Assembly (NCBI RefSeq): GCF_022601895.1
Contig: NZ_JAKVIO010000001.1
Span: 186,001 to 250,000, forward strand
Direction: 5' to 3'
From: Sphingomonas sp. LaA6.9
Lineage (GTDB): Bacteria > Pseudomonadota > Alphaproteobacteria > Sphingomonadales > Sphingomonadaceae
Length of the DNA: 64,000 bases
Below, piece by piece: positions 1 through 64,000 of the stretch. The notes under the pieces are model-generated. The model had not been told where the DNA came from, searched no databases, and saw only the letters and a program-made list of their open reading frames with translations. Position 1 is the first letter of the stretch; every line of letters starts with the position of its first letter. The translations under genes were made by a program, and so were the position numbers.

Positions 1-1
1 G

Positions 2-2173
2 GCGAGCTGCGCCTCGATGACCGCGATCATGGCGGCGCTCTATTTCCATGCGCTCGGGCCCAATGACAAGGTTGCGGTGAAGCCGCATGCGGGGCCGGTG
101 CTGCACGCGATCCACTATCTGCTCGGCAATCAGTCTGTCGAGCAGTTGCAGGCCTTTCGTGCACTCGGCGGCGCGCAGAGCTATCCAAGCCGGACCAAGG
201 ACCGGATCCCGGTCGATTTCTCGACGGGCTCGGTGGGGCTGGGTGTCGCGATCACCGCCTTTGCCAGCCTCGTGCAGGATTACCTGATCGCGCATGGCGG
301 CATGGCGGAAGCCGATGCTGGCCGCATGATCGCGCTGATGGGCGATGCCGAGCTCGACGAGGGTAATATCTATGAATGCCTGATCGAAGCGTACAAGCAT
401 CAGGTGCGCAATTGCTGGTGGATCGTCGACTATAACCGGCAATCGCTCGACGCGACCACCGCGGACCGCATGTTCCGGCGCTTCGACGACATCTTCGAGA
501 CCTGCGGCTGGCGCGTCATGACGCTGAAGCACGGGCGGTTGCAGCGCGCAGCGTTCGAGGAACCGGGCGGCGAGACGCTCAGGAACTGGATCGACACCAC
601 GCCCAATGCCGAGTTCGCGGCGCTGACCTATCAGGGTGGCGCGGCATGGCGCGAACGGCTGCTCAGGGACATTCCCGAGGCGGCCGGGCTCGTCGGCAGG
701 CGCGACGACGACGCGCTCGCCCGGCTGATGACCAATCTCGGCGGGCATTGCCTCGAATCGCTGGTGGAAGCATTCGACGCCTGCCAGGACGATGTGCCGA
801 CGATCTTTATCGCTTATACCGTAAAGGGTTATGGCCTGCCCTTCGCAGGGCATAAGGACAATCACTCGGGCCTGATGAACCCTGCGCAGATCGAAGGCTT
901 GCGCGACCAGCTCGGCATTGCGGCGGGCGCGGAATGGGAGCCCTGGGCCGGGCTGGGCGACAATGCCACGAGTGCGGCGCGCGCGCTGGCGGAAGCATCG
1001 CCCCTGGTGCGCGACAAGCGCGACAAGGCGGCGGTCATCGACGTGCCCGCAATCACGCCGCCCGAAGGCGCGGAGCAATCGACGCAGGCCGCGTTCGGCA
1101 AGATCCTGCTCGATCTCGCCAAGGGGCGCTCGGCCTTTGCGGAGCGGATCGTCACCACTTCGCCAGATGTTACCGTCTCGACCAATCTCGGCGCGTGGGT
1201 GAACCAGCGCGGGCTGTTTCGTCGGCAGGACATGGAGGATGTTTTCCAGAAGGCGCGCATCCCCTCCGCTCAGAAATGGGGCGGCAGCGCCGCCGGCCAG
1301 CATATCGAGCTGGGCATTGCGGAGAACAACCTGTTCCTCATGCTGGCCGCACTTGGCCTTGCGGGCGACGTATTCGGCGAGCGGCTGTTCCCCGTCGGCA
1401 CGGTCTATGATCCCTTCATCGCGCGCGGGCTCGATGCGCTCAACTATGCCTGTTATCAGGATGCGCGCTTCATGCTTGTCGCGACGCCCTCGGGCGTCAC
1501 GCTCGGGCCCGAGGGCGGCGCGCACCAGTCGATCAACCCGCCGCTGATCGCGATGGGGCAGCCCGGTCTGCGTCATTACGAACCCGCCTTTGTCGACGAA
1601 CTGGCTGTGCTGATGGGGGAGGGGTTCCGGCTGATTCAGGCGCTGGACGGTGAAAGCGTCTATCTGCGCCTCACGACGCGCAGCATCGCGCAGGTCGAAC
1701 GTGCCGATGATGACTGGAAGGCTGACGCGATTCGCGGCGGCTACTGGCTGCGCAGGCCGGGTGCGGGGGCGGAAGCCGCGATCGTCTATTGCGGCGCGAT
1801 CGCGCCCGAGGCGCTGGCGGCGTGGGAGGCGATGGCCGAGGAGATGCCGGGGCTCGGCCTGCTCGCGATCACCTCGCCCGATCTGCTCCACCGCGAGTGG
1901 TCAGCGGTCGAGGCCGCGCGCTGGAAGGGCGGCGCACGCAAAGCGTCGCATATCGAGGCGCTGTTGTCGGCACTGCCCGCCGGGGCGGGGTTGGTCACGA
2001 TGCTCGACGGTTCGCCCGCCGCGCTGTCCTGGCTTGGCGGCGTGCGTGGCCAGCGCGTCGTCCCGCTCGGCACTGACCGCTTTGGCCAGACGGGCGATCT
2101 CCCCGACCTCTACCGCGCCTATCGGCTCGATGCCGAAGCGGTAACCGAAGCGATGGCGGCGCTGCTCGCCTAA
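2..2173 (+). CDS. AceE/transketolase-like thiamine-diphosphate enzyme, 5' truncated
   Basis: Likely a single-chain 2-oxoacid dehydrogenase E1 component or transketolase-like enzyme using thiamine diphosphate. The frame is open to the left edge, so the N-terminus lies outside; the first ATG in the window (17) is internal. The cofactor site GDAELDEGN followed about 20 residues on by DYNRQSLD is the AceE-type GDGE...N arrangement rather than that of the two-subunit PdhA/PdhB enzymes. The middle contains a transketolase pyrimidine-binding region around GIAENNLFLMLAALGL, and the end is a transketolase C-terminal domain. Substrate is not determinable here. It meets the DMT transporter gene tail-to-tail with a 4-base overlap. 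Confidence 0.8.
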   Translation, partial: ASCASMTAIMAALYFHALGPNDKVAVKPHAGPVLHAIHYLLGNQSVEQLQAFRALGGAQSYPSRTKDRIPVDFSTGSVGLGVAITAFASLVQDYLIAHGGMAEADAGRMIALMGDAELDEGNIYECLIEAYKHQVRNCWWIVDYNRQSLDATTADRMFRRFDDIFETCGWRVMTLKHGRLQRAAFEEPGGETLRNWIDTTPNAEFAALTYQGGAAWRERLLRDIPEAAGLVGRRDDDALARLMTNLGGHCLESLVEAFDACQDDVPTIFIAYTVKGYGLPFAGHKDNHSGLMNPAQIEGLRDQLGIAAGAEWEPWAGLGDNATSAARALAEASPLVRDKRDKAAVIDVPAITPPEGAEQSTQAAFGKILLDLAKGRSAFAERIVTTSPDVTVSTNLGAWVNQRGLFRRQDMEDVFQKARIPSAQKWGGSAAGQHIELGIAENNLFLMLAALGLAGDVFGERLFPVGTVYDPFIARGLDALNYACYQDARFMLVATPSGVTLGPEGGAHQSINPPLIAMGQPGLRHYEPAFVDELAVLMGEGFRLIQALDGESVYLRLTTRSIAQVERADDDWKADAIRGGYWLRRPGAGAEAAIVYCGAIAPEALAAWEAMAEEMPGLGLLAITSPDLLHREWSAVEAARWKGGARKASHIEALLSALPAGAGLVTMLDGSPAALSWLGGVRGQRVVPLGTDRFGQTGDLPDLYRAYRLDAEAVTEAMAALLA

Positions 2174-3087
2174 TCCGCGGCGGTCGTCGCCATGTCGGTG
2201 TTTTGCCGGCTGAGGCGATGTTCGCGCCAGACGATGTAGAGGCCGCTGGCGACGATGATCGGGGCGCCGATCCATGTCGCGGCGGTCGGCAGCGCGCTGA
2301 AGAGCAGCCAGCCATAGAGTGTCGCCCAGATCAGGCTCGAATAGTCCATCGGCACAACGAGCGACACCGGGCCCCAGCGCAGTGCACCGGTCAGCGCCAT
2401 CTGGCCCAGCCCCCCTGCGACACCGACGCCGATCAGCAGCAGCCATTCGGTAAGGTCATGCGGCTGGGCGAAGAAGGCATAGACGATGCCCGCCGGAATG
2501 ATGGACAGGAGCGAAAACCAGAAGACTGTGGTCGGGGCGGTCTCGGTGCGGCCGATCTGGCGAAGCAGGATACTGACCACCGCGATCATGAAGGCGGCGG
2601 TGAGGCCGACGATCGCACCGATCAATGGAAAATGGTTGCTGCCCGGCTGGACGACGACCAGCACCCCGATAAATCCGACCAGCACGGCACCCCAGCGGTG
2701 GATCCCCGCCCTCTCGCCGAGAAATGCGACCGAGAGAATGGTGGCGAATATCGGCACGGTGAATCCGAGCGTCGTCTGTTCGGCGAGCGGCAGCAGGATG
2801 ATCGATCCGAACGTCGCGATCATGCCGAGCAATCCCACCACGGTGCGTACGACATGCGCGCCGATCCGCGCGGTGCGGAGCGAGCCCAGCCCCGGTCCCG
2901 CCATCACCCACAGGATCACCACGGGCAACGCGAAGAACTGTCGGAAGAAGATGGCTTCGGCAAGGTGAACGCCGCGGGTCGACGCCAGCTTGATCAGCGC
3001 GCTCATGCTGGCGAGGAAGAAGACAGCGGTGAGGCGCAGGCCGAGCGCGTAAAGGGGACGGTGCGGATGCGCTGCGGTTTGGGCCAT
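2170..3087 (-). CDS. EamA/RhaT-type drug/metabolite (DMT) transporter
   Basis: Inner-membrane transporter of about 305 residues, the usual DMT size, with two homologous halves of about five hydrophobic helices each. The first half begins LTAVFFLASMSALIKLAS and FFRQFFALPVV, a typical EamA repeat; the second begins around GAIVGLTAAFMIAVV. The substrate cannot be read from sequence. The start chosen is the ATG at 3087 (MAQTAAHPHRPLYALG); the same frame stays open far upstream, but that stretch is antisense to proS. It is divergent from proS across 135 bp, in which only a half-site TTGTCCG and no clear promoter were seen. Confidence 0.85.
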   Translation of the reverse strand: MAQTAAHPHRPLYALGLRLTAVFFLASMSALIKLASTRGVHLAEAIFFRQFFALPVVILWVMAGPGLGSLRTARIGAHVVRTVVGLLGMIATFGSIILLPLAEQTTLGFTVPIFATILSVAFLGERAGIHRWGAVLVGFIGVLVVVQPGSNHFPLIGAIVGLTAAFMIAVVSILLRQIGRTETAPTTVFWFSLLSIIPAGIVYAFFAQPHDLTEWLLLIGVGVAGGLGQMALTGALRWGPVSLVVPMDYSSLIWATLYGWLLFSALPTAATWIGAPIIVASGLYIVWREHRLSRQNTDMATTAAD

Positions 3088-3222
3088 GCGAAGCGCCTTG
3101 TTACAGATTGTCCGAAAAATACAGCCCGTCATTGCCGCAGAACGGGTATTCCCGCTTTCGCGCGAGGGACGATCTGGTTTAAGGCGGCGCCTCAAAACCC
3201 ATGCACCGTCGAAAGTAGATCC

Positions 3223-4755
3223 GTGAAACACGCGCTCAACGTCACCCGCGAACAGGACTTCGCCGCCTGGTATCAGGCCGTCATCGCCGAGGGCGATCTC
3301 GCCGAGGAATCGGGGGTGCGCGGCTGCATGGTCATCCGTCCCTGGGGCTATGGCATCTGGGAGCGCATCCAGAAGCTGCTCGACGCCGAGATCAAGGCGA
3401 CGGGGCACGAAAACTGCTATTTCCCGATCTTCATCCCGCTCGGCTATTTTGCGAAGGAAGCCGAGCATGTGGATGGTTTCGCGAAAGAAATGGCGGTCGT
3501 TACGCATCATCGGCTGGTCGCGGACGGCAAGGGCGGACTGATCCCCGATCCCGAAGCGAAGCTTGAAGAACCACTGGTCGTGCGCCCGACCTCGGAGACG
3601 GTGATCGGCACCGCCTTCGCGCGCTGGGTGCAGAGCTGGCGCGATCTGCCCGTGCTCATCAATCAGTGGGCGAACGTCGTGCGCTGGGAGATGCGCACGC
3701 GCATGTTCCTGCGCACCAGCGAGTTCCTCTGGCAGGAAGGCCATACCGCGCACGCCAGCGAAGCCGAGGCGCGCGAGGAAACGCTGAAGATGCTTGAAGT
3801 CTATCGCGCCTTTGCCGAGGATTGCGTGGCGATGCCCGTGGTTGCGGGCGAGAAGCCCGAGCATGAGCGCTTCCCCGGTGCGGTCGCGACCTATTCGATC
3901 GAGGCGATGATGCAGGACGGCAAGGCGCTCCAGGCCGGCACCAGCCACTTCCTCGGCACCAATTTCGCCAAGGCGCAGAACATCAGGTTCCAGAACAAGG
4001 AAGGCGAGCTCGAACTCGCCCAGACGACGAGTTGGGGCATGTCGACGCGGATGATTGGCGGGCTGATCATGACGCATGGCGACGATGACGGCCTGCGCGT
4101 GCCGCCGCGCGTTGCTCCGCACCAGATCGTCATCGTGCCGATGCTGCGCGACAATGACGAGGACGAGGCCGTGCTTGATTACTGCAAGGCGCTGGTCCGC
4201 GATCTGAACGCGCTTTCGGCGTTTGGCGAGCCGGTGCGCGCGCTGCTCGATGCGCGTGCCCAAAAGGCGTCGAACAAGCGCTGGGCGTGGGTGAAGAAGG
4301 GCGCGCCGCTGATCGTCGAGGTCGGCCCGCGCGACGTGGCAGGTGGCAATGTCTCGGTGCTGCGCCGTGACCGGCTCTACGACCAGGGCGGCAAGCTGGC
4401 ATCGGAAATCCGGCCGCAGGGCGAGTTCGTCGGCGCGGCGACGGCGGCGCTCGAGGATATCCAGTCCTCGCTCTTCGCCGAGGCGAAGGCGCGCACCGAT
4501 AGCAACATTACGCGTGACGTGACCGATTTCGCAGGGCTCAAGGGCTTTTACGAAAAGGCGGGCAAGTTCGCCGGCTGGGTCGAAGTGCAGTGGTCGAAGC
4601 CGACGGGCGCCGAGCTTGAGGACATTGTCGAGAAGCTCAAGGGTCTGAAGCTCACCATGCGTAACGTCCCCAACGACGCGAAGCCCGTCGACGGGGCGTG
4701 CTTCTTCACGGGCGCGGCTGCGGTGGAGCGAATCCTGATCGGGCGCGCTTACTGA
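3223..4755 (+). CDS. proS: prolyl-tRNA synthetase, eukaryotic/archaeal (type 3) form
   Basis: Charges tRNA-Pro with proline in the cytoplasm. About 510 residues. Class II motif 2 is RWEMRTRMFLRTSEFLWQEG and motif 3 includes MTHGDDDGLRVPPRVAPHQI, both characteristic of the ThrRS-like eukaryotic/archaeal ProRS rather than the E. coli type with an editing insertion. The protein ends in tyrosine (GRAY); in structurally studied members of this type a C-terminal tyrosine reaches the active site. The start is a GTG at 3223, which fits the family N-terminus (MKHALNVTREQDFAAWYQ); no in-frame ATG lies between it and the antisense of the transporter gene. The 3' end overlaps glpD by 50 bases. Confidence 0.93.
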   Translation: MKHALNVTREQDFAAWYQAVIAEGDLAEESGVRGCMVIRPWGYGIWERIQKLLDAEIKATGHENCYFPIFIPLGYFAKEAEHVDGFAKEMAVVTHHRLVADGKGGLIPDPEAKLEEPLVVRPTSETVIGTAFARWVQSWRDLPVLINQWANVVRWEMRTRMFLRTSEFLWQEGHTAHASEAEAREETLKMLEVYRAFAEDCVAMPVVAGEKPEHERFPGAVATYSIEAMMQDGKALQAGTSHFLGTNFAKAQNIRFQNKEGELELAQTTSWGMSTRMIGGLIMTHGDDDGLRVPPRVAPHQIVIVPMLRDNDEDEAVLDYCKALVRDLNALSAFGEPVRALLDARAQKASNKRWAWVKKGAPLIVEVGPRDVAGGNVSVLRRDRLYDQGGKLASEIRPQGEFVGAATAALEDIQSSLFAEAKARTDSNITRDVTDFAGLKGFYEKAGKFAGWVEVQWSKPTGAELEDIVEKLKGLKLTMRNVPNDAKPVDGACFFTGAAAVERILIGRAY

Positions 4756-6199
4756 GCCATTCGGTGACGCGCCGTTCCAGCGAGGGATCGGCGCCAAGCC
4801 CCAGTTTGCTGCGCCGCCAGAGTATGTCCTCGGCGGCGCGCGCCCATTCGCGCGTGACCATCCATTCGAGCTCGATCTCGGTCAGGCCCGCGCCGAGATC
4901 CTCGCCCATGTCTGCCTCGGCCGCGACTTCGGCGAGCATGTCGCGCAGCAGCGTCCCATAGGCGCGCGCCATGCGTTCGGCGCGCGCGTCGCCCAGAAAG
5001 GGCCATTGCGTGCGGACCTCGGCCAGAAAATCGGAAAAATGTGCGATGTCTCCGCCGGGGAAAGCACGGGCACGTGTGACGACGCGGGGCGTGAGCTCCA
5101 GCACCGGCCCAAGCTTGCCGAGTGCTTCCTCCGCAAGATGGCGTGCGGTCGTGATCTTGCCGCCGAAGACAGAGAGTAGCGGTGCCCCGGAATCGTCGAG
5201 TTCAAGCACATAGTCACGCGTCACCGCCTTCGCGTCCGATGTCCCATCGTCATAGAGCGGGCGGACCCCCGAATAGGTCGCGACGACATCGCCCGGTGCG
5301 ATCTGGCGCGCGAAATAGCGGTTCGCGGCGGCGCAAAGATAGGAGATCTCCTCCTCCGAGATCGCTACCTGCTCAGGCGTGTCCACGGCAATATCGGTGG
5401 TGCCGATCAGCGTGGAGTCATGGCCGTACGGGATCGCAAAGACGATCCGCCGGTCGGGCTGCTGGAGCATGTAGGCGTGTTCGCCGGCGAAAAGCCGCGG
5501 CACGATGATGTGGCTGCCGCGGACCAGCCGGATGCGATTGCGGCCATCTGCGCCAAGTGTGTGCAGCAATTGTTCGACCCATGGCCCCGCCGCATTGACG
5601 ACCGCACGCGCCATTATGGTGCGCCCGTCCGACAGCATCGCATGGCATAGCCGGTCTTTGATATCCGCGCGCAGCAATGCGGTGCGCGTGGCGATCTCCG
5701 CACCGTTGGCGGCCGCGTCCACCGCGTTGAACAGGGTCAGGCGTGCGTCGTCGACCGCGCAATCCCAGTAGAAGAAGTGGTGGCCCAGCGGATTCTTGAG
5801 TTGTGCGGTGAGTTCCTTGGCGTCGATTAGGCCGTCTCCTCGTGAACGAGGCAAGCTGCTACGGCCGCCAATCGTGTCGTAGAGCAGCAGCCCCAGCCGC
5901 ACGAGCCACCATGGCCGGACGGCATGCGCATGTGGCAGCACGAACTGCATCGGGCGGATCAGGTGCGGCGCCGCATGAAGCAGCAGTTCGCGCTCCTTGA
6001 GCGCCTCTCGCACCAGCCGAAATTCGTAATATTCGAGATAGCGCAACCCGCCGTGAATGAGCTTGGTCGACGCCGATGAGGTATGCGCGGCGAGATCGTC
6101 CTTCTCGACAAGCAGGACCGAAAGGCCGTTGAGTGCGGCCTCGCGCGCGATCGCGGTGCCGTTGATGCCGCCGCCGACGATGAGAAGATCGTGGACCAT
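4706..6199 (-). CDS. glpD: aerobic glycerol-3-phosphate dehydrogenase
   Basis: FAD-dependent oxidation of sn-glycerol-3-phosphate to dihydroxyacetone phosphate at the inner membrane, feeding electrons to quinone. 497 residues, normal length. The N-terminus carries the dinucleotide motif LLIVGGGINGTAIAREAALN, then the family signature STKLIHGGLRYLEYYEFRLV, and further on GGKITTARHLAEEAL, a conserved C-terminal-domain segment. No glpF or glpK is nearby, so it is a stand-alone gene here. It is divergent from rnr (51 bp) and its last 50 bases are antisense to the proS 3' end, an unusually long tail-to-tail overlap. Confidence 0.93.
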   Translation of the reverse strand: MVHDLLIVGGGINGTAIAREAALNGLSVLLVEKDDLAAHTSSASTKLIHGGLRYLEYYEFRLVREALKERELLLHAAPHLIRPMQFVLPHAHAVRPWWLVRLGLLLYDTIGGRSSLPRSRGDGLIDAKELTAQLKNPLGHHFFYWDCAVDDARLTLFNAVDAAANGAEIATRTALLRADIKDRLCHAMLSDGRTIMARAVVNAAGPWVEQLLHTLGADGRNRIRLVRGSHIIVPRLFAGEHAYMLQQPDRRIVFAIPYGHDSTLIGTTDIAVDTPEQVAISEEEISYLCAAANRYFARQIAPGDVVATYSGVRPLYDDGTSDAKAVTRDYVLELDDSGAPLLSVFGGKITTARHLAEEALGKLGPVLELTPRVVTRARAFPGGDIAHFSDFLAEVRTQWPFLGDARAERMARAYGTLLRDMLAEVAAEADMGEDLGAGLTEIELEWMVTREWARAAEDILWRRSKLGLGADPSLERRVTEWLSKRARSGFAPPQPRP

Positions 6200-6250
6200 T
6201 TGCCCGTCTTATCCGTTGGACGGCCGGTCGTGAAAGCCTATGTGGATAGA

Positions 6251-8545
6251 ATGGCGAAACAAAAGCACACGGGCCTTCCGACCCGCCAGCAGATCCTGGA
6301 TTTCATCACGGGGTCCGACCAGCCCGCGGGCAAGCGTGAGATCGCCAAGGCTTTCGGGCTGAAGGGGCAGGAGAAGATCCAGCTCAAGGCGCTGCTCAAG
6401 GACATGGCCGATGAAGGGCTGATCGACAGCGCCCCCGGTCGCGCCTTTCACAAGATGGGCGGGATTCCCAAGGTGACCGTGCTGCGCGTCACCGATGTCG
6501 ATGAGGACGGGCAGGCCTGGGCCGTGCCCGAACGCTGGGAGGCGGAAGGGCCCGAGCCGCGCCTGCGTCTCAAGGAAAAAGGCCGAAAGGGCGCTCTGGG
6601 CGTCGGCGACCGCGTGCTCGCGCGCACCGAGGAGGCGGGCAAGGGCTGGATCGCGCATCCGCTCAAGCAGCTCGCGCGCGGGTCCGAGCTGATGATGGGC
6701 GTGATCCACGACGAGGGCGGCAAGTTCTGGCTCAAGGGGCTCGACAAGAAGGAACGCCGCGACCTTGCTATCTCCGATCTTGGCGGCGCGGAAGCGGGCG
6801 ATCTCGTGCTCGCCGAAAAGACCGGGCGGCCACCGCGCATCACCGCACGCGTGACGCAGAAACTGGGCGATCCGTTCGAGCCGCGTAGCTTCTCGCTGAT
6901 CGCGATCCACAAGCTCGGCATACCGCACGTCTTTTCCGACGAGGTGCTCGAAGAGGCGAAAACCGTCGCAAAGCTCGATCTCGGCAAGGATCGCGAGGAT
7001 CTGCGCCACCTGCCGATCGTCGCGATCGATCCCGCAGACGCACGCGACCATGATGACGCGGTTTGGGCGGCACCCGATGAAGACCCGGCAAATTCTGGCG
7101 GCTGGAAGGCGATCGTCGCGATCGCCGATGTCAGCTTCTATGTGCGTCCGGGCTCAGCGCTCGACCGCGAGGCGAAGAAGCGCGGCAACAGCGTCTATTT
7201 TCCCGATCGCGTCGTGCCGATGCTGCCCGAGATATTGTCGGCGGACGTCTGCTCGCTGAAGGCCGGGCAGGACCGCGCGGCGATGGCATGCCATCTGACG
7301 ATCTCGAAGGATGGCCAGATCAAGGGCTGGCGTTTCACGCGTGCGGTGGTGCGGCTGTCGGCGAACATCGCCTATGAGAACGCGCAAGCCGCGATCGACG
7401 CTGCGGGCGAAGAACGCGTCGATGTCACGTCGTCGCCCTGCGCGCTGGATCCCGCGGATCTGTCGAGCCACGGCGTCGATCCGGCATTGGTCGAGAATGC
7501 GCTCAAGCCGCTCTGGGCGTGCTGGCGCGCGCTCTACAAGGCGCGTGAGGCGCGCGAGCCGCTCGACCTCGACCTGCCCGAACGCCAGATATCGCTCGAT
7601 GAGAAGGGGCGCATCCTCTCGGTCGCGCCGCGCGAGCGGCTCGATGCGCACAAGCTGATCGAGGATTACATGATCGCGGCCAATGTCGCGGCGGCGAAGG
7701 CGCTCGAGGCGAAGAAGGCGCCGGTTATGTACCGCGTCCACGAACCGCCCGCGCGCGAGAAGCTGGCGGCGCTCAAGGAGTATCTCAAGACCTTCGGGCT
7801 CGAATTCGCGCTTGGGCAGGTGATCCGCCCCGCGACCTTCAATCACGTGATCGCACGCGTGGGTGAGGCCGATCACAAGCCGCAGGTCATGGAGCAGATC
7901 CTGCGTACCCAGACCCAGGCCTATTATGCCCCCGTCAATCAGGGCCATTTCGGGCTGTCGCTAGGTTCCTACGGGCATTTTACATCGCCGATCCGCCGCT
8001 ATGCCGACCTTGTCGTGCACCGCGCGCTGACGGGGGCGTACAAGCTGGGTGAGGGCGCGCTGACCGCCGACGAGGCGGCCTCGATGCCGCGCATTGGCGA
8101 GATGATCAGCCAGCTCGAGCGCCGCGCGATGGAGGCCGAACGCGACACGATGGACCGCTATGTCGCCGCCTATCTGAGCGAAAAGGTGGGCGAGATACTC
8201 GACGTGCGCATCACCGGCGTCCAGAATTTCGGCTTCTTCGCGACGGTCGAGGGGCTGGGCGGCGACGGGCTGGTGCCCGTGCGCGATCTTGGCGGCGAGT
8301 ATTTCCGCTATGACGAGACGACGCACAGCCTCACCGGCGAGGACAGCGAGACGGTCTATACGATCGGGCAGCGGCTGCAATTGCGGCTCGCCGAAGCCAA
8401 TCCCGTGAATGGCGCATTGCGCTTCGAGCTTCCCGAGGGCCGGGGCGCGGCGCCGCCACCCCGGAACAACCGCGACAAGCGCGGGCGGCCGATCATCAGG
8501 CGCGGTCGGCCGGCCAATATCCGGCACCAGGGGAAGCGGCGCTAG
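6251..8545 (+). CDS. rnr: exoribonuclease R
   Basis: Processive 3'-5' hydrolytic exoribonuclease of the RNB family, acting on structured RNA, rRNA fragments and stalled mRNA. About 764 residues. An N-terminal winged-helix segment (RQQILDFITGSDQPAGKREI) is followed by cold-shock-like domains. The RNB catalytic aspartates are in AIDPADARDHDDAVW, and a C-terminal S1 domain begins VGEILDVRITGVQNFGFFAT. The tail is basic (NNRDKRGRPIIRRGRPAN), as in other RNase R proteins. The ATG at 6251 gives MAKQKHTGLPTRQQIL; the frame extends upstream but that part is antisense to the glpD 5' end. Confidence 0.94.
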   Translation: MAKQKHTGLPTRQQILDFITGSDQPAGKREIAKAFGLKGQEKIQLKALLKDMADEGLIDSAPGRAFHKMGGIPKVTVLRVTDVDEDGQAWAVPERWEAEGPEPRLRLKEKGRKGALGVGDRVLARTEEAGKGWIAHPLKQLARGSELMMGVIHDEGGKFWLKGLDKKERRDLAISDLGGAEAGDLVLAEKTGRPPRITARVTQKLGDPFEPRSFSLIAIHKLGIPHVFSDEVLEEAKTVAKLDLGKDREDLRHLPIVAIDPADARDHDDAVWAAPDEDPANSGGWKAIVAIADVSFYVRPGSALDREAKKRGNSVYFPDRVVPMLPEILSADVCSLKAGQDRAAMACHLTISKDGQIKGWRFTRAVVRLSANIAYENAQAAIDAAGEERVDVTSSPCALDPADLSSHGVDPALVENALKPLWACWRALYKAREAREPLDLDLPERQISLDEKGRILSVAPRERLDAHKLIEDYMIAANVAAAKALEAKKAPVMYRVHEPPAREKLAALKEYLKTFGLEFALGQVIRPATFNHVIARVGEADHKPQVMEQILRTQTQAYYAPVNQGHFGLSLGSYGHFTSPIRRYADLVVHRALTGAYKLGEGALTADEAASMPRIGEMISQLERRAMEAERDTMDRYVAAYLSEKVGEILDVRITGVQNFGFFATVEGLGGDGLVPVRDLGGEYFRYDETTHSLTGEDSETVYTIGQRLQLRLAEANPVNGALRFELPEGRGAAPPPRNNRDKRGRPIIRRGRPANIRHQGKRR

Positions 8546-8556
8546 GGGAAGCGGTG

Positions 8557-9078
8557 CTACGCGATCCGCTCGGGCACTTCAGCGGCGTCGCGCAATATGC
8601 TTGTGCGGTCGGCAACGGCCTCCCACGGGAAGACGAACCAGTCCTTGGTGACGGTGCGATCGATGCTACGCGCGTAATAGTCGACGCGCTCGGTCGAAGT
8701 GACATTGTCGATCAATACCGCATAGCGGATGTTGTCGGCCACACTGCCCGCCGCCCGGAGCGCACGCCGGATATGGCCGATCGTGCGCCCGCTGTCGTTT
8801 ATATCGTCGACCACGAGCAAGTGCGCGCCATCCCGCGTCTGGCCCGCAAGTTTGCCAAGCAGCCGATCGCCAAAGCTCTCAATGCCAGTCGAATGATCGA
8901 CCGAGAGCAGCGGGAGGCCGCACGCATGCGACAGATAGGTTGCGGGCACGAGTCCCCCGCGTCCTATTCCGATGATGAATCCGGGCTGCCATTCGCTGTC
9001 GGCAAGCGCAGTCGCGAGCGTGTGGATATCTGCCACGAACGTATCATATCCGACGGGAGTAAGGACGGGATCGGTCAT
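8557..9078 (-). CDS. purine-type phosphoribosyltransferase
   Basis: Type I phosphoribosyltransferase that transfers ribose-5-phosphate from PRPP to a nucleobase, probably guanine, xanthine or hypoxanthine. 173 residues. The PRPP-binding loop is LLVVDDINDSGRTIGHI and an upstream loop reads GIGRGGLVPATYLSHA, a Gpt/Hpt-like arrangement. The ATG at 9078 (MTDPVLTPVGYDTF) was preferred over an upstream ATG that adds an unconserved 16-residue leader. It ends 11 bases from the rnr stop, tail-to-tail. The base specificity is not resolved. Confidence 0.8.
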   Translation of the reverse strand: MTDPVLTPVGYDTFVADIHTLATALADSEWQPGFIIGIGRGGLVPATYLSHACGLPLLSVDHSTGIESFGDRLLGKLAGQTRDGAHLLVVDDINDSGRTIGHIRRALRAAGSVADNIRYAVLIDNVTSTERVDYYARSIDRTVTKDWFVFPWEAVADRTSILRDAAEVPERIA

Positions 9079-9243
9079 GGCGACCGATGATAGCGCCAAG
9101 CCGGGTGGCCGCAATCGCAAGGTCATTGAATTGCGATCGCGCGGGCTCTATCTCCACCGACGAACAGCAAGTGAAGGAAAGTTCGATGCGGATCCAGCGA
9201 CTGACAGTCATTCCTGCCAGCCAGATCGAACCGGATTCCGCAT

Positions 9244-10827
9244 ATGTCTTCGCTTGTTACCTTCCGCAATGTGAGCTTTTCGACCGCTGACGGTCGGCCA
9301 CTTTTTACCGACATAACAACCGGCTTCGGGCGCGAGCGTGCGGGGCTGATCGGCCGCAACGGCGTGGGTAAGTCGACGCTGCTCCGCCTCGCCGCGGGCG
9401 AGTTCGCGCCGGGTTCGGGCGAGGTCGTCCGCACGGGCGTAGTCGGCACGTTGCGCCAGATCGTGCAGGTTGCGCTGCACGAAAACGTCGCGGATCTGTT
9501 CGGCGTGCGCCGGGTGCTCGATGCAACCGCGAGGGCGGAGGCAGGCACGGGGTTGGCCGAGGATCTGGCTGAGGCCGACTGGACGATCGCGCCGCGGATC
9601 GAGGAAGCGCTTGAGCAGGTCGGGCTCGCGGACGTGACCGTGGACCGGCCACTCGCCAAACTCAGCGGCGGGCAGCGCACGCGCGCCGCGCTGGCCGCGC
9701 TCATTTTCGCGGAACCCGACCTGATCCTGCTCGACGAGCCGACCAACAATCTCGATGCCGAGGGGCGTCTGGCTGTGGCGCGCGTGCTGCGCGACTGGCG
9801 CGGTGGCGCGATCGTCGTCAGTCATGATCGCGCGCTGCTTCGTGAAATGGACCGGATCGTCGAGCTGACGACGCTGGGGCTGAAATCCTATGGCGGGGAC
9901 TGGGAGCACTATGCCGCGCAAAAGGCGGAGGAGCTGGCGACCGCCGAGCGCCAGCTCGACAATGCGCAGAAGGAGACGAAGCGCGTCGAGCGCGAGGTGC
10001 AGGTCGCGCGTGAACGCAAGGCGCGGCGCGATGCGGCGGGTCGACGCAACGCCGCAAAGGGCGGCATGCCGAAGATCCTTCTCGGCGCGCGCGAGGATCG
10101 CGCCGAGCGGAGTGGTGGCAGCGCCAGCCGCCTCGCCGACCGGCTGCGCGGCGAGGCCGCCGAGGCTCTGGACGACGCGCGGGCAGGCGTCGAGCAACTG
10201 CGCGCGCTGCGCTTCGAGATTGCGCCGAGCGGCCTGCCCGCGGGGCGCACGGTGCTCGCCTTCGATCAGGTGACGGGCGGTCCCGCGCCCGATCACGCGG
10301 TGCTGCACGATTTGAGCTTCACGATTGTCGGACCCGAACGCGTGGCGCTGACCGGCCCCAATGGCTCTGGAAAATCGACCCTGCTGCGGCTCGCGGCCGG
10401 TCAGCTAGCACGGTCTTCAGGTCAGATTCGGCGCGGCCGCGTGGCGCTGCTCGACCAGCAGGTCGCGCTGCTCGATCCCGCGCAGACGATTCTCGACAAT
10501 TATCGCCGGCTCAACCCCGGAGAGAGCGAGAATGGCTGTCGCGCGGCGCTCGCGCGCTTCCTCTTTCGCGCCGATGCGGCCTTGCGCCGGGTTGGCGAAC
10601 TGAGCGGCGGCGAGATGCTGCGCGCCGGGCTGGCCTGTGTGCTCGGGGGTAGCGCACCGCCCGAGCTGCTGATGCTCGACGAACCGACCAACCACCTCGA
10701 CATCGCCTCGACCGAAGCGGTGGAGGCGGCGCTCAACGCGTTTGATGGTGCATTGCTCGTGGTCAGCCACGACCGCGATTTCCTCGACGCAATCGGGATC
10801 ACTCGGAGTATCGCCCTGAAGGGTTAG
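9244..10827 (+). CDS. ABC-F family ATPase
   Basis: Cytoplasmic twin-ATPase of the ABC-F class, 527 residues, without membrane segments; family members act on ribosomes or give antibiotic resistance. Two nucleotide-binding domains are visible: Walker [12 protein letters not shown] with signature [14 protein letters not shown] and Walker [16 protein letters not shown] in the first; Walker [12 protein letters not shown], signature [14 protein letters not shown] and [15 protein letters not shown] in the second. Between them is a charged, probably coiled-coil linker (about residues 220-290). Which ABC-F subgroup it belongs to cannot be decided by eye. It stops 4 bases inside the convergent LLM oxidoreductase gene. 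The 165 bp upstream hold no recognisable gene. Confidence 0.88.
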
Positions 10828-11828
10828 GCAGCGACGGTGTCGGCGAGTGCGTTGTGGACATCCATCGCGATGCTGAACGAGCGCTTGCGCGCCTCATGAT
10901 CGAACATCTGGCACGCGATGATCAGCTCGTCCGCATGTGTGCGCTCGAGGAAAGCCGCCACCTTGCGCTGCACCGTGTCGAAAGATCCGATCGCCGAGGC
11001 CTGCAGCACATGATCAAGCATCGCGACCGCATTGGGGGGAAGCGTGTCGCGATAGCCGGGAACGGGCGGGGGAAGCTGGCGCGGATTGCCCGTGCGCAGC
11101 GCGACGAACGCCTGCTGCATCGAACTCGCGAGCAGTTCGGCCTCTTCGTCGGTATCCGCGGCGAAGATATTGAATCCCGCCATCACATAGGGTCGGGCAA
11201 GCTGTGCGGAGGGCTGGAAGTTCCGCCGGTAGAGCGCAATCGCCTCGTCCAGATCACCCGGCGCGAAATGCGAGGCAAAGGCATAGGGCAGGCCGAGGAT
11301 CGCGGCGAGCTGCGCTCCGAACAGGCTTGAGCCGAGGATGTAGAGCGGCACATTCTCGCCCGCGCCGGGCACCGCCATGATGCCGAGCTGCGGATCGCCT
11401 GCCAGATAGCCCTGAAGCTCGACCACATCGCGCGGGAACTGGTTGGGGTCGGTGTCGAGATTGCGTCTCAGCGCACGCGCCACCGTCATGTCCGAGCCAG
11501 GCGCGCGGCCGAGGCCGAGATCGATGCGTCCGGGATGGAGCGCGTTCAATGTCCCGAACTGCTCGGCGATTACCAGCGGCGAATGGTTGGGCAGCATGAT
11601 CCCGCCCGCACCGACGCGGATCGTCGCGGTGCCGCCTGCGACATAGGCGAGTGCGACCGCGGTCGCGGCGCTCGCGATCCCCGCCATCCCGTGATGCTCG
11701 GCCATCCAGAAGCGTTTGTAGCCAAGCGCCTCCGCATGGCGCGCGAGATCGAGCGAGTTGGCGAGCGCCTGCCCCGCATTGCTGCCTTCGACGATCGAGG
11801 AGAGGTCGAGTACCGAGAATGCTGTCAT
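10824..11828 (-). CDS. LLM-class flavin-dependent oxidoreductase
   Basis: Luciferase-like monooxygenase-fold enzyme of about 334 residues, using FMNH2 or F420-type cofactors; the MsnO8/YhbW-like subgroup is most similar by pattern. Family signatures are [40 protein letters not shown] and [13 protein letters not shown]. The start at 11828 ([15 protein letters not shown]) matches the usual family N-terminus; an upstream in-frame ATG adds an unrelated leader. Substrate unknown. The 219 bp upstream contain a cloverleaf palindrome (separate entry) rather than a gene. Confidence 0.85.
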
Positions 11829-11927
11829 GCGGCTGAATATGGTGCGGTATCCTGCAAGGGCAATGATCGGATATCTGTTGCCGCAGAGAGCAGAAGTTTT
11901 GGCCGCGCCATACACCGCACACCTGCC

Positions 11928-12022
11928 GTCATCCCGGACTTGATCCGGGATCCATGAACACGATTTCGATCGTCATTCGGACAGGTTCGTGTTCATGGAT
12001 GCTGAATCAAGTTCAGCATGAC
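11928..12022. repeat. cloverleaf intergenic palindrome (type 1)
   Basis: An outer 5-bp stem (GTCAT/ATGAC) encloses three hairpins: ATCCCGGA...TCCGGGAT (8 bp), TCCATGAACACGA...TCGTGTTCATGGA (13 bp, 11951-11963 and 11987-11999) and GCTGAA...TTCAGC (6 bp). It lies upstream of the LLM gene and directly after the glcB stop codon, so it may also end the glcB transcript. Elements beginning CATCCCGGACTTGATCCGGG are common between sphingomonad genes. Confidence 0.75.
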
Positions 12023-12047
12023 AACTTGTGCGCGCGTCGAACCGGAC

Positions 12048-14153
12048 TTACCCCAGCGCCTTGACCTTTGCGCGGAAGCGGTGGAGCAGCGGTTCGGTAT
12101 AGCCATTGGGTTGCGACACCCCCTCGAACACCAGCGCATGCGCCGCCTGAAAGGCGAGGCTCTCATCCTCGCGCCCCGACATCGGCTGATAGAGCGGATC
12201 GCCCGCATTCTGACCGTCGACCTTCTCAGCCATGCGCCTGAGCGCCGCCTCGGCCTGATCGGTGGTGGCGACGCCGTGGAGCAGCCAGTTGGCCATGTGC
12301 TGTGAGGAGATGCGCAGCGTCGCGCGATCCTCCATCAGCCCGATATCGTTGATGTCGGGAACCTTGGAGCATCCGACGCCCTGATCGACCCAGCGCACGA
12401 CATAGCCGAGAATGCCCTGCGCGTTATTGTCGAGTTCGCGCGTGATCTCGTCCTGGGTCCAGTTGCGGCCGAGCGCGAGCGGCACGGTCAGTAGCGCGTC
12501 GAGCGATGGGACGGCGTCGCCCTTGAGTCGCTCCTGCACCGCAAAGACATCGACCTGATGATAATGCAGCGCATGCAGCGTCGCCGCGGTAGGTGAGGGC
12601 ACCCAGGCGGTGTTGGCGCCCGCCCTGGGGTGCCCGATCTTCTGCTCCATCATGTCGGCCATGCGATCGGGCGCGGCCCACATGCCCTTGCCGATCTGCG
12701 CGCGGCCCGAGAGGCCGTGCTTCAGGCCGATGCGGACATTGCGGTCCTCATAGGCCTGGATCCAGGCGCTTGTCTTCATTTCGGCCTTGGGGATCATCGG
12801 CCCCGCCTGCATCGAGGTATGCATCTCGTCGCCGGTGCGGTCGAGGAAGCCCGTGTTGATGAAGCAGATGCGGTCCCTCACCGCATGGATGCACGCGGCG
12901 AGATTTGCCGATGTGCGGCGCTCCTCGTCCATCACGCCGACCTTCAGCGTATGGCGCTGAAGCCCAAGCAGGTCCTCGACCGCGTCGAACAGCCGGTTGG
13001 TGAACGCCGCCTCGTCCGGCCCGTGCATCTTGGGCTTTACGATATAGACCGAACCCGCCTTGCTGTTGCGCAGGCCGCCCACGGCTTTCAGGTCATGGAG
13101 TGCGATCAGGCTGGTGACGATGCCGTCGAGAATACCCTCGGGCGCCTCGCCGCCATCGGGCAGCGTGATTGCGGGGGTCGTCATCAAATGCCCGACATTG
13201 CGCACGAAGAGCAGGCTGCGGCCGGGCAGCGTGACGACCGATCCGTCAGCCGCAGTATAGTTGCGATCGCCGTTCAGGCGCCGCGTCATCATCGCGCCGT
13301 TCTTCTCGAACGTATCTTCCAGATCGCCCTTCATCAGGCCGAGCCAGTTGGCATAGGCGGCGACCTTGTCCTCGGCGTCGACCGCCGCGATCGAATCCTC
13401 GAGGTCGCAGATCGTGGTCAGCGCGGATTCGAGGATGACGTCGGCGATCCCCGCGGGATCGTCCCTGCCGATTGGATGATTGCGGTCGAAGACGACTTCG
13501 ATGTGAAGCCCGTTGTGGCGGAACAGGCGGCCGAGCTTGGACTTGCCGACATATTGGCCGGGGTCACGGATCGCGATGCCCTGTTCGGGGTTCGCCAGAT
13601 CCGCCCAGCTTCCTTCGGCCAACGGCACCGCCTCGTCGAGAAACGCCCTGGCGCGCGCGATCACCTGCGCGCCGCGCGCCGCGTCATAGCCCTTGCCCGC
13701 AGGGGCGCCCGGGATCGCGTCGGTGCCATAGAGCGCGTCGTACAGGCTTCCCCAGCGCGCATTGGCGGCATTGAGCAGGAAGCGTGCATTGAGGATGGGG
13801 ACGACGAGCTGCGGCCCCGCGAGCGTCGCAACCTCGGCATCGACATTAGCGGTGCCGATCGCGAAGGGCGCGGGTTCGGGCGCCAGATAGCCGATCTCTT
13901 CCAGAAAGCCCCGATAGGCATCGCCGTCGATCGGCTGGCCGACGCGCTGGGCATGCCAGGCGTCGATCTTTTCCTGCAGCGCGTCGCGCTGTGCGAGCAG
14001 CGTCCGATTTTCGGGGGCGAAGTTCGCGAAGATGGCGGCGGTGCCCGCCCAGAACGCATCGGTTTCGATGCCCGTGCCGGGCAGGGCACGGCTTTCGATG
14101 AAGTTCGCGAGCACCTCGGCAACCTTCAGCCCGGCGCGATCGACCATCGTCAT
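12048..14153 (-). CDS. glcB: malate synthase G
   Basis: Condenses glyoxylate with acetyl-CoA to malate, the second step of the glyoxylate shunt. 701 residues, close to the usual length of about 720 for isoform G. Recognisable segments include [56 protein letters not shown] and the C-terminal [13 protein letters not shown]. The N-terminus [20 protein letters not shown] fits the family; the start could also be the ATG two codons later. It is divergent from a LysR gene with an operator-like inverted repeat between them, suggesting LysR-controlled expression. Isocitrate lyase is not in the window. Confidence 0.95.
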
Positions 14154-14200
14154 CCTGATTCTCCATTTGGCAACGTACAGCCGCTCTAGCAGGCACGCGA

Positions 14201-14221
14201 TTTGATCGGTAGACGATCAAA
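14201..14221. promoter_or_regulatory. LysR-type operator candidate between glcB and lysR-like gene
   Basis: Perfect 8-bp inverted repeat TTTGATCG-N5-CGATCAAA centred in the 98-bp divergent intergenic region. It contains the T-N11-A spacing typical of LysR-family recognition sites and is placed to control both glcB and the regulator. No experimental support. Confidence 0.55.
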
Positions 14222-14251
14222 ATAGAAAGCTGTTTCAACTCTGGTGAAAAA

Positions 14252-15145
14252 ATGGATCAGGACTACGCGCTGTTCGTCCGCGTCGTGGAAAGCGGCAGCA
14301 TCTCGGCCGCGGCGCGCGCACTGAGGCTCTCGCCCGCAATGGTCTCCAAGCGGCTCGCACGATTGGAAGCCCGGCTGGGCACGCGGCTGGCGCACCGCAC
14401 GACACGGCGGCTCGTCACGACCGAGGCGGGGCAGCGCTTCTACGACGATCTCGTTCGCATCCTCGCCGCGGCGAGCGAGGCCGAGGCGCGTATCGCGGGG
14501 CACGGCGTACCCGCCGGACGACTGCGCGTGACCGCGCCGACCTCGTTCGGGCGCATGCATGTGGCGCCTCACATCAAGCCCTTTCTCGACCGGCATCCGA
14601 GGATAGCGCTCGAACTCGATCTCAGCGACGGTTTTACCGACCTGATTGGTGGTCGCTTCGATCTGGCGATCCGGATCGGCGGTGCGGTGGAAGGCAATCT
14701 GGTCGCGCATCGGCTGGCGGCGAACCGGCGTATCCTGTGCGCCGCGCCCGGCTATCTGGCAGAGGCAGAGGCACTCATGACGTTGCCCGACCTCGCGCGC
14801 CACCATTTGCTCGCCGCCGAGAACCAGTTGCCCTGGCGTATCGAGGGACCGGACGGGTTGACCGTGATCGACGGGGAAAGCGTGGTGCGCACCAATTCGA
14901 GCGAAGTTGTCCGCGAGCTCGCGATCAGCGGCATGGGCATCGCGCTGCGCTCGACCTGGGATATTGCCGAAGAATTGCGCCGCGGAAAGCTTGTCCGCGT
15001 GCTTCCGACGCATGAGGGCGCAACCGATGTGAGCATTCAGGCGGTCTATCCCCGCGCTGAACTCACCCCTGCGCCCGTCCGTCTGTTCGCAGAATGGCTC
15101 GGATCGATTTTTGCGCCCGTTCCGCCATGGGAGGATGCGCGATAG
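14252..15145 (+). CDS. LysR-family transcriptional regulator
   Basis: 297-residue regulator. The N-terminal winged helix-turn-helix reads VVESGSISAAARALRLSPAM, and the C-terminal substrate-binding domain begins around GRLRVTAPTSFGRMHVAPHI, typical of the CrgA/DsdC-like group. The effector is unknown. Its divergent arrangement with glcB and the inverted repeat between them suggest it controls malate synthase and itself. The start ATG at 14252 gives MDQDYALFVRVV, which is right for the family. Confidence 0.9.
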   Translation: MDQDYALFVRVVESGSISAAARALRLSPAMVSKRLARLEARLGTRLAHRTTRRLVTTEAGQRFYDDLVRILAAASEAEARIAGHGVPAGRLRVTAPTSFGRMHVAPHIKPFLDRHPRIALELDLSDGFTDLIGGRFDLAIRIGGAVEGNLVAHRLAANRRILCAAPGYLAEAEALMTLPDLARHHLLAAENQLPWRIEGPDGLTVIDGESVVRTNSSEVVRELAISGMGIALRSTWDIAEELRRGKLVRVLPTHEGATDVSIQAVYPRAELTPAPVRLFAEWLGSIFAPVPPWEDAR

Positions 15146-15154
15146 CGTCGGGGG

Positions 15155-15847
15155 TCAGGCGGCGACGCACCAGATAACGAGCGCGAAGCGCGCCAGGCCT
15201 GCATTCGGCAGCGTGCGATGCGGCGTGAAGCGATCGAGAAACAATGCGCTGCCGGCGGGACATGCGGGTTGCGCGCGCGGCAAGTCGGCGAGGGTCGCGT
15301 CCTCGATCCGATATCCGTCATCACGCACATGCGGAAAGGGCGCGGCGCGCTTTCCGGCGATCAGTTCGAGCCCGCCGCTGTCCGGCCCCGTATCCATCAG
15401 CGGCAGCCATGCGGTGATGCAGACTCGCCCGCAGTGCGTTTCATCAGCAATGGCGACGTCCGAATGCCAGCCATGGCGCTCCTCGGGGAACGCCGCGATG
15501 CTGGCGCGCACGCGCACGATGGCGTCGGAGATTTCGCGTCCCGCAAGCCGCTCGGCGGCGGCGCGAAGCATGCAGGACTGCGCCAGTGTGGACAGGCGCC
15601 GGCCATGATGCGCGTCGGTGCAAAGCGCGAGGCGCAGCAGGTTCGCATAGGGACGATCGCGGATCGCGATGCCGTCCAATCGGCCTTCGAGCGGAAGATC
15701 CGGCCGACTGTGCTCGAATGGCAGGTGCAGGGCGCGCGCGACGCGATCGATATGATCGCTGATGTCGTCGCGCGCGGCAGTCACCAGTTCGGGATCGAAA
15801 AGCGATACCGTATCATAGCCCTGCACATCGAAAGCTGCATTCGTCAT
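15155..15847 (-). CDS. phytanoyl-CoA dioxygenase-like Fe(II)/2-oxoglutarate oxygenase
   Basis: 230-residue protein with the facial-triad pattern HSDVA (His-X-Asp) near residue 125 and a distal FTPHRTLPNAG near residue 212, typical of PhyH-like oxygenases that hydroxylate a small substrate using 2-oxoglutarate. The middle segment GGLELIAGKRAAPFPHV resembles the PhyH substrate-lid strand. Substrate unknown. It runs tail-to-tail with the upstream LysR gene (9 bp apart) and is separated from the CaiB-like gene by 82 bp that contain only a weak CTGC/GCAG hairpin, so it may or may not be co-transcribed with the catabolic operon. Confidence 0.7.
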   Translation of the reverse strand: MTNAAFDVQGYDTVSLFDPELVTAARDDISDHIDRVARALHLPFEHSRPDLPLEGRLDGIAIRDRPYANLLRLALCTDAHHGRRLSTLAQSCMLRAAAERLAGREISDAIVRVRASIAAFPEERHGWHSDVAIADETHCGRVCITAWLPLMDTGPDSGGLELIAGKRAAPFPHVRDDGYRIEDATLADLPRAQPACPAGSALFLDRFTPHRTLPNAGLARFALVIWCVAA

Positions 15848-15929
15848 CGTCAGCCGGACGCTCCATGCGGTCGTGAGCTTCTGCCTTTGCAGCGGGCTCC
15901 GGTCGATGCAACCCTTAGAACGAAAGCCG

Positions 15930-17072
15930 TTACTTCCCGGCGATCACGGCAAGCGCGGCAAGGATCGCCTCGGTGTCCGCACCCGGTTGCGGAAGTGCCG
16001 ATGCCGCCGCCGCCAGTTGTCCGTCGAACGCGATCGGGAGCGCGGGCAGGCGCGTTTCGCGGCCATCGGGCAGCGTTACGGGTTCGAGCGCGCCCGAGGC
16101 GTTGAGATGCGGATCGTCGAACATGTCTTCGGGCTTGCCGATCGGCGCGAAGGGCAGGCCGGTGCCTTCGAGCCGTTCGATCACCTCGGCGCGCGTAAAA
16201 TTCGCGATCAGCGCGCGGATCTGCGGCAGGATGCGGTCGCGCTGGAGCACGCGCTCGTTGTTCCTGCGCAGACCTTCATCCGCCCAGAGCTCGTCGAGGC
16301 CGAAAAGCTTGCAGAATTTTTCCCACAGTGCATCGGTGACGACGCCGATGAAGACGGGATCGTCCTGCGTCTCGAACACGTCGTAGATCGCCCACGCCGA
16401 GATGCGCGCGGGCATCGGGCTGGCGGGCTTACCGGTGACCGCGAGCTGCGCCATGTGCTGGCCGACGAGATAGACGGTGGTTTCGAACAGCGAGGCCTGA
16501 ACGAGCTTGCCCTTGCCCGTGCGGTGCCGCTCCTCGAGCGCGGCGAGTACGCCGATGACGCCGAACATGCCGCCTGTGACGTCGATCACGCTCGATCCGG
16601 CGCGCAGGGGCTGGCCCGGTGGGCCGGTCATATAGGCAAGGCCGCCCATCATCTGCGCCACTTCGTCCAATGCGGTGCGCTTTTCATAGGGGCCGGGGAG
16701 GAAGCCCTTGGCCGAGCAATAGATCAGCCGCGGATTGACTTCTGACAGCGCGTCATAGCCGAGCCCGAGCCTGTCGAGCGCGCCCGGGCGGAAATTCTCG
16801 ATCAGGATATCGGCATCGGCCGCGAGCGCCTTCGCGGTCGCAAGGCCATCTTCCGATTTGAGGTCGAGGCTGATGCTCTTCTTGTGGCGGTTGTACATCG
16901 GGAAATAGCCCGCGCCCGAACCCAGCAGAGTGCGCGTCTTGTCGCCCTCGGCGGGCTCGACGCGGACGACTTCGGCGCCAAGCGCTGCAAGGATCGCACC
17001 CGCGGCGGGACCCATCACCATATGCGTGAACTCGACGACTTTGAGGCCGGCGAGCGGCTGTGGCGCGCTCAT
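15930..17072 (-). CDS. CaiB/BaiF-family (class III) CoA-transferase
   Basis: Transfers CoA between carboxylic acids; 380 residues, normal length. It begins LAGLKVVEFTHMVMGPAAGA and VRVEPAEGDKTRTLLG, the class III signature; an NRHKKSISLDLKSEDG segment and the likely catalytic aspartate region KRTALDEVAQMMGG follow. It is the last gene of a tightly coupled leftward operon (ATG overlaps the HMG-CoA-lyase-like stop by 4 bases). Next to a LeuCD-like hydratase and a lyase of the HMG-CoA family, it most plausibly activates a hydroxylated dicarboxylate to its CoA thioester before cleavage; this role is inference. Confidence 0.88.
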   Translation of the reverse strand: MSAPQPLAGLKVVEFTHMVMGPAAGAILAALGAEVVRVEPAEGDKTRTLLGSGAGYFPMYNRHKKSISLDLKSEDGLATAKALAADADILIENFRPGALDRLGLGYDALSEVNPRLIYCSAKGFLPGPYEKRTALDEVAQMMGGLAYMTGPPGQPLRAGSSVIDVTGGMFGVIGVLAALEERHRTGKGKLVQASLFETTVYLVGQHMAQLAVTGKPASPMPARISAWAIYDVFETQDDPVFIGVVTDALWEKFCKLFGLDELWADEGLRRNNERVLQRDRILPQIRALIANFTRAEVIERLEGTGLPFAPIGKPEDMFDDPHLNASGALEPVTLPDGRETRLPALPIAFDGQLAAAASALPQPGADTEAILAALAVIAGK

Positions 17073-17998
17073 GCCGCCACCTGCGCGAAACCGAGCGGCA
17101 GGCCCGCATCGGGCGTGAAGCCATAGAGCGGCTCGCCGGGCAGCGCATCCGCGATGATCCCGCGCACCTTCAGCAGCTTTTCGAGGTCGATCCCGGTTTC
17201 ATAACCCATGGCCGCGAGCATGAAGACCAGGTCCTCCGTAACGATATTGCCCGATGCGCCCGGCGCGAAGGGGCAACCGCCAAGGCCGCCCAGCGAGGCG
17301 TCGAGCGTGGTGATGCCTTCCTCAAGCCCCGCAAGCGCATTGGCGAGACCAAGCCCGCGCGTGTTGTGAAGGTGGAGCGTATTGAGCCTGTCCGCGCCGA
17401 TCTCCCCCTTCACACGGCGGACGAGGCGCTTCACCTGCGCGGGGTTGGCATAGCCAGTCGTGTCGGAAAGCCCGACCTCTACCGCGCCCGCCTCGATCGC
17501 GGCGGTGGCAAGGCGGACGACATTGTCCTCGCTCACCGGCCCCTCGATCGTGCAGCCGAATGCGGTCGCGAGGCCAACCTCGAAATGCGGTCGCGCTTTG
17601 GCGGGCTGCGCCGCGACCAGTTCGGCAATCGCGCGGATCTCGGCCACCATCGCGGCGTGATCCTTGCGGACGTTCTTCAGGCTGTGCGTTTCGGACATCG
17701 AAAAGGGGATCGACATCTTTTCCGCGCCCACGGCGATCGCGCGCTCAGCGCCCTTCAGATTGGGAACGAGCACCGCGACCGAAAGCCCTTCGATCCCCTT
17801 CGCGAAGGCGATCAGTTCGGCGGTGTCGGCCATCTGGGGGAGGAGCGAGGGCGGCACGAAGCTGCCCACCTCGATCTCGGGCACGCCAGCCGCCGCTTCG
17901 GCGGCGATCCACGCCTTTTTGGCTTCGAGCGGCATCACCCTGTCGATGCTCTGCAACCCGTCACGCGGGCCGACCTCGCTGATATGAATACGCGTCAT
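17069..17998 (-). CDS. hydroxymethylglutaryl-CoA lyase-like enzyme
   Basis: Metal-dependent aldol-type lyase of the DRE-TIM family that splits 3-hydroxy-3-methylacyl-CoA thioesters; 309 residues. Visible are the N-terminal metal and catalytic region ISEVGPRDGLQSI, the ALVPNLKGAERAIA strand, and GLGGCPFAPGASGNIVTEDL, which holds the conserved cysteine loop of HMG-CoA lyases. Classic function would be leucine catabolism, but this copy is coupled by 4-base overlaps to LeuD-like and CaiB genes and lies 40 kb from the leucine operon in this window. It may therefore cleave a different 3-hydroxy-acyl-CoA such as a citramalyl- or dimethylmalyl-CoA; that is inference. ATG at 17998. Confidence 0.85.
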   Translation of the reverse strand: MTRIHISEVGPRDGLQSIDRVMPLEAKKAWIAAEAAAGVPEIEVGSFVPPSLLPQMADTAELIAFAKGIEGLSVAVLVPNLKGAERAIAVGAEKMSIPFSMSETHSLKNVRKDHAAMVAEIRAIAELVAAQPAKARPHFEVGLATAFGCTIEGPVSEDNVVRLATAAIEAGAVEVGLSDTTGYANPAQVKRLVRRVKGEIGADRLNTLHLHNTRGLGLANALAGLEEGITTLDASLGGLGGCPFAPGASGNIVTEDLVFMLAAMGYETGIDLEKLLKVRGIIADALPGEPLYGFTPDAGLPLGFAQVAA

Positions 17999-18612
17999 GC
18001 GGGCAATTCTCCGAGATAGATCCACGGCCGCGCCTTCCGGTCGGCGGCCTGAAAGGCGGTAATTTCCGCCCTGCGCTTGAAGGTGAGGTCGATCGCGTCG
18101 AGCCCTTCGAGGAGCATCGCGCGCGCTTCGGCGCCGATATCGAACGACCAGTGGCGGCCGTCACCAAGGCTGACGCGCTGCTGTTCGAGGTCGACCGTGA
18201 CCGGACCGCCATCCGCCGCGATCTCCGCGACCGCCTCGGCGGGAAGGACGACAGGCACGATGCCGTTGCGCGTGCAGTTGCCCGCGAAGATCGGCGCGAA
18301 GCCGGGCGCGATCACCGCACGGATGCCATATTCGGCAAGCGCCCAGACCGCGTGCTCGCGGCTCGACCCGCAGCCGAAATTGGTCCCGCCAAGGATCATC
18401 TGTGCCTCAGCGAAAGCGGGCTGGTTGAGTATGAATTCGGGATTGGGATCCCGCCCGCCCGGCGTCAGATAACGCCAGGCCGAGAACAGCCCTTCGGCAA
18501 GCCCGGTCTTGCCCGTGCTCTTCATCTCGCGCGAGGGGATGATCGCGTCGGTATCGATATTGTCGCGGATCAGCGGCGCGGCGATTGCTGTCAGCTTCGT
18601 GAAGGGCGTCAT
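17995..18612 (-). CDS. LeuD-like dehydratase/isomerase small subunit
   Basis: Swivelling-domain subunit of an aconitase-family hydro-lyase, 205 residues. Motifs are IRDNIDTDAIIPSREMKS near the N-terminus and GGTNFGCGSSREHAVWALAE, the conserved LeuD substrate loop. The partner is the adjacent LeuC-like gene (4-base overlap). No leuA or leuB is present; the neighbours are a CoA-transferase, a lyase and hydrolases. A catabolic methyl-substituted malate hydratase (citraconate or dimethylmaleate hydratase type) is therefore more likely than leucine synthesis. That choice is inference from context; family membership is clear. Confidence 0.88.
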   Translation of the reverse strand: MTPFTKLTAIAAPLIRDNIDTDAIIPSREMKSTGKTGLAEGLFSAWRYLTPGGRDPNPEFILNQPAFAEAQMILGGTNFGCGSSREHAVWALAEYGIRAVIAPGFAPIFAGNCTRNGIVPVVLPAEAVAEIAADGGPVTVDLEQQRVSLGDGRHWSFDIGAEARAMLLEGLDAIDLTFKRRAEITAFQAADRKARPWIYLGELPA

Positions 18613-19991
18613 GCGGCGATCTCCCGCGGATCGGCGATGCATCCCGCGATAGCACTTGCGACCACCGTTTCGGGGCTTGCGATATGCGTTCGGATACCCG
18701 GCCCCTGCCGTCCCTCGAAATTGCGATTGGTCGACGAGACGACGCGCGAACCTGCGGGGAAGCTTTCGCCGCCCGCATAAAAGCACATCGAACAGCCGCT
18801 CATCCGCCATTCGAAGCCCGCCTCGACGAAAACCTTGTCGAGTCCTTCGGCCTCGGCGGCGCGGCGCACCGCCATCGAGCCGGGAACGACGAGCGCCTTC
18901 ACGCCGTCGGCGACATGATGGCCTTTCAGCAGCGCGGCGGCGCGGCGCAGATCGGAGAGGCGGCCATTGGTGCAGCTGCCGATAAAGGCCGCGTCGATCG
19001 GGATGCCCGCGAGCTTCTGCCCCGGCTCGACGCCCATATAGGCGACGGGGCGCTCGGGCGGATCGGCGGGCACCTGCCCCGAAATGCCCGCGCTGTGTTC
19101 GGGCGAGGTGCCCCAGCTCACCATCGGTTCGATTGCGGATGCGTCGATCGTGATCTCGGCATCGAACGTCGCGCCCTCATCGGTGGCGAGCGTCCGCCAT
19201 TCGGCGATTGCGCGATCGAGCATCGTGCCTTTGGGCGCGTAGCGGCGGCCCGCGATCCAGTCGAAGGTCTTGGCGTCGGGCGCGATCATGCCCGTCATCG
19301 CCGCGAATTCAGTCGCCATGTTGCAGAGCGTCATGCGCCCTTCCATGTCGAGCGCGGTCACCGCCTCGCCGGTGAATTCGATTGCGTATCCCTTGCCGCC
19401 GCCCGCGCCGTGGCGCGCGATCAGCGTCAGGATCATGTCCTTGGGAGTCACGCCCGGCGCCAGTATGCCGGTGAAGGTGACGCGCATCGTCTTCGGGCGC
19501 GTGAGGCGCAGCGTGCCCGTCGCCATCGCATGTTCGGCCTCCGAAGAGCCGATACCCCAGGCGAGCGCGCCGAAGGCGCCCTGCGTGCAGGTGTGGCTGT
19601 CGGGCGCAATCAGCGTGCAGCCGGGCAGCACGATGCCGAGTTCGGGGGAGACGACATGGACGATGCCCTGATCGGGATCGGTCACGTCGAACAAGGTGAT
19701 ACCGGCCTCGATGGCGGCGGCGCGCGTCTCGGTGATGAAGGCCTGCCCACCGGGCATCAGCGTCTGGTCGCCACGCCCGGGGCGCGTGTCGACGATATGG
19801 TCCATCACGCAGAACACGCGCGAGGGATCAGCGACCGGACGGCCTGCTGCCTTCAGGCTGTTGAGGGCAGCGGCGCCGGTACGCTCGTGGAGGAAGATCC
19901 GGTCAATGGCGATCAGCTCTGCGCCGCCGCCGAGACCGGCAACGACGTGCCGGTCCCAGATCTTTCCGAACAGGGTCTGTGGATCAGACAG
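18609..19991 (-). CDS. LeuC-like hydratase/isomerase large subunit (probable CTG start)
   Basis: [4Fe-4S] subunit of an aconitase-family hydro-lyase, about 460 residues. Cluster cysteines sit in FIGSCTNGRLSDL and MSGCSMCFYAGG; other landmarks are APDSHTCTQGAFGALAWGIG and STNRNFEGRQGPG. Homology with LeuC begins at TLFGKIWDRH, but there is no ATG or TTG close by. A CTG at 19991 has GGAGG six bases upstream, overlaps the stop codon of the upstream gene by 8 bases and gives the right length. The alternatives are a GTG at 20030, which adds an arginine-rich leader, or an ATG at 20117 deep inside the upstream gene. Works with the LeuD-like subunit. Confidence 0.85.
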   Translation of the reverse strand: MSDPQTLFGKIWDRHVVAGLGGGAELIAIDRIFLHERTGAAALNSLKAAGRPVADPSRVFCVMDHIVDTRPGRGDQTLMPGGQAFITETRAAAIEAGITLFDVTDPDQGIVHVVSPELGIVLPGCTLIAPDSHTCTQGAFGALAWGIGSSEAEHAMATGTLRLTRPKTMRVTFTGILAPGVTPKDMILTLIARHGAGGGKGYAIEFTGEAVTALDMEGRMTLCNMATEFAAMTGMIAPDAKTFDWIAGRRYAPKGTMLDRAIAEWRTLATDEGATFDAEITIDASAIEPMVSWGTSPEHSAGISGQVPADPPERPVAYMGVEPGQKLAGIPIDAAFIGSCTNGRLSDLRRAAALLKGHHVADGVKALVVPGSMAVRRAAEAEGLDKVFVEAGFEWRMSGCSMCFYAGGESFPAGSRVVSSTNRNFEGRQGPGIRTHIASPETVVASAIAGCIADPREIAA

Positions 19992-20484
19992 CCTGTGCCT
20001 CCATTTCCTTCTCGATCGCCGCCCAGTCACGGCTGACCAGCTTTTCCTGGATCGCGGTCCGCGTTTCCAGATTGCCGTTGCGGATCCAGTGCCAGGTACG
20101 GCAGCGCGACTGGCCATCGTCCGAAAGCTGGATCATCTCGTAGAGATAGAGGCTCGGATCGCCCTGACGCTGCCAGTAGAGCATGACGGTACGGTTATAC
20201 TCGTCGAGGCCGACTTCGGCAGCCCAGCCCTTGATCAGCTCATTGTCCCACCAGACGCGCTTGTCGTGATAGGCGGCGGGAAAGTCGCGAATGTCGGTGC
20301 GGCCATCATCCCACGTATAATGGTTGGTCTGGTGATAGGGGTGCTCGCCATCTTCCTTGAAGCGGCAGAACAGGCGCGACTTGTGCTCGTCGATCTTCTC
20401 GCCGGCCGCGTTGTAATAGGTGTAGACGCCGTCCCACACGCCCTCATGGCGCGCCAGCAGCGGCATGTCTTCGCGAATACCCAT
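19984..20484 (-). CDS. small conserved beta-rich protein, copy 1 of 3 (DUF3598/calycin-like)
   Basis: 166 residues, no signal peptide. The family name is a tentative match by pattern. Landmarks are GVWDGVYTYYN, KSRLFCRFK, QTNHYTWDDGRTDIRDF, YLYEMIQLSDDGQSRCRTWH and RTAIQEKLVSRDW. Two other genes in the island (26047-26502 and 37114-37638) share the same order of motifs, one in each of three different operons. A lipocalin-like binding or accessory role is possible, but no catalytic residues can be assigned. A strong ribosome site AAGGAG precedes the ATG at 20484. It follows the alpha/beta-hydrolase by 13 bases. Confidence 0.75.
   Translation of the reverse strand: MGIREDMPLLARHEGVWDGVYTYYNAAGEKIDEHKSRLFCRFKEDGEHPYHQTNHYTWDDGRTDIRDFPAAYHDKRVWWDNELIKGWAAEVGLDEYNRTVMLYWQRQGDPSLYLYEMIQLSDDGQSRCRTWHWIRNGNLETRTAIQEKLVSRDWAAIEKEMEAQAV
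19989..20002 (-). promoter_or_regulatory. Shine-Dalgarno that supports a CTG start for the LeuC-like gene
   Basis: On the minus strand GGAGG (20002-19998) is followed by six bases and CTG (19991-19989). It lies inside the last codons of the upstream gene, so translation is probably coupled. Confidence 0.5.
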
Positions 20485-20497
20485 ATTACTCTCCTTC

Positions 20498-22051
20498 TCA
20501 GAAACCTTGTGGTGACCAGATATCGGTACGCGCGTTCGCCCACTCGGCCCGCTCCCATTTGAGCAGGGTGGGGGCGGCGCTGACCAGCGCATTGCGATCG
20601 GCGGCCGCAAGCGCGCCGAGCAGCGCGCGTCCCGCGCGGGCGCGGATCAGGCTGCGATGCTCGGTGGCGAGCGCTTCGGGCGCGATGCCCCCGGCAGTGA
20701 AGGGAATGGCGTTGGCCGCCTTCGCCTCGAACCACGGCCAGAAGAAATGGCCTGCGCGGACCGCGCTCCATGCGGCGCCCAGATAGGCGCCATGGCGATC
20801 GGGCGTCTGGTCGGGAATGGCGTGTTCGGCCCAGTCTTCGGTGCGTTCGGCGGTTGGAATATGAGCGTCGATCGCGCCCCAGCCACGCGCGCCGACCTGC
20901 CGGGCGACGGCTGCGGCAAGCATCGCCGAGAAGCCCTCGCCGATAATGACGGGAGTCTTCGCCCTGCTGACCCCCGCGATCGCGGCCGCTGCAATCGTGC
21001 TCCAGCCGTCGAGATCGGGGGTGTAGCCATGCTGCCAGTCGTCCGACAGGCCATGGCCGGGCAGGTCGATCGCCAGCGCGTCGCTGGTGTCGAACAGCTC
21101 GGCGGCGCGGCCGGGAGCGTGAATCAGCACGGTCTCGGCATCGGGATTGCCCTGCCAGTGGATCAGCCCGTCAAAGCCTGCGCCCGCGACCCGGACAAAG
21201 CCGCCGTCCTCGCTTTCGGCGATCGGGTGAGGGGGGAGAGCAGGCGCGGCGCGCAGATGCGCAAGGCACGCGTCCTCGAGGTCGGCGGGCGTGGCGACGG
21301 CCTCGGCGCGCCAGCTCGGCGGCATCTCGCCCAGCCGCGCGATATGCGCCTGCAGCGGATCGCCATTATAGGCCGCGATCAGCACGGGGACCGTCTCGGC
21401 ATCGGTCGCGGGAATGTCGCGCGGCGCGCGGAGTACCGCACCATAGCCCGCGCGATAGGCGTCGCCGCTGTCGAGCATGTCGCGCACCACCGCGTCGGTC
21501 TTGATCGGATCGTCATGCGCAACGCTGATCCGCGCGCCATCGCGGACGTCGAACCAGGGGAAGAACCAGGTCTGCTCGATGATGCGGTTCCAGACCCATG
21601 TCAGGTGCTCGCCATAGGCGCTGGGCTGGAAGGGGGGCAGGTAATCCTTGTCGAAGATCGCCATTTCCTCAGGCGTCCAGACGGCATAGCCGCCCGTCGC
21701 GAGCGCGGTAAAGCGTTCGGGATGGCGCTTGACCGCGCCCACCAGGATGATTCCGCCCGAATGGAAGCCATATGCCGCGGTCTTCTCGATTCCGAGTGCG
21801 TCGAGCAGTTCGATCAAGGCGCCGCTGAAAGCGCCTATGTCGGGCGAACCCGGCAGCGGATCGGACTGGCCGAATCCCGGCGTGTCGGGGGCGATACAGG
21901 TGAAATGCTGCGCCCATTTTTCCATGAGCGGCTCATATTCGGCGGAGCTGCGCGGGCTCTGATGAACCATGAGCAGTGTCGGCCCCGATCCTGCCTTGCG
22001 GTAATGGACACGGCGGTTGCCGACGCGGATGAAGTGGCGGGTGATTGTCAT
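20498..22051 (-). CDS. tandem two-domain alpha/beta-hydrolase
   Basis: 517 residues, about twice the size of a normal alpha/beta-hydrolase. The first domain begins FIRVGNRRVHYRKAGSGPTL, has an oxyanion region LMVHQSPRSSAEY and nucleophile elbow YGFHSGGIILVG with the serine in place. The second, from about residue 285 (GFDGLIHWQGNPDAETVLIH), has IDLPGHGLSDDW, but its elbow reads VIIGEGFSAMLA, with glycine where the serine should be. Only the first half is likely catalytic. It is the first gene of the leftward catabolic operon and has a perfect palindromic operator 8 bases upstream of its ATG. Probable role: hydrolysis of an ester, amide or C-C bond early in the pathway (inference). Confidence 0.85.
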   Translation of the reverse strand: MTITRHFIRVGNRRVHYRKAGSGPTLLMVHQSPRSSAEYEPLMEKWAQHFTCIAPDTPGFGQSDPLPGSPDIGAFSGALIELLDALGIEKTAAYGFHSGGIILVGAVKRHPERFTALATGGYAVWTPEEMAIFDKDYLPPFQPSAYGEHLTWVWNRIIEQTWFFPWFDVRDGARISVAHDDPIKTDAVVRDMLDSGDAYRAGYGAVLRAPRDIPATDAETVPVLIAAYNGDPLQAHIARLGEMPPSWRAEAVATPADLEDACLAHLRAAPALPPHPIAESEDGGFVRVAGAGFDGLIHWQGNPDAETVLIHAPGRAAELFDTSDALAIDLPGHGLSDDWQHGYTPDLDGWSTIAAAAIAGVSRAKTPVIIGEGFSAMLAAAVARQVGARGWGAIDAHIPTAERTEDWAEHAIPDQTPDRHGAYLGAAWSAVRAGHFFWPWFEAKAANAIPFTAGGIAPEALATEHRSLIRARAGRALLGALAAADRNALVSAAPTLLKWERAEWANARTDIWSPQGF

Positions 22052-22058
22052 GCGCTCT

Positions 22059-22076
22059 AATTTGTCCGGACAAATT
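22059..22076. promoter_or_regulatory. 18-bp palindromic operator between divergent catabolic operons
   Basis: AATTTGTCCGGACAAATT is a perfect palindrome. It lies 8 bases upstream of the alpha/beta-hydrolase ATG and 62 bases upstream of the isochorismatase ATG, so one repressor or activator could control both. The core TGTCCGGACA recurs exactly at 28698 and 32577 and with one change at 28842. Half-site spacing (GT-N4-AC) is reminiscent of GntR-family operators; no GntR gene is in the window. Confidence 0.8.
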
Positions 22077-22137
22077 CCACTCGACAAGTCCTTTTCGCAA
22101 ACTATCGTGCGAATCACGATTTTGCAGGAGTTTTGTG

Positions 22138-22818
22138 ATGACGCTGATCGGTACCCGGATGGTCTGCGACGGCCGGACTGCGCGCCAGATTTTCGAGGAA
22201 GTGATGGCGAATCCGGCGCGCAACAAGTTCGGATTCGGCGAGAAGCTGGCGATCGTGAACGTCGATTTCCAGCAGGCCTATACGCGCACCGACATGTTCA
22301 AGACCGCCTACGAGACCGATCCCGCGCAGATCGCGTACACCAATACGATCTCGCGGCTGGCGCGCGAGAGGGGCATGCCGGTGGTCTGGAGTCGCGTCGG
22401 CTACAAGGATGATGCGGGTGATGCAGGCGTCTGGGGCACGCGCACCGACACACCCGATTCGCTGCAGAACATCAAATATGGCAGCGAGCGCCACGCATTC
22501 GACCCGCGCTGCGAGATCGACGCGAACGACCTGCAATACACCAAACGCATGCCCTCGGCCTTTTTCGAGACGCCGCTCGCGAGCTACCTGCGCTGGCACA
22601 AGGTCGACACCGTGGTGGTGACGGGGGGCAGCACCTCTGGCTGCGTGCGCGCGACCGCGGTCGATTCGCTGTCCTACGGCTTTCGCACCATCGTCCCCTT
22701 TGAGACCTGCGCGGACAAGCATGAGAGCTATCACTTCGCCAATCTGACCGACCTCCAGCTCAAATATGCCGATGTCGAGCCGGTTCAGGCGGTGATCGAC
22801 TGGCTGGAGGCCCGCTGA
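22138..22818 (+). CDS. isochorismatase-family amidohydrolase
   Basis: Cysteine hydrolase of 226 residues in the N-carbamoylsarcosine amidase/maleamate amidohydrolase group, which releases ammonia from amides. The Asp-Lys-Cys triad is visible: aspartate in IVNVDFQQAYT, lysine in YTKRMPSAFFETPL, cysteine in TGGSTSGCVRATAVDSLSYG. The ATG at 22138 follows GCAGGAG by seven bases. A second inverted repeat, ATCGTG-N5-CACGAT (22104-22120), lies just before the ribosome site. First gene of the rightward operon; its stop overlaps the next ATG. Together with the PuuE-like hydrolases it suggests stepwise opening and deamidation of a cyclic amide or imide (inference). Confidence 0.88.
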   Translation: MTLIGTRMVCDGRTARQIFEEVMANPARNKFGFGEKLAIVNVDFQQAYTRTDMFKTAYETDPAQIAYTNTISRLARERGMPVVWSRVGYKDDAGDAGVWGTRTDTPDSLQNIKYGSERHAFDPRCEIDANDLQYTKRMPSAFFETPLASYLRWHKVDTVVVTGGSTSGCVRATAVDSLSYGFRTIVPFETCADKHESYHFANLTDLQLKYADVEPVQAVIDWLEAR

Positions 22819-23720
22819 TGCGCGAAGGCGAAGCCGATCCCGGCCTCTACGATTTCGTTCCCTATCGCGGCCGCCCCAAGATCGCATGGCCGGGCGGCAA
22901 GAAGGTGGCGGTATGGGTCGCGCCCAATCTCGAATATTATGAGATCGATCCGCCCGCGAACCCGCTGCGCAAGAGCTGGGCGAAGCCCCACCCCGATGTC
23001 GTGGGCTTTTCGCATCGCGATCATTCGAACCGCGTGTCGCACTGGCGCATGGCCGAGGCGATGTCGAAATACGGTTTTCCGGGCTCGGTCTCGCTGTCGG
23101 TCGCGCTCTGCCAGCATCATCCCGAGGTCGTCCGCGACGCCAATGAGCGCGGCTGGGAGTTCTTCAGTCACGGCATCTACAACACGCGCTACAGCTACGG
23201 GATGGATGAGCGCCAAGAACGCGCGATCATCGAGGATTCGATCCGCACGGTACGCGAGGCGACGGGGCAGACGATCCGCGGCTGGCTCGCGCCCGCGCTG
23301 ACGCACACGCCGCGCACGCTCGACCTGATCGCCGAATATGGCCTCGACTATACCTGCGATCTTTATCACGACGACCAGCCCCAGCCGGTGAAGGTGCAAT
23401 CGGGCAGGCTGGTCTCGATCCCCTACAGCCTTGAGGTCAACGACCATTACGGCTTCTTCGTCTACAACATGAGCCCACGCGAATATGCCGATACGCTGAT
23501 CCGGCAGTATGAGCGGCTGGCGGAAGAGGGCGAGGAATCGGGCACCGTGATGTGCATCCCCTTGCACGCCTATCTGATCGGCCAGCCGCACCGCATCGGC
23601 CCCTTTGCCGAGGTGTTGCGCCACATCGCCGAAGACGGGCGCGCATGGATCGCGCGCGCGGGCGAGATCGCCGACCATTATTACGAACATCATTATGCGG
23701 AGGCCGCCCATGGCGCTTGA
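22818..23720 (+). CDS. PuuE-like polysaccharide-deacetylase-fold hydrolase 1
   Basis: 300 residues. The pattern WEFFSHGIYNTRYSYGM, then TIRGWLAPALTHTPRTLDLI and LDYTCDLYHDDQPQPVKVQ, is that of the PuuE/cyclic-amidase branch of the CE4 fold, not of chitin or peptidoglycan deacetylases. The metal-binding HxxxH of classical CE4 enzymes is replaced (SHGIYN); PuuE allantoinase has been described as metal-independent. No signal peptide, so cytoplasmic. Its ATG overlaps the isochorismatase stop, and its end overlaps the second paralogue by 11 bases. Likely hydrolyses a cyclic amide, imide or ureide; substrate unknown. Confidence 0.85.
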   Translation: MREGEADPGLYDFVPYRGRPKIAWPGGKKVAVWVAPNLEYYEIDPPANPLRKSWAKPHPDVVGFSHRDHSNRVSHWRMAEAMSKYGFPGSVSLSVALCQHHPEVVRDANERGWEFFSHGIYNTRYSYGMDERQERAIIEDSIRTVREATGQTIRGWLAPALTHTPRTLDLIAEYGLDYTCDLYHDDQPQPVKVQSGRLVSIPYSLEVNDHYGFFVYNMSPREYADTLIRQYERLAEEGEESGTVMCIPLHAYLIGQPHRIGPFAEVLRHIAEDGRAWIARAGEIADHYYEHHYAEAAHGA

Positions 23721-24624
23721 TCCCGCCTATCTCGAATATCCGAAGCGTCGCGAAGGCTATGACCATGATCTCTATCCATGGTCCTCGATCTTCGATCGCA
23801 AGCCCGTGCAATGGCCCGAGGGCAGATCGGTTGCGGTGTGGGTATGCGTCAGCCTCGAATGGTTCCCGATCACGCCGTCGGACACGCCCTTTCGCGCGCC
23901 GGGGCACATGCAGACCAGCTATCCCGATTATCGTCACTATACCGCGCGGGAATATGGCACGCGCGTGGGCTTCTATCGTCTGCTCGACGCGTTCAAAAAG
24001 GCGGGGGTGCGCGTTTCGGTCGCCACCAATGGCGCGATCGCCGATCGCTATCCGCAGATCATTGCGGACATCGTCGCCGACGGGCACGAGATCGTCGCGC
24101 ATTCGACCGACATGAACGGCACGATCGCGAGCGGCCTGCCGATCGAGGACGAGCGCGCGCTGATCGCGCAATCAATCGCTTCGCTGGAAAAGGCTTCGGG
24201 CAAGCGCCCGACGGGATGGCTCTCGATCGCGCGCTCGGAAAGCTGGAATACGCCCGATCTGCTGAAAGAGGCGGGGCTGAAATATGCCTGCGACTGGGCC
24301 AATGACGAACTGCCCTGGCGTTTCACCAACGGGCTCATCAACCTGCCGCTCAACCACGAATTGTCCGACCGGCAGATCGTCACGGTGCAGCAGCAATCGG
24401 CCGACAGCTATGCGCAGCAGATGATAGACGCCTTCGACTGGCTGGCGGAAGAAGCGAAGACCCATGGCGGCCGCGTGCTGCCGCTCCACATCACGCCCTA
24501 TATCATGGCGCTGCCCTATCGCATTTCGGCGTTCGAGGCGCTGCTCGAAAAGCTCGCCGCGCGGCCCGAGGCATGGTTCGCGACGGGTGAGGAAATCGTC
24601 GCGAGCTGGGAGGCTCAGCAATGA
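23710..24624 (+). CDS. PuuE-like polysaccharide-deacetylase-fold hydrolase 2
   Basis: 304 residues, paralogous to the preceding gene: both share a WPxGxxVAVWV start (WPEGRSVAVWVCVSLEWF) and a central GHEIVAHSTDMNG in place of the classical deacetylase metal motif, followed by RPTGWLSIARSESWNTPDLL. It is clearly diverged from copy 1, so the two may form a heteromer or act on successive intermediates. The ATG at 23710 lies inside the end of copy 1, implying translational coupling, and its stop overlaps the aldehyde dehydrogenase start by 4 bases. Confidence 0.83.
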   Translation: MALDPAYLEYPKRREGYDHDLYPWSSIFDRKPVQWPEGRSVAVWVCVSLEWFPITPSDTPFRAPGHMQTSYPDYRHYTAREYGTRVGFYRLLDAFKKAGVRVSVATNGAIADRYPQIIADIVADGHEIVAHSTDMNGTIASGLPIEDERALIAQSIASLEKASGKRPTGWLSIARSESWNTPDLLKEAGLKYACDWANDELPWRFTNGLINLPLNHELSDRQIVTVQQQSADSYAQQMIDAFDWLAEEAKTHGGRVLPLHITPYIMALPYRISAFEALLEKLAARPEAWFATGEEIVASWEAQQ

Positions 24625-26054
24625 GCCTTGCGGTCATCAATCCGCGTACGGGCGAGGCGGACTACGTCATCGAACCCGTCGACGGCGCGACAATCGCGGC
24701 GCTGACGAAGCAATTGCGCGCGGCGCAGCCCGGCTGGGCGGCACAGACCCCCGAGGGGCGCGGCGACGCATTGCGCAAGCTGGCCGACGCAATGGGGCGC
24801 CATCGCGACGCGCTGATCGCGGCGTTGACCGCCGATACAGGCCGTGCCGCTATCTCGGTGATCGAGGTCGACGCGATGACGCGGACCTTCATCCGCTGGG
24901 CGGACACCGCACCCGGCATCATCGCTGCCGCCACCGTGGCCGATCGGCAGACGGGCATTCCCACGATCACCACGACGACGCGGCTGGTGCCTTATCAGTT
25001 GATCGGCGCGATCAGCCCGTGGAACTTCCCGCTGACGCTGGCGCTGATCGATGCGATCCCCGCGCTCGCGGCGGGATCGGCTGTCATCATCAAGCCTTCC
25101 GAAATCACCCCGCGCTTCATCCGGCCGCTGATGGCGGCGATCGCGGAGGTGCCCGAGGTCGCGGCGGTGCTGACGCTGATCGAGGGCGATGGAGCGACGG
25201 GCGCGGCACTGGTCGATCATGTCGACTTCATCGCCTTCACCGGCTCGGTCGCGACCGGGCGCAAGGTGGGCGAGGCCGCGGCGCGCGCCTTCATCCCCGC
25301 GAGCCTCGAACTTGGCGGCAAGGATCCGATGCTGGTGCTCGCCAGCGCCGACCCGGTAAAGGCGGCGGAGACCGCGCTGCGCGCATCGGTGCTCAACACG
25401 GGGCAGGCGTGCCAGTCGATCGAGCGCGTCTATGTCGCGCGTGCCATCGCCGGGCCTTTCCTCGCAGCGCTCGTTGAGCAGGCACAGGCCGCGCGGCTCA
25501 ACTATCCCGATGTCCATCAGGGCGACATCGGCCCCTTCATCTTCGCGCGGCAGGCAGAGATCGTTCAATCGCAGATCGACGATGCCGTGGCGAAAGGGGC
25601 GCGGGTGCTTGCAGGCGGCCAGGTCGAGACGCTCGGCGGCGGCAAGTATCTGCGCCCGACGGTCCTGGTGAACGTCACCCCTGACATGGCGATCATGGAG
25701 GAGGAAACCTTCGGCCCGGTCATCCCCGTGACGGTCTTCGACACTGTCGATGAGGCGATTGCCCACGCGAACAGCGGCATTTTTGGCCTTTCGGCAGCGG
25801 TGCTCGCGGGCACCACGCAGGAAGCCGAAGCCGTCGCGGTGCGGCTGAATGCCGGTGGCGTCTCGATCAACGACGGATCGCTGACCGGGCTTGTCTGGGA
25901 AGCCGAGAAGTCGAGCTTCGGCAAGAGTGGGCTCGGCCCCTCGCGCATGGGCGAAAGCGGCCTGCTGCGCTTCTTCCGCCGGCAGGCGCTCATCCGCCAG
26001 TCGGGCAGTGCGTTGCCGCTCGCGGCCTATTCGGAGGAAGCGCTGGGTGGCTGA
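24621..26054 (+). CDS. NAD(P)-dependent aldehyde dehydrogenase
   Basis: 477 residues. ALDH landmarks: SPWNFPLTLALIDAIPALAA, IAFTGSVATGRKVGEAAA, the general-base glutamate in SLELGGKDPMLV and catalytic cysteine in NTGQACQSIERVYV, plus EEETFGPVIPV. It oxidises an aldehyde or semialdehyde to the acid; the true substrate is unknown. Its operon position after the ring-opening hydrolases suggests oxidation of a semialdehyde released in the same pathway. Distinct from the AstD-like gene at 45522. Confidence 0.9.
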   Translation: MSLAVINPRTGEADYVIEPVDGATIAALTKQLRAAQPGWAAQTPEGRGDALRKLADAMGRHRDALIAALTADTGRAAISVIEVDAMTRTFIRWADTAPGIIAAATVADRQTGIPTITTTTRLVPYQLIGAISPWNFPLTLALIDAIPALAAGSAVIIKPSEITPRFIRPLMAAIAEVPEVAAVLTLIEGDGATGAALVDHVDFIAFTGSVATGRKVGEAAARAFIPASLELGGKDPMLVLASADPVKAAETALRASVLNTGQACQSIERVYVARAIAGPFLAALVEQAQAARLNYPDVHQGDIGPFIFARQAEIVQSQIDDAVAKGARVLAGGQVETLGGGKYLRPTVLVNVTPDMAIMEEETFGPVIPVTVFDTVDEAIAHANSGIFGLSAAVLAGTTQEAEAVAVRLNAGGVSINDGSLTGLVWEAEKSSFGKSGLGPSRMGESGLLRFFRRQALIRQSGSALPLAAYSEEALGG

Positions 26055-26502
26055 CCTTGCGAGGTCCATGCCCACCATGCTGCGCCATGCCGGATGGTGG
26101 GAAGGCGAATATCGCGTCATCGAGCGCGACGGCACGCTCAGCGATTTCCACCACATGCGCACCTTTTGTGAATTCCCCGCAGAGGGGCCGCACGCCTATC
26201 TCCAGCACAACTGGTTGAGATGGCAGGACGGCCGCACGCTCGAACGCGTGTTCGGCGCCAGCTTTCGCGACGGTCGGCTATGGTGGGATACCGAGCGGCT
26301 CCAGGGTTATGGCTGGGAGACGGAAGGCGGCATCGTCATGCTGAATCTCGTCCACAAGACTGAAGCCGATCTGCGCTTCACCGAAATGATCGAATTGTCC
26401 GGTAACGGACAGAAGCGCGCGCGAACATGGCAATGGTTCCGGAACGGCGAGCCCGTTCGGCGAACGCTTTGCGACGAGTGGCGCGTCGGAAATGCGCTGT
26501 AA
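26047..26502 (+). CDS. small conserved beta-rich protein, copy 2 of 3 (DUF3598/calycin-like)
   Basis: 151 residues from a GTG at 26047 that overlaps the aldehyde dehydrogenase stop by 8 bases; ATGs at 26068 and 26077 are possible but cut into a stretch (MPTMLRHAGWWEGEYRV) aligned with the N-terminus of copy 1. Shared motifs are GWWEGEY, FCEFPAEGP, NWLRWQDGRTLERVF, RFTEMIELSGNGQKRARTWQ and RRTLCDEWRV. It is shorter at the C-terminus than the other two copies. Last gene of the rightward operon. Function unknown. Confidence 0.75.
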   Translation: MADLARSMPTMLRHAGWWEGEYRVIERDGTLSDFHHMRTFCEFPAEGPHAYLQHNWLRWQDGRTLERVFGASFRDGRLWWDTERLQGYGWETEGGIVMLNLVHKTEADLRFTEMIELSGNGQKRARTWQWFRNGEPVRRTLCDEWRVGNAL

Positions 26503-26594
26503 AAATGCCAACATTTGGTGAGAAGCGCTGATAGCGCGCAAGATCTCCCGTGCATTTCTGCCGGGTTTCGCCAAAAATCCCGGCTTTACGGGAT

Positions 26595-26609
26595 TGGCAC
26601 GATTGCTGC
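26595..26609 (+). promoter_or_regulatory. sigma-54-like promoter upstream of pspC-like gene
   Basis: TGGCACG-N4-CTGC matches the -24/-12 consensus TGGCACG-N4-TTGC with one mismatch and correct 10-base spacing between GG (26596-26597) and GC (26608-26609). It lies 55 bases before the ATG. The leader contains inverted repeats GTAGGGC/GCCCTAC and GCGGTCCG-GA-CGGACCGC. The rest of the 161-bp gap holds no gene. Confidence 0.6.
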
Positions 26610-26663
26610 GTAGGGCAGATCATCGCGGTCCGGACGGACCGCCCGCCCTACGGAGTAACAGTG

Positions 26664-26990
26664 ATGCAAGCCGCAAAATCTTCCGCTGCCAAGGTCGCCA
26701 AAGAGGACAATCTGTTCGGTGTCTGCGCCGCGCTTGGCGAGGATTTCGGCTTCAATCCGCTGTGGCTGCGGATCGCATTGTCGGTCGGAATTCTCTGGAA
26801 TCCGATGGCGATGATCGGCGGCTACGCGGTCCTCGGCGTGATCGTCGGGCTTTCGCGTCTGCTGGTGCCCAATGTTCGTCGCGACAAGTCTGCGGAGCAG
26901 GAGGAAGGCGGCGCGGTTGCCAGCCTGCCCACGCGCAGCGCGCAGACGGTTGAGGGCAACCAGGCACCGGAAATGGCCTGCGCGGCCTGA
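26664..26990 (+). CDS. PspC-domain envelope stress protein
   Basis: 108-residue inner-membrane protein. A PspC domain covers about residues 14-70: NLFGVCAALGEDFGFNPLWL, then the hydrophobic ALSVGILWNPMAMIGGYAVL. The C-terminal third is polar and low in complexity. Phage-shock-type proteins respond to inner-membrane stress; PspC normally partners PspB or PspA, which are not seen here. A CGGAG ribosome site precedes the ATG, and a sigma-54-like promoter lies upstream. It sits alone between two catabolic operons, ended by a strong hairpin terminator. Confidence 0.85.
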   Translation: MQAAKSSAAKVAKEDNLFGVCAALGEDFGFNPLWLRIALSVGILWNPMAMIGGYAVLGVIVGLSRLLVPNVRRDKSAEQEEGGAVASLPTRSAQTVEGNQAPEMACAA

Positions 26991-27017
26991 CGCCACGCTT
27001 CATATTCCATGTCGAAA

Positions 27018-27058
27018 GGGCGATGTCGGCAGATCGGATGCCGACATCGCCTTTTTCT
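27018..27058 (+). terminator. rho-independent terminator after pspC-like gene
   Basis: 13-bp perfect stem GGCGATGTCGGCA/TGCCGACATCGCC with a 7-base loop followed by TTTTT. Four bases beyond is the stop of the convergent quinone oxidoreductase; a short A-run on the other side makes it possibly bidirectional. Confidence 0.85.
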
Positions 27059-27060
27059 GT

Positions 27061-28035
27061 TCAGGGCAGCAGAACCGTCGATCCGGTCGTCTTGCGACCC
27101 TCAAGGTCGACATGCGCCTGCGCCACGTCCTCGAGCGCATAGCGCTGGCCAATGGTGATCCTGACCTTGTCCGAGCGCAGCATCTCCCAGAGCCGCTCGA
27201 CACCTGCGGCACGCTCGGCGGGCTCGGCATAATAATGATAGAGCATCGGCCGCGAGTTATAGAGCGAGCCCTTCATCGCGAGCACGCCCAGATTGACGCC
27301 GCCCACGGGCGCATCGGCATTGCCATAGTTCACGATCAGGCCGCGGATGCCGCAACTGTCTAGCGAGGATTCCCAGGTCGACATGCCCACCCCGTCGAAC
27401 ACGACGCGCACGCCCTTGCCGCCCGTCAGTTCGCGGACGCGCTTCGCGGTGTCCTCGCTCTGGTAGAAGACGATATGGTCGGCGCCCGCCGCGCGCGCCT
27501 CGGCGGCCTTTTCCTCGGTGCTCACGGTGCCGATCACCGTCGCGCCCACCGCCTTCAGCCACTGGACGAGGATCAGGCCGACGCCGCCCGCCGCCGCATG
27601 GACGAGCACGGGCCAGCCCGCTTCCACCTTCGCGCAGCGTTCGACGAGGAACTCGACGGTGCAGCCCTTGAGCAGCACCGCCGCTGCGGTCTCATCGTCG
27701 ATATCGTCGGGTATGTGGAAGAGTGAGGCCGCGGCGATATTGCGCTCGCTTGCATAGGCGCCGCGCTCGGGGCCGAAATAGCCGACGCGCTGGCCGGGCG
27801 TGAAGCCGGTCACGCCTTCGCCCACCGCTTCGACCACGCCAACGCCCTCGACGCCGAGTTCGGCGGGCAACTCGACGGGATAAATGCCGCGGCGATGATA
27901 GGTGTCGATGAAGTTCAGGCCCAGCACGGTGTGCCGGACGCGTACCTCGCCCGCACCGGGAGCGGGGAGATTGGCATCATGAAACCGTATGACCTCGGGT
28001 CCGCCGGTGGCCTCTATTCTTGCTACGCGTGCCAT
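27061..28035 (-). CDS. zinc-free quinone oxidoreductase-like MDR protein
   Basis: 324 residues, NADPH-dependent medium-chain reductase of the quinone oxidoreductase (QOR) type. Landmarks are GLNFIDTYHRRGIYPVELPA, the QOR signature, then HAAAGGVGLILVQWLKAVGA (nucleotide-binding loop) and GKGVRVVFDGVG. Structural zinc cysteines are absent. Probably reduces a quinone or an activated alkene; in this operon it follows YCII and DUF1330 genes, small ferredoxin-fold proteins often found with degradative oxygenases. ATG at 28035 follows GGAGGG. Physiological substrate unknown. Confidence 0.88.
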   Translation of the reverse strand: MARVARIEATGGPEVIRFHDANLPAPGAGEVRVRHTVLGLNFIDTYHRRGIYPVELPAELGVEGVGVVEAVGEGVTGFTPGQRVGYFGPERGAYASERNIAAASLFHIPDDIDDETAAAVLLKGCTVEFLVERCAKVEAGWPVLVHAAAGGVGLILVQWLKAVGATVIGTVSTEEKAAEARAAGADHIVFYQSEDTAKRVRELTGGKGVRVVFDGVGMSTWESSLDSCGIRGLIVNYGNADAPVGGVNLGVLAMKGSLYNSRPMLYHYYAEPAERAAGVERLWEMLRSDKVRITIGQRYALEDVAQAHVDLEGRKTTGSTVLLP

Positions 28036-28045
28036 CTCGCCCTCC

Positions 28046-28351
28046 TTACCAGGTCTTGCCGCCGACCCAGTCGCCGGCAGCAGCATTGAACGCGCGGATC
28101 TCGATATCGGACCAGATATCCGCCTTGTAATAGGGATCTGCCTCGAGCAGCGCGCGCGCTTCTGCTTCGCTTTCGGCCTTCACCACGAGCAGCGAGCCGG
28201 TGAAATTGCCGTCCTCGTCACGCAGCGGGCCCGCGACCGCGAGCCGGTCGAGCCCCGCTTCGACATGCGCGAGATGCTCCTTCAGCTTCTCCATGCGCGT
28301 GGCCGTCGCGCCGGGTTTGTCCTTCGTGATGATCGCGTAGAATTTGGACAT
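28046..28351 (-). CDS. YCII-related protein
   Basis: 101 residues, ferredoxin-like dimeric alpha/beta-barrel of the YCII family. It starts MSKFYAIITKDKPGATATRM, has an HLAHVEAGLD segment with the family histidine, then GSLLVVKAESEAEARALLEA and DPYYKADIWSDIEIRAF. YCII proteins are small putative isomerases or dehalogenases of aromatic and other catabolic pathways; no substrate can be assigned. It is flanked closely by the DUF1330 and quinone oxidoreductase genes (23 and 10 bases), a probable three-gene operon. Confidence 0.82.
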   Translation of the reverse strand: MSKFYAIITKDKPGATATRMEKLKEHLAHVEAGLDRLAVAGPLRDEDGNFTGSLLVVKAESEAEARALLEADPYYKADIWSDIEIRAFNAAAGDWVGGKTW

Positions 28352-28374
28352 CTGGATTCCTTTCGTGAATTTGT

Positions 28375-28680
28375 TCAGCCGGCGATCGCGGGCCCTTCGA
28401 TGAGCAGCACCTGGCAATCGGCGATGCCCTGGCGCAGCGCCTTCGCTTCGCCATATTCAGGGGAATTCCAGAAGGCGAGCGCGGCTTCCTTGCTTGGCCA
28501 TTCGGAGATCACCACCGATCCGCCGTCGCCGAAGCGGCCCTCGAGCAGCTGACAGCCCGGCGCGCGCATCAGATATTTTCCGCCGAACTTTTCGACGAGT
28601 GCGGCCGCACGCGATCCGTAGCCCGCAAGGAAGGATTCACGGTCGGAAATCGTGGCGGTGACGATCAAGTAGGCGGGCAT
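28375..28680 (-). CDS. DUF1330 protein
   Basis: 101 residues, another ferredoxin-like dimeric alpha/beta-barrel protein. DUF1330 landmarks are MPAYLIVTATISDRESFLAG, GGKYLMRAPGCQLLEGRFG and VISEWPSKEAALAFWNSPEY. Function of the family is unknown. First gene of a three-gene leftward operon; an operator copy TGTCCGGACA lies 18 bases upstream of its ATG, tying it to the catabolic regulon. Confidence 0.88.
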   Translation of the reverse strand: MPAYLIVTATISDRESFLAGYGSRAAALVEKFGGKYLMRAPGCQLLEGRFGDGGSVVISEWPSKEAALAFWNSPEYGEAKALRQGIADCQVLLIEGPAIAG

Positions 28681-28697
28681 GCGGAGACTCCGTTAAA

Positions 28698-28707
28698 TGT
28701 CCGGACA
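28698..28707. promoter_or_regulatory. operator copy TGTCCGGACA upstream of DUF1330 operon
   Basis: Exact copy of the core palindrome found at 22063-22072, here in the context AATGTCCGGACAAC, 18 bases upstream of the DUF1330 ATG. Confidence 0.7.
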
Positions 28708-28841
28708 ACATAGTTTGTGTCTCCATTGCTGCAATCAAAAATGGGCAGGCGTCACAGAATCCTGAAAGCCCAACAACCCTACGGAATGTGGGTGTTGCAA
28801 TTATATGACAGAGATCGGATTTGTCGCCATATGCGCTCAAA

Positions 28842-28851
28842 TGTCTGGACA
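28842..28851. promoter_or_regulatory. operator copy TGTCTGGACA upstream of TonB receptor
   Basis: One-base variant of the core palindrome, within CAAATGTCTGGACAACTTTG, 54 bases upstream of the receptor ATG. The remaining intergenic DNA between 28681 and 28905 holds no gene. Confidence 0.65.
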
Positions 28852-28905
28852 ACTTTGAGGGGCAATGAAAGCTTCCAGGCGTCATTCAATGGGGAGGAAT
28901 AAGCT

Positions 28906-31455
28906 ATGCGATTCGTGATCCGGGCAACCTTGCTCGCGGCAACGGCTTTGGTGCCTGCGTCGGTACTGGCGCAGGAAGCACCCGCCGAAGTGCAGGGCGG
29001 TATCGAAGACATCATTGTGACCGCGAGGAAAACCGAAGAGTCGCTCTCGGACGCACCAGTGGCAGTCTCCGCCGTCTCTGAAAAGATGATCGAACAGCTC
29101 GGTCTGAACTCGATCGACGATTTTGCCAAGCAAGCGACGGGCATCAGCTTCAGCCAGGCATTTGGAAGAACTTCGGACCGGCCCGTTATTCGCGGTCAGT
29201 CCAACGTCCTCGCCAATGTGCAGTTCGGGGTGGAAACGGGCGCGGCCTATTTTGTAGACGGTATCTACTATCAAGGTGACATCCAGGGTTTCGACCCCAA
29301 CTCGATCCAGCGCGTCGAGATCATCAAGGGCCCGCAGTCGGCGCTTTATGGCCGCAACACCTATTCCGGCGCGATCAACTATGTGACCAAGGATCCGTCG
29401 GACACGCTGACCGTTTCTGGCAAGGCAAGCGTTGCCGAGCACGACACCTATGATCTGAGCGCCTCGATATCAGCGCCGATCATGGGTGATGTGGTCGGTA
29501 TTTCTGCCGGCGGGCGCTATTACGAATATGGCGGCGAGTATCGCAACCAGCTTACCGGCAACAAGGTAGGCCAGGAAAAGAGCTATTCGGGCTATGTGAC
29601 GCTGGTCGCGAAACCCAATGACGACATCAAGATCCGCCTGCGTGGCCAATATCAGCACGACCGGGACGGATCGCTGCCGATCTTCCTGCAGGGCGCCGAT
29701 GCCAACAACTGTATGCCCGGTTTTCGCAGCCTGCGTTATCGCCAGCGCAACCTTCCACCGCCCGTGCCGGTTTCACCGACTTCGACGTTCCAACCGGCCA
29801 TCGGCATTTCCAATAACGCCAACCAGTATTTCTGCGGCACGATCGAGCCTCAGCCGAACAACATTCGCGTCAACAACGATCCCGTCTCAACCTTTTTTGG
29901 CGTACGCGACGCCACGGCGTTCGATGGCAATCGCAACGATCAGTATCTGGCGTCGGGCATTGTCGATTGGGACATTGGGGGTTCCGGGTGGATCGTATCC
30001 AGCCTTACCGGCTATCGGAACAATACCAATCTGTTTGGCGACGATGGCGACCACACCGACAGCTTCTTCTTCCTGTTCCCGCCCGTGCCGCCTGCGACCG
30101 TCGAGCCGGCATTTGCGAACACCAATCGCGATGAAACGGAGGATTTCAGTCAGGAAATTCGTCTTGCCAGCCCCGCGGACCAACCCATTCGCGGCTTGCT
30201 GGGCGGCTATTATTTCAAGCAGACAAACCGCAACCAGGATCTGACCTTCGCCAATCCAACCGCCGGCGAAGCATTGGGCACCAACGCTTCGGCATATGGA
30301 AGCATAGAAGATGTTGCAGTGTTCGGATTGCTCAGCGCCGAATTGACCGATGAGATCACGGTCACTGGCGAGATCCGCTATGCCGAGGAACGCAAGACGA
30401 TCATCGAACGCGCCGCTGCGACGTCAATCTTCTGCGCGGGCGAAGCTGGCCGCGCGGGCCAGTTCGGATTTACCGGCACGTGCTTGCCCGCGGGCAAGTT
30501 CAAGGATTGGACACCCCGCGTCACCATCGACTGGAAGCCGACCGACGACCTGCTCGTCTATGCCGTCTATGCAGAAGGCAACAAGCCGGGTGGGTTCAAC
30601 GGCGCGGGCGGCCTTTCGGCATCGACGCTGACGGGCACCGATCAGACCGCCTATCTGCCGGAAACCGTGAAGGGCGGCGAACTTGGCGTGAAGTTCGATA
30701 CGGCCGATCGCATCGCACGCTTCTCCGCAGCGATTTTCTATAACAAACTGGCTGACGTTCAGCTCACACGGGCCATCCCGCCAACAGTCGCCGGCCAGTC
30801 TTCCACGTCCATCGTGACCAATCAGGGCGACGCGGAAACCAAAGGCTTCGAGCTCGAAATGCAGGCGGCGCCAACGAACGGACTGAACGTCTCGCTGGGC
30901 GTCGCCTATGTCGATGCCAAGTTCACCAACGGCTGCGATGCCGATCTCTTTACGCTCAATTCGGGCGGGTTCCGGCCGAATTTCGACACCGACAATCCGC
31001 CGGCCAACATGTTGCCGCTGTGCGATATCACGGGCAAACGCATGCCGCTGGGTTCACCCTGGATTGTCAACGGTTCGATGAGCTACGAGCGAGAGGTCGG
31101 CGCAAACGGACTGAGCCTGTTTGCGAACACCAGCTTCAGCTATGAGGATGCGAAATACATCCAGGTCGACAATCTCGCTAAGACCGGAGACGCCTTCCTG
31201 CTCAACGCGCGGCTCGGTGTCCGTACCGAGCACTGGAGCCTCACATTGTTCGGCCGCAATCTGACGGACGAGGATGCGATACCGCTCGCTACCCGCTGGT
31301 TCGACTATCGCTATGGCAACGCCCGCCGCGACGTCGGAACGACGGGTACCTTCCAGGGGCAGGCCTTCGCGGTCGAAACGGGCGCGCCGCGCGCGTTCTT
31401 CGCGACGCTGCGCCGGGGGCGCACCTTCGGGATCGAGGGCACTTTCAAGTTCTGA
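28906..31455 (+). CDS. TonB-dependent outer-membrane receptor
   Basis: 849 residues. Signal peptide about residues 1-23 (LLAATALVPASVLAQE), a TonB-box-like region IEDIIVTARKTEES at about 33-46, a plug domain (VIRGQSNVLANVQFGVETGA, PQSALYGRNTYSGAINYVTK) and a 22-strand barrel ending in an aromatic-phenylalanine motif (GIEGTFKF). It probably imports the island's growth substrate or a related molecule; the ligand is not readable. Monocistronic: operator 54 bases upstream, GGGGAGGA ribosome site, strong terminator downstream. Base composition is somewhat less GC-biased than flanking genes. Confidence 0.93.
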   Translation: MRFVIRATLLAATALVPASVLAQEAPAEVQGGIEDIIVTARKTEESLSDAPVAVSAVSEKMIEQLGLNSIDDFAKQATGISFSQAFGRTSDRPVIRGQSNVLANVQFGVETGAAYFVDGIYYQGDIQGFDPNSIQRVEIIKGPQSALYGRNTYSGAINYVTKDPSDTLTVSGKASVAEHDTYDLSASISAPIMGDVVGISAGGRYYEYGGEYRNQLTGNKVGQEKSYSGYVTLVAKPNDDIKIRLRGQYQHDRDGSLPIFLQGADANNCMPGFRSLRYRQRNLPPPVPVSPTSTFQPAIGISNNANQYFCGTIEPQPNNIRVNNDPVSTFFGVRDATAFDGNRNDQYLASGIVDWDIGGSGWIVSSLTGYRNNTNLFGDDGDHTDSFFFLFPPVPPATVEPAFANTNRDETEDFSQEIRLASPADQPIRGLLGGYYFKQTNRNQDLTFANPTAGEALGTNASAYGSIEDVAVFGLLSAELTDEITVTGEIRYAEERKTIIERAAATSIFCAGEAGRAGQFGFTGTCLPAGKFKDWTPRVTIDWKPTDDLLVYAVYAEGNKPGGFNGAGGLSASTLTGTDQTAYLPETVKGGELGVKFDTADRIARFSAAIFYNKLADVQLTRAIPPTVAGQSSTSIVTNQGDAETKGFELEMQAAPTNGLNVSLGVAYVDAKFTNGCDADLFTLNSGGFRPNFDTDNPPANMLPLCDITGKRMPLGSPWIVNGSMSYEREVGANGLSLFANTSFSYEDAKYIQVDNLAKTGDAFLLNARLGVRTEHWSLTLFGRNLTDEDAIPLATRWFDYRYGNARRDVGTTGTFQGQAFAVETGAPRAFFATLRRGRTFGIEGTFKF

Positions 31456-31472
31456 CGCGCTGTCTTTCAAAC

Positions 31473-31515
31473 AAAAAAGGCCCCGCCGGAGTGTATCCGG
31501 CGGGGCTTCTTTTTT
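31473..31515. terminator. bidirectional terminator after TonB receptor
   Basis: 11-bp stem GCCCCGCCGGA/TCCGGCGGGGC with a 5-base loop, T-run after it and A-run before it. It separates the receptor from the convergent DUF1838 gene; the rest of the 152-bp gap shows no gene. Confidence 0.9.
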
Positions 31516-31607
31516 AGTGCGCTCTCAACTCGAGCGGGGGTGCCGCCGCCTTGCGGTGGTCCGTGATCAGCTAAACGCAATCGGGACCGTCGCGGCGGCG
31601 CGTCATG

Positions 31608-32516
31608 TCAATGGCCCTGTCTCGGCGCTTCCGGCGCGGCCTTGCGCTTTTCGTCGACCCATTTCTTGAAGACCGTCCAGGTCGTCTCATTGGGGCGCGC
31701 ATCGTCGACAGGGGGTGCCTGGGTGTAGATCGGGTAGTTTGCCGCGATCTCGTCCTTCAGCACCTTGGGCAGTTCGTCATAGCTCTTGAGCTTGGTACCC
31801 ATGGCGTTGAACACGATCTGTCCCTGGCGACCGCGCATCTTCATCCACGGCATCCAGTCCGAGATGCGGACCCATGACACCGAGGGGTAGGCCGTCGGGT
31901 TTTTCGTATCGAGCAGTTCGTCGGTGCGCGCGACGAAATCGAATATTTCCATCGCGTGATATTTGTTGCCGACAAAGTCCTGATAATCGCCGGCAAGCAC
32001 GTTGTGATAGAAAAGCGGCACCTCCAGCGGCATCGCGAACCACTGGCCCATGCGCTTGTGGCTGAGCTGAAAGGGTTTGCCGTCGGCGCCATAGGGAAAG
32101 CTCGGGCGCGCGTTAACGGGATCGTTGGCAATCTGCATCACCTCGACCTTCTCATCGGTCCAGGGGTTGGTCCATGTGCGCAGGATCTCGCCCGTCTTCG
32201 GGTCGGTGAACACCATGACCTCGCGGCTGACCTGGCGATAGCCGGTGCCGCGCTTCTCGTCAGCGACAGAGACGCACTGACGAACGTTCATGCCCTCACC
32301 GTGGAACAGCAGTCGGTCGGGCTCGCCGGTGATGCGCGAATAGACCTTTCCCGACCAATAATAGACCGCGGGCGTCCCGTCCTTCACACCGCACTGGGTG
32401 CGCTTCATGATCTCTATCGCGTCTTCGGGCTTGGCCGGATCCAGCGTCCTCGCATTCGCGGGCATCGCCGCCAGCGTCCCCAACGCCGCGCAACCCAGCA
32501 ACACGTATTTCATCAT
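31608..32516 (-). CDS. exported DUF1838 protein
   Basis: 302 residues with a signal peptide (MMKYVLLGCAALGTLAAMPANA). The mature part carries DUF1838 features: TQCGVKDGTPAVYYWSGKVY, TGEILRTWTNPWTDEKVEV and PSVSWVRISDWMPWMKMRGR. DUF1838 proteins are periplasmic or surface proteins of unknown function. An operator copy lies 60 bases upstream of the ATG, with its own probable promoter, making it a separate member of the regulon although it follows the cytochrome c gene on the same strand. Confidence 0.85.
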   Translation of the reverse strand: MMKYVLLGCAALGTLAAMPANARTLDPAKPEDAIEIMKRTQCGVKDGTPAVYYWSGKVYSRITGEPDRLLFHGEGMNVRQCVSVADEKRGTGYRQVSREVMVFTDPKTGEILRTWTNPWTDEKVEVMQIANDPVNARPSFPYGADGKPFQLSHKRMGQWFAMPLEVPLFYHNVLAGDYQDFVGNKYHAMEIFDFVARTDELLDTKNPTAYPSVSWVRISDWMPWMKMRGRQGQIVFNAMGTKLKSYDELPKVLKDEIAANYPIYTQAPPVDDARPNETTWTVFKKWVDEKRKAAPEAPRQGH

Positions 32517-32576
32517 GTCTTTCCTCCCCTTGTTTGGACGCGGAGATGCTAGCGCAGCTTTTCGAGAATGAAAATA

Positions 32577-32586
32577 TGTCCGGACA
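32577..32586. promoter_or_regulatory. operator copy TGTCCGGACA upstream of DUF1838 gene
   Basis: Exact core palindrome within AAAATATGTCCGGACAAATT, located between the DUF1838 start and the end of the cytochrome c gene. Confidence 0.7.
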
Positions 32587-32626
32587 AATTTGGAATATGC
32601 CCGAGGACATTGTTGATTGCTGAGCC

Positions 32627-33001
32627 CTATTTGGCGCTTTCCGCCTCGATATAGGCGATGATCGCCTTGCGCCTGGCGGCGTCGGCTTCTCCGGCAAACC
32701 CCATGCGGTTGCCCGGCACGATCTTGTTCGGCGCGGCGATAAAGGCGTCGAGCGTCTCAGCGGTCCATGTCACGCCGCTGCCCTTCATCGCGTTCGAATA
32801 GGTGAAGCCAGCTTGCGTTCCCGCGGTCTTGCCAAGGATGTCGTGGAGATTGGGTCCGGAGCGCTTTGCGCCATCCTTGTCGAAACTGTGGCAGGTGGCG
32901 CAGCGCGCGACCTCGTCGCCGGGGCCCGCGGCCTTGTCTCCGCCGCAACCCGCAAGCGTCAGCGCTGCCAGCGCAAGAATGGAAAGTCCGATGCTTCTCA
33001 T
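32627..33001 (-). CDS. class I cytochrome c, probable lipoprotein
   Basis: 124 residues. A lipobox-like LAGCGG ends the signal sequence; heme-binding CATCH is at about residues 34-38, and the axial methionine is probably in NRMGFAGE. The fold resembles cytochrome c2/c552 (GPNLHDILGKTAGTQAGFTY). Lies 21 bases after the flavoprotein gene in the same operon and is the obvious electron acceptor for it, passing electrons to the respiratory chain from the periplasmic face. Lipid anchoring is inference from the lipobox. Confidence 0.88.
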   Translation of the reverse strand: MRSIGLSILALAALTLAGCGGDKAAGPGDEVARCATCHSFDKDGAKRSGPNLHDILGKTAGTQAGFTYSNAMKGSGVTWTAETLDAFIAAPNKIVPGNRMGFAGEADAARRKAIIAYIEAESAK

Positions 33002-33022
33002 GATGATTGTTCCCTGGAAAAT

Positions 33023-34591
33023 TCAGGCGAAGCCGAGCACGCCGGGGTTCATCAATCCCCGGGGGTCGAGCGCCTGCTTGATGGTTGCGAGCAGCGCCTC
33101 GGGCGCGGGCGACAGCGCGGGACGAAAGGGGTAGGTGCGTCCGATCTGGTTGGAGGCGGCGCCAAGGCTGCGGAAGAGTTCGACGGTTTCGTGCCGTAGC
33201 CGGTCGACCAGCGCGCGCGCCTCCGGATTGGGAGCGGGCTCGACGAAACCCGCGAGATGCCGGGTGTCGGGCGCTTCTCGATGCAGCGGTTGCCAACTGT
33301 CCTGCCAGTGAAAAACGGGCTCGAAACTGAAGCAGTGATTGGCGAGCGCGGAGGCGAGCCGCGTGAAGGTGATCCCGTGCGCGGCCATTTCCTCGGCATG
33401 CGGCGCGATCATCGCGTCGAAGGCCGCGATGAGCCGGCGTGCCTCCGAATGCGCGACCTTCGCGTTGAGCGCGGCCCAGCGACCGCCTGTGGGGCCGAGT
33501 ACGCCGTTCAGATTGGCGAAGAGTTCGGCGCGCGCGACGCGCGGAATCGTGGGCGCGACCGCAATCCCGCCCCAGCGCGCGGCGATGCGATGCGCTTCTT
33601 CCAGATCGGCCTCGACCGCAGCGGCGCAGCGGCCCGCAGCGGTCAGGTGCAGCGAGAAATGCCCTTCGGGGATGAAGCCGGTGCCGCCTTTGGCCAGCGA
33701 GGCGAGCGCCTTCACCGCCTTGAGCGCGCCGCCCGCATCGCGCGCCACCGACATCGCGGTCTTCGCCATCGTCGCGCTATCGGCGTGCACCGCGCCTGCG
33801 GCGCTCGGGTCGAGGATATAGACTTCCTCCGCCAGATCGGCGCGCGCGATCTCGCACAGCGCGTCGGCCGCTTCCTCGATACCTGCGAAGGCGAAGCTGG
33901 CATAGCCCTGCTCGGCGGGCGAACGGATCAGGCGGAAGCTCGCTTCGGTCTTGATCCCGAACATGCCGCCGTCATGCGTGAACAGGCCGGTGAGATCGGG
34001 CCCGAATGTGCGCAGTATCGGTTTGCTGCCAAGCATCAGCGCGCCCTGTCCGGTGCGCAGCAAGGTGCCATCGGCGAGCGCGACTTCGATCCCCAGCACA
34101 TTCTCCGCCGCCGAGCCATAACGCGCCGATCCGAAGAACAGCGCGCCATGCCCAAGCCCGCCGCCCACCGTCGCGCCAGCGCCCGAGAAGGTGCCGATAA
34201 AGGGCAGGCGCAGCCCGCGCGGTTTCAGCGCGTCGTTGATCTGCTTCCACGTCACGCCCGCCTGCATGGTGATCGTCATATCCTCCTCGGCGATGTCGAG
34301 GATGCGGTCGAGTCCGCGCATGTCGATCGTGACGGCCTTGGCGGAAGGGGGCGCGTAGCCCCCGGTATAGCTGAGCCCGCCGCCGCGCGGCAGCACCGCA
34401 TAGCCAAGCGCGGTGGCGGTCGAGAGCGCCGCAGCGACGCCCGCCGCGTCGCGCGGAAGCACGACGGCAGCGGGGCGATCGCCCGTCACATGCACATCGC
34501 TCGCGGCGAGATCCAGCGCGGCGTCATCGGTGCGCACGGCATCGTTGCCGAGCACACCAGCGAGCGCTTCGAGCAGCGCGGCGTGGCTCAT
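33023..34591 (-). CDS. VAO/PCMH-superfamily FAD-linked oxidase
   Basis: 522 residues. FAD-binding PCMH domain near the N-terminus (LPRDAAGVAAALSTATALGY, VLPRGGGLSYTGGYAPPSA, GTFSGAGATVGGGLGHGALF) and a C-terminal cap ending ALDPRGLMNPGVLGF, typical of p-cresol methylhydroxylase, vanillyl-alcohol oxidase and lactate/glycolate dehydrogenase relatives. The neighbouring cytochrome c suggests a dehydrogenase that uses cytochrome rather than oxygen. No signal peptide is apparent, so how it meets the exported cytochrome is unclear. ATG at 34591 overlaps the upstream gene by 4 bases; an open frame continues upstream but belongs to the antisense/alternate frame of the membrane protein gene. Confidence 0.85.
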   Translation of the reverse strand: MSHAALLEALAGVLGNDAVRTDDAALDLAASDVHVTGDRPAAVVLPRDAAGVAAALSTATALGYAVLPRGGGLSYTGGYAPPSAKAVTIDMRGLDRILDIAEEDMTITMQAGVTWKQINDALKPRGLRLPFIGTFSGAGATVGGGLGHGALFFGSARYGSAAENVLGIEVALADGTLLRTGQGALMLGSKPILRTFGPDLTGLFTHDGGMFGIKTEASFRLIRSPAEQGYASFAFAGIEEAADALCEIARADLAEEVYILDPSAAGAVHADSATMAKTAMSVARDAGGALKAVKALASLAKGGTGFIPEGHFSLHLTAAGRCAAAVEADLEEAHRIAARWGGIAVAPTIPRVARAELFANLNGVLGPTGGRWAALNAKVAHSEARRLIAAFDAMIAPHAEEMAAHGITFTRLASALANHCFSFEPVFHWQDSWQPLHREAPDTRHLAGFVEPAPNPEARALVDRLRHETVELFRSLGAASNQIGRTYPFRPALSPAPEALLATIKQALDPRGLMNPGVLGFA

Positions 34592-35250
34592 GCGGGTTTC
34601 CAGACGCTGATGATCGCGATCGCGGTGATGAACACCCAGAGCAGCAGCAACACCGATGTCGCGCGGACATAGGTGCGCTTGATGATCGCATTGGTCTCGT
34701 CGGTCGGCCCTTCGCGCGCCATGACCGCCCAGGTGCGGAAGTGCGCGATGAGCGCGAGGCGGATGCCGACCCCGCACATCATCACACAGGCGAACAGCGC
34801 GAGCTTCCAGCGCAGCCATTCGGGCATCGGCCATGTGCCGCCGATGAGGCCCGTCGCGATGCCGCCCAGCACCGCCATCAGCACATAGCGCGAGCCGCGA
34901 TCGATCGCGCCCAGCGTCTTGCCGATGCCGCTGTGGCGTAGCCGGTGCACGGCTTCGACGAATGCGAACCAGATAGCGCCGAAGATGCCCGCCGCGATCG
35001 CCGTCGTCTCGCCGCCCGGGACATAGCCGTAGAGTGCAGCGATCGCAGGGCCGAGGCTTGCCTGCAGCACGAGCGCGTAACGAACATGCTGATCGACATG
35101 CATGACATGCTCCATCAGCCGCGACCGTTCCTCGAAGGGCATGCGGTCGCTGTACGAGACATAGCGGTAGGTGCTGTTGATCACGAATTCGGAGCCGAGC
35201 CAGTAGCCCAGCACCGCAATATGCGCGGCGAGCAGCCAGGGCGCGATCAT
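34588..35250 (-). CDS. multi-pass membrane protein of unknown function
   Basis: 220 residues with about six hydrophobic segments (APWLLAAHIAVLGYWLGSEF, LVLQASLGPAIAALYGYV, AAGIFGAIWFAFVEA, YVLMAVLGGIATGLI, LALFACVMMCGVGIRLALIA, SVLLLLWVFITAIAIISV). Histidines and charged residues in the first loop (HVMHVDQHVRYA) could bind heme or metal, as in membrane anchors of dehydrogenases, but no family was recognised. Coupled by 4-base overlaps on both sides to the flavoprotein and hypothetical genes, so it may form part of an electron-transfer complex with the flavoprotein and cytochrome c (inference). Confidence 0.7.
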   Translation of the reverse strand: MIAPWLLAAHIAVLGYWLGSEFVINSTYRYVSYSDRMPFEERSRLMEHVMHVDQHVRYALVLQASLGPAIAALYGYVPGGETTAIAAGIFGAIWFAFVEAVHRLRHSGIGKTLGAIDRGSRYVLMAVLGGIATGLIGGTWPMPEWLRWKLALFACVMMCGVGIRLALIAHFRTWAVMAREGPTDETNAIIKRTYVRATSVLLLLWVFITAIAIISVWKPA

Positions 35251-35978
35251 GCGCTCGCCTCGGTGCGGTCATAGGCGGTCAACTCATAGGCGGTCTGCAT
35301 ATAGCCGCCGACCGCGGCCTTCAGCAGCACATAGTCGCCGTCGTCGGTGCACCACAGGTCATAGGGCGGGTGCTCGAGCAGCAGCCCGGGAATGTCGGTG
35401 AAACGGAAATGGAGCGCGTCGAACTTGCCCGCCGCCACCTTGAGCGTTTCGCGCCCCACGAACTCGATCGCGAGATCGATCGGAAAGAGCATCGGACCCG
35501 TCGCGCCGCGATGATCGGGCGAAGAGAGCAGGATATTGCGGAACACCTGCACGCCCGGCCCTTGCGACAGATCGTAGAGATTGAGCAGGAAGCCGTCATT
35601 GACCATCGCGTGGTTGCCAAAGGCGACAAGCGGCGATTTCAGCTCCATCCGCTGCGACACGCGCCCCTCGACCGTGGTCATCGCCTCGCATTCGGCAATG
35701 GTGTCAGAAAAGCGGAACCAGCCCGAGCCGCGGAACTCTCCGCCCACCGCGATCCGCACGAAGCTTTCCTGCGGGCGGCCATCGGTGCCGATCCGCAGAT
35801 TGACGTCACGCACCACTGCAGGTGCGTCGTCGATCTCGCCATGTGCCGCGATCGTCCGGCAGCCATCCCGGTGGAAGTCCATCCGGAAATGCTCGCGGCC
35901 ACGGCCCTGACCGAGGCGATCGGGTTTAGTGCTGGTATAAAGGATCGCGCCGGTTACGCTGCGTGTAATTCCGTTCAT
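35247..35978 (-). CDS. conserved hypothetical protein of the envelope operon
   Basis: 243 residues, no signal peptide and no membrane segment. Not recognised with confidence; the C-terminal half (AAGKFDALHFRFTD followed by PYDLWCTDDGDYVLLKAAVG) is faintly like DUF3108-type beta-rich proteins. The two 4-base overlaps with the membrane-protein and nitrilase-like genes place it in the same transcript. No catalytic motif seen. Confidence 0.65.
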   Translation of the reverse strand: MNGITRSVTGAILYTSTKPDRLGQGRGREHFRMDFHRDGCRTIAAHGEIDDAPAVVRDVNLRIGTDGRPQESFVRIAVGGEFRGSGWFRFSDTIAECEAMTTVEGRVSQRMELKSPLVAFGNHAMVNDGFLLNLYDLSQGPGVQVFRNILLSSPDHRGATGPMLFPIDLAIEFVGRETLKVAAGKFDALHFRFTDIPGLLLEHPPYDLWCTDDGDYVLLKAAVGGYMQTAYELTAYDRTEASA

Positions 35979-37117
35979 TTCCAGGCACCCTTGTCATGCA
36001 GATAGCGCCCGGCGTCCTTGAGGTCGCCCGGCACATAATCACCGAACAGGTTCGGCGGAAATCTCGAATTGTACCCATTCAGCACGTCCATATAGAGCTG
36101 CGGGTGGATCGTCGGCTGGCGATGCCGCGCGCGGAAGGCGCCGATCGGGATGCGCGCCATGACCAGCGTTTCGTTGGGCGATTTGGCGGTCGCGATCGCC
36201 TCGCCATCGGGGCCGTAGATCGCCGAACCACCCGCATTGGTGTCTTCGAAAAAGGGCGAACCCGGCGAGATCGCGTTATTGGCGACCGCGGTATAGACGC
36301 CGTTGTAGAGCGAGGTCGCGGCGATGTCGGTTGGCACAAAGCCGCCCGTCGCGGTGCGCAGGATCACTTCCGCGCCCTTGATCGCCATGGCGCGGAACAG
36401 TTCGGGTTCGCGCTGGACCGAACTGGTCGCGAGATTGCCGATCGGGGTCCGGATCACGGGCAGGATCGCATCGCGCCCGTACATTTCGACGAAGCGGTCG
36501 AGTACGTCGTAGATCGTCGTCGTGAACAGCTCTATCTCGCCGCCGAAGACGCCCTTGATGTTGCGCGCCTTCCAGTCGCGCGCGAGGATGCTGCCATCAG
36601 GGCCGATCACCGTAGTGATCGACAGCGCATGACCCGGCCAGTCGGGATCGCGCGCATAGGAACCGAACACGACATAGATGCCGTATTGCTTCGCCTTCTT
36701 CGCGATCGCCTCGGTCTCGACCCCCGGTATCTCGATCGCGACCCTGAGCACGTCCTTGCGCGTCCAGCCCGCGCCAAAGCCGGTGATCGGGAATTCGTGG
36801 AAGAACATCAGGTCGGGCCCCGCGCCGAACGCGAAGGCGGCGTCGATCAGGCCCAGCATATGATTGAGGTTGTCGCGGCGGCTTGCCTCGACGCGCGCGA
36901 GATCGACGGGCAGCGAGCGCGCCTGCGCTACACCCAGCGTCCAGCTCTCCTTCGCGAGCTGCACGACGGGATAGCGCCCGTCAGGGCTGACCTTCACATC
37001 TGCCCCGGGGTGGCCGGAGGCGGCAAGCGCCTCGCCCGAAACGCCGAGAGCGGCGGAGAGGCCAATGCCTCCCGCCGCACCCAACAGCGCCCTGCGTGAA
37101 AGCGCCGCCTCGCTCAT
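35975..37117 (-). CDS. Tat-exported nitrilase-superfamily protein lacking the catalytic cysteine
   Basis: 380 residues. Twin-arginine leader SRRALLGAAGGIGLSAALG, then a carbon-nitrogen hydrolase domain. Two of the Glu-Lys-Cys catalytic residues are recognisable: the glutamate in MFFHEFPITGFG and lysine in ARDWKARNIKG. The nucleophile strand, normally ICYDxxFPEL, reads LATSSVQREPELFRAMAIKG, with serine aligned to the cysteine and no cysteine nearby. It may be a non-catalytic binding protein or use serine. Related members are aliphatic amidases and nitrilases. Second gene in the envelope operon; overlaps copy 3 of the small conserved protein by 4 bases. Confidence 0.8.
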   Translation of the reverse strand: MSEAALSRRALLGAAGGIGLSAALGVSGEALAASGHPGADVKVSPDGRYPVVQLAKESWTLGVAQARSLPVDLARVEASRRDNLNHMLGLIDAAFAFGAGPDLMFFHEFPITGFGAGWTRKDVLRVAIEIPGVETEAIAKKAKQYGIYVVFGSYARDPDWPGHALSITTVIGPDGSILARDWKARNIKGVFGGEIELFTTTIYDVLDRFVEMYGRDAILPVIRTPIGNLATSSVQREPELFRAMAIKGAEVILRTATGGFVPTDIAATSLYNGVYTAVANNAISPGSPFFEDTNAGGSAIYGPDGEAIATAKSPNETLVMARIPIGAFRARHRQPTIHPQLYMDVLNGYNSRFPPNLFGDYVPGDLKDAGRYLHDKGAWK

Positions 37118-37638
37118 AGCGCCGCCCTCGGGCGGTAGCTGTAATAGCTGGGATCGTCATAGGCCTGCCAGTCGCGCGAGATCCGGTTCTCGTTGATCAC
37201 GGTGCGCTGGAACAGGCGCCCCTTGCGATACCAGTGCCAGGTCCGGTTCTTGGCCTCGCCGTCCTCGGCAACGGTGATCATCTCGTAATAGCGGAAATCG
37301 GGTTCGTGCGTCCGCGTCCAGCCGACCATGATCGTGCGGTTGGTCTCGTCATAGTTGAGCGCGCCGACAAACCCGTCGATCAGATCGTTCCTGATCCAGA
37401 CGCGATCGCCCTCAAAGGTGCCGTCGAAATAGCGGATTTCCTGGCTGCCATCGGCCCAGGTGTAGATGTTGGTCTGGCTCAGCTTCGCGACACCATCGGG
37501 GCCGTCGGTCAGGCGGCAGACGAGGCGCGAGGCGTGGCGGTCGATGATGTTGTGATCGGCGTCGAGATGGACATATTCGCCCTCCCACACGCCCGCCTGG
37601 TCGGCAACGATCGGCTGTTTTTCGGTAATGATCTGCAT
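37114..37638 (-). CDS. small conserved beta-rich protein, copy 3 of 3 (DUF3598/calycin-like)
   Basis: 174 residues. Same ordered motifs as copies 1 and 2: GVWEGEYVHLD, ASRLVCRLTDGP, QTNIYTWADGSQEIRYF, FRYYEMITVAEDGEAKNRTW and RTVINENRISRDWQAYDD. More like copy 1 than copy 2. No signal peptide even though its operon encodes envelope proteins. First gene of the leftward operon, divergent from a LysR gene. Role unknown; recurrence in three operons of one island implies a specific function in this pathway. Confidence 0.75.
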   Translation of the reverse strand: MQIITEKQPIVADQAGVWEGEYVHLDADHNIIDRHASRLVCRLTDGPDGVAKLSQTNIYTWADGSQEIRYFDGTFEGDRVWIRNDLIDGFVGALNYDETNRTIMVGWTRTHEPDFRYYEMITVAEDGEAKNRTWHWYRKGRLFQRTVINENRISRDWQAYDDPSYYSYRPRAAL

Positions 37639-37698
37639 GTGCCCTCGCTCTCTGTGCACCAATGTTTGATCGAGCGACGCCGGCAGAACCAACAACTA

Positions 37699-37723
37699 AT
37701 TGTCTTTTTGAACAATCATTGTT
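37699..37723. promoter_or_regulatory. LysR-type operator candidates between envelope operon and LysR gene
   Basis: Two overlapping inverted repeats: ATTGT-N8-ACAAT (37699-37716) and AACAAT-C-ATTGTT (37711-37723), lying 18 to 42 bases before the LysR ATG and 61 to 85 bases before the divergent gene. The TGTCCGGACA operator is absent here, so this operon may be controlled by the adjacent LysR protein instead. Confidence 0.55.
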
Positions 37724-37740
37724 TGTGTATTCACAAGTCC

Positions 37741-38634
37741 ATGGAATCACGTCAGGTCCGCCATTTTCTTGCCGCCTATGATGCGGGCACCTTCGTTGCC
37801 GCGGCCGAGCAGCTGGGGTTGAGCCAGCAGGCGGTGAGCAAGAGCATTCTGCGTCTCGAGGCGCAGCTGGGCGTCCGCCTGTTCGAGCGCGACGGGCGCC
37901 GGGTCCGTCCTACCGCCTATGCCGAACTGTTCCTGCCCCATGCGCGGACGATCGCGGCCGAGACCGACCGTTTCCGCGCCGATCTCGGCGACATGCTTGG
38001 CGGACGGCATGGGCGGCTGCGGATCGGGGTGGGGCCAAGCGCGGCCGCCGATGTGGTGGCGAGCGCGGTCAAGATGATCACCACCGAGCGCCCGAATGTG
38101 CGGCTGAGCGTACTCGCGGGTATCTATGAAATGATGGTCGCCGACCTGCTGCTCGGAAAGCTCGATGTGGTCGTCGCGGTGCGTCAGGTCGATCGCAACG
38201 ATCCGCTGATCCGCGAAGAACCGCTTGGCGACATACGCTATGTGGTGCTGGCGGGCGCAAACCACCCGCTCGCCGGGCGCGGTCGTCTGACGCTTGCCGA
38301 TCTCAAGGGCGCGCGCTGGCTCGCCGGCGCCAATATCGGCGCGGTGGAGCAGGCGATAGAGGCGAGCTTCCGCGCGGCTGGCCTGCCCCGGCCGAGGCCC
38401 GAGATAGAGACGACCTCGGTGATCTTCACACTGGCGATGCTCGATGCGGGGATGCACCTCGCGATCCTGCCAGAGATGCTGGTGGCGCGCGATCTCGAGA
38501 TGCGACGGCTCGTGCGGATCGACATCGATGCGGAGCCGTGGACGCGCCCGCTGATCGTTGCGACGCGCGTCCGTGCACCCAAGCCGCCGATCGTCGATGC
38601 CTTCATGGCGAGCCTTGTCGAAGCGATGCGCTGA
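37741..38634 (+). CDS. LysR-family transcriptional regulator of the island
   Basis: 297 residues. HTH segment FVAAAEQLGLSQQAVSKSIL, then LEAQLGVRLFERDGRRVRPT; effector domain begins GRHGRLRIGVGPSAAADVVA. The ATG at 37741 gives MESRQVRHFLAAYDAGTF, the classic LysR start; the upstream extension of the frame is antisense to the small conserved gene. The divergent position suggests control of the envelope operon. The inducer is unknown. Confidence 0.9.
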   Translation: MESRQVRHFLAAYDAGTFVAAAEQLGLSQQAVSKSILRLEAQLGVRLFERDGRRVRPTAYAELFLPHARTIAAETDRFRADLGDMLGGRHGRLRIGVGPSAAADVVASAVKMITTERPNVRLSVLAGIYEMMVADLLLGKLDVVVAVRQVDRNDPLIREEPLGDIRYVVLAGANHPLAGRGRLTLADLKGARWLAGANIGAVEQAIEASFRAAGLPRPRPEIETTSVIFTLAMLDAGMHLAILPEMLVARDLEMRRLVRIDIDAEPWTRPLIVATRVRAPKPPIVDAFMASLVEAMR

Positions 38635-38678
38635 CGGCGGTTGTTGCCTTGTCGCGATCCCGGTGTAAGGGCATGGGC

Positions 38679-39827
38679 ATGACCGCGCAGATCGATCCTT
38701 TCCACGCCATCGCCATCAGCCGCCTTGCCCACAAGCTGCGGACCGAGGGGCGCTCGATAATCCATATGGAATTCGGCCAGCCCTCCACCGGCGCCCCAGC
38801 GGCGGCGATCGCGGCCGCGCATCACGTGCTCGACACCGACGGCATGGGCTATTGGGAAAGCCCCGCGCTCAAGGAACGCATCGCGCAGCATTATCGCGAA
38901 ACCTATGGCGTCACGATCGATCCCGAACAGCTGATCCTCACCTGCGGTGCATCACCCGCGCTGGTGCTCGCGCTGTCGTGCCTGTTCGCGCCGGGCGCGC
39001 GCGTCGCGGTCGCGCGGCCGGGCTATGTCGCCTATCGCAACACGTTGAAGGCGCTGCATCTGGTTCCGGTCGAGCTGAATTGCGGCGAGGCCGAGCGCTA
39101 TCAGGTGACTGCGCGCGCGATCGAGGCGCTTGAGCCCGCGCCCGAGGGGCTCATCATCGCCAGCCCCGCCAATCCGACGGGAACGATCATCGAACCCGAT
39201 GAGCTGAGCGCCATTGTCGCGGTCTGCAAGCGGCGCGGCATCCGCATCATCTCGGACGAGATCTATCATGGCCTCAGCTATGTCGGACCTGCAAGATCCG
39301 CGCTTCAGGACACTTCCGACGCGCTCGTCATCAACAGCTTCTCCAAATATTTCAGCATGGCGGGCTGGCGTCTCGGCTGGCTGGTGGTGCCGACCGACCT
39401 GATCGACGCGGCGCGTGCGCGCATGGGCAACATGCTGCTGACACCGCCCTCGCTCGCGCAGCATGCCGGTCTCGTCGCCTTTGACTGCCGCGAGGAACTG
39501 GAAGGGCATCTTGCGACCTATGCGCGCAACCGCGACCTGCTGCTCGCCGCGCTTCCCGCGATGGGCTTGCGCCGGATCGCCCCGCCCGATGGCGCCTTCT
39601 ACATCTATGCCGATATCGGGCATCTGACCGATGACAGCCTCGCCTTCTGCACGCGGCTGCTTCAGGACACCGGCGTCGCCACCGCGCCCGGTATCGACTT
39701 CGATCCCGTCGAGGGCAGGCACTTCATGCGCTTCAGCTTCGCGGTCTCGACCGACCGGGTCGAGGACGCAATCGCGCGGATGGAACCTTGGTTCGCGCAG
39801 CAGTCGAGGCCGGCCATACCCGCGTGA
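38679..39827 (+). CDS. class I/II pyridoxal-phosphate aminotransferase
   Basis: About 382 residues, aspartate-aminotransferase fold type I. PLP lysine is in INSFSKYFSMAGWRLGW; other landmarks are IIASPANPTGTIIEPDEL and IRIISDEIYHGLSYVG. The amino donor is not identifiable. Of two nearby ATGs, 38679 (MTAQIDPFHAIAIS) lies seven bases after TAAGGG, so it was preferred over 38673. It follows the LysR gene by 44 bases and could be co-transcribed, but there is no sign it belongs to the catabolic pathway. Confidence 0.88.
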   Translation: MTAQIDPFHAIAISRLAHKLRTEGRSIIHMEFGQPSTGAPAAAIAAAHHVLDTDGMGYWESPALKERIAQHYRETYGVTIDPEQLILTCGASPALVLALSCLFAPGARVAVARPGYVAYRNTLKALHLVPVELNCGEAERYQVTARAIEALEPAPEGLIIASPANPTGTIIEPDELSAIVAVCKRRGIRIISDEIYHGLSYVGPARSALQDTSDALVINSFSKYFSMAGWRLGWLVVPTDLIDAARARMGNMLLTPPSLAQHAGLVAFDCREELEGHLATYARNRDLLLAALPAMGLRRIAPPDGAFYIYADIGHLTDDSLAFCTRLLQDTGVATAPGIDFDPVEGRHFMRFSFAVSTDRVEDAIARMEPWFAQQSRPAIPA

Positions 39828-39869
39828 TCGTTTCGACCGCCCTTTAGAGCATCGTAGGCTTAGTCATAC

Positions 39870-39983
39870 CCGCTCATCCCGAGGAGGGACTGGGCTTGTC
39901 GAAGCCCCGTCTCGAAGGATCGGCTCGGTGCGTCCTTCGAGATGCCGTTTCGGCTTCGCTCAACGGCTCCTCAGGATGAGCGG
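39870..39983. repeat. intergenic cloverleaf repeat, family 2, copy 1
   Basis: Outer arms CCGCTCATCC (39870-39879) and GGATGAGCGG (39974-39983) enclose an inner hairpin TCTCGAAGGA/TCCTTCGAGA (39910-39919, 39933-39942) and further short stems. It fills most of the 185-bp gap between two convergent genes. Similar elements are at 42850-42968 and 57239-57340. Confidence 0.8.
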
Positions 39984-40012
39984 ATCGTGATTCCGATTTA
40001 ACGCGTGGTGCT

Positions 40013-40783
40013 TCAGAATACCGGCTGGTTCGCCGGATCGTCGGGATCGACGATGCTTGTGTGGATGCCGCACTCGACCTTGTCCCAGCCGCGCCAGCGG
40101 CCCGCGCGCGGATCCTCGCCCGGCTTCACCTTGCTGGTGCAGGGCTGGCAGCCGATCGAGGGATAGCCCTCTTCCTCGAGCGGGTGGCGGGGCAGGTCGT
40201 GCAACTCGAAATAGGCTTCGAGGTCTTCCTTGGTCCAGCTGGCGAGCGGGTTGATCTTCAGTCGGTCGCCGTCGATCTCGAAGCGCGGCAGGCCCTTGCG
40301 CGTCGACGACTGGAAGCCCTTGCGGCCCGAGATCGAGACGTCGAAATCGGTAAGGACCTTTTCCAGCGGGATGACCTTGCGGATCTCGCAGCAGCCATCG
40401 GGGTCGTAGGACCAGCGCAGTTCCTTGTCGTCCTTCTTCGCGAGCGCTTCCGGATCGGGCTGGTAGGTGATGACATTGGTCAGCCCAAGCAGCCTGGTCA
40501 GCGTGTCGCGATAGTCGAGCGTCTCGGGAAACATCTTGAGCGTGTCGCCGAACAGCACGGGCACGCCCGGGTCGATGCTCGCGATCAGGTGCAGCAGCAC
40601 CGCGCTCTCGGTGCCGAAGGAGGAGACCACCGCGATCCGGCCAAGGTTGTTTTCCTCGAGCAGCGTGCGCAGCATCTCTGCCGTCTCGGTGCCCCGGAAA
40701 CGGTTGTTGAGCGCGATCGCATCCGCCTCGGTGAAGCGCGGACGGGCATCGATGAAGTCGATTTTACGCAAGGGCTGGGTCAT
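40013..40783 (-). CDS. cysH: phosphoadenylyl/adenylyl-sulfate reductase
   Basis: Thioredoxin-dependent reduction of activated sulfate to sulfite. 256 residues. Both cysteine pairs of the [4Fe-4S]-containing type are present (DGCCEIRKVIPLEK and GCQPCTSKVKPGEDP), so it can be expected to use adenylyl sulfate (APS), possibly also PAPS; the catalytic C-terminal cysteine is in KVECGIHTSI. The nucleotide loop SSFGTESAVLLHL is intact. ATG at 40783; it overlaps the DUF934 gene by 20 bases, in one operon with the sulfite reductase. Confidence 0.93.
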   Translation of the reverse strand: MTQPLRKIDFIDARPRFTEADAIALNNRFRGTETAEMLRTLLEENNLGRIAVVSSFGTESAVLLHLIASIDPGVPVLFGDTLKMFPETLDYRDTLTRLLGLTNVITYQPDPEALAKKDDKELRWSYDPDGCCEIRKVIPLEKVLTDFDVSISGRKGFQSSTRKGLPRFEIDGDRLKINPLASWTKEDLEAYFELHDLPRHPLEEEGYPSIGCQPCTSKVKPGEDPRAGRWRGWDKVECGIHTSIVDPDDPANQPVF

Positions 40784-41201
40784 GTCTGCGTTTCCACACG
40801 GGCACCGCCGCATCGGCCGCGCCCTGATAGAACTGGTCGTAGCGTTCGAGCGTGGCCTTGAGTACCTCGGGATCTACCGGATGTTCGGGCGCGAAGCTGT
40901 CGAAGCCGCAGCGACGCATGAGCGGAATCTGGTCGACCAGCACATCGCCCTGCGCGCGCAGTTCGCCCTTGTATCCCGCCTCTCGCAGGATGCGCGCGGC
41001 CGAATAGCCGCGGCCGTCCCTGAATGCGGGAAAGCTGACCTCGATCAGCGCGAGCCGGTCGAGAAAGGGAAAGAGCGCACGCACGTCTTCATCGGGTTCG
41101 ACCCTGACAGCCGTCGCGTTCGACTGGTCGAGGAACGCGTCGAGCGTCACCGCGGGCTCCTCGTGCAGCGACGTGTTGGCGAGCGAGACGGGATTACCCA
41201 T
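40764..41201 (-). CDS. DUF934 protein of the sulfite-reductase cluster
   Basis: 145 residues. DUF934 landmarks are VRVEPDEDVRALFPFLDRLA, ALIEVSFPAFRDGRGYSAAR and RRCGFDSFAPEHP. This family occurs almost only next to CysH and CysI-like genes in proteobacteria and is thought to assist sulfite reduction, but the biochemical role is not established. It overlaps both neighbours (20 and 8 bases). Confidence 0.88.
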   Translation of the reverse strand: MGNPVSLANTSLHEEPAVTLDAFLDQSNATAVRVEPDEDVRALFPFLDRLALIEVSFPAFRDGRGYSAARILREAGYKGELRAQGDVLVDQIPLMRRCGFDSFAPEHPVDPEVLKATLERYDQFYQGAADAAVPVWKRRHDPALA

Positions 41202-42825
41202 AAATGGCTTCCTTGAAGGGTTCGATGCCGACGCGGCGATAGGTGTCGACGAAGCGCTCGCCGTCGGAGCGCAACGCCTTGTAGACGTCGGTCACCTTCT
41301 CGATCGCATCGACCACACCGTCCTCGTCGAAGCCCGGACCGGTGATCTTGCCGAGCGACACGTCCTCCGCGCCCGATCCGCCGAGCAGGAGCTGGTAGTT
41401 CTCGGTGCCCTTACGGTCGACCCCAAGGATGCCGATATGGCCCGCATGGTGGTGGCCGCACGCGTTGATGCAGCCCGAGATCTTGAGCTTCAGTTCGCCC
41501 AGGTCGCGCTGCCGGTCGAGATCGGCGAAGCGCTCGGCGATCTTCTGCGCGACCGGGATCGAGCGTGCATTGGCAAGGCTGCAATAATCGAGGCCGGGGC
41601 AGGCGATGATGTCGCTGATCAGGTCCAGATTGGGCGTAGCGAGACCGGCGGCGTCGAGCGCCTGCCAGATCGTGTAGAGATCGGCCTTGCGCACATTGGG
41701 GAGCACGATGTTCTGCGCATGCGTCACGCGCAGCTCGTCGAAGCTGTACTTCTCGGCCAGCTCGGCCATCAGGTCGATCTGGTCGGCCGAGGCGTCGCCC
41801 GGAATACCGCCGATCGGCTTCAGGCTGATATTGACGATCGTATAGCCGGGCTGCTTGTGCGCGACGGTCTGCGCCTGCACCCAGATGCGGAAATCGGGAT
41901 CGCTCAGGTCGATCTCGTCCGACAGGCCTGCTTCATAGGGGGGCGGCGCAAAGAACGCGCCGATCCGCTCGAGCTCGGCCACGGGCGGATCAATGCCCAG
42001 CGTCTTCACATGCGCGAACTCTTCCTCGACCTGGCGGCGATATTCGTCGGCGCCGATCTCGTGGACGAGGATCTTGATCCGCGCCTTGTAGATATTGTCG
42101 CGTCGGCCATAGCGGTTGTAGACGCGCAGGCACGCCTCGAGATAGCTCAGCAGATCCTCGGCGCCCACGAAATCCTTGATCTCGGGCGCGATCATCGGCG
42201 TGCGGCCCATGCCGCCACCCACGAAGACCTTCGCGCCGAGCTTGCCGTCCTTTTCCAGCAGTTCGATGCCGATGTCGTGCAGCCGCATCGCCGCGCGGTC
42301 CTCGGGCGCCGCGATCACCGCGATCTTGAACTTGCGCGGCAGGTAGCTGAACTCCGGATGGAAGGTCGACCACTGGCGCATCAACTCGGCCCAGGGACGC
42401 GGATCGGTCACCTCGTCGGCGGCCGCGCCCGCATATTGATCCGAGCTGATGTTGCGGATGCAGTTGCCGCTGGTCTGGATCGCATGCATCTCGACCTTTG
42501 CCAGCTCGGCGAGAATGTCGGGCGCATCCTCCAGCTTGATCCAGTTATACTGGATGTTCTGGCGCGTCGTGAAATGGCCGTAGCCGCGGTCGTACTTGCG
42601 CGCGATATGCGCCAGCAGGTGCATCTGCTGGCCGCTCAGCGTGCCATAGGGCACCGCGACGCGCAGCATATAGGCATGAAGCTGGAGGTAGAGGCCGTTC
42701 ATCAGCCGAAGCGGCTTGAACTGGTCCTCGGTGATCGCGCCTGCAAGGCGGCGCTTCACCTGATCGCGAAATTCCTCGACGCGGGCGTCGACGATCGACT
42801 GATCATATTGGTCATATTGGTACAT
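41194..42825 (-). CDS. cysI: siroheme sulfite/nitrite reductase hemoprotein (CysI-like)
   Basis: 543 residues. Reduces sulfite to sulfide in assimilation, using siroheme and [4Fe-4S]. The cluster/siroheme cysteines are in CPGLDYCSLANARSI and LKISGCINACGHHHAGHIGI. The N-terminal half contains HFTTRQNIQYNWIKLEDAPD and TSGNCIRNISSD. Assimilatory function is deduced from the adjacent cysH, DUF934, DUF2849 and SUMT genes, the last supplying the siroheme precursor. The electron donor is not encoded in the window. A long open frame on the other strand is antisense to this gene and is not real. Confidence 0.92.
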   Translation of the reverse strand: MYQYDQYDQSIVDARVEEFRDQVKRRLAGAITEDQFKPLRLMNGLYLQLHAYMLRVAVPYGTLSGQQMHLLAHIARKYDRGYGHFTTRQNIQYNWIKLEDAPDILAELAKVEMHAIQTSGNCIRNISSDQYAGAAADEVTDPRPWAELMRQWSTFHPEFSYLPRKFKIAVIAAPEDRAAMRLHDIGIELLEKDGKLGAKVFVGGGMGRTPMIAPEIKDFVGAEDLLSYLEACLRVYNRYGRRDNIYKARIKILVHEIGADEYRRQVEEEFAHVKTLGIDPPVAELERIGAFFAPPPYEAGLSDEIDLSDPDFRIWVQAQTVAHKQPGYTIVNISLKPIGGIPGDASADQIDLMAELAEKYSFDELRVTHAQNIVLPNVRKADLYTIWQALDAAGLATPNLDLISDIIACPGLDYCSLANARSIPVAQKIAERFADLDRQRDLGELKLKISGCINACGHHHAGHIGILGVDRKGTENYQLLLGGSGAEDVSLGKITGPGFDEDGVVDAIEKVTDVYKALRSDGERFVDTYRRVGIEPFKEAIYG

Positions 42826-42849
42826 GTCAGATTATTCCAGCTTCTTGCG

Positions 42850-42968
42850 GTCCTTCGATACGCGTCTTCGTCTTCGCTCAGCCGCTACTCAGGATGAGCG
42901 GGAAAGGGCAAACCCACCCGCTTATCCTGAGGAGGGACTGAGCTTGGCGAAGGCCCGTCTCGAAGGAC
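42850..42968. repeat. intergenic cloverleaf repeat, family 2, copy 2
   Basis: Same building blocks as the copy at 39870 but with the hairpin order reversed: TCCTTCGA near 42851 pairs with TCGAAGGA near 42959, and inside are CTCAGGATGAGCGG and CCGCTTATCCTGAG. Fills the gap between the CysI-like start and the DUF2849 stop. Confidence 0.75.
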
Positions 42969-42969
42969 A

Positions 42970-43266
42970 TCAGATCACCCAGTTGCCGGCTTCGGGGTCG
43001 GCGGGCTTGAGGGTCAGGTCGGCGCGCACGGTGGGGCCGAGCGCACGGATGCGGTCCTTGATATGCGCGGGCCGGGGCCCTTGCGGCGTGGCGGTCGCCT
43101 CGATCACATAGGGCGCGTTTACGCGGCGCGCGGCTTCTTCCTGCCGCGCGATCATCTCGCCCTGCTCGTCGACATCGACGGCCTCCTCGACATGGCGCGA
43201 CCAGTCGGTGCCCGTCCACCACACCACGTCGCCCGTCGGCAGGTCATTACCCGTCAGTATCTTCAC
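42970..43266 (-). CDS. DUF2849 protein
   Basis: 98 residues. Begins MKILTGNDLPTGDVVWWTG and contains the DUF2849 segment YVIEATATPQGPRPAHIKDR. A small protein restricted to alphaproteobacterial assimilatory sulfite-reductase clusters; function unknown. Its start overlaps the SUMT stop by 4 bases. Confidence 0.85.
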   Translation of the reverse strand: MKILTGNDLPTGDVVWWTGTDWSRHVEEAVDVDEQGEMIARQEEAARRVNAPYVIEATATPQGPRPAHIKDRIRALGPTVRADLTLKPADPEAGNWVI

Positions 43267-44048
43267 GCAAGAGTCTCCGCCTGTCTGGCAATCTGGAAGA
43301 GCCGATCCTCGGCATCGGCATGGAGGACGACCTCGCCGACGACGATCAGCGCGGGGCTCTGCACCCGTTCACGCGCGATCATGTCGCCAAGGTCGGTCAG
43401 GATGGTGCGCAGTGCGCGCGCGTCGCGGCGCGTGCCCTTTTCGAGCACGGCGACGGGCATGTCGGGCGCAACGCCGTCGGCGATGAGCTTGTCGGCGATC
43501 TCGGTCGAGGTCGCGACGCCCATATAGATGACGAGCGTGCGGCCCTTGCCCGCAAGGCCCGACCAGTCCTGCTCGGTCAGCCCCTTGCACTGGCCCGCGA
43601 CGAAGCTGACCGCGCTCGATGCCTCGCGGTGCGTCAGCGGCAGCAGCGCCTCGGCCGCGCAGCCGACCGCCGCGGAAATTCCGGGGATCACCTCGACCGC
43701 GACGCCTGCCGCGCGGCATGCATCGACTTCCTCGCCGCCGCGTCCGAAGATGAAGGGATCGCCGCCCTTCAGGCGCACCACGGTCTCGCCGTTCAGCGCC
43801 TCGTCGACGATCAGAGCATTGATCGCTTCCTGCGGCAGTGTGTGCCGCGCGCGGCTCTTGGCGACCGAGATGCGGCGCACCGACGCGGGCGCGAGCGCGA
43901 GGACGCGGTCATCGACCAGCCCGTCATGCACGACGACGGTCGCACGCGCGAGCGCGCGGACGGCGCGCACCGTCAGCAGATCGGGATCACCCGGGCCCGC
44001 GCCGACCAGCAGCACCGTTCCCGGGACAATGTCACGCCTCTTGTCCAT
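43263..44048 (-). CDS. cobA: uroporphyrinogen-III C-methyltransferase (SUMT)
   Basis: 261 residues. Two SAM-dependent methylations of uroporphyrinogen III to precorrin-2, the precursor of siroheme and cobalamin. Signatures are VGAGPGDPDLLTVRAVRALA, VRLKGGDPFIFGRGGEEVDA and VIPGISAAVGCAAEALLPLT. Unlike CysG there is no N-terminal dehydrogenase/ferrochelatase part. First gene of the leftward sulfur-assimilation operon. Its first ten codons and its leader are part of a sequence duplicated at 45009-45114. Confidence 0.93.
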   Translation of the reverse strand: MDKRRDIVPGTVLLVGAGPGDPDLLTVRAVRALARATVVVHDGLVDDRVLALAPASVRRISVAKSRARHTLPQEAINALIVDEALNGETVVRLKGGDPFIFGRGGEEVDACRAAGVAVEVIPGISAAVGCAAEALLPLTHREASSAVSFVAGQCKGLTEQDWSGLAGKGRTLVIYMGVATSTEIADKLIADGVAPDMPVAVLEKGTRRDARALRTILTDLGDMIARERVQSPALIVVGEVVLHADAEDRLFQIARQAETLA

Positions 44049-44122
44049 GACACGGCAGATGGATCGTCGCCCCGTCAAACGCAAAGCAGGGTTTTTTTGG
44101 GGGGAGTTAGCTGAACTTGTGC
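44011..44122. repeat. duplicated cobA 5' end and leader, copy A (functional)
   Basis: Includes the start of cobA and about 70 bp upstream. Shared blocks with copy B are GGGACAATGTC, CTTGTCCATGACA, GGCAGATG, a run of T followed by GGGGGG, and GCTTGTGC/ACTTGTGC. The rest of the DNA up to 44249 shows no gene. Confidence 0.75.
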
Positions 44123-44249
44123 ACCGTGCGACACGGGCGATCAGTTCGCGTTGCGGTCATCGTGAAAAAGTCCGGATATCCGTGCCTTGCAACTAGCCCG
44201 ATGGGGTAAGGAAGCTGCCATCCGGGCGCGTTGTATCGCCGGGCTCACG

Positions 44250-44963
44250 GTGATAGCCTGCGCGCTGTCGGGCAGAGCCTGGACAGTCCCGGCCTGCTCA
44301 TGCTGGAGAAAACCGATCGGAATCCTCGCTGAAACGATCGCGTTAACAATCGGCGCCCTTTTGCCGATCACCAACCCGTTCAGCACCGCGCCGCTGTTCA
44401 TTTCTCTGACTGCGGGTTTTGACAGCAAGCACCGGACGCATCAGGCGCGGATGGCGTGTCTCTACGCATTCGCCATTCTGGTCGTGTTCCTGCTGCTCGG
44501 CGCGACGATCGTCGATTTCTTCGGCATCTCGGTGCCGGGCATCCGCGTCGCAGGCGGGCTGATCATCTCCGTGATCGGTTTTCGCATGCTCTTTCCCCAG
44601 GCGCCCATGGCGGGCGCCGCTGCACAGGCGCAGCAGCAGGAGCTCGATATCGCCTTTACGCCCATCGCCATGCCGAGCCTCGCGGGACCTGGGTCGATCT
44701 CGGTCGTGCTGACCGCCGCCGCGCAGATCAAAGGCATTCGTCCGGACGATTGGGGCGTGATCTACATCGCCGTGATCGTGGGTATGGCGGTGACCCTTAT
44801 CATCTGCTTCCTCGTGTTGCGGATGGCCGGCGCAATGGTCCGGTTTCTGGGGCAGGGCGGCATCGACGCGATGACGCGCATTTTCGGATTTCTGCTGATC
44901 TGCATCGGCATGCAGTTCCTGCTCACCGGAATCGGCGACTTCTTTCACATCCCCCGCGGTTGA
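44250..44963 (+). CDS. MarC-family integral membrane protein
   Basis: Six-helix inner-membrane protein of unknown transport function. Landmarks are TIGALLPITNPFSTAPLFIS, FRMLFPQAPMAG and PSLAGPGSISVVLTA, ending IFGFLLICIGMQFLLTGIGD. Homology begins at GILAETIALTIGA, but no in-frame ATG, GTG or TTG lies just before it. The nearest is a GTG at 44250, which adds a cysteine-rich leader unlike the family; an ATG at 44187 adds more. A GGAG at 44303-44306 points to initiation near 44314 at an unusual codon, or to a lost start. The body is surely real; the start is uncertain. Confidence 0.8.
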   Translation: MIACALSGRAWTVPACSCWRKPIGILAETIALTIGALLPITNPFSTAPLFISLTAGFDSKHRTHQARMACLYAFAILVVFLLLGATIVDFFGISVPGIRVAGGLIISVIGFRMLFPQAPMAGAAAQAQQQELDIAFTPIAMPSLAGPGSISVVLTAAAQIKGIRPDDWGVIYIAVIVGMAVTLIICFLVLRMAGAMVRFLGQGGIDAMTRIFGFLLICIGMQFLLTGIGDFFHIPRG

Positions 44964-45008
44964 GGGGGACTTCGGGCCTGGCCGTTACGAAGCCCGATCC
45001 CGATCGCA

Positions 45009-45114
45009 GTACGCTGCCGGGGACAATGTCCTGCTTCTTGTCCATGACAGGCAGATGTATTGTCTCCCGCCAAAGGCAGAGCGGCTTTTTTTTGGGGGGT
45101 AGCTAAGCTTGTGC
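45009..45114. repeat. duplicated cobA 5' end and leader, copy B (relic)
   Basis: On the minus strand it reads ATG and MDKKQDIVPGSVL, matching the cobA N-terminus MDKRRDIVPGTVL, then diverges at once. The leader with its poly-T/G block matches copy A. The MarC gene lies between the two copies. Confidence 0.7.
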
Positions 45115-45191
45115 GGGGTGGGATGGCGTTTGGCCGGCTGGGCGGATTCGACCCACTTGTGGACATCGAGGCGCTCGCTAATATCCGCATT

Positions 45192-45428
45192 ATGAAGGAC
45201 TTGGACGAAGTCGCAGGCGCGGTTGAGGATGAACAATCGTTTATCGCGTTTCTTGATGCGTTGGCCGATGATTTTCCGCTCCGTTGGGAGCATTGTGAGG
45301 TCGACAGCGTGTTTGAAGCTGCCGCAGCTTGGGGAGAAAGCAGCAGCCCGCGATGGAAGGCGGGCGGCGACCAAAACCCTTGGCGCCGGTGCGCGCAAAT
45401 TCTGCTCGGCGGCAAATACTACGAGTGA
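45192..45428 (+). CDS. small DUF7660-like protein
   Basis: 78 residues from the ATG at 45192 (MKDLDEVAGAVEDEQSFIAF). The pattern FIAFLDALADDFPLRWEHCE, then EAAAAWGESSS and a C-terminal WRRCAQILLGGKYYE is that of a small widespread family of soluble proteins (DUF7660) of unknown function, some linked with immunity or toxin neighbourhoods. An ATG at 45123 would give a longer N-terminus that enters the duplicated leader, so the shorter form was preferred. Nothing else recognisable lies between 45429 and 45521. Confidence 0.65.
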   Translation: MKDLDEVAGAVEDEQSFIAFLDALADDFPLRWEHCEVDSVFEAAAAWGESSSPRWKAGGDQNPWRRCAQILLGGKYYE

Positions 45429-45521
45429 CAAGATGGAAAGCAGCCAGGTCGCTCCCAACGCCAACACGGACAAACCCGGCCAAGTTGCGCTGAGTGCAGA
45501 TAGGCCGTGCTACGGCGGCAC

Positions 45522-46937
45522 TTAACGGTCCCTGAGCCCAATCCCGATCGCCGCGCGCGCCTGATCCATTTCCGACGACGCCACGGGGTAGGCGCAATAG
45601 TCCGCCGCATACAAGGCGCTCGGGCGGTGGTTGCCCGACAGGCCGAGCCCGCCAAAGGGCGCGTTCGACGGCGCGCCGTTGGTCGGGCGATTCCAGTTGA
45701 CGACGCCCGCGCGGATTTCCGCCCAGAAGCGGTCGTAGAGCTTGGGGTTGCCGCCGATCAGCGAGGCCGAGAGGCCGAAGCGCGTATTGTTGGCCTCGGC
45801 TATCGCGCTTTCGAAATCGGGAACGCGGATCACCTGCAGCAGCGGGCCGAACGCCTCCTCGTCGTCGCGATCGGCGACATTGGTCACGTCGATGATGCCG
45901 GGGGTGAGGAAGGGGCGGCCCTCGACGGGGCGGTCCATGCGCCGGATCGGCGCGCCACCCTTCATCATGAGTGCCAGATAGGTTTCCTGAAGCGCGTCGG
46001 CGGCCTCATTGTCGATCACCGGACCCATGAAGGGCTGGGGCTCGTCGTCGGGCGCGCCGATGATCAGCCGGTCGGTGATTTTGCCGATCTTTTCGAGGAT
46101 CACCTCGTGCTTGCCGTCCTCGACGATAAGCCGCCGCGCGGCGGTGCAGCGCTGGCCCGCGGTCAGGAATGCGCTCTGCAAGATCACCGTCGCCGCGGCG
46201 TCGAGGTCGGTGGGGTTCCACAGCACAATCGGATTGTTGCCGCCCATTTCGAGCGCGAGGATCTTGCCGGGTTTCTCCGCGAACTGGCGGCTGAGTTGCA
46301 ACCCCGCGCGCGCCGATCCGGTGAAGAGCAGCCCGTCGATCCCGTCATGCGATGCGAGCGCCTGGCCCTGTTCGGCGCCGCCGATGAGCAGCCGCACCAC
46401 CCCCTCTGGCACCCCCGCCTCGTGATAGCATTGCACGAGCAGTTCGCCCGTCGCGGGCGCCTTTTCCGAAGGCTTGAACACCACCGCATTGCCCGCGATC
46501 AGCGCGGGGATGATGTGGCCGTTGGGGAGGTGCGCGGCAAAGTTGAAGGGGCCGAGCACGCCGAGCACGCCGTGCGGTTTGTGGCGCACCGCGTTGCGCG
46601 CGCCCATCGCGCCTTCGAGCCGGCGCTGGCCGGTACGCTCGCCATAGGCCGAAACCGAGATGTCGACCTTGGCCATTACCGCCTCGACCTCGGTGCGCGC
46701 CTCCCAGAGCGGCTTGCCCGTCTCGCGCGCGATCAGGCCCGCAAGAACCTCGGCATTGCCGCGGACGACATTGACGAAGCGGCGCAGTGTCTCGATGCGG
46801 ACTGTTACCGGGCGCGCGGCCCATTCGGAAAAGGCGGCGCGCGCGATCGCGATCTCGGCGGTGGCGTCGCCCGTGCGGCCTCGCCAGAGTTCCGCGCCCG
46901 TAGCCGGTTCATAAGAGACGATTTCGGGTGCGCTCAT
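45522..46937 (-). CDS. astD: succinylglutamic semialdehyde dehydrogenase
   Basis: 471 residues, NAD-dependent aldehyde dehydrogenase of the AstD type, fourth step of the arginine succinyltransferase pathway. The AstD-typical stretch is GPFNFAAHLPNGHIIPALIA; the general-base and cysteine segments are LALEMGGNNPIVLW and FLTAGQRCTAARRLIV. The C-terminus (RPTNGAPSNAPFGGLGLSGN) also matches AstD. No other ast gene is in the window, so this copy is isolated; its assignment rests on sequence. ATG at 46937. Confidence 0.88.
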   Translation of the reverse strand: MSAPEIVSYEPATGAELWRGRTGDATAEIAIARAAFSEWAARPVTVRIETLRRFVNVVRGNAEVLAGLIARETGKPLWEARTEVEAVMAKVDISVSAYGERTGQRRLEGAMGARNAVRHKPHGVLGVLGPFNFAAHLPNGHIIPALIAGNAVVFKPSEKAPATGELLVQCYHEAGVPEGVVRLLIGGAEQGQALASHDGIDGLLFTGSARAGLQLSRQFAEKPGKILALEMGGNNPIVLWNPTDLDAAATVILQSAFLTAGQRCTAARRLIVEDGKHEVILEKIGKITDRLIIGAPDDEPQPFMGPVIDNEAADALQETYLALMMKGGAPIRRMDRPVEGRPFLTPGIIDVTNVADRDDEEAFGPLLQVIRVPDFESAIAEANNTRFGLSASLIGGNPKLYDRFWAEIRAGVVNWNRPTNGAPSNAPFGGLGLSGNHRPSALYAADYCAYPVASSEMDQARAAIGIGLRDR

Positions 46938-46994
46938 TGAAGCCACGCTCTCCAGCATCCTTAACGCTGCGTCAAGCCGTGGTGCTCAATCATG

Positions 46995-47113
46995 CCCCTC
47001 CCTGCAAGGGAGGGGATAGGGGTGGGTGTCGCCGTCAGGCGATCAGAACACGGACCTCGAAGGGCTCGCTACGCTCGCTACCCACCCCCAACCCCTCCCT
47101 GAGAAGGGAGGGG
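46995..47113. repeat. intergenic inverted-repeat element, family 3
   Basis: Two hairpins, CCCCTCCCT/AGGGAGGGG at 46995-47015 and again at 47092-47113, with the segments next to them (GGATAGGGGTGGGT and ACCCACCCCCAACC) able to pair over about 15 bp. A typical sphingomonad CCCTCCC palindrome pair; fills the gap between selO and astD. Confidence 0.8.
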
Positions 47114-47128
47114 AGTCTGTAGTCGATA

Positions 47129-48526
47129 TCACCCCATCATCGCTTCACCCATCCGGCGCACCGCGGCGACCTTCGCTTCCAGCGCGGTCCAGTCGTCATG
47201 CTCCGCGATCCGCGCCCAGATCGCTTCGACCTCGTCGATATGCATCGAGCAGGGCGCCTTGTCGGACCAGTAGCGGTGTTCGAGCGCGCGCGCGGGCTCA
47301 TAGCCCGCAACCGCTTCACGAAATTCCTCGAACGCTGGCCCGGCATAATACATGTCGGCGGGCGTGGCGCCGCGCTTGCGTCCTCCCGCCCAGTCGAAGA
47401 AGAAGCGGTCGATCTCGACCGTTCCTTCCATCAGCGCCCTCTCGATCGCGCCGACCAGCGGCTTGTCGTGCTCCGGTCCGCGCGGCTTCACGCCCAGCCG
47501 CCAGAGGAACCGGTCGATCAGTCCGTCCTCATAGCCCTGCGCGAAGGGTTCAATCGCGGGCACCAGCTCCTCCGCCTCGGCGACGAGGCGCAACGCGACT
47601 GCAAGCTGCACGACATTCCAGTGGATCGCCTCGGCCTGCCGGCCAAAGGCATAGAGCCCGGTCTGGTCGAAATAGGCGGCGGTGAAGCCGGGATCGAAAA
47701 AGGGCGTGAAGCGCCACGGCCCATAGTCGAAGCTCTCGCCAGTGATATTGATGTTGTCGCTGTTGAGCACGCCGTGGACAAAACCCGCGGCGATGTAGGA
47801 CGGCGCCAGCCGTGCGGTGCGGCGCACGACATGCGCGAGCAGTCGTGCCGGAGCATCGTCGCCTGCCTCCTCGCCGAAGTAATGCTTCAGCGCATAGGCG
47901 ATCAGGCTGCGCATGCCGTCTTCGTCGCGAATGAAGGCCAGCCGCTGGAATGTCCCGATGCGGATATGGCCGTGACTGAGGCGCACGAGCGCCGATGAAC
48001 GCGTGGGCGAAGGCTCATCGCCGCGTTCGAGCGCCTCGCCGGTCTCGATCAGCGAGAAGGTGCGCGAGGTTTCGACGCCCAGCGCTTCGAGCATCTCGGT
48101 CGCGAGAATCTCGCGCACGCCGCCCTTCAGCGTCAGCCGTCCGTCGCCGAAACGACTCCACGGCGTCTGCCCCGATCCCTTGGTGCCAAGGTCCATCAGC
48201 CGGTCCGCGCCATCGCGCATCTGCGCGAAGAGGAATCCGCGCCCGTCGCCGATCTCGGGGTTGTACACGCGGAACTGATGGCCGTGATAGCGCAGCGCCA
48301 GTGGTGGCGCGAGATTGTCGGGCAGCGGCTCGAAGCGCCCGAAATGCGCGATCCACTGTGCGTCGTCGAGCTGCGCCAGGCCGACTTCCCCGGCGGCGCG
48401 ATCATTGCGGAAGCGCAGGCGCGTTTCGGGGAATCGTGCGGCCTCGACGGGGTCGTAGAAAGACTCTCCAAGTTCGAGGATGGGTGTTTCGGGGCGATAT
48501 TTCGCAACTTGCGGGCGCGTCGTCAT
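47129..48526 (-). CDS. selO: SelO/YdiU-family protein adenylyltransferase
   Basis: 465 residues. Pseudokinase-fold enzyme that AMPylates protein hydroxyl groups. Landmarks are ALRYHGHQFRVYNPEIGDGR, LFAQMRDGADRLMDLGTKGS, GQTPWSRFGDGRLTLKGGVR and VHGVLNSDNINITGESFDYG, which contains the inverted catalytic aspartate region. The C-terminus lacks the selenocysteine-bearing tail of eukaryotic SelO. Role in bacteria is linked with redox stress. The ATG at 48526 is divergent from a hydrolase gene 38 bases away. Confidence 0.92.
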   Translation of the reverse strand: MTTRPQVAKYRPETPILELGESFYDPVEAARFPETRLRFRNDRAAGEVGLAQLDDAQWIAHFGRFEPLPDNLAPPLALRYHGHQFRVYNPEIGDGRGFLFAQMRDGADRLMDLGTKGSGQTPWSRFGDGRLTLKGGVREILATEMLEALGVETSRTFSLIETGEALERGDEPSPTRSSALVRLSHGHIRIGTFQRLAFIRDEDGMRSLIAYALKHYFGEEAGDDAPARLLAHVVRRTARLAPSYIAAGFVHGVLNSDNINITGESFDYGPWRFTPFFDPGFTAAYFDQTGLYAFGRQAEAIHWNVVQLAVALRLVAEAEELVPAIEPFAQGYEDGLIDRFLWRLGVKPRGPEHDKPLVGAIERALMEGTVEIDRFFFDWAGGRKRGATPADMYYAGPAFEEFREAVAGYEPARALEHRYWSDKAPCSMHIDEVEAIWARIAEHDDWTALEAKVAAVRRMGEAMMG

Positions 48527-48564
48527 GCGGCGATATGGGAGGGGAAAGGGGAAGGGCGCAACCT

Positions 48565-49437
48565 ATGGCTTCATTCGAGGACGGATATTGGTGGTCGAAT
48601 GACGGCTTGCGCCTGCATTATCGCGACTATCCGGGCTCGGCCGGGTGCCCCCCGATCCTGTGCATCCCCGGCCTGACGCGCAACGCGCGCGATTTCGAGG
48701 GCGTGGCCGAGCGGCTCGCGGGCCAGTATCGCGTGATCTGCGTCGAGCTGCGCGGGCGCGGCGAAAGCGCCTATGCCAAGGATCCGATGACCTATGTCCC
48801 GCTCACCTATGTGCAGGAAATCGACCGGCTGATCGACGAGTTGAAGCTCGACCGGCTGATCGCCTTCGGCACCTCGCTGGGCGGCATCGTATCGATGCTG
48901 CTCGCCTCGACCGAGCCAAAGCGTTTCGCGGGTGTGCTGCTCAACGATGTCGGGCCGGTGATCGAGCGTAAGGGGCTCGACCGGATCCGCGGCTATGTCG
49001 GCAAACCCGGCGCATGGCCCACATGGGTGCATGCCGCACGCGCGCTCGCCGAAACCAATGCCGATGTTTATCCCGATTATGAACTGGAAGACTGGCTGCG
49101 CATGGCCAAGCGGCTCTACCGCCTCAACGCGCAGGGGCGCATCGTCCCCGATTATGACAGCAAGATCGCCGAACCCTTCCGCCTGCCCGGCGGCGAGGCG
49201 GGGGTCGATCTCTGGCCCGCGCTTGATGCGATGCGCAGCGTTCCCGTCCAGATCATCCGTGGTGAGCTTTCGGACGTGCTCGGCACCGATACCGTCGCGC
49301 AGATGAAGAAGCGGCTCGACGACGCGCGCGTGACGACGGTGCCCGGCGTCGGCCACACCCCGACGCTCGAGGAGACGCAGGCAGTGCGCGCGATCGACAG
49401 GTTCCTCGCGGCGGTCTCGGGCGAAGTGGCTGCGTGA
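48565..49437 (+). CDS. alpha/beta-hydrolase
   Basis: 290 residues, single-domain hydrolase. The oxyanion region is LCIPGLTRNARDFEGVAERL; nucleophile serine in AFGTSLGGIVSMLLA; catalytic histidine in VPGVGHTPTLEETQA. Substrate unknown. An open frame extends upstream over 190 codons but is antisense to selO; the ATG at 48565 lies after a GAAGGGC ribosome site. Its stop overlaps the glycosyltransferase GTG start. Confidence 0.88.
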   Translation: MASFEDGYWWSNDGLRLHYRDYPGSAGCPPILCIPGLTRNARDFEGVAERLAGQYRVICVELRGRGESAYAKDPMTYVPLTYVQEIDRLIDELKLDRLIAFGTSLGGIVSMLLASTEPKRFAGVLLNDVGPVIERKGLDRIRGYVGKPGAWPTWVHAARALAETNADVYPDYELEDWLRMAKRLYRLNAQGRIVPDYDSKIAEPFRLPGGEAGVDLWPALDAMRSVPVQIIRGELSDVLGTDTVAQMKKRLDDARVTTVPGVGHTPTLEETQAVRAIDRFLAAVSGEVAA

Positions 49438-50561
49438 CGATCCACATATTGCACCTGCATTCCAGCTTTGATCTCGGCGGCAAGGAGGCGCGCGCCGTCC
49501 AGTTGATGAATGCCTTTGGCGATCGCGCGCGTCACACCGTCGTCAGCGGGGTTCCGGGAGCACTGGGCGCCCGCGCCGCGATTGACCCGCGCCTGAAAAG
49601 CGCATTCCCCGAAGATGCGCCACCGCTCACGGGCAAGCCCTCGGTCGCGCGCTATCAGGCGCTGGCCGGCTACATGCGGCGCTTCGATCTCGTGCTGACC
49701 TACAACTGGGGTGCGATGGACGCGGTGATGGCGCGGCGGCTGTTTCCCGCGGGGCTGCCGCCGCTGATCCATCACGAGGACGGGTTCAACGCCGACGAGG
49801 CGAAGCGCCTCAGGACCGAGCGCAACATCTTCCGCCGCATCGCGCTGCCCGCCGCACATGCGCTGGCCGTGCCCTCGCAGAAACTCGAGGCGATCGCGCG
49901 CGATACCTGGAAGCAGCCCGATTACCGCGTCCATCGCATCGCCAACGGCATCAACACGCGTCTCTACGCCGGGCGGCCCGATCCGGGGGCGCTTCCCGGC
50001 TTCGTGCGCGCCGATGGGGAGATCGTCGTCGGATCGGTGGCGGGGCTCAGGCTCGTCAAGAATCTGCCGCGCCTCGTGCGCGCGGTCGCGGCTACGGGCA
50101 AGGCGTTGCGACTGGTGATCGTGGGCGAGGGCCCCGAACGCGCCGCGATCGAGGCCGAGGCCGCGCGGCTGGGCGTTGCGCTGACGCTGCCGGGGTTCCG
50201 TGCCGAACCCCACCGCTATGTCGGCCTGTTCGATCTCTATGCGATTTCCTCGGATTCCGAGCAGTTTCCGATCTCGCTCGTCGAGGCGATGGCGGCGGGG
50301 CTTCCCGTGGCCGCCACCGATGTCGGCGATATCGCCGCAATGGTCGCCCCCGAAAACCGGCCGTTCGTCGTTCCGCGCGGTGACGAGGCGGCTCTCGCCG
50401 GCGCGATTGCGGCGTTGGTCGCAGACCCCGCACTGCGCGCGCAACTTGGTGCTGCCAATCGTGCCAAAGCTGTGGCAGAATATGACGAGCAAGTGATGAT
50501 CGCGCGCTACGGGGGGCTGTATGGCGGCGCGATCGGGCGATCCGGGGCGCTTGCGGGCTAG
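49434..50561 (+). CDS. GT4-family glycosyltransferase
   Basis: 375 residues, GT-B fold. N-terminal HILHLHSSFDLGGKEARAVQ and C-terminal donor-binding segments VAGLRLVKNLPRLVRAVAAT, IVGEGPERAAIEAEAARLG and SEQFPISLVEAMAAGLPVAA with the EX7E-type pattern. Donor and acceptor are not identifiable; no polysaccharide cluster surrounds it. GTG start at 49434 overlaps the preceding stop by 4 bases, implying co-expression with the hydrolase. Confidence 0.9.
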   Translation: MTIHILHLHSSFDLGGKEARAVQLMNAFGDRARHTVVSGVPGALGARAAIDPRLKSAFPEDAPPLTGKPSVARYQALAGYMRRFDLVLTYNWGAMDAVMARRLFPAGLPPLIHHEDGFNADEAKRLRTERNIFRRIALPAAHALAVPSQKLEAIARDTWKQPDYRVHRIANGINTRLYAGRPDPGALPGFVRADGEIVVGSVAGLRLVKNLPRLVRAVAATGKALRLVIVGEGPERAAIEAEAARLGVALTLPGFRAEPHRYVGLFDLYAISSDSEQFPISLVEAMAAGLPVAATDVGDIAAMVAPENRPFVVPRGDEAALAGAIAALVADPALRAQLGAANRAKAVAEYDEQVMIARYGGLYGGAIGRSGALAG

Positions 50562-50630
50562 ACCATTTTGTCCGCGCATTTTGTGCGCAGCCTGCTATTA
50601 GGCGCCGGGATTTTTGAGGGAGTGATTGAA

Positions 50631-52034
50631 TTGTTCAAGGGTCTGAAGCCCATCCTTTACGGCGGCCGCGAAGTGTGGCCGCTGATCGAGGGTGGCAAGG
50701 GCGTGGCGGCCAGCAACCATATGAGTTCGGGCGCCTGGGCGGCTGCGGGCGGTATCGGTACCGTCTCCGCGGTCAATGCCGACAGCTATGATCCGACGGG
50801 CAAGATCATTCCGCAGATCTACCGTGCCAGGACGCGGCGCGAGCGTCACGAAGAACTGATCGAATATGCGATCGAGGGCGCGGTCGAGCAGGTCAAGCGC
50901 GCTTTCGAGATCGCGGGCGGCAACGGCGCGATCAACATCAACGTGCTCTGGGAAATGGGCGGCGCGCAGCGCGTCCTGCACGGCGTGCTCGAGCGCACGC
51001 GCGGCATGGTCGCGGGCGTCACCTGCGGCGCGGGCATGCCCTACAAGCTGTCCGAGATCGCGGCCTCCTACGAGGTCAATTATCTTCCCATCGTCAGCTC
51101 GGGCCGCGCCTTCCGCGCGCTGTGGAAGCGCGCCTATTCCAAGGCCGCCGAATGGCTGGCGGGCGTCGTCTACGAGGATCCCTGGCTCGCGGGCGGGCAT
51201 AATGGCCTTTCCAATGCCGAGGATCCACTGCAGCCCGAAGATCCCTATCCGCGCGTCAAGGCGCTGCGCGAGACGATGCGCGAGGGCGGCATTTCGGACG
51301 ATGTGCCGATCATCATGGCGGGCGGCGTCTGGTATCTGCGCGACTGGAACCACTGGATCGACAATCCCGAGCTCGGCAGCATTGCCTTCCAGTTCGGCAC
51401 GCGGCCGCTCCTGACAAAGGAAAGCCCGATCCCCGATGGGTGGAAGGCGCGGCTGATGACGCTCGACGAGGGCGACATCCTGCTCCACCGCTTCTCGCCC
51501 ACCGGCTTCTATTCGTCGGCGGTGCGCAATCCCTTCCTGCGCAATCTCGAAGCGCGCTCGGAACGCCAGATCGCCTTTTCGGGCGATCATGCGGGCGATC
51601 ACCAGTTCCAGCTCGACGTCGGCGTCAAGGGCAAGAGCTTCTGGGTCACCAAGAACGACCTGCTGCGCGCACGCGAATGGTATGGTCAGGGCTTTACGGA
51701 GGCACTCAAGACCCCCGACAACACGCTCGTCTTCGTCACGCCCGAGGAAAAGGTCACGATCCGCAAGGATCAGGCCGATTGCATGGGCTGCCTCAGCCAT
51801 TGCGGTTTTTCGAGCTGGATGGACAGCGAGACCAACTCGACCGGCCGCCTCGCCGATCCGCGCAGCTTCTGCATCCAGAAGACCTTGCAGGACGTCGTCC
51901 ATGGCGGGCCGCTCGACGAGAACCTGATCTTCGCCGGCCACAACGCCTTCAATTTCAAGAAGGACCCGTTCTATTCGAACGGCTTCGTGCCCACGGTGAA
52001 GCAGCTCGTCGACCGCATTCTGACGGGCGATTGA
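50631..52034 (+). CDS. nitronate monooxygenase-family flavin oxidoreductase
   Basis: About 467 residues, FMN-dependent TIM-barrel enzyme of the NPD/2-nitropropane dioxygenase superfamily. Landmarks are GGKGVAASNHMSSGAWAAAG, VAGVTCGAGMPYKLSEIA and IIMAGGVWYLRDWNHW, followed by an extended C-terminal region with a cysteine cluster (DQADCMGCLSHCGFSSW) that could bind iron-sulfur or zinc and is not part of short nitronate monooxygenases. Start: a TTG at 50631 lies nine bases after GAGGGA; a GTG at 50622 is directly against it. Physiological substrate unknown. Confidence 0.85.
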   Translation: MFKGLKPILYGGREVWPLIEGGKGVAASNHMSSGAWAAAGGIGTVSAVNADSYDPTGKIIPQIYRARTRRERHEELIEYAIEGAVEQVKRAFEIAGGNGAININVLWEMGGAQRVLHGVLERTRGMVAGVTCGAGMPYKLSEIAASYEVNYLPIVSSGRAFRALWKRAYSKAAEWLAGVVYEDPWLAGGHNGLSNAEDPLQPEDPYPRVKALRETMREGGISDDVPIIMAGGVWYLRDWNHWIDNPELGSIAFQFGTRPLLTKESPIPDGWKARLMTLDEGDILLHRFSPTGFYSSAVRNPFLRNLEARSERQIAFSGDHAGDHQFQLDVGVKGKSFWVTKNDLLRAREWYGQGFTEALKTPDNTLVFVTPEEKVTIRKDQADCMGCLSHCGFSSWMDSETNSTGRLADPRSFCIQKTLQDVVHGGPLDENLIFAGHNAFNFKKDPFYSNGFVPTVKQLVDRILTGD

Positions 52035-52044
52035 TCCGTTAGTT

Positions 52045-52096
52045 CCTCCCCGAGCTCGTCTCGGGGAGGGGGACCATGCGCAGCATGGTGGCGGGG
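52045..52096. repeat. intergenic palindrome, family 4, copy 1
   Basis: CCTCCCCGA/TCGGGGAGG hairpin (52045-52069) followed by CCATGC-GCA-GCATGG (52074-52088). Same unit occurs on both sides of the DUF559 gene at 61641 and 62074. Lies between convergent genes and may act as a terminator. Confidence 0.8.
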
Positions 52097-52098
52097 CG

Positions 52099-53097
52099 TC
52101 AGGCCCAGCCTTCCAACACCTGATCGGGCGGGCGGTGCCCGTCGGCCCACATGCGGATATTGGCGATCACCTTGCTGCCGGTATCCTCGCGCGCCTCGAT
52201 CGTGGCGGAGGCCATGTGCGGCAGCAGCACGACATTGTCGAGCGTGCGCAGCCGCGGGTCGATCGCGGGTTCATGCGCAAAGACGTCGAGCCCCGCACCC
52301 GCGATCCGGCCCTGTTCCAGCGCATCGATCAGCGCACCTTCCTCGATCAGCTCGCCGCGCGCGATGTTGATGAGGTAGGCGTCGCGCCGCAGCAGCGCGA
52401 TGCGCCGCCTGTCGAGCAAATGGTGCGTCTCTTCATTGTGCGGGCAGTTGAGCGACACGAAATCCGCTTCGCCCAGCATCGCGTCGAGATCGGGGCAGAA
52501 GGTCGCGTCGACCGCGCGCTCGACCACGTCGGGAAGCCGGTGGCGATTGTGATAGCGGATCGAAAGCCCGAAACCACGCGCCCTGAGAGCAATCGCCTGG
52601 CCGATACGGCCCATGCCGATGATCCCCAGCGTCTTGCCGTGAATGCGATGCCCGAGCATTGCGGTCGGCCGCCAGCCCGTCCATTCGCCCGAACGCATCC
52701 GCCGCTCGCCCTCGACCACGCGGCGCGGGATCGAGAGCAGCAGCGCCATCGCCATGTCGGCGGCGTCCTGCGTCAGCACGCCCGGCGTGTTGGTGACGAT
52801 GATCCCCCGTGCGCGCGCTGCCTTCAGGTCGATATGATCGACGCCATTGCCGAAATTGGCGATCAGCTTCAGCCGCGGCCCTGCGGCGGCGATCAGCGTC
52901 GCGTCGATCTGGTCGGTGAGCGTGGGGACGAGCACATCGCAGTCGGACACCGCCGCCAGCAGCGCGGCGCGGTCCATGGCCGCGTCGGCGGGCGCGAGCA
53001 CCGTATCGAAAAGCTCGCTCATCCGCGTCTCGATAGCGGCGGGCAGCCGGTGGGTGATGATCACCCTGGGATTGTGCGGACGATCGGCCTCGGTCAT
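52099..53097 (-). CDS. D-2-hydroxyacid dehydrogenase (glyoxylate/hydroxypyruvate reductase type)
   Basis: 332 residues. NAD(P)-binding GKTLGIIGMGRIGQAIALRA; catalytic Arg/Glu/His in LINIARGELIEEGALIDALE, GLDVFAHEPAIDPRL and VLLPHMASATIEAR; N-terminal KLIANFGNGVDHIDLKAARA. Likely reduces glyoxylate, hydroxypyruvate or a similar 2-oxoacid. Isolated gene, no obvious partner. ATG at 53097. Confidence 0.9.
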   Translation of the reverse strand: MTEADRPHNPRVIITHRLPAAIETRMSELFDTVLAPADAAMDRAALLAAVSDCDVLVPTLTDQIDATLIAAAGPRLKLIANFGNGVDHIDLKAARARGIIVTNTPGVLTQDAADMAMALLLSIPRRVVEGERRMRSGEWTGWRPTAMLGHRIHGKTLGIIGMGRIGQAIALRARGFGLSIRYHNRHRLPDVVERAVDATFCPDLDAMLGEADFVSLNCPHNEETHHLLDRRRIALLRRDAYLINIARGELIEEGALIDALEQGRIAGAGLDVFAHEPAIDPRLRTLDNVVLLPHMASATIEAREDTGSKVIANIRMWADGHRPPDQVLEGWA

Positions 53098-53184
53098 GAA
53101 ATCTGCGCTAGGACGCGTCGGGCAGGTGCGTCAAGCCGCTGCAACGCCTTGAAGGCCGGCCGTGCATTTGCAAAGAGGGGAACA

Positions 53185-53691
53185 ATGGTTGCCAAGGGGG
53201 GAAATGTGCGCTTGGGGAGGTTGCTGACGGCCGTGATGGCCGTCGTGCTTGCATGTGCCGGTGTCGGCGAGGCAGTGGCGCAGAAGAAGCCGCCCTATTG
53301 GGCATCGATTTCCGCGGGCAAGGCGCGGACGCGTACGGGTCCGGGCCGCCAGTTTCCGGCGGTCTGGCTCTACCAGCGCCCGCATCTTCCCGTGAAGGTG
53401 ATCGAGACCTTCCCCAACTGGCGCAAGGTGCAGGATCCCGACGGTGCCACCGGCTGGATGCAGGCCAATCTGCTGAGCGAGGACCGCACCGCGATCGTGC
53501 GCGGCGAGGTTCGCCCGATGCGTGCCGAACCCGACGTGTCCGCGTCGATAAGCTGGCGCGCAGAGCCCGGCGTGGTGGGCACGATCACCGACTGCGCCGA
53601 CGGCTGGTGCCGCTTCGAGGTCGCGGGCAAGGCGGGCTATATCGAGACCAGCCACATCTGGGGCGCCGAGGATCTGGGCGGGGAGGAGTAA
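53185..53691 (+). CDS. exported bacterial SH3-domain protein
   Basis: 168 residues. The signal peptide spans about residues 9-33 (LGRLLTAVMAVVLACAGVGE); then two SH3-like repeats: SISAGKARTRTGPGRQFPAV with NWRKVQDPDGATGWMQANLL, and VRPMRAEPDVSASISWRAEP with DGWCRFEVAGKAGYIETSHI. SH3b proteins often bind cell-wall peptides. RBS AGAGGGG precedes the ATG at 53185. The upstream frame extension is antisense to the dehydrogenase. Confidence 0.85.
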   Translation: MVAKGGNVRLGRLLTAVMAVVLACAGVGEAVAQKKPPYWASISAGKARTRTGPGRQFPAVWLYQRPHLPVKVIETFPNWRKVQDPDGATGWMQANLLSEDRTAIVRGEVRPMRAEPDVSASISWRAEPGVVGTITDCADGWCRFEVAGKAGYIETSHIWGAEDLGGEE

Positions 53692-53795
53692 AGCGGGCGG
53701 CGACATGGCGCAGCAAACTCCGCGGCCAACGAAGCGGAATGCGCATTCATTGCCTGAGCACTTGCGGTTGCGGGATACAATGAAGGGAGGAAGGG

Positions 53796-54803
53796 ATGCT
53801 GTTGCTTTCGCTTTTCGCCGCACTGGCAGCCCAGACAGGTTCTGAGGCACCGGCGCCTCCTCCTGTCATCGACATGCACATGCACGCATGGACATTGCAG
53901 GCGTTTGGCGGAAATCCTCCGCCCGGCTGCATCGGTGCGCGCGGCATCGACATGCACGGGGTGGATCCGGCCAAACCTTTTGATTTCATGGCGCAGGCGA
54001 CGTGCAAGGTCATGGTCGATGCTCCCCGCAGCGACGACGCCCTGCTCAACGATACGCTCAAAGAAATGCGCCGCTTCAATATCGTTTCCGGGGTGCTGGC
54101 GGGCGACAGCGATGTCGTTGCGAAATGGATGGCCGCGGCGCCCGACCGGTTCATTCCTGCCGCGAACTTCTTTGTGGACGATGGTCTTCCGCCCGCTGGC
54201 AGGGTCGCTGATCTGGAGCAGCGGGTGAAGTCGGGGGAGGCAAAGCTCTTTGCGGAAATCACGGCGCAATATCGCGGCTTTCCGCCGGATCATCCGGCGC
54301 TGGAACCCTTCTACGCAATGGCGGAGCGGCTCGATATCCCTGTGGGCATCCATATGGGCTATGGCGCACCGGGGGGACCGTACTGGCTCTATCCGAAATA
54401 TCGCGCGTCGCTCGGCAATCCGCTGCTGCTCGAAGATTTGCTGGCGCGCCATCCCAGGCTCAGGGTCTATGTCATGCACGCGGGCATGCCGATGACCGAC
54501 GAGATGATCGCGCTGCTCTATTCGCACCCGCAGGTCTATGTCGACATTTCGGCAGACAATGTCGCCGTGCCGCGCCCCGAATTTTATGTGCATCTGCGCC
54601 GGCTGGTCGAGGCAGGGTATGGCAAGCGCATCATGTTCGGTAGCGATCAGATGGTCTGGCCGCAGACGATCGCGGTCGCCGTCGACAGCATCACAGATGC
54701 GCCGTTCCTCTCCGAAGAGCAAAAGCGCGATATTCTCTACAATAACGCCGCCCGCTTCCTGCGACTGAGCAAGGAACAGATAGACCGTCATCACGGGCGC
54801 TAG
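53796..54803 (+). CDS. exported amidohydrolase (amidohydrolase 2 family)
   Basis: 335 residues with a short signal peptide (MLLLSLFAALAAQTG). Metal-dependent TIM barrel: VIDMHMHAWT (HxH motif), GIHMGYGAPG, VYVMHAGMPMTDEMIALLYS and MFGSDQMVWP (catalytic aspartate). Relatives include decarboxylases and lactonases acting on ring compounds; substrate unknown. The RBS is GGAGGAAGG, next to the ATG at 53796. The 239 bp downstream contain no credible gene. Confidence 0.85.
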   Translation: MLLLSLFAALAAQTGSEAPAPPPVIDMHMHAWTLQAFGGNPPPGCIGARGIDMHGVDPAKPFDFMAQATCKVMVDAPRSDDALLNDTLKEMRRFNIVSGVLAGDSDVVAKWMAAAPDRFIPAANFFVDDGLPPAGRVADLEQRVKSGEAKLFAEITAQYRGFPPDHPALEPFYAMAERLDIPVGIHMGYGAPGGPYWLYPKYRASLGNPLLLEDLLARHPRLRVYVMHAGMPMTDEMIALLYSHPQVYVDISADNVAVPRPEFYVHLRRLVEAGYGKRIMFGSDQMVWPQTIAVAVDSITDAPFLSEEQKRDILYNNAARFLRLSKEQIDRHHGR

Positions 54804-55042
54804 CGGTGGCGTGAGACGCGGACTCTCAATTCTGTCTGCATGAGCTTCGTTCGTGCGGCGCAGTCCGCATCGGTTCGTCGCACGATACGCTCGAATTATC
54901 CGCCCATCGTCAATGCCACCGGACCCAATCATCTGCGTGACAGTTTGGTCCCGACACGCCGGAAATCCATGGTGCTCAGGTGCAGCTACGTGCCGCACAC
55001 GAAATGAAACCAGATGGAGGGGGCTAGCAAGGGAGTAACTTA

Positions 55043-55924
55043 ATGAGTGCCGTTTCCAAATGCCCGAGAGTATTTTTGCTGATTGCCCTGCTTGCCGGGA
55101 CAGCGTCAGGCAGCCTGTCCGCGCAGACGCAGGACGCGCCCGAGGGCAGTCTCTCGGGGACTGTAACTGACACGTCTTCGCCTGATACGGCCGGGATGAC
55201 CGAAGGGCCAAAGATCGAAGGTATCATCTCCGCGCGAAGCGGCGACAGGATGCAGGTCACCACCGCCGACGGCAGCAAGACGATCATCGCCATCAACGAC
55301 AGTACCCGGATCAAGGCCAGCGGGGGATTTCTGGGCCTCAATCGCAGCACGCTTGCCGCGACGTCGCTGCTCAACGGCCTGCCAGTCACCGTCGACACAT
55401 TGCAGGGCGGCGGCGACCTAGTGGCGAGCCAGATCGTTCTCAAGAACAAGGACCTCAAGACCGCGTCGATGATCCATAACGGCACCGACCAGCGCTTTGC
55501 CGAACAGACCGCGGCGACAGAGGCCCTGCGCGGCCGCATGGGCGATATCGACAAGTATAATGTCAAAAGCACGACCAACGTGAACTTCGACACCGGCAAG
55601 GCGGTGCTGTCAGAACAGGCGAAAGCCGATCTCTGCGCCGCGGCCAGCACGGCCGAGGGGATGGATAACGCCCTGCTGCTTGTGGTTGGTTACACCGATT
55701 CTACAGGAAGCCAGGATTTCAACCAGGAGCTCAGCGAAAAGCGAGCCGGTCGTGTGGTCAATTATCTTCAGCAGGCCTGTGGCTGGAAGCCCTATCGCAT
55801 GCTGACCCCCACCGGGATGTCCGAAGCGGATCCGTTGGCGGACAATGAGACCGTCGAAGGCAAGGCGCAGAACCGCCGCGTTGCGGTGAATGTGCTGGTC
55901 AGCAAGGGCCTTGACGGTCTGTGA
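55043..55924 (+). CDS. OmpA-family outer membrane/periplasmic protein
   Basis: 293 residues. Signal peptide about residues 1-27 (FLLIALLAGTASGSLSAQ), an N-terminal beta-rich region (IEGIISARSGDRMQVTTADG, resembling DUF5666), and a C-terminal OmpA peptidoglycan-binding domain: NVNFDTGKAVLSEQAKADLC, LVVGYTDSTGSQDFNQELSE and KRAGRVVNYLQ, finishing with GKAQNRRVAVNV. Likely anchors the envelope to peptidoglycan. Monocistronic, followed by strong hairpins. Confidence 0.88.
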   Translation: MSAVSKCPRVFLLIALLAGTASGSLSAQTQDAPEGSLSGTVTDTSSPDTAGMTEGPKIEGIISARSGDRMQVTTADGSKTIIAINDSTRIKASGGFLGLNRSTLAATSLLNGLPVTVDTLQGGGDLVASQIVLKNKDLKTASMIHNGTDQRFAEQTAATEALRGRMGDIDKYNVKSTTNVNFDTGKAVLSEQAKADLCAAASTAEGMDNALLLVVGYTDSTGSQDFNQELSEKRAGRVVNYLQQACGWKPYRMLTPTGMSEADPLADNETVEGKAQNRRVAVNVLVSKGLDGL

Positions 55925-55931
55925 GGCGCGT

Positions 55932-56004
55932 GGGGTGGGCTCTGCCCACCCCGGGTTCTCGGGCCGGACATTGTAGATGCGGGGCGGTGTGATCGCCGCC
56001 CCGC
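55932..56004. terminator. tandem hairpins between convergent ompA-like and thiolase genes
   Basis: GGGGTGGGC-TCT-GCCCACCCC (55932-55952) and GCGGGGCGG/CCGCCCCGC (55979-56004). No long T-run follows either, so factor-independent termination is likely only for the first. Confidence 0.6.
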
Positions 56005-56018
56005 GTCTAACCTTCAGT

Positions 56019-57206
56019 TCAGTCGATCAGTTCGAGCGCGACCGCGGTCGCTTCGCCGCCGCCGATGCAGAGCGAGGCGAGGCCCTTCTTGTGGCCGCGG
56101 TTCTGGAGCGCCGCGATCAGCGTCGCCATGATGCGTGCACCCGAGGCGCCGATCGGGTGGCCGAGCGCGGTCGCGCCGCCGTTGACGTTGACCTTCTCGT
56201 GCGGGATGCCGAGGTCGCGCATCGCGATCATCGACACGCAGGCAAACGCCTCGTTGACCTCGAACAGTTCGACGTCGTCGACCTTCCAGCCCGCCTTGTC
56301 GAGCGCCTTGGTGATCGCGCCGACGGGCGCGGTGGTGAATTTCGCGGGCTCATGCGCGTGCGCGGCGGTCGAGACGATGCGCGCGACGGGCTTGAGGCCG
56401 AGCTTGTCGGCGACGCTCTGGCGCGTCATCACCAGCGCGGCCGCACCGTCCGAGATCGACGAGGCATTGGCCGCGGTGATCGTGCCGTCCTTGGCGAAGG
56501 CGGGCTTGAGGTTGGGGATCTTGCTGGCATCGCCCTTGAGCGGCTGTTCGTCCTGCGTGACGGTCTCGACGCCCTTGCGGCCCGCGATCTCGACCGCGAC
56601 GATCTCGCGATCGAACGCGCCCGACTTCTGCGCATCCTGCGCGCGCGTCAGCGACGCGATGGCATAATCGTCCTGCGCCTCGCGCGTGAACTGATATTCG
56701 CCCGCGGTTTCCTCGGCGAAGGTGCCCATCGCGCGGCCGGGCTCATACGCATCTTCCAGCCCGTCGAGGAACATGTGGTCCATCACGCGGTCATGGCCGA
56801 GGCGCGCGCCGCCGCGGTGCTTCTGGAGCAGATAGGGGGCGTTGGTCATGCTCTCCATGCCGCCCGCGACGAGCAGGTCGACCGAGCCGGCGGCGAGCGC
56901 GTCGGCCGCCATGATCGCGGCCTGCATGCCCGATCCGCACATCTTGTTGACCGTGGTCGCTTCGACCGACTTGGGGAGGCCGGCCTTGAGTGCGGCCTGA
57001 CGCGCAGGCGCCTGGCCGAGGCCGGCGGGCAGCACGCAGCCCATATAGATGCGCTCGACCTTGTCGCCGTCGACGCCCGCGCGCTCGACCGCCGCCTTCA
57101 CCGCGGCGGCGCCCAGTTCGGTCGCGCTCGCGCCGGCCAGGCTGCCCTGAAAGCTCCCCATCGGGGTGCGGGCATAGGAAACGATGACGACGGGATCGGT
57201 GGTCAT
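56019..57206 (-). CDS. acetyl-CoA C-acetyltransferase (thiolase)
   Basis: 395 residues. Acyl-enzyme cysteine in TVNKMCGSGMQAAIMAADAL; the second pair in NVNGGATALGHPIGASGAR and SLCIGGGEATAVALE. Acetoacetyl-CoA cleavage or synthesis; near the leucine operon it would use the acetoacetate-derived CoA ester produced by HMG-CoA cleavage, which fits but is not proven. ATG at 57206. Confidence 0.92.
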   Translation of the reverse strand: MTTDPVVIVSYARTPMGSFQGSLAGASATELGAAAVKAAVERAGVDGDKVERIYMGCVLPAGLGQAPARQAALKAGLPKSVEATTVNKMCGSGMQAAIMAADALAAGSVDLLVAGGMESMTNAPYLLQKHRGGARLGHDRVMDHMFLDGLEDAYEPGRAMGTFAEETAGEYQFTREAQDDYAIASLTRAQDAQKSGAFDREIVAVEIAGRKGVETVTQDEQPLKGDASKIPNLKPAFAKDGTITAANASSISDGAAALVMTRQSVADKLGLKPVARIVSTAAHAHEPAKFTTAPVGAITKALDKAGWKVDDVELFEVNEAFACVSMIAMRDLGIPHEKVNVNGGATALGHPIGASGARIMATLIAALQNRGHKKGLASLCIGGGEATAVALELID

Positions 57207-57238
57207 GATGAAATGTTCCTCGCTTCAGATTCTTTGAC

Positions 57239-57340
57239 CGCTCATCCTGAGGAGCCGTTGAGCGAAGCCGAAACGGCGTCTCGAAGGATCCTTCGAGATG
57301 GGCCTTCGCCTTCGCTCAGTCCCTCCTCGGGATGAACGGA
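57239..57340. repeat. intergenic cloverleaf repeat, family 2, copy 3
   Basis: Outer arms CCGCTCATCCTGAGGA and TCCTCGGGATGAACGG; inside is a perfect 20-bp palindrome TCTCGAAGGATCCTTCGAGA (57279-57298), plus GCCGTT/AACGGC arms. Lies between the LysR and thiolase genes, both on the minus strand. Confidence 0.85.
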
Positions 57341-57360
57341 GCAGTCCAGTGCATCGCGAT

Positions 57361-58275
57361 CTAGGATGCGCCGTGCCGCAGTGCAACATGACCGCGTTGT
57401 CTGTCCGTCCGGAATGACTGCGCCGCCGTCCCGATCGCGCGGACCAGCGCGGAATCATCGCCATAGTGATCTTTCCAGTGCGGCGCGAAGAGCAGGCCGA
57501 TCTCGCGCGTCAGATCGAATCCGGCCAGCCGCGGCATCGCGACGCCGGGCGTTGCCAGCGACTCGGGCGCGACGGTTATGCCGAGTCCCGCGCGCACCAT
57601 CGCCATCACCTTGTCGTCATTGGGCGAGCGCAGGCTGAAGGGCGGGCGGACGCCGCGTTCGGTGAAGAAGCGGCTGGTATCCGCCAGCACCTCGCACGAC
57701 CGTCGCGCGATCATCGTCTCGCCCGCCACCTCCTCGGCGGCGATGCTTTCGCGCGTGGCGAGCATGTGGTCGGCGGGGAGGGCGAGGCGATAGCCTTCGT
57801 CGAACAGGCTTTCACGCGCAAATCGCGTCTCGCCCGCGCGCAGCAGCGTCAGCGCGAGATCGATCTGCCCGCCGCCGAGCCCCGCGGTCAGTTCGCGCTC
57901 GCCGCCCTCGATCAGCTCGACGGGTTCCATGCCCTCATAGCCCGCAATCGCGGCCTCGAGCAGCGCGGTGGGCACGGTCGCAAGCACGCCGAGCCGGATC
58001 GGGCGCACCGGCGCTGACACGCCTGTAACGCTCTGTTCGGCAAGCAGGAATTCGCGTTCGATCGCGCGCGCATGCGGGAGCAGCCGGTTGCCCGCCTCGG
58101 TCAGCTGCACGCGCCGGTTGGAGCGTGCGAACAGCGCCGCGCCAAGCCGCTTCTCCAGTTCGGAGATGCCCGCCGACAGCGTCGGCTGCGAGACGTTGAT
58201 CCGGCTGGCGGCGCGCGTGAAGTTGCCCGTTTCGACCACGGCAAGGAACTGGCGGAGATGCGTGCGGTTTATCAT
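57361..58275 (-). CDS. LysR-family regulator of the leucine operon
   Basis: 304 residues. HTH FTRAASRINVSQPTLSAGIS; effector domain starts RPIRLGVLATVPTALLEAAI. Divergent from the isovaleryl-CoA dehydrogenase gene (108 bp), it probably controls that operon, where other proteobacteria use MerR-type LiuR; that assignment is inference. An operator-like palindrome overlaps its own start codon. Confidence 0.9.
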   Translation of the reverse strand: MINRTHLRQFLAVVETGNFTRAASRINVSQPTLSAGISELEKRLGAALFARSNRRVQLTEAGNRLLPHARAIEREFLLAEQSVTGVSAPVRPIRLGVLATVPTALLEAAIAGYEGMEPVELIEGGERELTAGLGGGQIDLALTLLRAGETRFARESLFDEGYRLALPADHMLATRESIAAEEVAGETMIARRSCEVLADTSRFFTERGVRPPFSLRSPNDDKVMAMVRAGLGITVAPESLATPGVAMPRLAGFDLTREIGLLFAPHWKDHYGDDSALVRAIGTAAQSFRTDRQRGHVALRHGAS

Positions 58276-58288
58276 AGGAATATTCTAT
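58274..58288. promoter_or_regulatory. autoregulatory site candidate at LysR start
   Basis: ATAGGAATATTCTAT, with the perfect centre GAATATTC, overlaps the LysR start codon and lies 96 bases upstream of the divergent dehydrogenase ATG. Confidence 0.5.
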
Positions 58289-58383
58289 GATGGTTTCATG
58301 CAACTTTCAATTTTTCCGATGGTGAATGCGGCGCTATGAGATCGGCAAAGGCTGCGATAGCGTGCCTTCAGGAGAGATTTGCC

Positions 58384-59538
58384 ATGGTCGCCACCCCCGA
58401 ATTCGATTTTGCGCTCGGCGAGAATGCCGACATGATCCGCGACACGACGCGCCGCTTCGCCGAGGAGCGCATCATGCCGCTCGCCGCGAAGATCGACGCC
58501 GACGACTGGTTCCCGCAGGAGCTCTGGCCCGAAATGGGTGCACTCGGCCTGCACGGCATCACCGTCGAGGAGGAGTTCGGCGGGCTCGGTCTCGGCTATC
58601 TCGAACATGTGATCGCGGTGGAGGAAGTCAGCCGCGCCTCAGCCTCGATCGGGCTGAGCTATGGCGCGCACTCCAACCTCTGCGTGAACCAGATCCGCCG
58701 CTGGGCCTCGCCTGAGCAGAAGGCGAAGTACCTCCCAAAACTGATCTCGGGCGAGCATGTCGGTTCGCTCGCGATGTCCGAAGCGGGCGCGGGCTCCGAC
58801 GTCGTCGGCATGAAGCTGCGCGCCGAGGCGAAGGGTGACGGCTATGTCCTCAACGGCACCAAATTCTGGATCACAAACGCGGCCTATGCCGACACGCTCG
58901 TCGTCTACGCCAAGACTGGCGAGGGCTCCAGGGGCATCACCGCCTTCCTGATCGAAAAGGACATGCCGGGCTTCTCGATCGGCCAGAAGATCGACAAGAT
59001 GGGGATGCGCGGCAGCCCCACCGCCGAACTGGTCTTCGACGACTGCTATGTGCCCGCAGAGAACATCATGGGGCCATTGAACGGCGGCGTCGGCGTACTG
59101 ATGTCGGGCCTCGACTATGAGCGTGCGGTCCTCTCGGGCGTCCAGCTCGGCATCATGCAGGCCTGCCTCGACGTCGTCATCCCCTATGTCCGCGAGCGCA
59201 AGCAGTTCGGCAAGGCCATCGGCAGCTTCCAGCTCATGCAGGCCAAGGTCGCCGACATGTACGTCGCGCTCAATTCGTCGCGCGCCTATGTCTATGCGGT
59301 CGCCAAGGCGTGCGACGCGGGCAAGACCTCGCGCTTCGACGCCGCAGGCGCGATCCTGCTCGCCTCGGAGAACGCGGTGAAGGCGGGTCTCGAGGCGATC
59401 CAGGCGCTGGGTGGTGCTGGCTATACCAGGGACTGGCCCGTCGAGCGCTTCCTGCGCGACGCCAAGCTGCTCGATATCGGCGCGGGCACCAACGAGGTTC
59501 GCCGCATGCTCATCGGCCGCGAGCTGATCGGGGCATGA
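58384..59538 (+). CDS. ivd: isovaleryl-CoA dehydrogenase
   Basis: 384 residues. FAD-dependent oxidation of isovaleryl-CoA to 3-methylcrotonyl-CoA, leucine catabolism. Acyl-CoA dehydrogenase landmarks: [79 protein letters not shown] and [20 protein letters not shown]. The specificity call rests on these IVD-like stretches and on the two methylcrotonyl-CoA carboxylase genes downstream. The ATG at 58384 follows CAGGAGAG; stop overlaps the next ATG by 4 bases. Confidence 0.92.
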
Positions 59539-61136
59539 GCGCGCCCGTTCTCGACACCAGGGTCTCGCCCGAAAGCGAAGCCTTCCGCGCCAATGCCGCG
59601 CATAACAAGGCGCTGGCCGACAAGCTCTATGAGGATGTCGCAAAGGCCGCGCTCGGCGGCAGCGAGGCGGCGCGCCACAAGCACACGGCGCGCGGCAAGC
59701 TGCTGCCGCGCGACCGCGTCGAGCGCCTGCTTGATCCCGGCTCGCCGCTGCTCGAGATCGGCCAGCTGGCCGCGTGCGACATGTATCATGGCGAGGTGCC
59801 TGGCGCTGGCATGATCGCCGCGATCGGCCGCGTCTCGGGGCGCCAGTGCATGATCGTCGCCAATGACGCGACGGTGAAGGGCGGCACCTATTATCCGATG
59901 ACGGTCAAGAAGCATCTCCGCGCGCAGGAGATTGCCGAGGCCAACAATCTGCCATGCATCTACCTTGTCGACAGCGGTGGCGCGAATCTCCCGCACCAGG
60001 CTGAGGTCTTCCCCGATCGCGACCATTTCGGCCGCATCTTCTTCAATCAGGCCAATATGTCCGCAAAGGGCATCCCGCAGATCGCCTGCGTCATGGGCAG
60101 CTGCACCGCGGGCGGCGCGTACGTCCCCGCCATGTCCGACGAAAGCGTGATCGTGCGCAATCAGGGCACGATCTTCCTCGCGGGGCCGCCGCTGGTGAAG
60201 GCCGCGACGGGTGAGGTGATCTCGGCCGAGGATCTTGGCGGCGGCGATCTCCACGGCCGCAAGTCGGGCGTGGTCGATCATGTCGCCGAGAATGACGAGC
60301 ATGCGCTCACGATCGTCCGCGATATCGTCTCGACCTTGAACCATCCGCACGATCCCGGCGTGAAGCGCGTCGATCCGCGCCCGCCCAAATATGATCCGCA
60401 AGAGCTTTACGGCGTCATCCCGCAGGACGTCCGCGCGCCCTATGACGTGCGCGAGGTGATCGCCCGCATCGTCGACGGCAGCGAGTTCCACGAGTTCAAG
60501 GCGCTCTACGGCACCACGCTCGTCTGCGGCTTTGCGCATATCTGGGGCATGCCCGTCGCGATCCTCGCCAATAACGGCGTTCTGTTCAGCGAAAGCGCGG
60601 TCAAGGGCGCACACTTCATCGAACTCGCCTGCCAGCGCCGCATTCCGCTGCTGTTCCTCCAGAACATCTCGGGCTTCATGGTCGGCGGTAAGTACGAGGC
60701 CGAAGGCATCGCCAAGCACGGTGCCAAGCTCGTGACCGCGGTCGCCACCGCGACCGTCCCCAAGATCACCGTGCTGATCGGCGGCAGCTTTGGTGCTGGC
60801 AATTACGGCATGTGCGGCCGCGCCTATAGCCCGCGCTTCCTCTTCTCATGGCCCAACAGCCGTATCTCGGTGATGGGCGGCGAGCAGGCCGCGAGCGTGC
60901 TCGCAACCGTCCACCGCGATGCCGAGAAATGGACGCCGGACGAAGCCGAGGCCTTCAAGGCGCCGATCCGCCAGCGTTACGAGGACGAAGGAAATCCCTG
61001 GCACGCCACCGCGCGCCTGTGGGACGACGGCATCATAGACCCCGCGCAGACGCGCGACGTGCTCGGCCTCGCCTTCGCCGCAACGCTCGAATCCCCGATC
61101 CCCGAACGCCCGGCGTTCGGCGTGTTCCGGATGTAA
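59535..61136 (+). CDS. methylcrotonyl-CoA carboxylase beta (carboxyltransferase) subunit
   Basis: 533 residues. Transfers the carboxyl group from biotin to 3-methylcrotonyl-CoA. MCC-type landmarks are [20 protein letters not shown]-like text at [80 protein letters not shown] and [20 protein letters not shown]. Coupled to ivd by a 4-base overlap; the alpha subunit follows after an interruption. An upstream open frame overlaps ivd and is not real. Confidence 0.93.
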
Positions 61137-61146
61137 AGGAGTATTG

Positions 61147-61617
61147 ATGAGCGTCCTTCTCGCCCTGCTGCTGGCCGCCCAGCCGGAAAAGCTTCCCCCG
61201 GCCAACCCGATCCCGTTCGATCAGAGCGATGAGGCCGCGGTCATGGTCCCGGTCAACGCGATGTTCGCGGGCCTCGCCGCGCATGATGGACAGGCCATCC
61301 TCGCCCAGGTGCGTGCCGAGGGAGCGGCCACCGTTGCGATCGAGAAGCCCGATGGCGGCCGAACGATCCGCCGGATGAGCTGGACCGACTTCGCGGGTGG
61401 GGTCAAGCCGGGCGCACAGAAGCTCGAGGAGCGCATGACCAATCCCGCGATCGACATCGACGGCGACATCGCAATGGTCTGGGGCCGTTACGTCTTCCTC
61501 ATTGACGGAAAGGCGCACCATTGCGGCTTCAACCATTTCGACCTGCTGCGCGAAAACGGCCAGTGGAAAGTGCTCAACGTCACCTGGTCCCAGCGCACGA
61601 CCGGCTGCGAGGAATAA
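61147..61617 (+). CDS. exported NTF2/DUF4440-like protein
   Basis: 156 residues, with a short hydrophobic signal (MSVLLALLLAAQPEK). SnoaL/NTF2-like fold: VNAMFAGLAAHDGQAILAQV, NPAIDIDGDIAMVWGRYVFL, then HCGFNHFDLLRENGQWKVLN and VTWSQRTTGC. No catalytic function can be assigned. Ribosome site AAAGGAG before the ATG; ten bases after the carboxylase beta gene, hence the same transcript. Confidence 0.8.
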   Translation: MSVLLALLLAAQPEKLPPANPIPFDQSDEAAVMVPVNAMFAGLAAHDGQAILAQVRAEGAATVAIEKPDGGRTIRRMSWTDFAGGVKPGAQKLEERMTNPAIDIDGDIAMVWGRYVFLIDGKAHHCGFNHFDLLRENGQWKVLNVTWSQRTTGCEE

Positions 61618-61635
61618 CGGATGGCGCACGCCTCA

Positions 61636-62067
61636 TCATTCCTCCCCGAGCTTGCCTCGGGGAGGGGGACCGCCCGGCGCAGCCGGGTGGTGGAGGGGCA
61701 GACGCGCAAGCGCACGCTCGATGATCATCCGAACGGTCGAATCCAGATCGTCCAGAACATCACGGGCTGGCAGGCGCAGAACCTCCAGTCCATTGTCGTG
61801 CAGCCACGCGTCTCGCGCTTCGTCGCGCGCCGGTCGATCGCCACGATCATGCGCTTCGCCGTCAATCTCGAAGACAAGTCTCGCATCGCTACAGAAGAAG
61901 TCGAGAATATAGCGGCCAGTCGGATGCTGGCGGCGAAATTTCAGGCCATTGGTGCGGCCACGGAGTGCTCGCCAGATCAGTACCTCCGGGAAAGTCATCG
62001 CGCGGCGCAGCCGGCGCGCACTTTTAACGCTGTTCGCTCCGCCCTTTGGCGCGATGTCCCTGGGCAT
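61636..62067 (-). CDS. DUF559 endonuclease-domain protein
   Basis: 143 residues. Vsr/restriction-endonuclease-like fold: LRRAMTFPEVLIWRALRGRT, GLKFRRQHPTGRYILDFFCS, LVFEIDGEAHDRGDRPARDE and NGLEVLRLPARDVLDDLDST. Motif residues D...EIDG...H are present, so nuclease activity is possible. It lies antisense inside the leucine operon, between two genes that normally are adjacent. Its last 18 codons and stop are made from the flanking palindromic repeat (61639-61692), and the same repeat in opposite orientation lies upstream of its start. The start could also be the ATG at MTFPEV. Confidence 0.85.
   Translation of the reverse strand: MPRDIAPKGGANSVKSARRLRRAMTFPEVLIWRALRGRTNGLKFRRQHPTGRYILDFFCSDARLVFEIDGEAHDRGDRPARDEARDAWLHDNGLEVLRLPARDVLDDLDSTVRMIIERALARLPLHHPAAPGGPPPRGKLGEE
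61641..61699. repeat. intergenic palindrome, family 4, copy 2 (left flank of DUF559 gene)
   Basis: CCTCCCCGAG/CTCGGGGAGG (61641-61665) followed by CCCGGC-GCA-GCCGGG (61673-61687) and GGTGGAGGGG. It encodes the DUF559 C-terminus on the minus strand. Confidence 0.85.
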
Positions 62068-62073
62068 CGGATC

Positions 62074-62128
62074 ACCCCTCCACCATGCTTCGCATGGTCC
62101 CCCTCCCCGAGACGAGCTCGGGGAGGAA
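62074..62128. repeat. intergenic palindrome, family 4, copy 3 (right flank of DUF559 gene)
   Basis: Inverted copy of the left-flank unit: CCCCTCCACC, then CCATGC/GCATGG and CCTCCCCGAG/CTCGGGGAGG. Together the two copies form a terminal inverted repeat around the DUF559 gene. It ends 13 bases before the next gene's ATG. Confidence 0.85.
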
Positions 62129-62141
62129 TTAGGAAGCCAGT

Positions 62142-64000
62142 ATGATCAAATCTCTCCTCATCGCCAATCGCGGCGAAATCGCCTGCCGCATCATCCGCAC
62201 CGCGCGCGAGATGGGGATCCGCACCGTCGCGGTCTACTCGGACGCTGACGCAAAGGCGCTGCACGTCCGCGAGGCCGACGAGGCCGTGCATATCGGCCCG
62301 TCGCCCGCGCGCGAATCCTACCTCATCGGTGAGAAGATCATCGCCGCCGCAAAGGCGACGGGGGCGGAAGCGATCCACCCCGGCTATGGCTTCCTGTCCG
62401 AAAACGCCGCATTCGCGCAAAGCGTGATCGACGCCGGTCTCATCTGGGTTGGCCCGAAACCGTCCAGCATCACCGCGATGGGCCTGAAGGATGCCGCCAA
62501 GAAGCTGATGCAGGATGCGGGCGTGCCGACCACACCGGGTTATCTCGGCGAGGATCAGGACCCCGGCAACCTGCAACAGCAAGCCGATGCGATCGGCTAT
62601 CCCGTGCTCATCAAGGCGGTCGCGGGTGGCGGCGGCAAGGGCATGCGCCGCGTCGATGCGCCCGAGGACTTTGCCGACGCGCTGCTCTCGTGCAAGCGCG
62701 AGGCCGCCTCGTCCTTCGGCGACGATCGCGTGCTGATCGAGAAATACATCCTTTCGCCGCGCCATATCGAGGTGCAGGTCTTCGGCGATACACACGGCAA
62801 CATCGTCCACCTTTTCGAACGCGACTGCTCGCTGCAGCGTCGCCACCAGAAGGTGATCGAGGAAGCCCCGGCACCGGGGATGGACGAAGCGACGCGCGAG
62901 GCGATCTGCGCCGCCGCGGTCCGCGCCGCGAAAGCCGTCGACTATGTCGGCGCGGGCACGATCGAGTTCATCGCAGACGCCTCGGAGGGCCTGCGCGCCG
63001 ACCGCATCTGGTTCATGGAAATGAACACCCGGCTTCAGGTCGAGCATCCCGTGACCGAAGAGATCACCGGGCAGGATCTCGTCGAATGGCAGCTTCTGGT
63101 AGCGAGCGGCGAGCCGCTGCCGAAAACGCAGGACGAGCTTTCGATCGACGGCTGGGCGATGGAAGCGCGGCTCTATGCCGAAAATCCCGCGACGGGCTTC
63201 CTGCCTTCCACCGGCCGCCTTGACCATCTTTCGTTACCGGATAGCGGGCGGATCGAGACCGGGGTCGAGGAAGGCGACACTATCTCTTCATTTTATGACC
63301 CGATGATCGCCAAGATCGTCGTCTGGGGCGAGGATCGCGAAGCTGCCCGATCCGATCTGGCTGTGGCCTGCAGCGCAGTCGAATGCGAGCCGGTGAAGAC
63401 CAATGCGTGGTTTCTTGAGCGTCTCGTCGATCGCCCGGAGTTCGGTGCTGGGGATGTGACGACTGGTTTTATCGCTGAGCAACTAGAGGCGCTTTGCGCC
63501 GCTCCTGAACCGAGTGACGCGTTGCTTCAATATGCGGCGGATGATCTTGCATTCAGCGATGCGTACATGCCCGACGTATCAAAAAACTCTCATCAGGAGT
63601 TCGTCCAGTCTAAATTCGGCTTTCGTCTCAACGCGCCTGCGCAGCGAACGGTGCGATTGACGGTCGACGGTCAGGTGCGTGAAACTTCGGTAAGCGATAA
63701 CGCGCTCTGGTACGATTATACGCGAACCGTTGTTCGTGATGGTAGCTCGGCAACTTACTTCGAAAATGGTGCTGCCTTCGTGATCAGTGCCAATCGCGTC
63801 GACGGTGGCCACGGCGCAGGCGCCGCCGACGGCGCGATCCTCTCGCCCATGCCCGGCCGTATCATCGCGGTCGACGTCGCGCCCGGCGCCACCGTCGCCA
63901 AGGGCCAGAAGCTCGTCACGCTCGAGGCCATGAAGATGGAGCACAGCCTTGTCGCGCCGTTCGACGGCGTCGTGGCCGAACTCAATGCCGAGGCGGGCGG
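62142..64000 (+). CDS. methylcrotonyl-CoA carboxylase alpha (biotin carboxylase) subunit, 3' truncated
   Basis: Open from the ATG at 62142 to the right edge, 619 codons without a stop. Biotin carboxylase landmarks: LLIANRGEIACRIIRTAREM, ATP-grasp loop GGGGKGMRRVD, FMEMNTRLQVEHPVTEEITG; the BCCP biotinylation site EAMKMEHS near the right end (lysine codon 63933-63935). ATP-dependent carboxylation of biotin, partnered with the beta subunit upstream. From about 63360 to 63780 codon use shifts to T/A-ending codons (CGT, GGT, CTT, GCT), then returns abruptly to GC-rich usage. Preceded by a family 4 palindrome. Confidence 0.93.
   Translation, partial: MIKSLLIANRGEIACRIIRTAREMGIRTVAVYSDADAKALHVREADEAVHIGPSPARESYLIGEKIIAAAKATGAEAIHPGYGFLSENAAFAQSVIDAGLIWVGPKPSSITAMGLKDAAKKLMQDAGVPTTPGYLGEDQDPGNLQQQADAIGYPVLIKAVAGGGGKGMRRVDAPEDFADALLSCKREAASSFGDDRVLIEKYILSPRHIEVQVFGDTHGNIVHLFERDCSLQRRHQKVIEEAPAPGMDEATREAICAAAVRAAKAVDYVGAGTIEFIADASEGLRADRIWFMEMNTRLQVEHPVTEEITGQDLVEWQLLVASGEPLPKTQDELSIDGWAMEARLYAENPATGFLPSTGRLDHLSLPDSGRIETGVEEGDTISSFYDPMIAKIVVWGEDREAARSDLAVACSAVECEPVKTNAWFLERLVDRPEFGAGDVTTGFIAEQLEALCAAPEPSDALLQYAADDLAFSDAYMPDVSKNSHQEFVQSKFGFRLNAPAQRTVRLTVDGQVRETSVSDNALWYDYTRTVVRDGSSATYFENGAAFVISANRVDGGHGAGAADGAILSPMPGRIIAVDVAPGATVAKGQKLVTLEAMKMEHSLVAPFDGVVAELNAEAG

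Follow-up and report, generated by a model that had tools for sequence, protein, structure and literature searches.

A conserved palindromic operator in Sphingomonas sp. LaA6.9 and its predicted GntR/UTRA regulator encoded on another contig

Which regulator might act on a catabolic gene island in which five transcription units share one palindromic operator? The question is raised by a 64-kb stretch of DNA from Sphingomonas sp. LaA6.9, referred to here as the window. An earlier note on this DNA had proposed a dedicated regulator for the five units. We analysed the operator, its distribution in 199 genomes of the family and the genes that accompany it.

Results

The operator and the genes that it precedes

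The full operator is an 18-bp perfect palindrome, AATTTGTCCGGACAAATT, located at 22059..22076 between two divergent operons. Its 10-bp core, TGTCCGGACA, occurs exactly at 22063, 28698 and 32577. A copy with a single change, TGTCTGGACA, is at 28842, and no further match with up to one change was found elsewhere in the 64-kb window. All four sites are intergenic and lie 10–64 bp from the start of a putative target gene. Our scan returned every coordinate given in the earlier note and agreed that the sites stand just upstream of gene starts. The 10-bp core that it described is shared as claimed but is not the whole operator, which spans 18 bp.

The left operon, on the minus strand, begins with an alpha/beta hydrolase gene (20498..22051; PF00561) whose start is 10 bp from the operator. 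The next gene, known from gene prediction, encodes an uncharacterised 166-aa protein (19984..20484) related to the product of 26068-26502; proteins of relatives match both. The operon also encodes a LeuC-like hydratase large subunit (18609..20030; PF00330; NF009116, 662.7 bits, above the cut-off of 531), a LeuD-like small subunit (17995..18810; PF00694; NF002458, over cut-off) whose true start probably lies inside the given frame, an HMG-CoA-lyase-like enzyme (17069..17998; PF00682; NF004283, 264 bits, above the cut-off of 246) and a family III CoA-transferase (15930..17072; PF02515, 372.8 bits) whose best NCBIfam match, succinate-glutarate CoA-transferase, is below cut-off.

The right operon, on the plus strand, starts with an isochorismatase-fold amidohydrolase (22138..22818; PF00857), a half-amidase candidate whose nearest solved structures include N-carbamoylsarcosine amidohydrolase. 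It is followed by two PuuE-like amidohydrolases: a ring-opening enzyme of the polysaccharide-deacetylase fold (22818..23720; PF01522; TIGR03212, 119 bits, below cut-off), which matches the PuuE structure 3cl6 with an E-value of 2.4e-25, and a second enzyme (23710..24624; PF01522, in the longer frame; TIGR03212, 99.5 bits, below cut-off). An aldehyde dehydrogenase resembling succinic-semialdehyde dehydrogenase follows (24621..26054; PF00171; NF006916, 363 bits, under the cut-off of 521).

The remaining sites precede three further units. A copy, ATGTCCGGACAA, at 28697..28708 lies 16 bp upstream of a DUF1330 gene (28375..28680, minus strand; PF07045), the first of an operon that also encodes a YCII-domain protein (28046..28351, minus strand; PF03795) and a zinc-type alcohol dehydrogenase family protein (27061..28035, minus strand; PF00107). 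The variant ATGTCTGGACAA at 28841..28852 is 53 bp upstream of a TonB-dependent receptor gene (28906..31455, plus strand; PF00593, PF07715). Another copy of ATGTCCGGACAA, at 32576..32587, is 59 bp upstream of a DUF1838 gene (31608..32516, minus strand; PF08894, 239.6 bits), whose product has no relative among solved structures at an E-value of 0.001. The adjoining minus-strand genes (32627..37117) encode a cytochrome c (PF00034), an FAD-linked oxidase (PF01565), a DUF3108-like protein (PF11306, below cut-off) and a CN-hydrolase (PF00795). They possess no operator of their own within the window and travel with the island, having the same neighbours in S. cavernae (L096).

The 12-mer as the discriminating unit

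The bare count in the window is weak evidence: with one mismatch allowed, four sites were found versus 1.53 expected, and at least four occurred in 10 of 100 shuffles. In the whole genome, the exact 10-mer occurs 13 times versus approximately five expected from base composition, and 10 of these copies are outside the window. The 10-mer is not special to the island. The earlier note had seen none outside it; copies do exist there, and those on contig C23 point to the regulator described below. Five of the 10 outside copies (on C1, C51 and C89, and two on C83) lack the AT flanks and look like background; the gene finder placed four of these five between genes. The 10-mer core was rejected as the operator unit because of these flankless copies. 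It is the 12-mer TTGTCCGGACAA that discriminates, with five exact copies in 4.39 Mb versus about 0.15–0.18 expected.

A GntR/UTRA gene on contig C23

The same genome has a GntR/UTRA (HutC-type) regulator gene outside the window, on a different contig (G000:C23:84177-84935). It sits in a second catabolic cluster together with two exact 12-mers and one site with a single mismatch. Its product has an N-terminal GntR winged helix (PF00392, 63.9 bits; cut-off 27) and a C-terminal UTRA effector domain (PF07702, 69.5 bits; cut-off 23.8). An FCD domain was not matched in this protein, the genome's FCD matches being on C93, C32 and C83 (below cut-off). From the GT-N4-AC pattern, the earlier note had suspected a GntR operator while seeing no GntR gene in the window. 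Both observations proved sound: a GntR/UTRA gene does stand beside motif copies outside the window, and its location on C23 explains its absence from the window.

In S. cavernae, a single block of ∼45 kb unites the regulator cluster with most of the island genes, so that the regulator, unlinked from the island in the window's genome, adjoins most of its predicted targets there. Strain K2R01-6 of S. cavernae has two paralogues of the regulator, whereas a single gene was seen in Sphingobium estronivorans AXB. Eleven of 12 close orthologue loci (69–96% identity) contain at least two exact 12-mers, and the twelfth, L062, has four sites with one mismatch. The regulator's own promoter carries an exact or one-mismatch site in only five of the 12 loci, which leaves autoregulation uncertain; five have a two-mismatch site, and no site was found at this promoter in L066 and L070.

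Conservation and co-occurrence in the family

Judged from the sequences, it is conservation at orthologous promoters that settles that the operator is real. Locus denominators were taken from a promoter table that includes siteless promoters (L168 and L172 are among its rows; L114 was left out). Among regulator genomes, the 22818-type gene has an exact TTGTCCGGACAA within 1500 bp upstream in 16 of 18 loci, the exceptions being L174 and L175, in which the module is rearranged. By contrast, no exact or one-mismatch site was found at this module in any of 13 loci from regulator-less genomes. A CitE-like gene, where present, has an exact 12-mer within 200 bp upstream (19/19 loci). Of 13 loci with the DUF1838 gene, window included, 11 have an exact or one-mismatch site no further than 250 bp upstream of it; the site in L111 is inside the preceding predicted gene, and L098 and L103 have none. 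For the DUF1330 gene, 5 of 11 loci show a site no more than 300 bp upstream, and two of these five represent a single S. cavernae location; in the loci without one, sites precede the TonB gene instead. No relative was seen to have a site at precisely the place of the 28698 copy.

Decay probably does not explain the altered copy at 28842, as cluster TonB-receptor genes in L062/L099, L096, L103, L105, L107, L109, L111, L112, L142 and L143 are preceded by a site with the identical central change (TTGTCCAGACAA, or its complement). We collected 77 sites, nine of them inside predicted frames; removal of four repeats left 73 distinct sites, of which 11 carry the central variant. In flank columns outside the selection criterion, A occupies position −8 in 92% of the 73 sites, and A at −9 and T at −7 each occur in 73%.

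Regulator and operator also occur together. The sample of 199 genomes includes S. cavernae twice (G001 and G178, identical coordinates). The regulator is present in 22 genomes; all 22 contain the 12-mer, 21 of them in at least two copies. Among the 177 regulator-less genomes, 14 have exactly one 12-mer and none has two. The association of the regulator with at least two 12-mers has a Fisher p of 1.8e-27 over the 199 genomes, to be read in the light of kinship: sites in relatives are not independent because they share ancestry. As a control for the pathway, we considered the 34 genomes that hold the 22818 enzyme. At least two 12-mers occur anywhere in the genome in 21/21 with the regulator, whereas 1/13 without it has the 12-mer, in one copy (p = 2.4e-8 for at least one). 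Three regulator genomes depart from the pattern: in G142 (55% identity) the cluster is broken and the single 12-mer lies at a distance of over 1 Mb, and G040 and G048 (45% and 48%) lack a site before the 22818-type gene, their module being rearranged.

Two exact 12-mers lie outside both clusters in the window's genome, on C43 and C59. The C43 site is a possible extra target; the racemase gene there was sought in ten relatives to test site conservation and was not found, in a search without a positive control. The C59 copy is inside a 34-bp perfect palindrome between genes that resemble those for succinyl-CoA synthetase and ETF-beta by sequence appearance. It was not counted as a target because no counterpart, judged by neighbours, is among the exact sites listed outside the clusters of relatives. 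A copy at C59:139026 lies 40 bp before a sigma-54 activator gene. Among the sites listed, which stop short of G006 and G008, S. cavernae has two off-cluster exact copies, beside flagellin-like and phosphomannomutase-like genes (by sequence appearance). G082 has 36 copies scattered over its genome.

Predicted protein–DNA contacts

In NagR, Arg38 reads G at −5 and Arg48 reads G at −4, as described in PMC4333415. In an alignment with NagR, the C23 regulator has Ser44 at the Arg38 position and Arg54 at the Arg48 position; the operator has T at −5 and G at −4. Among 28 distinct orthologues, position 44 is occupied by S, N, T or A, and R stands at position 54 in 28/28, a reading that left out the regulator-positive genomes G070, G022, G048, G123 and G183. 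The G at −4 occurs in 73/73 sites, partly forced by site selection. By analogy with NagR, Arg54 would face the G of the half-site. According to PMC4494728, the spacing between GT and AC is mostly 4 nt in HutC-subfamily sites and mostly 3 nt, in some cases 2 nt, in FadR-subfamily sites; the GT-N4-AC spacing of TTGTCCGGACAA fits the HutC-subfamily rule.

Discussion

A dedicated regulator for the five transcription units is strongly supported by the operators, the C23 gene, their conservation and their co-occurrence; with the matching contact residues also present in the sequence, we are highly confident in predicting that the GntR/UTRA regulator pairs with these operators. From these features we infer physical binding, repression rather than activation, and an inducer. 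Granted the pairing, repression is likely. A regulator dimer would occupy each palindrome, with a winged-helix domain on either half-site, repressing the five units of the window. On C23, its targets would include the CitE-like operon, a second TonB receptor with a divergent membrane protein and perhaps its own promoter. Repression would end when a pathway metabolite binds the UTRA domain.

How the promoters are laid out bears on the direction of control. In 15 of 16 loci, the CitE promoter has a TTGAC box 6–8 nt ahead of the operator; for the sixteenth, L146, the measurement took another site, and the nearer site has the same box. Such an arrangement would place the operator between the −35 and −10 elements. 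This conserved box speaks against the variant in which the C23 protein binds the same sites but stimulates transcription, as does the precedent of NagR, which blocks transcription when bound and is relieved by effectors (PMC4333415). Activation is nevertheless the alternative to which we give some weight, if little, since the −35 element predicted for the 22138 operon falls on the downstream side of the operator. The consensus scans of the three window promoter regions, with one, one and zero promoter-like matches, also tell against the preferred reading.

That the sites serve another regulator of the same genome, be it one of the other three UTRA proteins, an FCD-type GntR or a member of a different family, appears improbable. 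The genome does offer candidates, with 14 GntR-domain matches (11 over cut-off) and four UTRA matches, and the UTRA protein on C11 has Ala at the NagR Arg38 position and keeps the second Arg. Moreover, the unassigned cluster genes of relatives were family-searched in part, and another regulator gene may be among them. Nevertheless, it is the C23 orthologue that predicts the operator over 199 genomes, including those with the pathway enzyme, and that recurs within the operator-bearing clusters of relatives; the FadR-subfamily spacing given in PMC4494728 also differs from the 4 nt seen here. That a palindromic 10-mer simply recurs by chance at this high GC content is a still weaker contender, which we regard as negligible. 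In its favour are the number of exact 10-mers expected from genome size and composition and the shuffle counts, and a single copy such as that at 28697 could be incidental, but for the window sites as a set it is refuted by conservation at orthologous promoters and further opposed by the 12-mer excess and its co-occurrence with the regulator.

With the GntR/UTRA repressor as the preferred reading, the set constitutes a new predicted regulon of a known regulator family. The regulator very probably coordinates, from another contig, scattered uptake and breakdown genes of sphingomonads, and the compound concerned is probably nitrogen-containing. Histidine-utilisation families were absent from the genes searched. 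The enzyme content suggests opening of imide-like rings and breakdown of substituted maleates. Speculatively, the regulon may control an undescribed sphingomonad pathway in which a bulky compound enters through TonB receptors and imide-like rings are mineralised: the PuuE-like enzymes would open the ring, the isochorismatase-fold amidase remove nitrogen, the LeuCD-like hydratase hydrate a substituted maleate, and the CoA-transferase and lyases cleave the product. This tentative scheme would accommodate alkylmaleimides released when tetrapyrroles (chlorophyll, haem, bilins) are degraded, with the regulator sensing one of their products. A literature search for TGTCCGGACA had p53-family proteins among its matches and no bacterial-regulator title among those listed; one for the regulated pathway, with most subscription journals outside its range, had no title describing the module among the matches listed.

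The analysis turns an orphan motif into a testable set of regulator, operator and regulon. In the window's genome, one catabolic programme would link two TonB receptors with three domains whose function is unknown or poorly known, DUF1838, DUF1330 and YCII, and the locus exemplifies operators that have endured although their predicted regulator lies apart from the genes it would control. As no paper on the regulated pathway was found in the literature searched, the inducer of the C23 regulator would be a shortcut to the pathway substrate. Loss of the G-5 arginine along with G-5 itself also puts the GntR contact code to a natural test.

Comparison with known GntR systems

The nearest solved structures of the C23 protein are 2wv0 and 4u0v, with DasR (4zs8) further down. 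Like NagR (YvoA) and DasR, the C23 protein combines a GntR winged helix-turn-helix with UTRA, has a GT-N4-AC palindrome and keeps the Arg48 equivalent, Arg54. Unlike these dre-site regulators, it has Ser44 in place of Arg38 and an operator with T rather than G at −5; its sites lie at TonB-receptor and acyl-CoA/amidohydrolase genes and not at amino-sugar genes, and sequence similarity is low (64 bits). TIGR02018 (HutC) is its best NCBIfam match, although the 93.2 bits are far under the curated cut-off of 220, and the operator centre is CG versus the TA of the HutC-subfamily consensus GTMTAKAC given in PMC4494728. With the FadR/FCD-type regulators described in PMC4494728, the protein shares the DNA-binding domain family and the predicted Arg–G contact, but it is without FCD and its sites have a spacing of 4 nt, where theirs is mostly 3.

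Operator sites in the genome

All four motif positions in the earlier note were correct. Allowing up to one change, the 64-kb window contained these four matches only, a number equalled in 10 of 100 shuffles (one mismatch allowed) and not striking by itself. Their placement, unlike their number, is striking: all four are intergenic and lie 10–64 bp from the start of the presumed target gene. A scan of the whole Sphingomonas sp. LaA6.9 genome (4.39 Mb in 95 contigs; the window is C37:186001-250000) yielded 13 exact copies of the 10-mer core versus ∼5 expected. The 12-mer TTGTCCGGACAA, which extends the core by one base per side, was in clear excess, with five exact copies versus 0.15–0.18 expected. 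These lay at 22062 in the window, near the end of contig C23 (two), on C43 and on C59; copies thus also occur beyond the island, where the earlier note had seen none. Compared with the 12-mer, window sites 28697 and 32576 carry one changed base each, and site 28841 carries two. Sites with two mismatches were not commoner (96) than those of a reversed control (125), so only near-exact sites are meaningful. Among 73 distinct sites with at most one mismatch, the columns beyond the 12-mer also showed conservation, with A in 92% of sites at −8, T in 73% at −7 and A in 73% at −9, indicating that the operator unit is an 18-mer.

The C59 copy is the centre of a 34-bp perfect palindrome (C59:7820-7853; stretch L016) flanked by genes that, by sequence appearance, resemble those of succinyl-CoA synthetase and ETF-beta. 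The C43 copy (C43:37607-37618; position 7608 of stretch L015) lies 36 bp upstream of an Asp/Glu/hydantoin-racemase family gene, for which a search of 10 relatives at E 1e-30 gave no match and which is possibly a lineage-specific regulon member. Another genome, G082 (C1, C2), carried 36 exact copies of TTGTCCGGACAA with a mean spacing of 95 kb. The ten that were read (L130–L139) had no longer flank in common, and in nine a frame was open over the full 400-bp stretch. No copy was found in G150, the sole other genome of that genus in the sample. The G082 copies might be the binding site of some chromosome-wide protein.

A GntR/UTRA regulator on C23

A regulator gene beside a motif copy outside the window, as the earlier note had envisaged, was found on C23. 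This GntR/UTRA gene (C23:84177-84935) lies amid catabolic genes at the contig end, with exact operators nearby. The cluster (stretch L014, C23:76000-90804) encodes a CitE-like lyase (RipC/Ccl-like), a MaoC-type hydratase (RipB/Ich-like), an acyl-CoA dehydrogenase, two family III CoA-transferases, two MmgE/PrpD proteins, a PaaK-like ligase, an amidase, an SDR, a PuuE-like enzyme and an enoyl-CoA hydratase; the RipB, RipC, PaaK and PuuE model scores were under their cut-offs. One exact operator is 60 bp upstream of the CitE-like gene. The other is 57 bp upstream of both a divergent membrane-protein gene and a TonB-receptor-like gene, which continues past the contig end and was named from its start and its full-length counterparts in relatives. 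The sequence TTGTCCGTACAA is 111 bp upstream of the regulator gene.

The regulator and the island are on different contigs, the island being at least ∼36 kb from both ends of its own. This separation is more than an assembly matter, because the regulator lies ∼550 kb from the 22818-type module (named for the PuuE-like amidohydrolase gene at window 22818..23720, + strand) in single-contig G117 of the same genus, where the module retains the exact 18-bp operator, and ∼415 kb from it in G082, where an operator is again present.

S. cavernae carries two regulator paralogues (L059, sharing 97% identity with the C23 protein, and L062, sharing 86%), with operators near each. A 45-kb stretch (L096, L059, L097) begins with CN-hydrolase, FAD-oxidase and cytochrome c genes, two sites, and TonB, DUF1330, YCII and ADH genes. 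C23-type genes including the regulator follow, then a second TonB/oxidase set and, last, aldehyde dehydrogenase, two PuuE-like and isochorismatase-fold genes, an operator, and alpha/beta hydrolase and LeuCD-like genes. Part of the island genes lie elsewhere (L062, L098, L099). The TonB receptor of the window has its closest relative (87%) on another contig near the 86% paralogue, where a DUF1330 protein (71%) is also found; the DUF1838 relative (89%) is ∼27 kb away from this paralogue and has a one-mismatch operator 0.7 kb upstream, a predicted gene lying in between.

Co-occurrence of operator and regulator

A contig search with the regulator returned 17 loci, 12 close (69–96%) and five distant (26–45%). 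The close loci were all from sphingomonads: S. cavernae (two), Sphingobium estronivorans, S. chungbukense, S. jiangsuense and seven MAGs. Two or more exact 12-mers occurred at 11 of them, L062 having instead four one-mismatch sites, and no site with fewer than two mismatches was found at the five distant loci. Exact sites were listed for eight of ten genomes and numbered 29, of which 26 were no more than ∼21 kb from the regulator (G007 and G010 each had one site assigned by distance alone). The remaining three comprised one on a different contig, at a 22059-type promoter (G005), and two in other places, both in S. cavernae.

We then surveyed 199 genomes of the family, scoring the regulator as present at E ≤ 1e-40. 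All 22 regulator-positive genomes contained the 12-mer, 21 of them in at least two copies; among the 177 negative genomes, 14 had exactly one and none had two. Because operator and pathway might merely travel together, the 22818-type enzyme served as a control. It was present in 34 genomes. The 21 with the regulator all had at least two operators, while 12 of the 13 without it had none and the other had one. Sites with fewer than two mismatches were absent upstream of the module at all 13 regulator-negative loci. Operators in enzyme-bearing genomes thus go with the regulator, not with the pathway.

When 11 of these 13 loci were viewed gene by gene, 10 retained at least six of the seven module genes (CoA-transferase, HMGL, LeuC, LeuD, isochorismatase-fold and two PuuE-like). 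This portable module recurs in L160–L167, L169 and L170. Other regulators near it, namely an IclR protein (L162), other GntR/UTRA proteins (L162, L166) and a GntR-like protein (L169, by BLAST only), raise the possibility of regulator replacement around a conserved pathway.

Conserved promoters and probable direction of control

An exact 12-mer preceded the 22818-type module at 16 of 18 loci of regulator-positive genomes, the module being rearranged in the two exceptions (L174, L175), and the CitE-like gene at 19 of 19 loci. Exact or one-mismatch sites preceded the DUF1838 gene at 11 of 13 loci and the regulator's own gene at 5 of 12 orthologue loci. A one-mismatch site preceded the DUF1330 gene at just 5 of 11, because the site-bearing TonB gene comes first in the others. 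TTGAC occurred 6–8 nt upstream of the operator at 15 of 16 CitE promoters measured (in the sixteenth, L146, a different site was measured, and the nearer one has the same box), and TTGACA exactly 21 nt upstream at 15 of 17 second TonB promoters examined (not L062 or L143).

Repression by occlusion would fit an operator placed within the spacer or across the −10 element. Consensus scans of the window promoters gave weak matches, so we infer the direction of control. That weakness leaves some room for the same protein binding these sites as an activator, which is unlikely given the operator position at the CitE promoter. It is very improbable that the operators belong to a different regulator of the same genome, since the survey ties them to the C23-type protein; slightly in favour of that idea, a search did not bear out the absence of further regulator genes from the relatives' clusters. 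The regulon of this protein is ordinary in kind, of the HutC type, and unusually well supported for one predicted from sequence evidence alone.

The pathway under predicted control

The window encodes PuuE-like cyclic amidohydrolases, an isochorismatase-fold amidase, a LeuC/LeuD-like hydratase, an HMG-CoA-lyase-like protein, a CoA-transferase, an aldehyde dehydrogenase and a TonB receptor. C23 adds a RipB/RipC-like hydratase and lyase (itaconate type) and another PuuE-like enzyme. The window and C23 amidohydrolases had no NCBIfam match at cut-off. Near the regulator-less modules, the nearest solved structure of one protein was maleate isomerase (L162), and methylisocitrate-lyase-like proteins occurred in L161 and L162 (under cut-off). 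This repertoire would fit ring opening and deamidation of an imide-like compound, then breakdown of a substituted maleate, a scheme in which we infer the individual step assignments. Chlorophyll and haem breakdown yields alkylmaleimides; the boldest reading, based on this chemistry, is that tetrapyrrole-derived alkylmaleimides would be the substrate. Among the papers covered by a literature search, judged on titles, none described the pathway. Two related small proteins (window 19984-20484 and 26068-26502, the latter with no Pfam match) are repeated in relatives' clusters and probably represent an uncharacterised family tied to the pathway.

Comparison with NagR and the HutC subfamily

According to an excerpt of PMC4333415, NagR reads G−5 through Arg38 and G−4 through Arg48. 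In a phmmer alignment, these residues correspond to Ser44 and Arg54 of the C23 regulator, whose operator has T−5 and G−4. The two systems thus differ at the first position in both residue and base, whereas the second arginine and G−4 are common to both. Among 28 distinct orthologues, position 44 was Ser (23), Thr (2), Ala (2) or Asn (1), position 54 was Arg, and position 55 was Phe, or Tyr once. HutC-subfamily sites are mostly GT-N4-AC (consensus GTMTAKAC), and their central bases are correlated with the residue that follows the recognition-helix Arg (PMC4494728, in excerpt). The common centre in that subfamily is TA; by contrast, the operator described here has a central CG, paired with Phe55.
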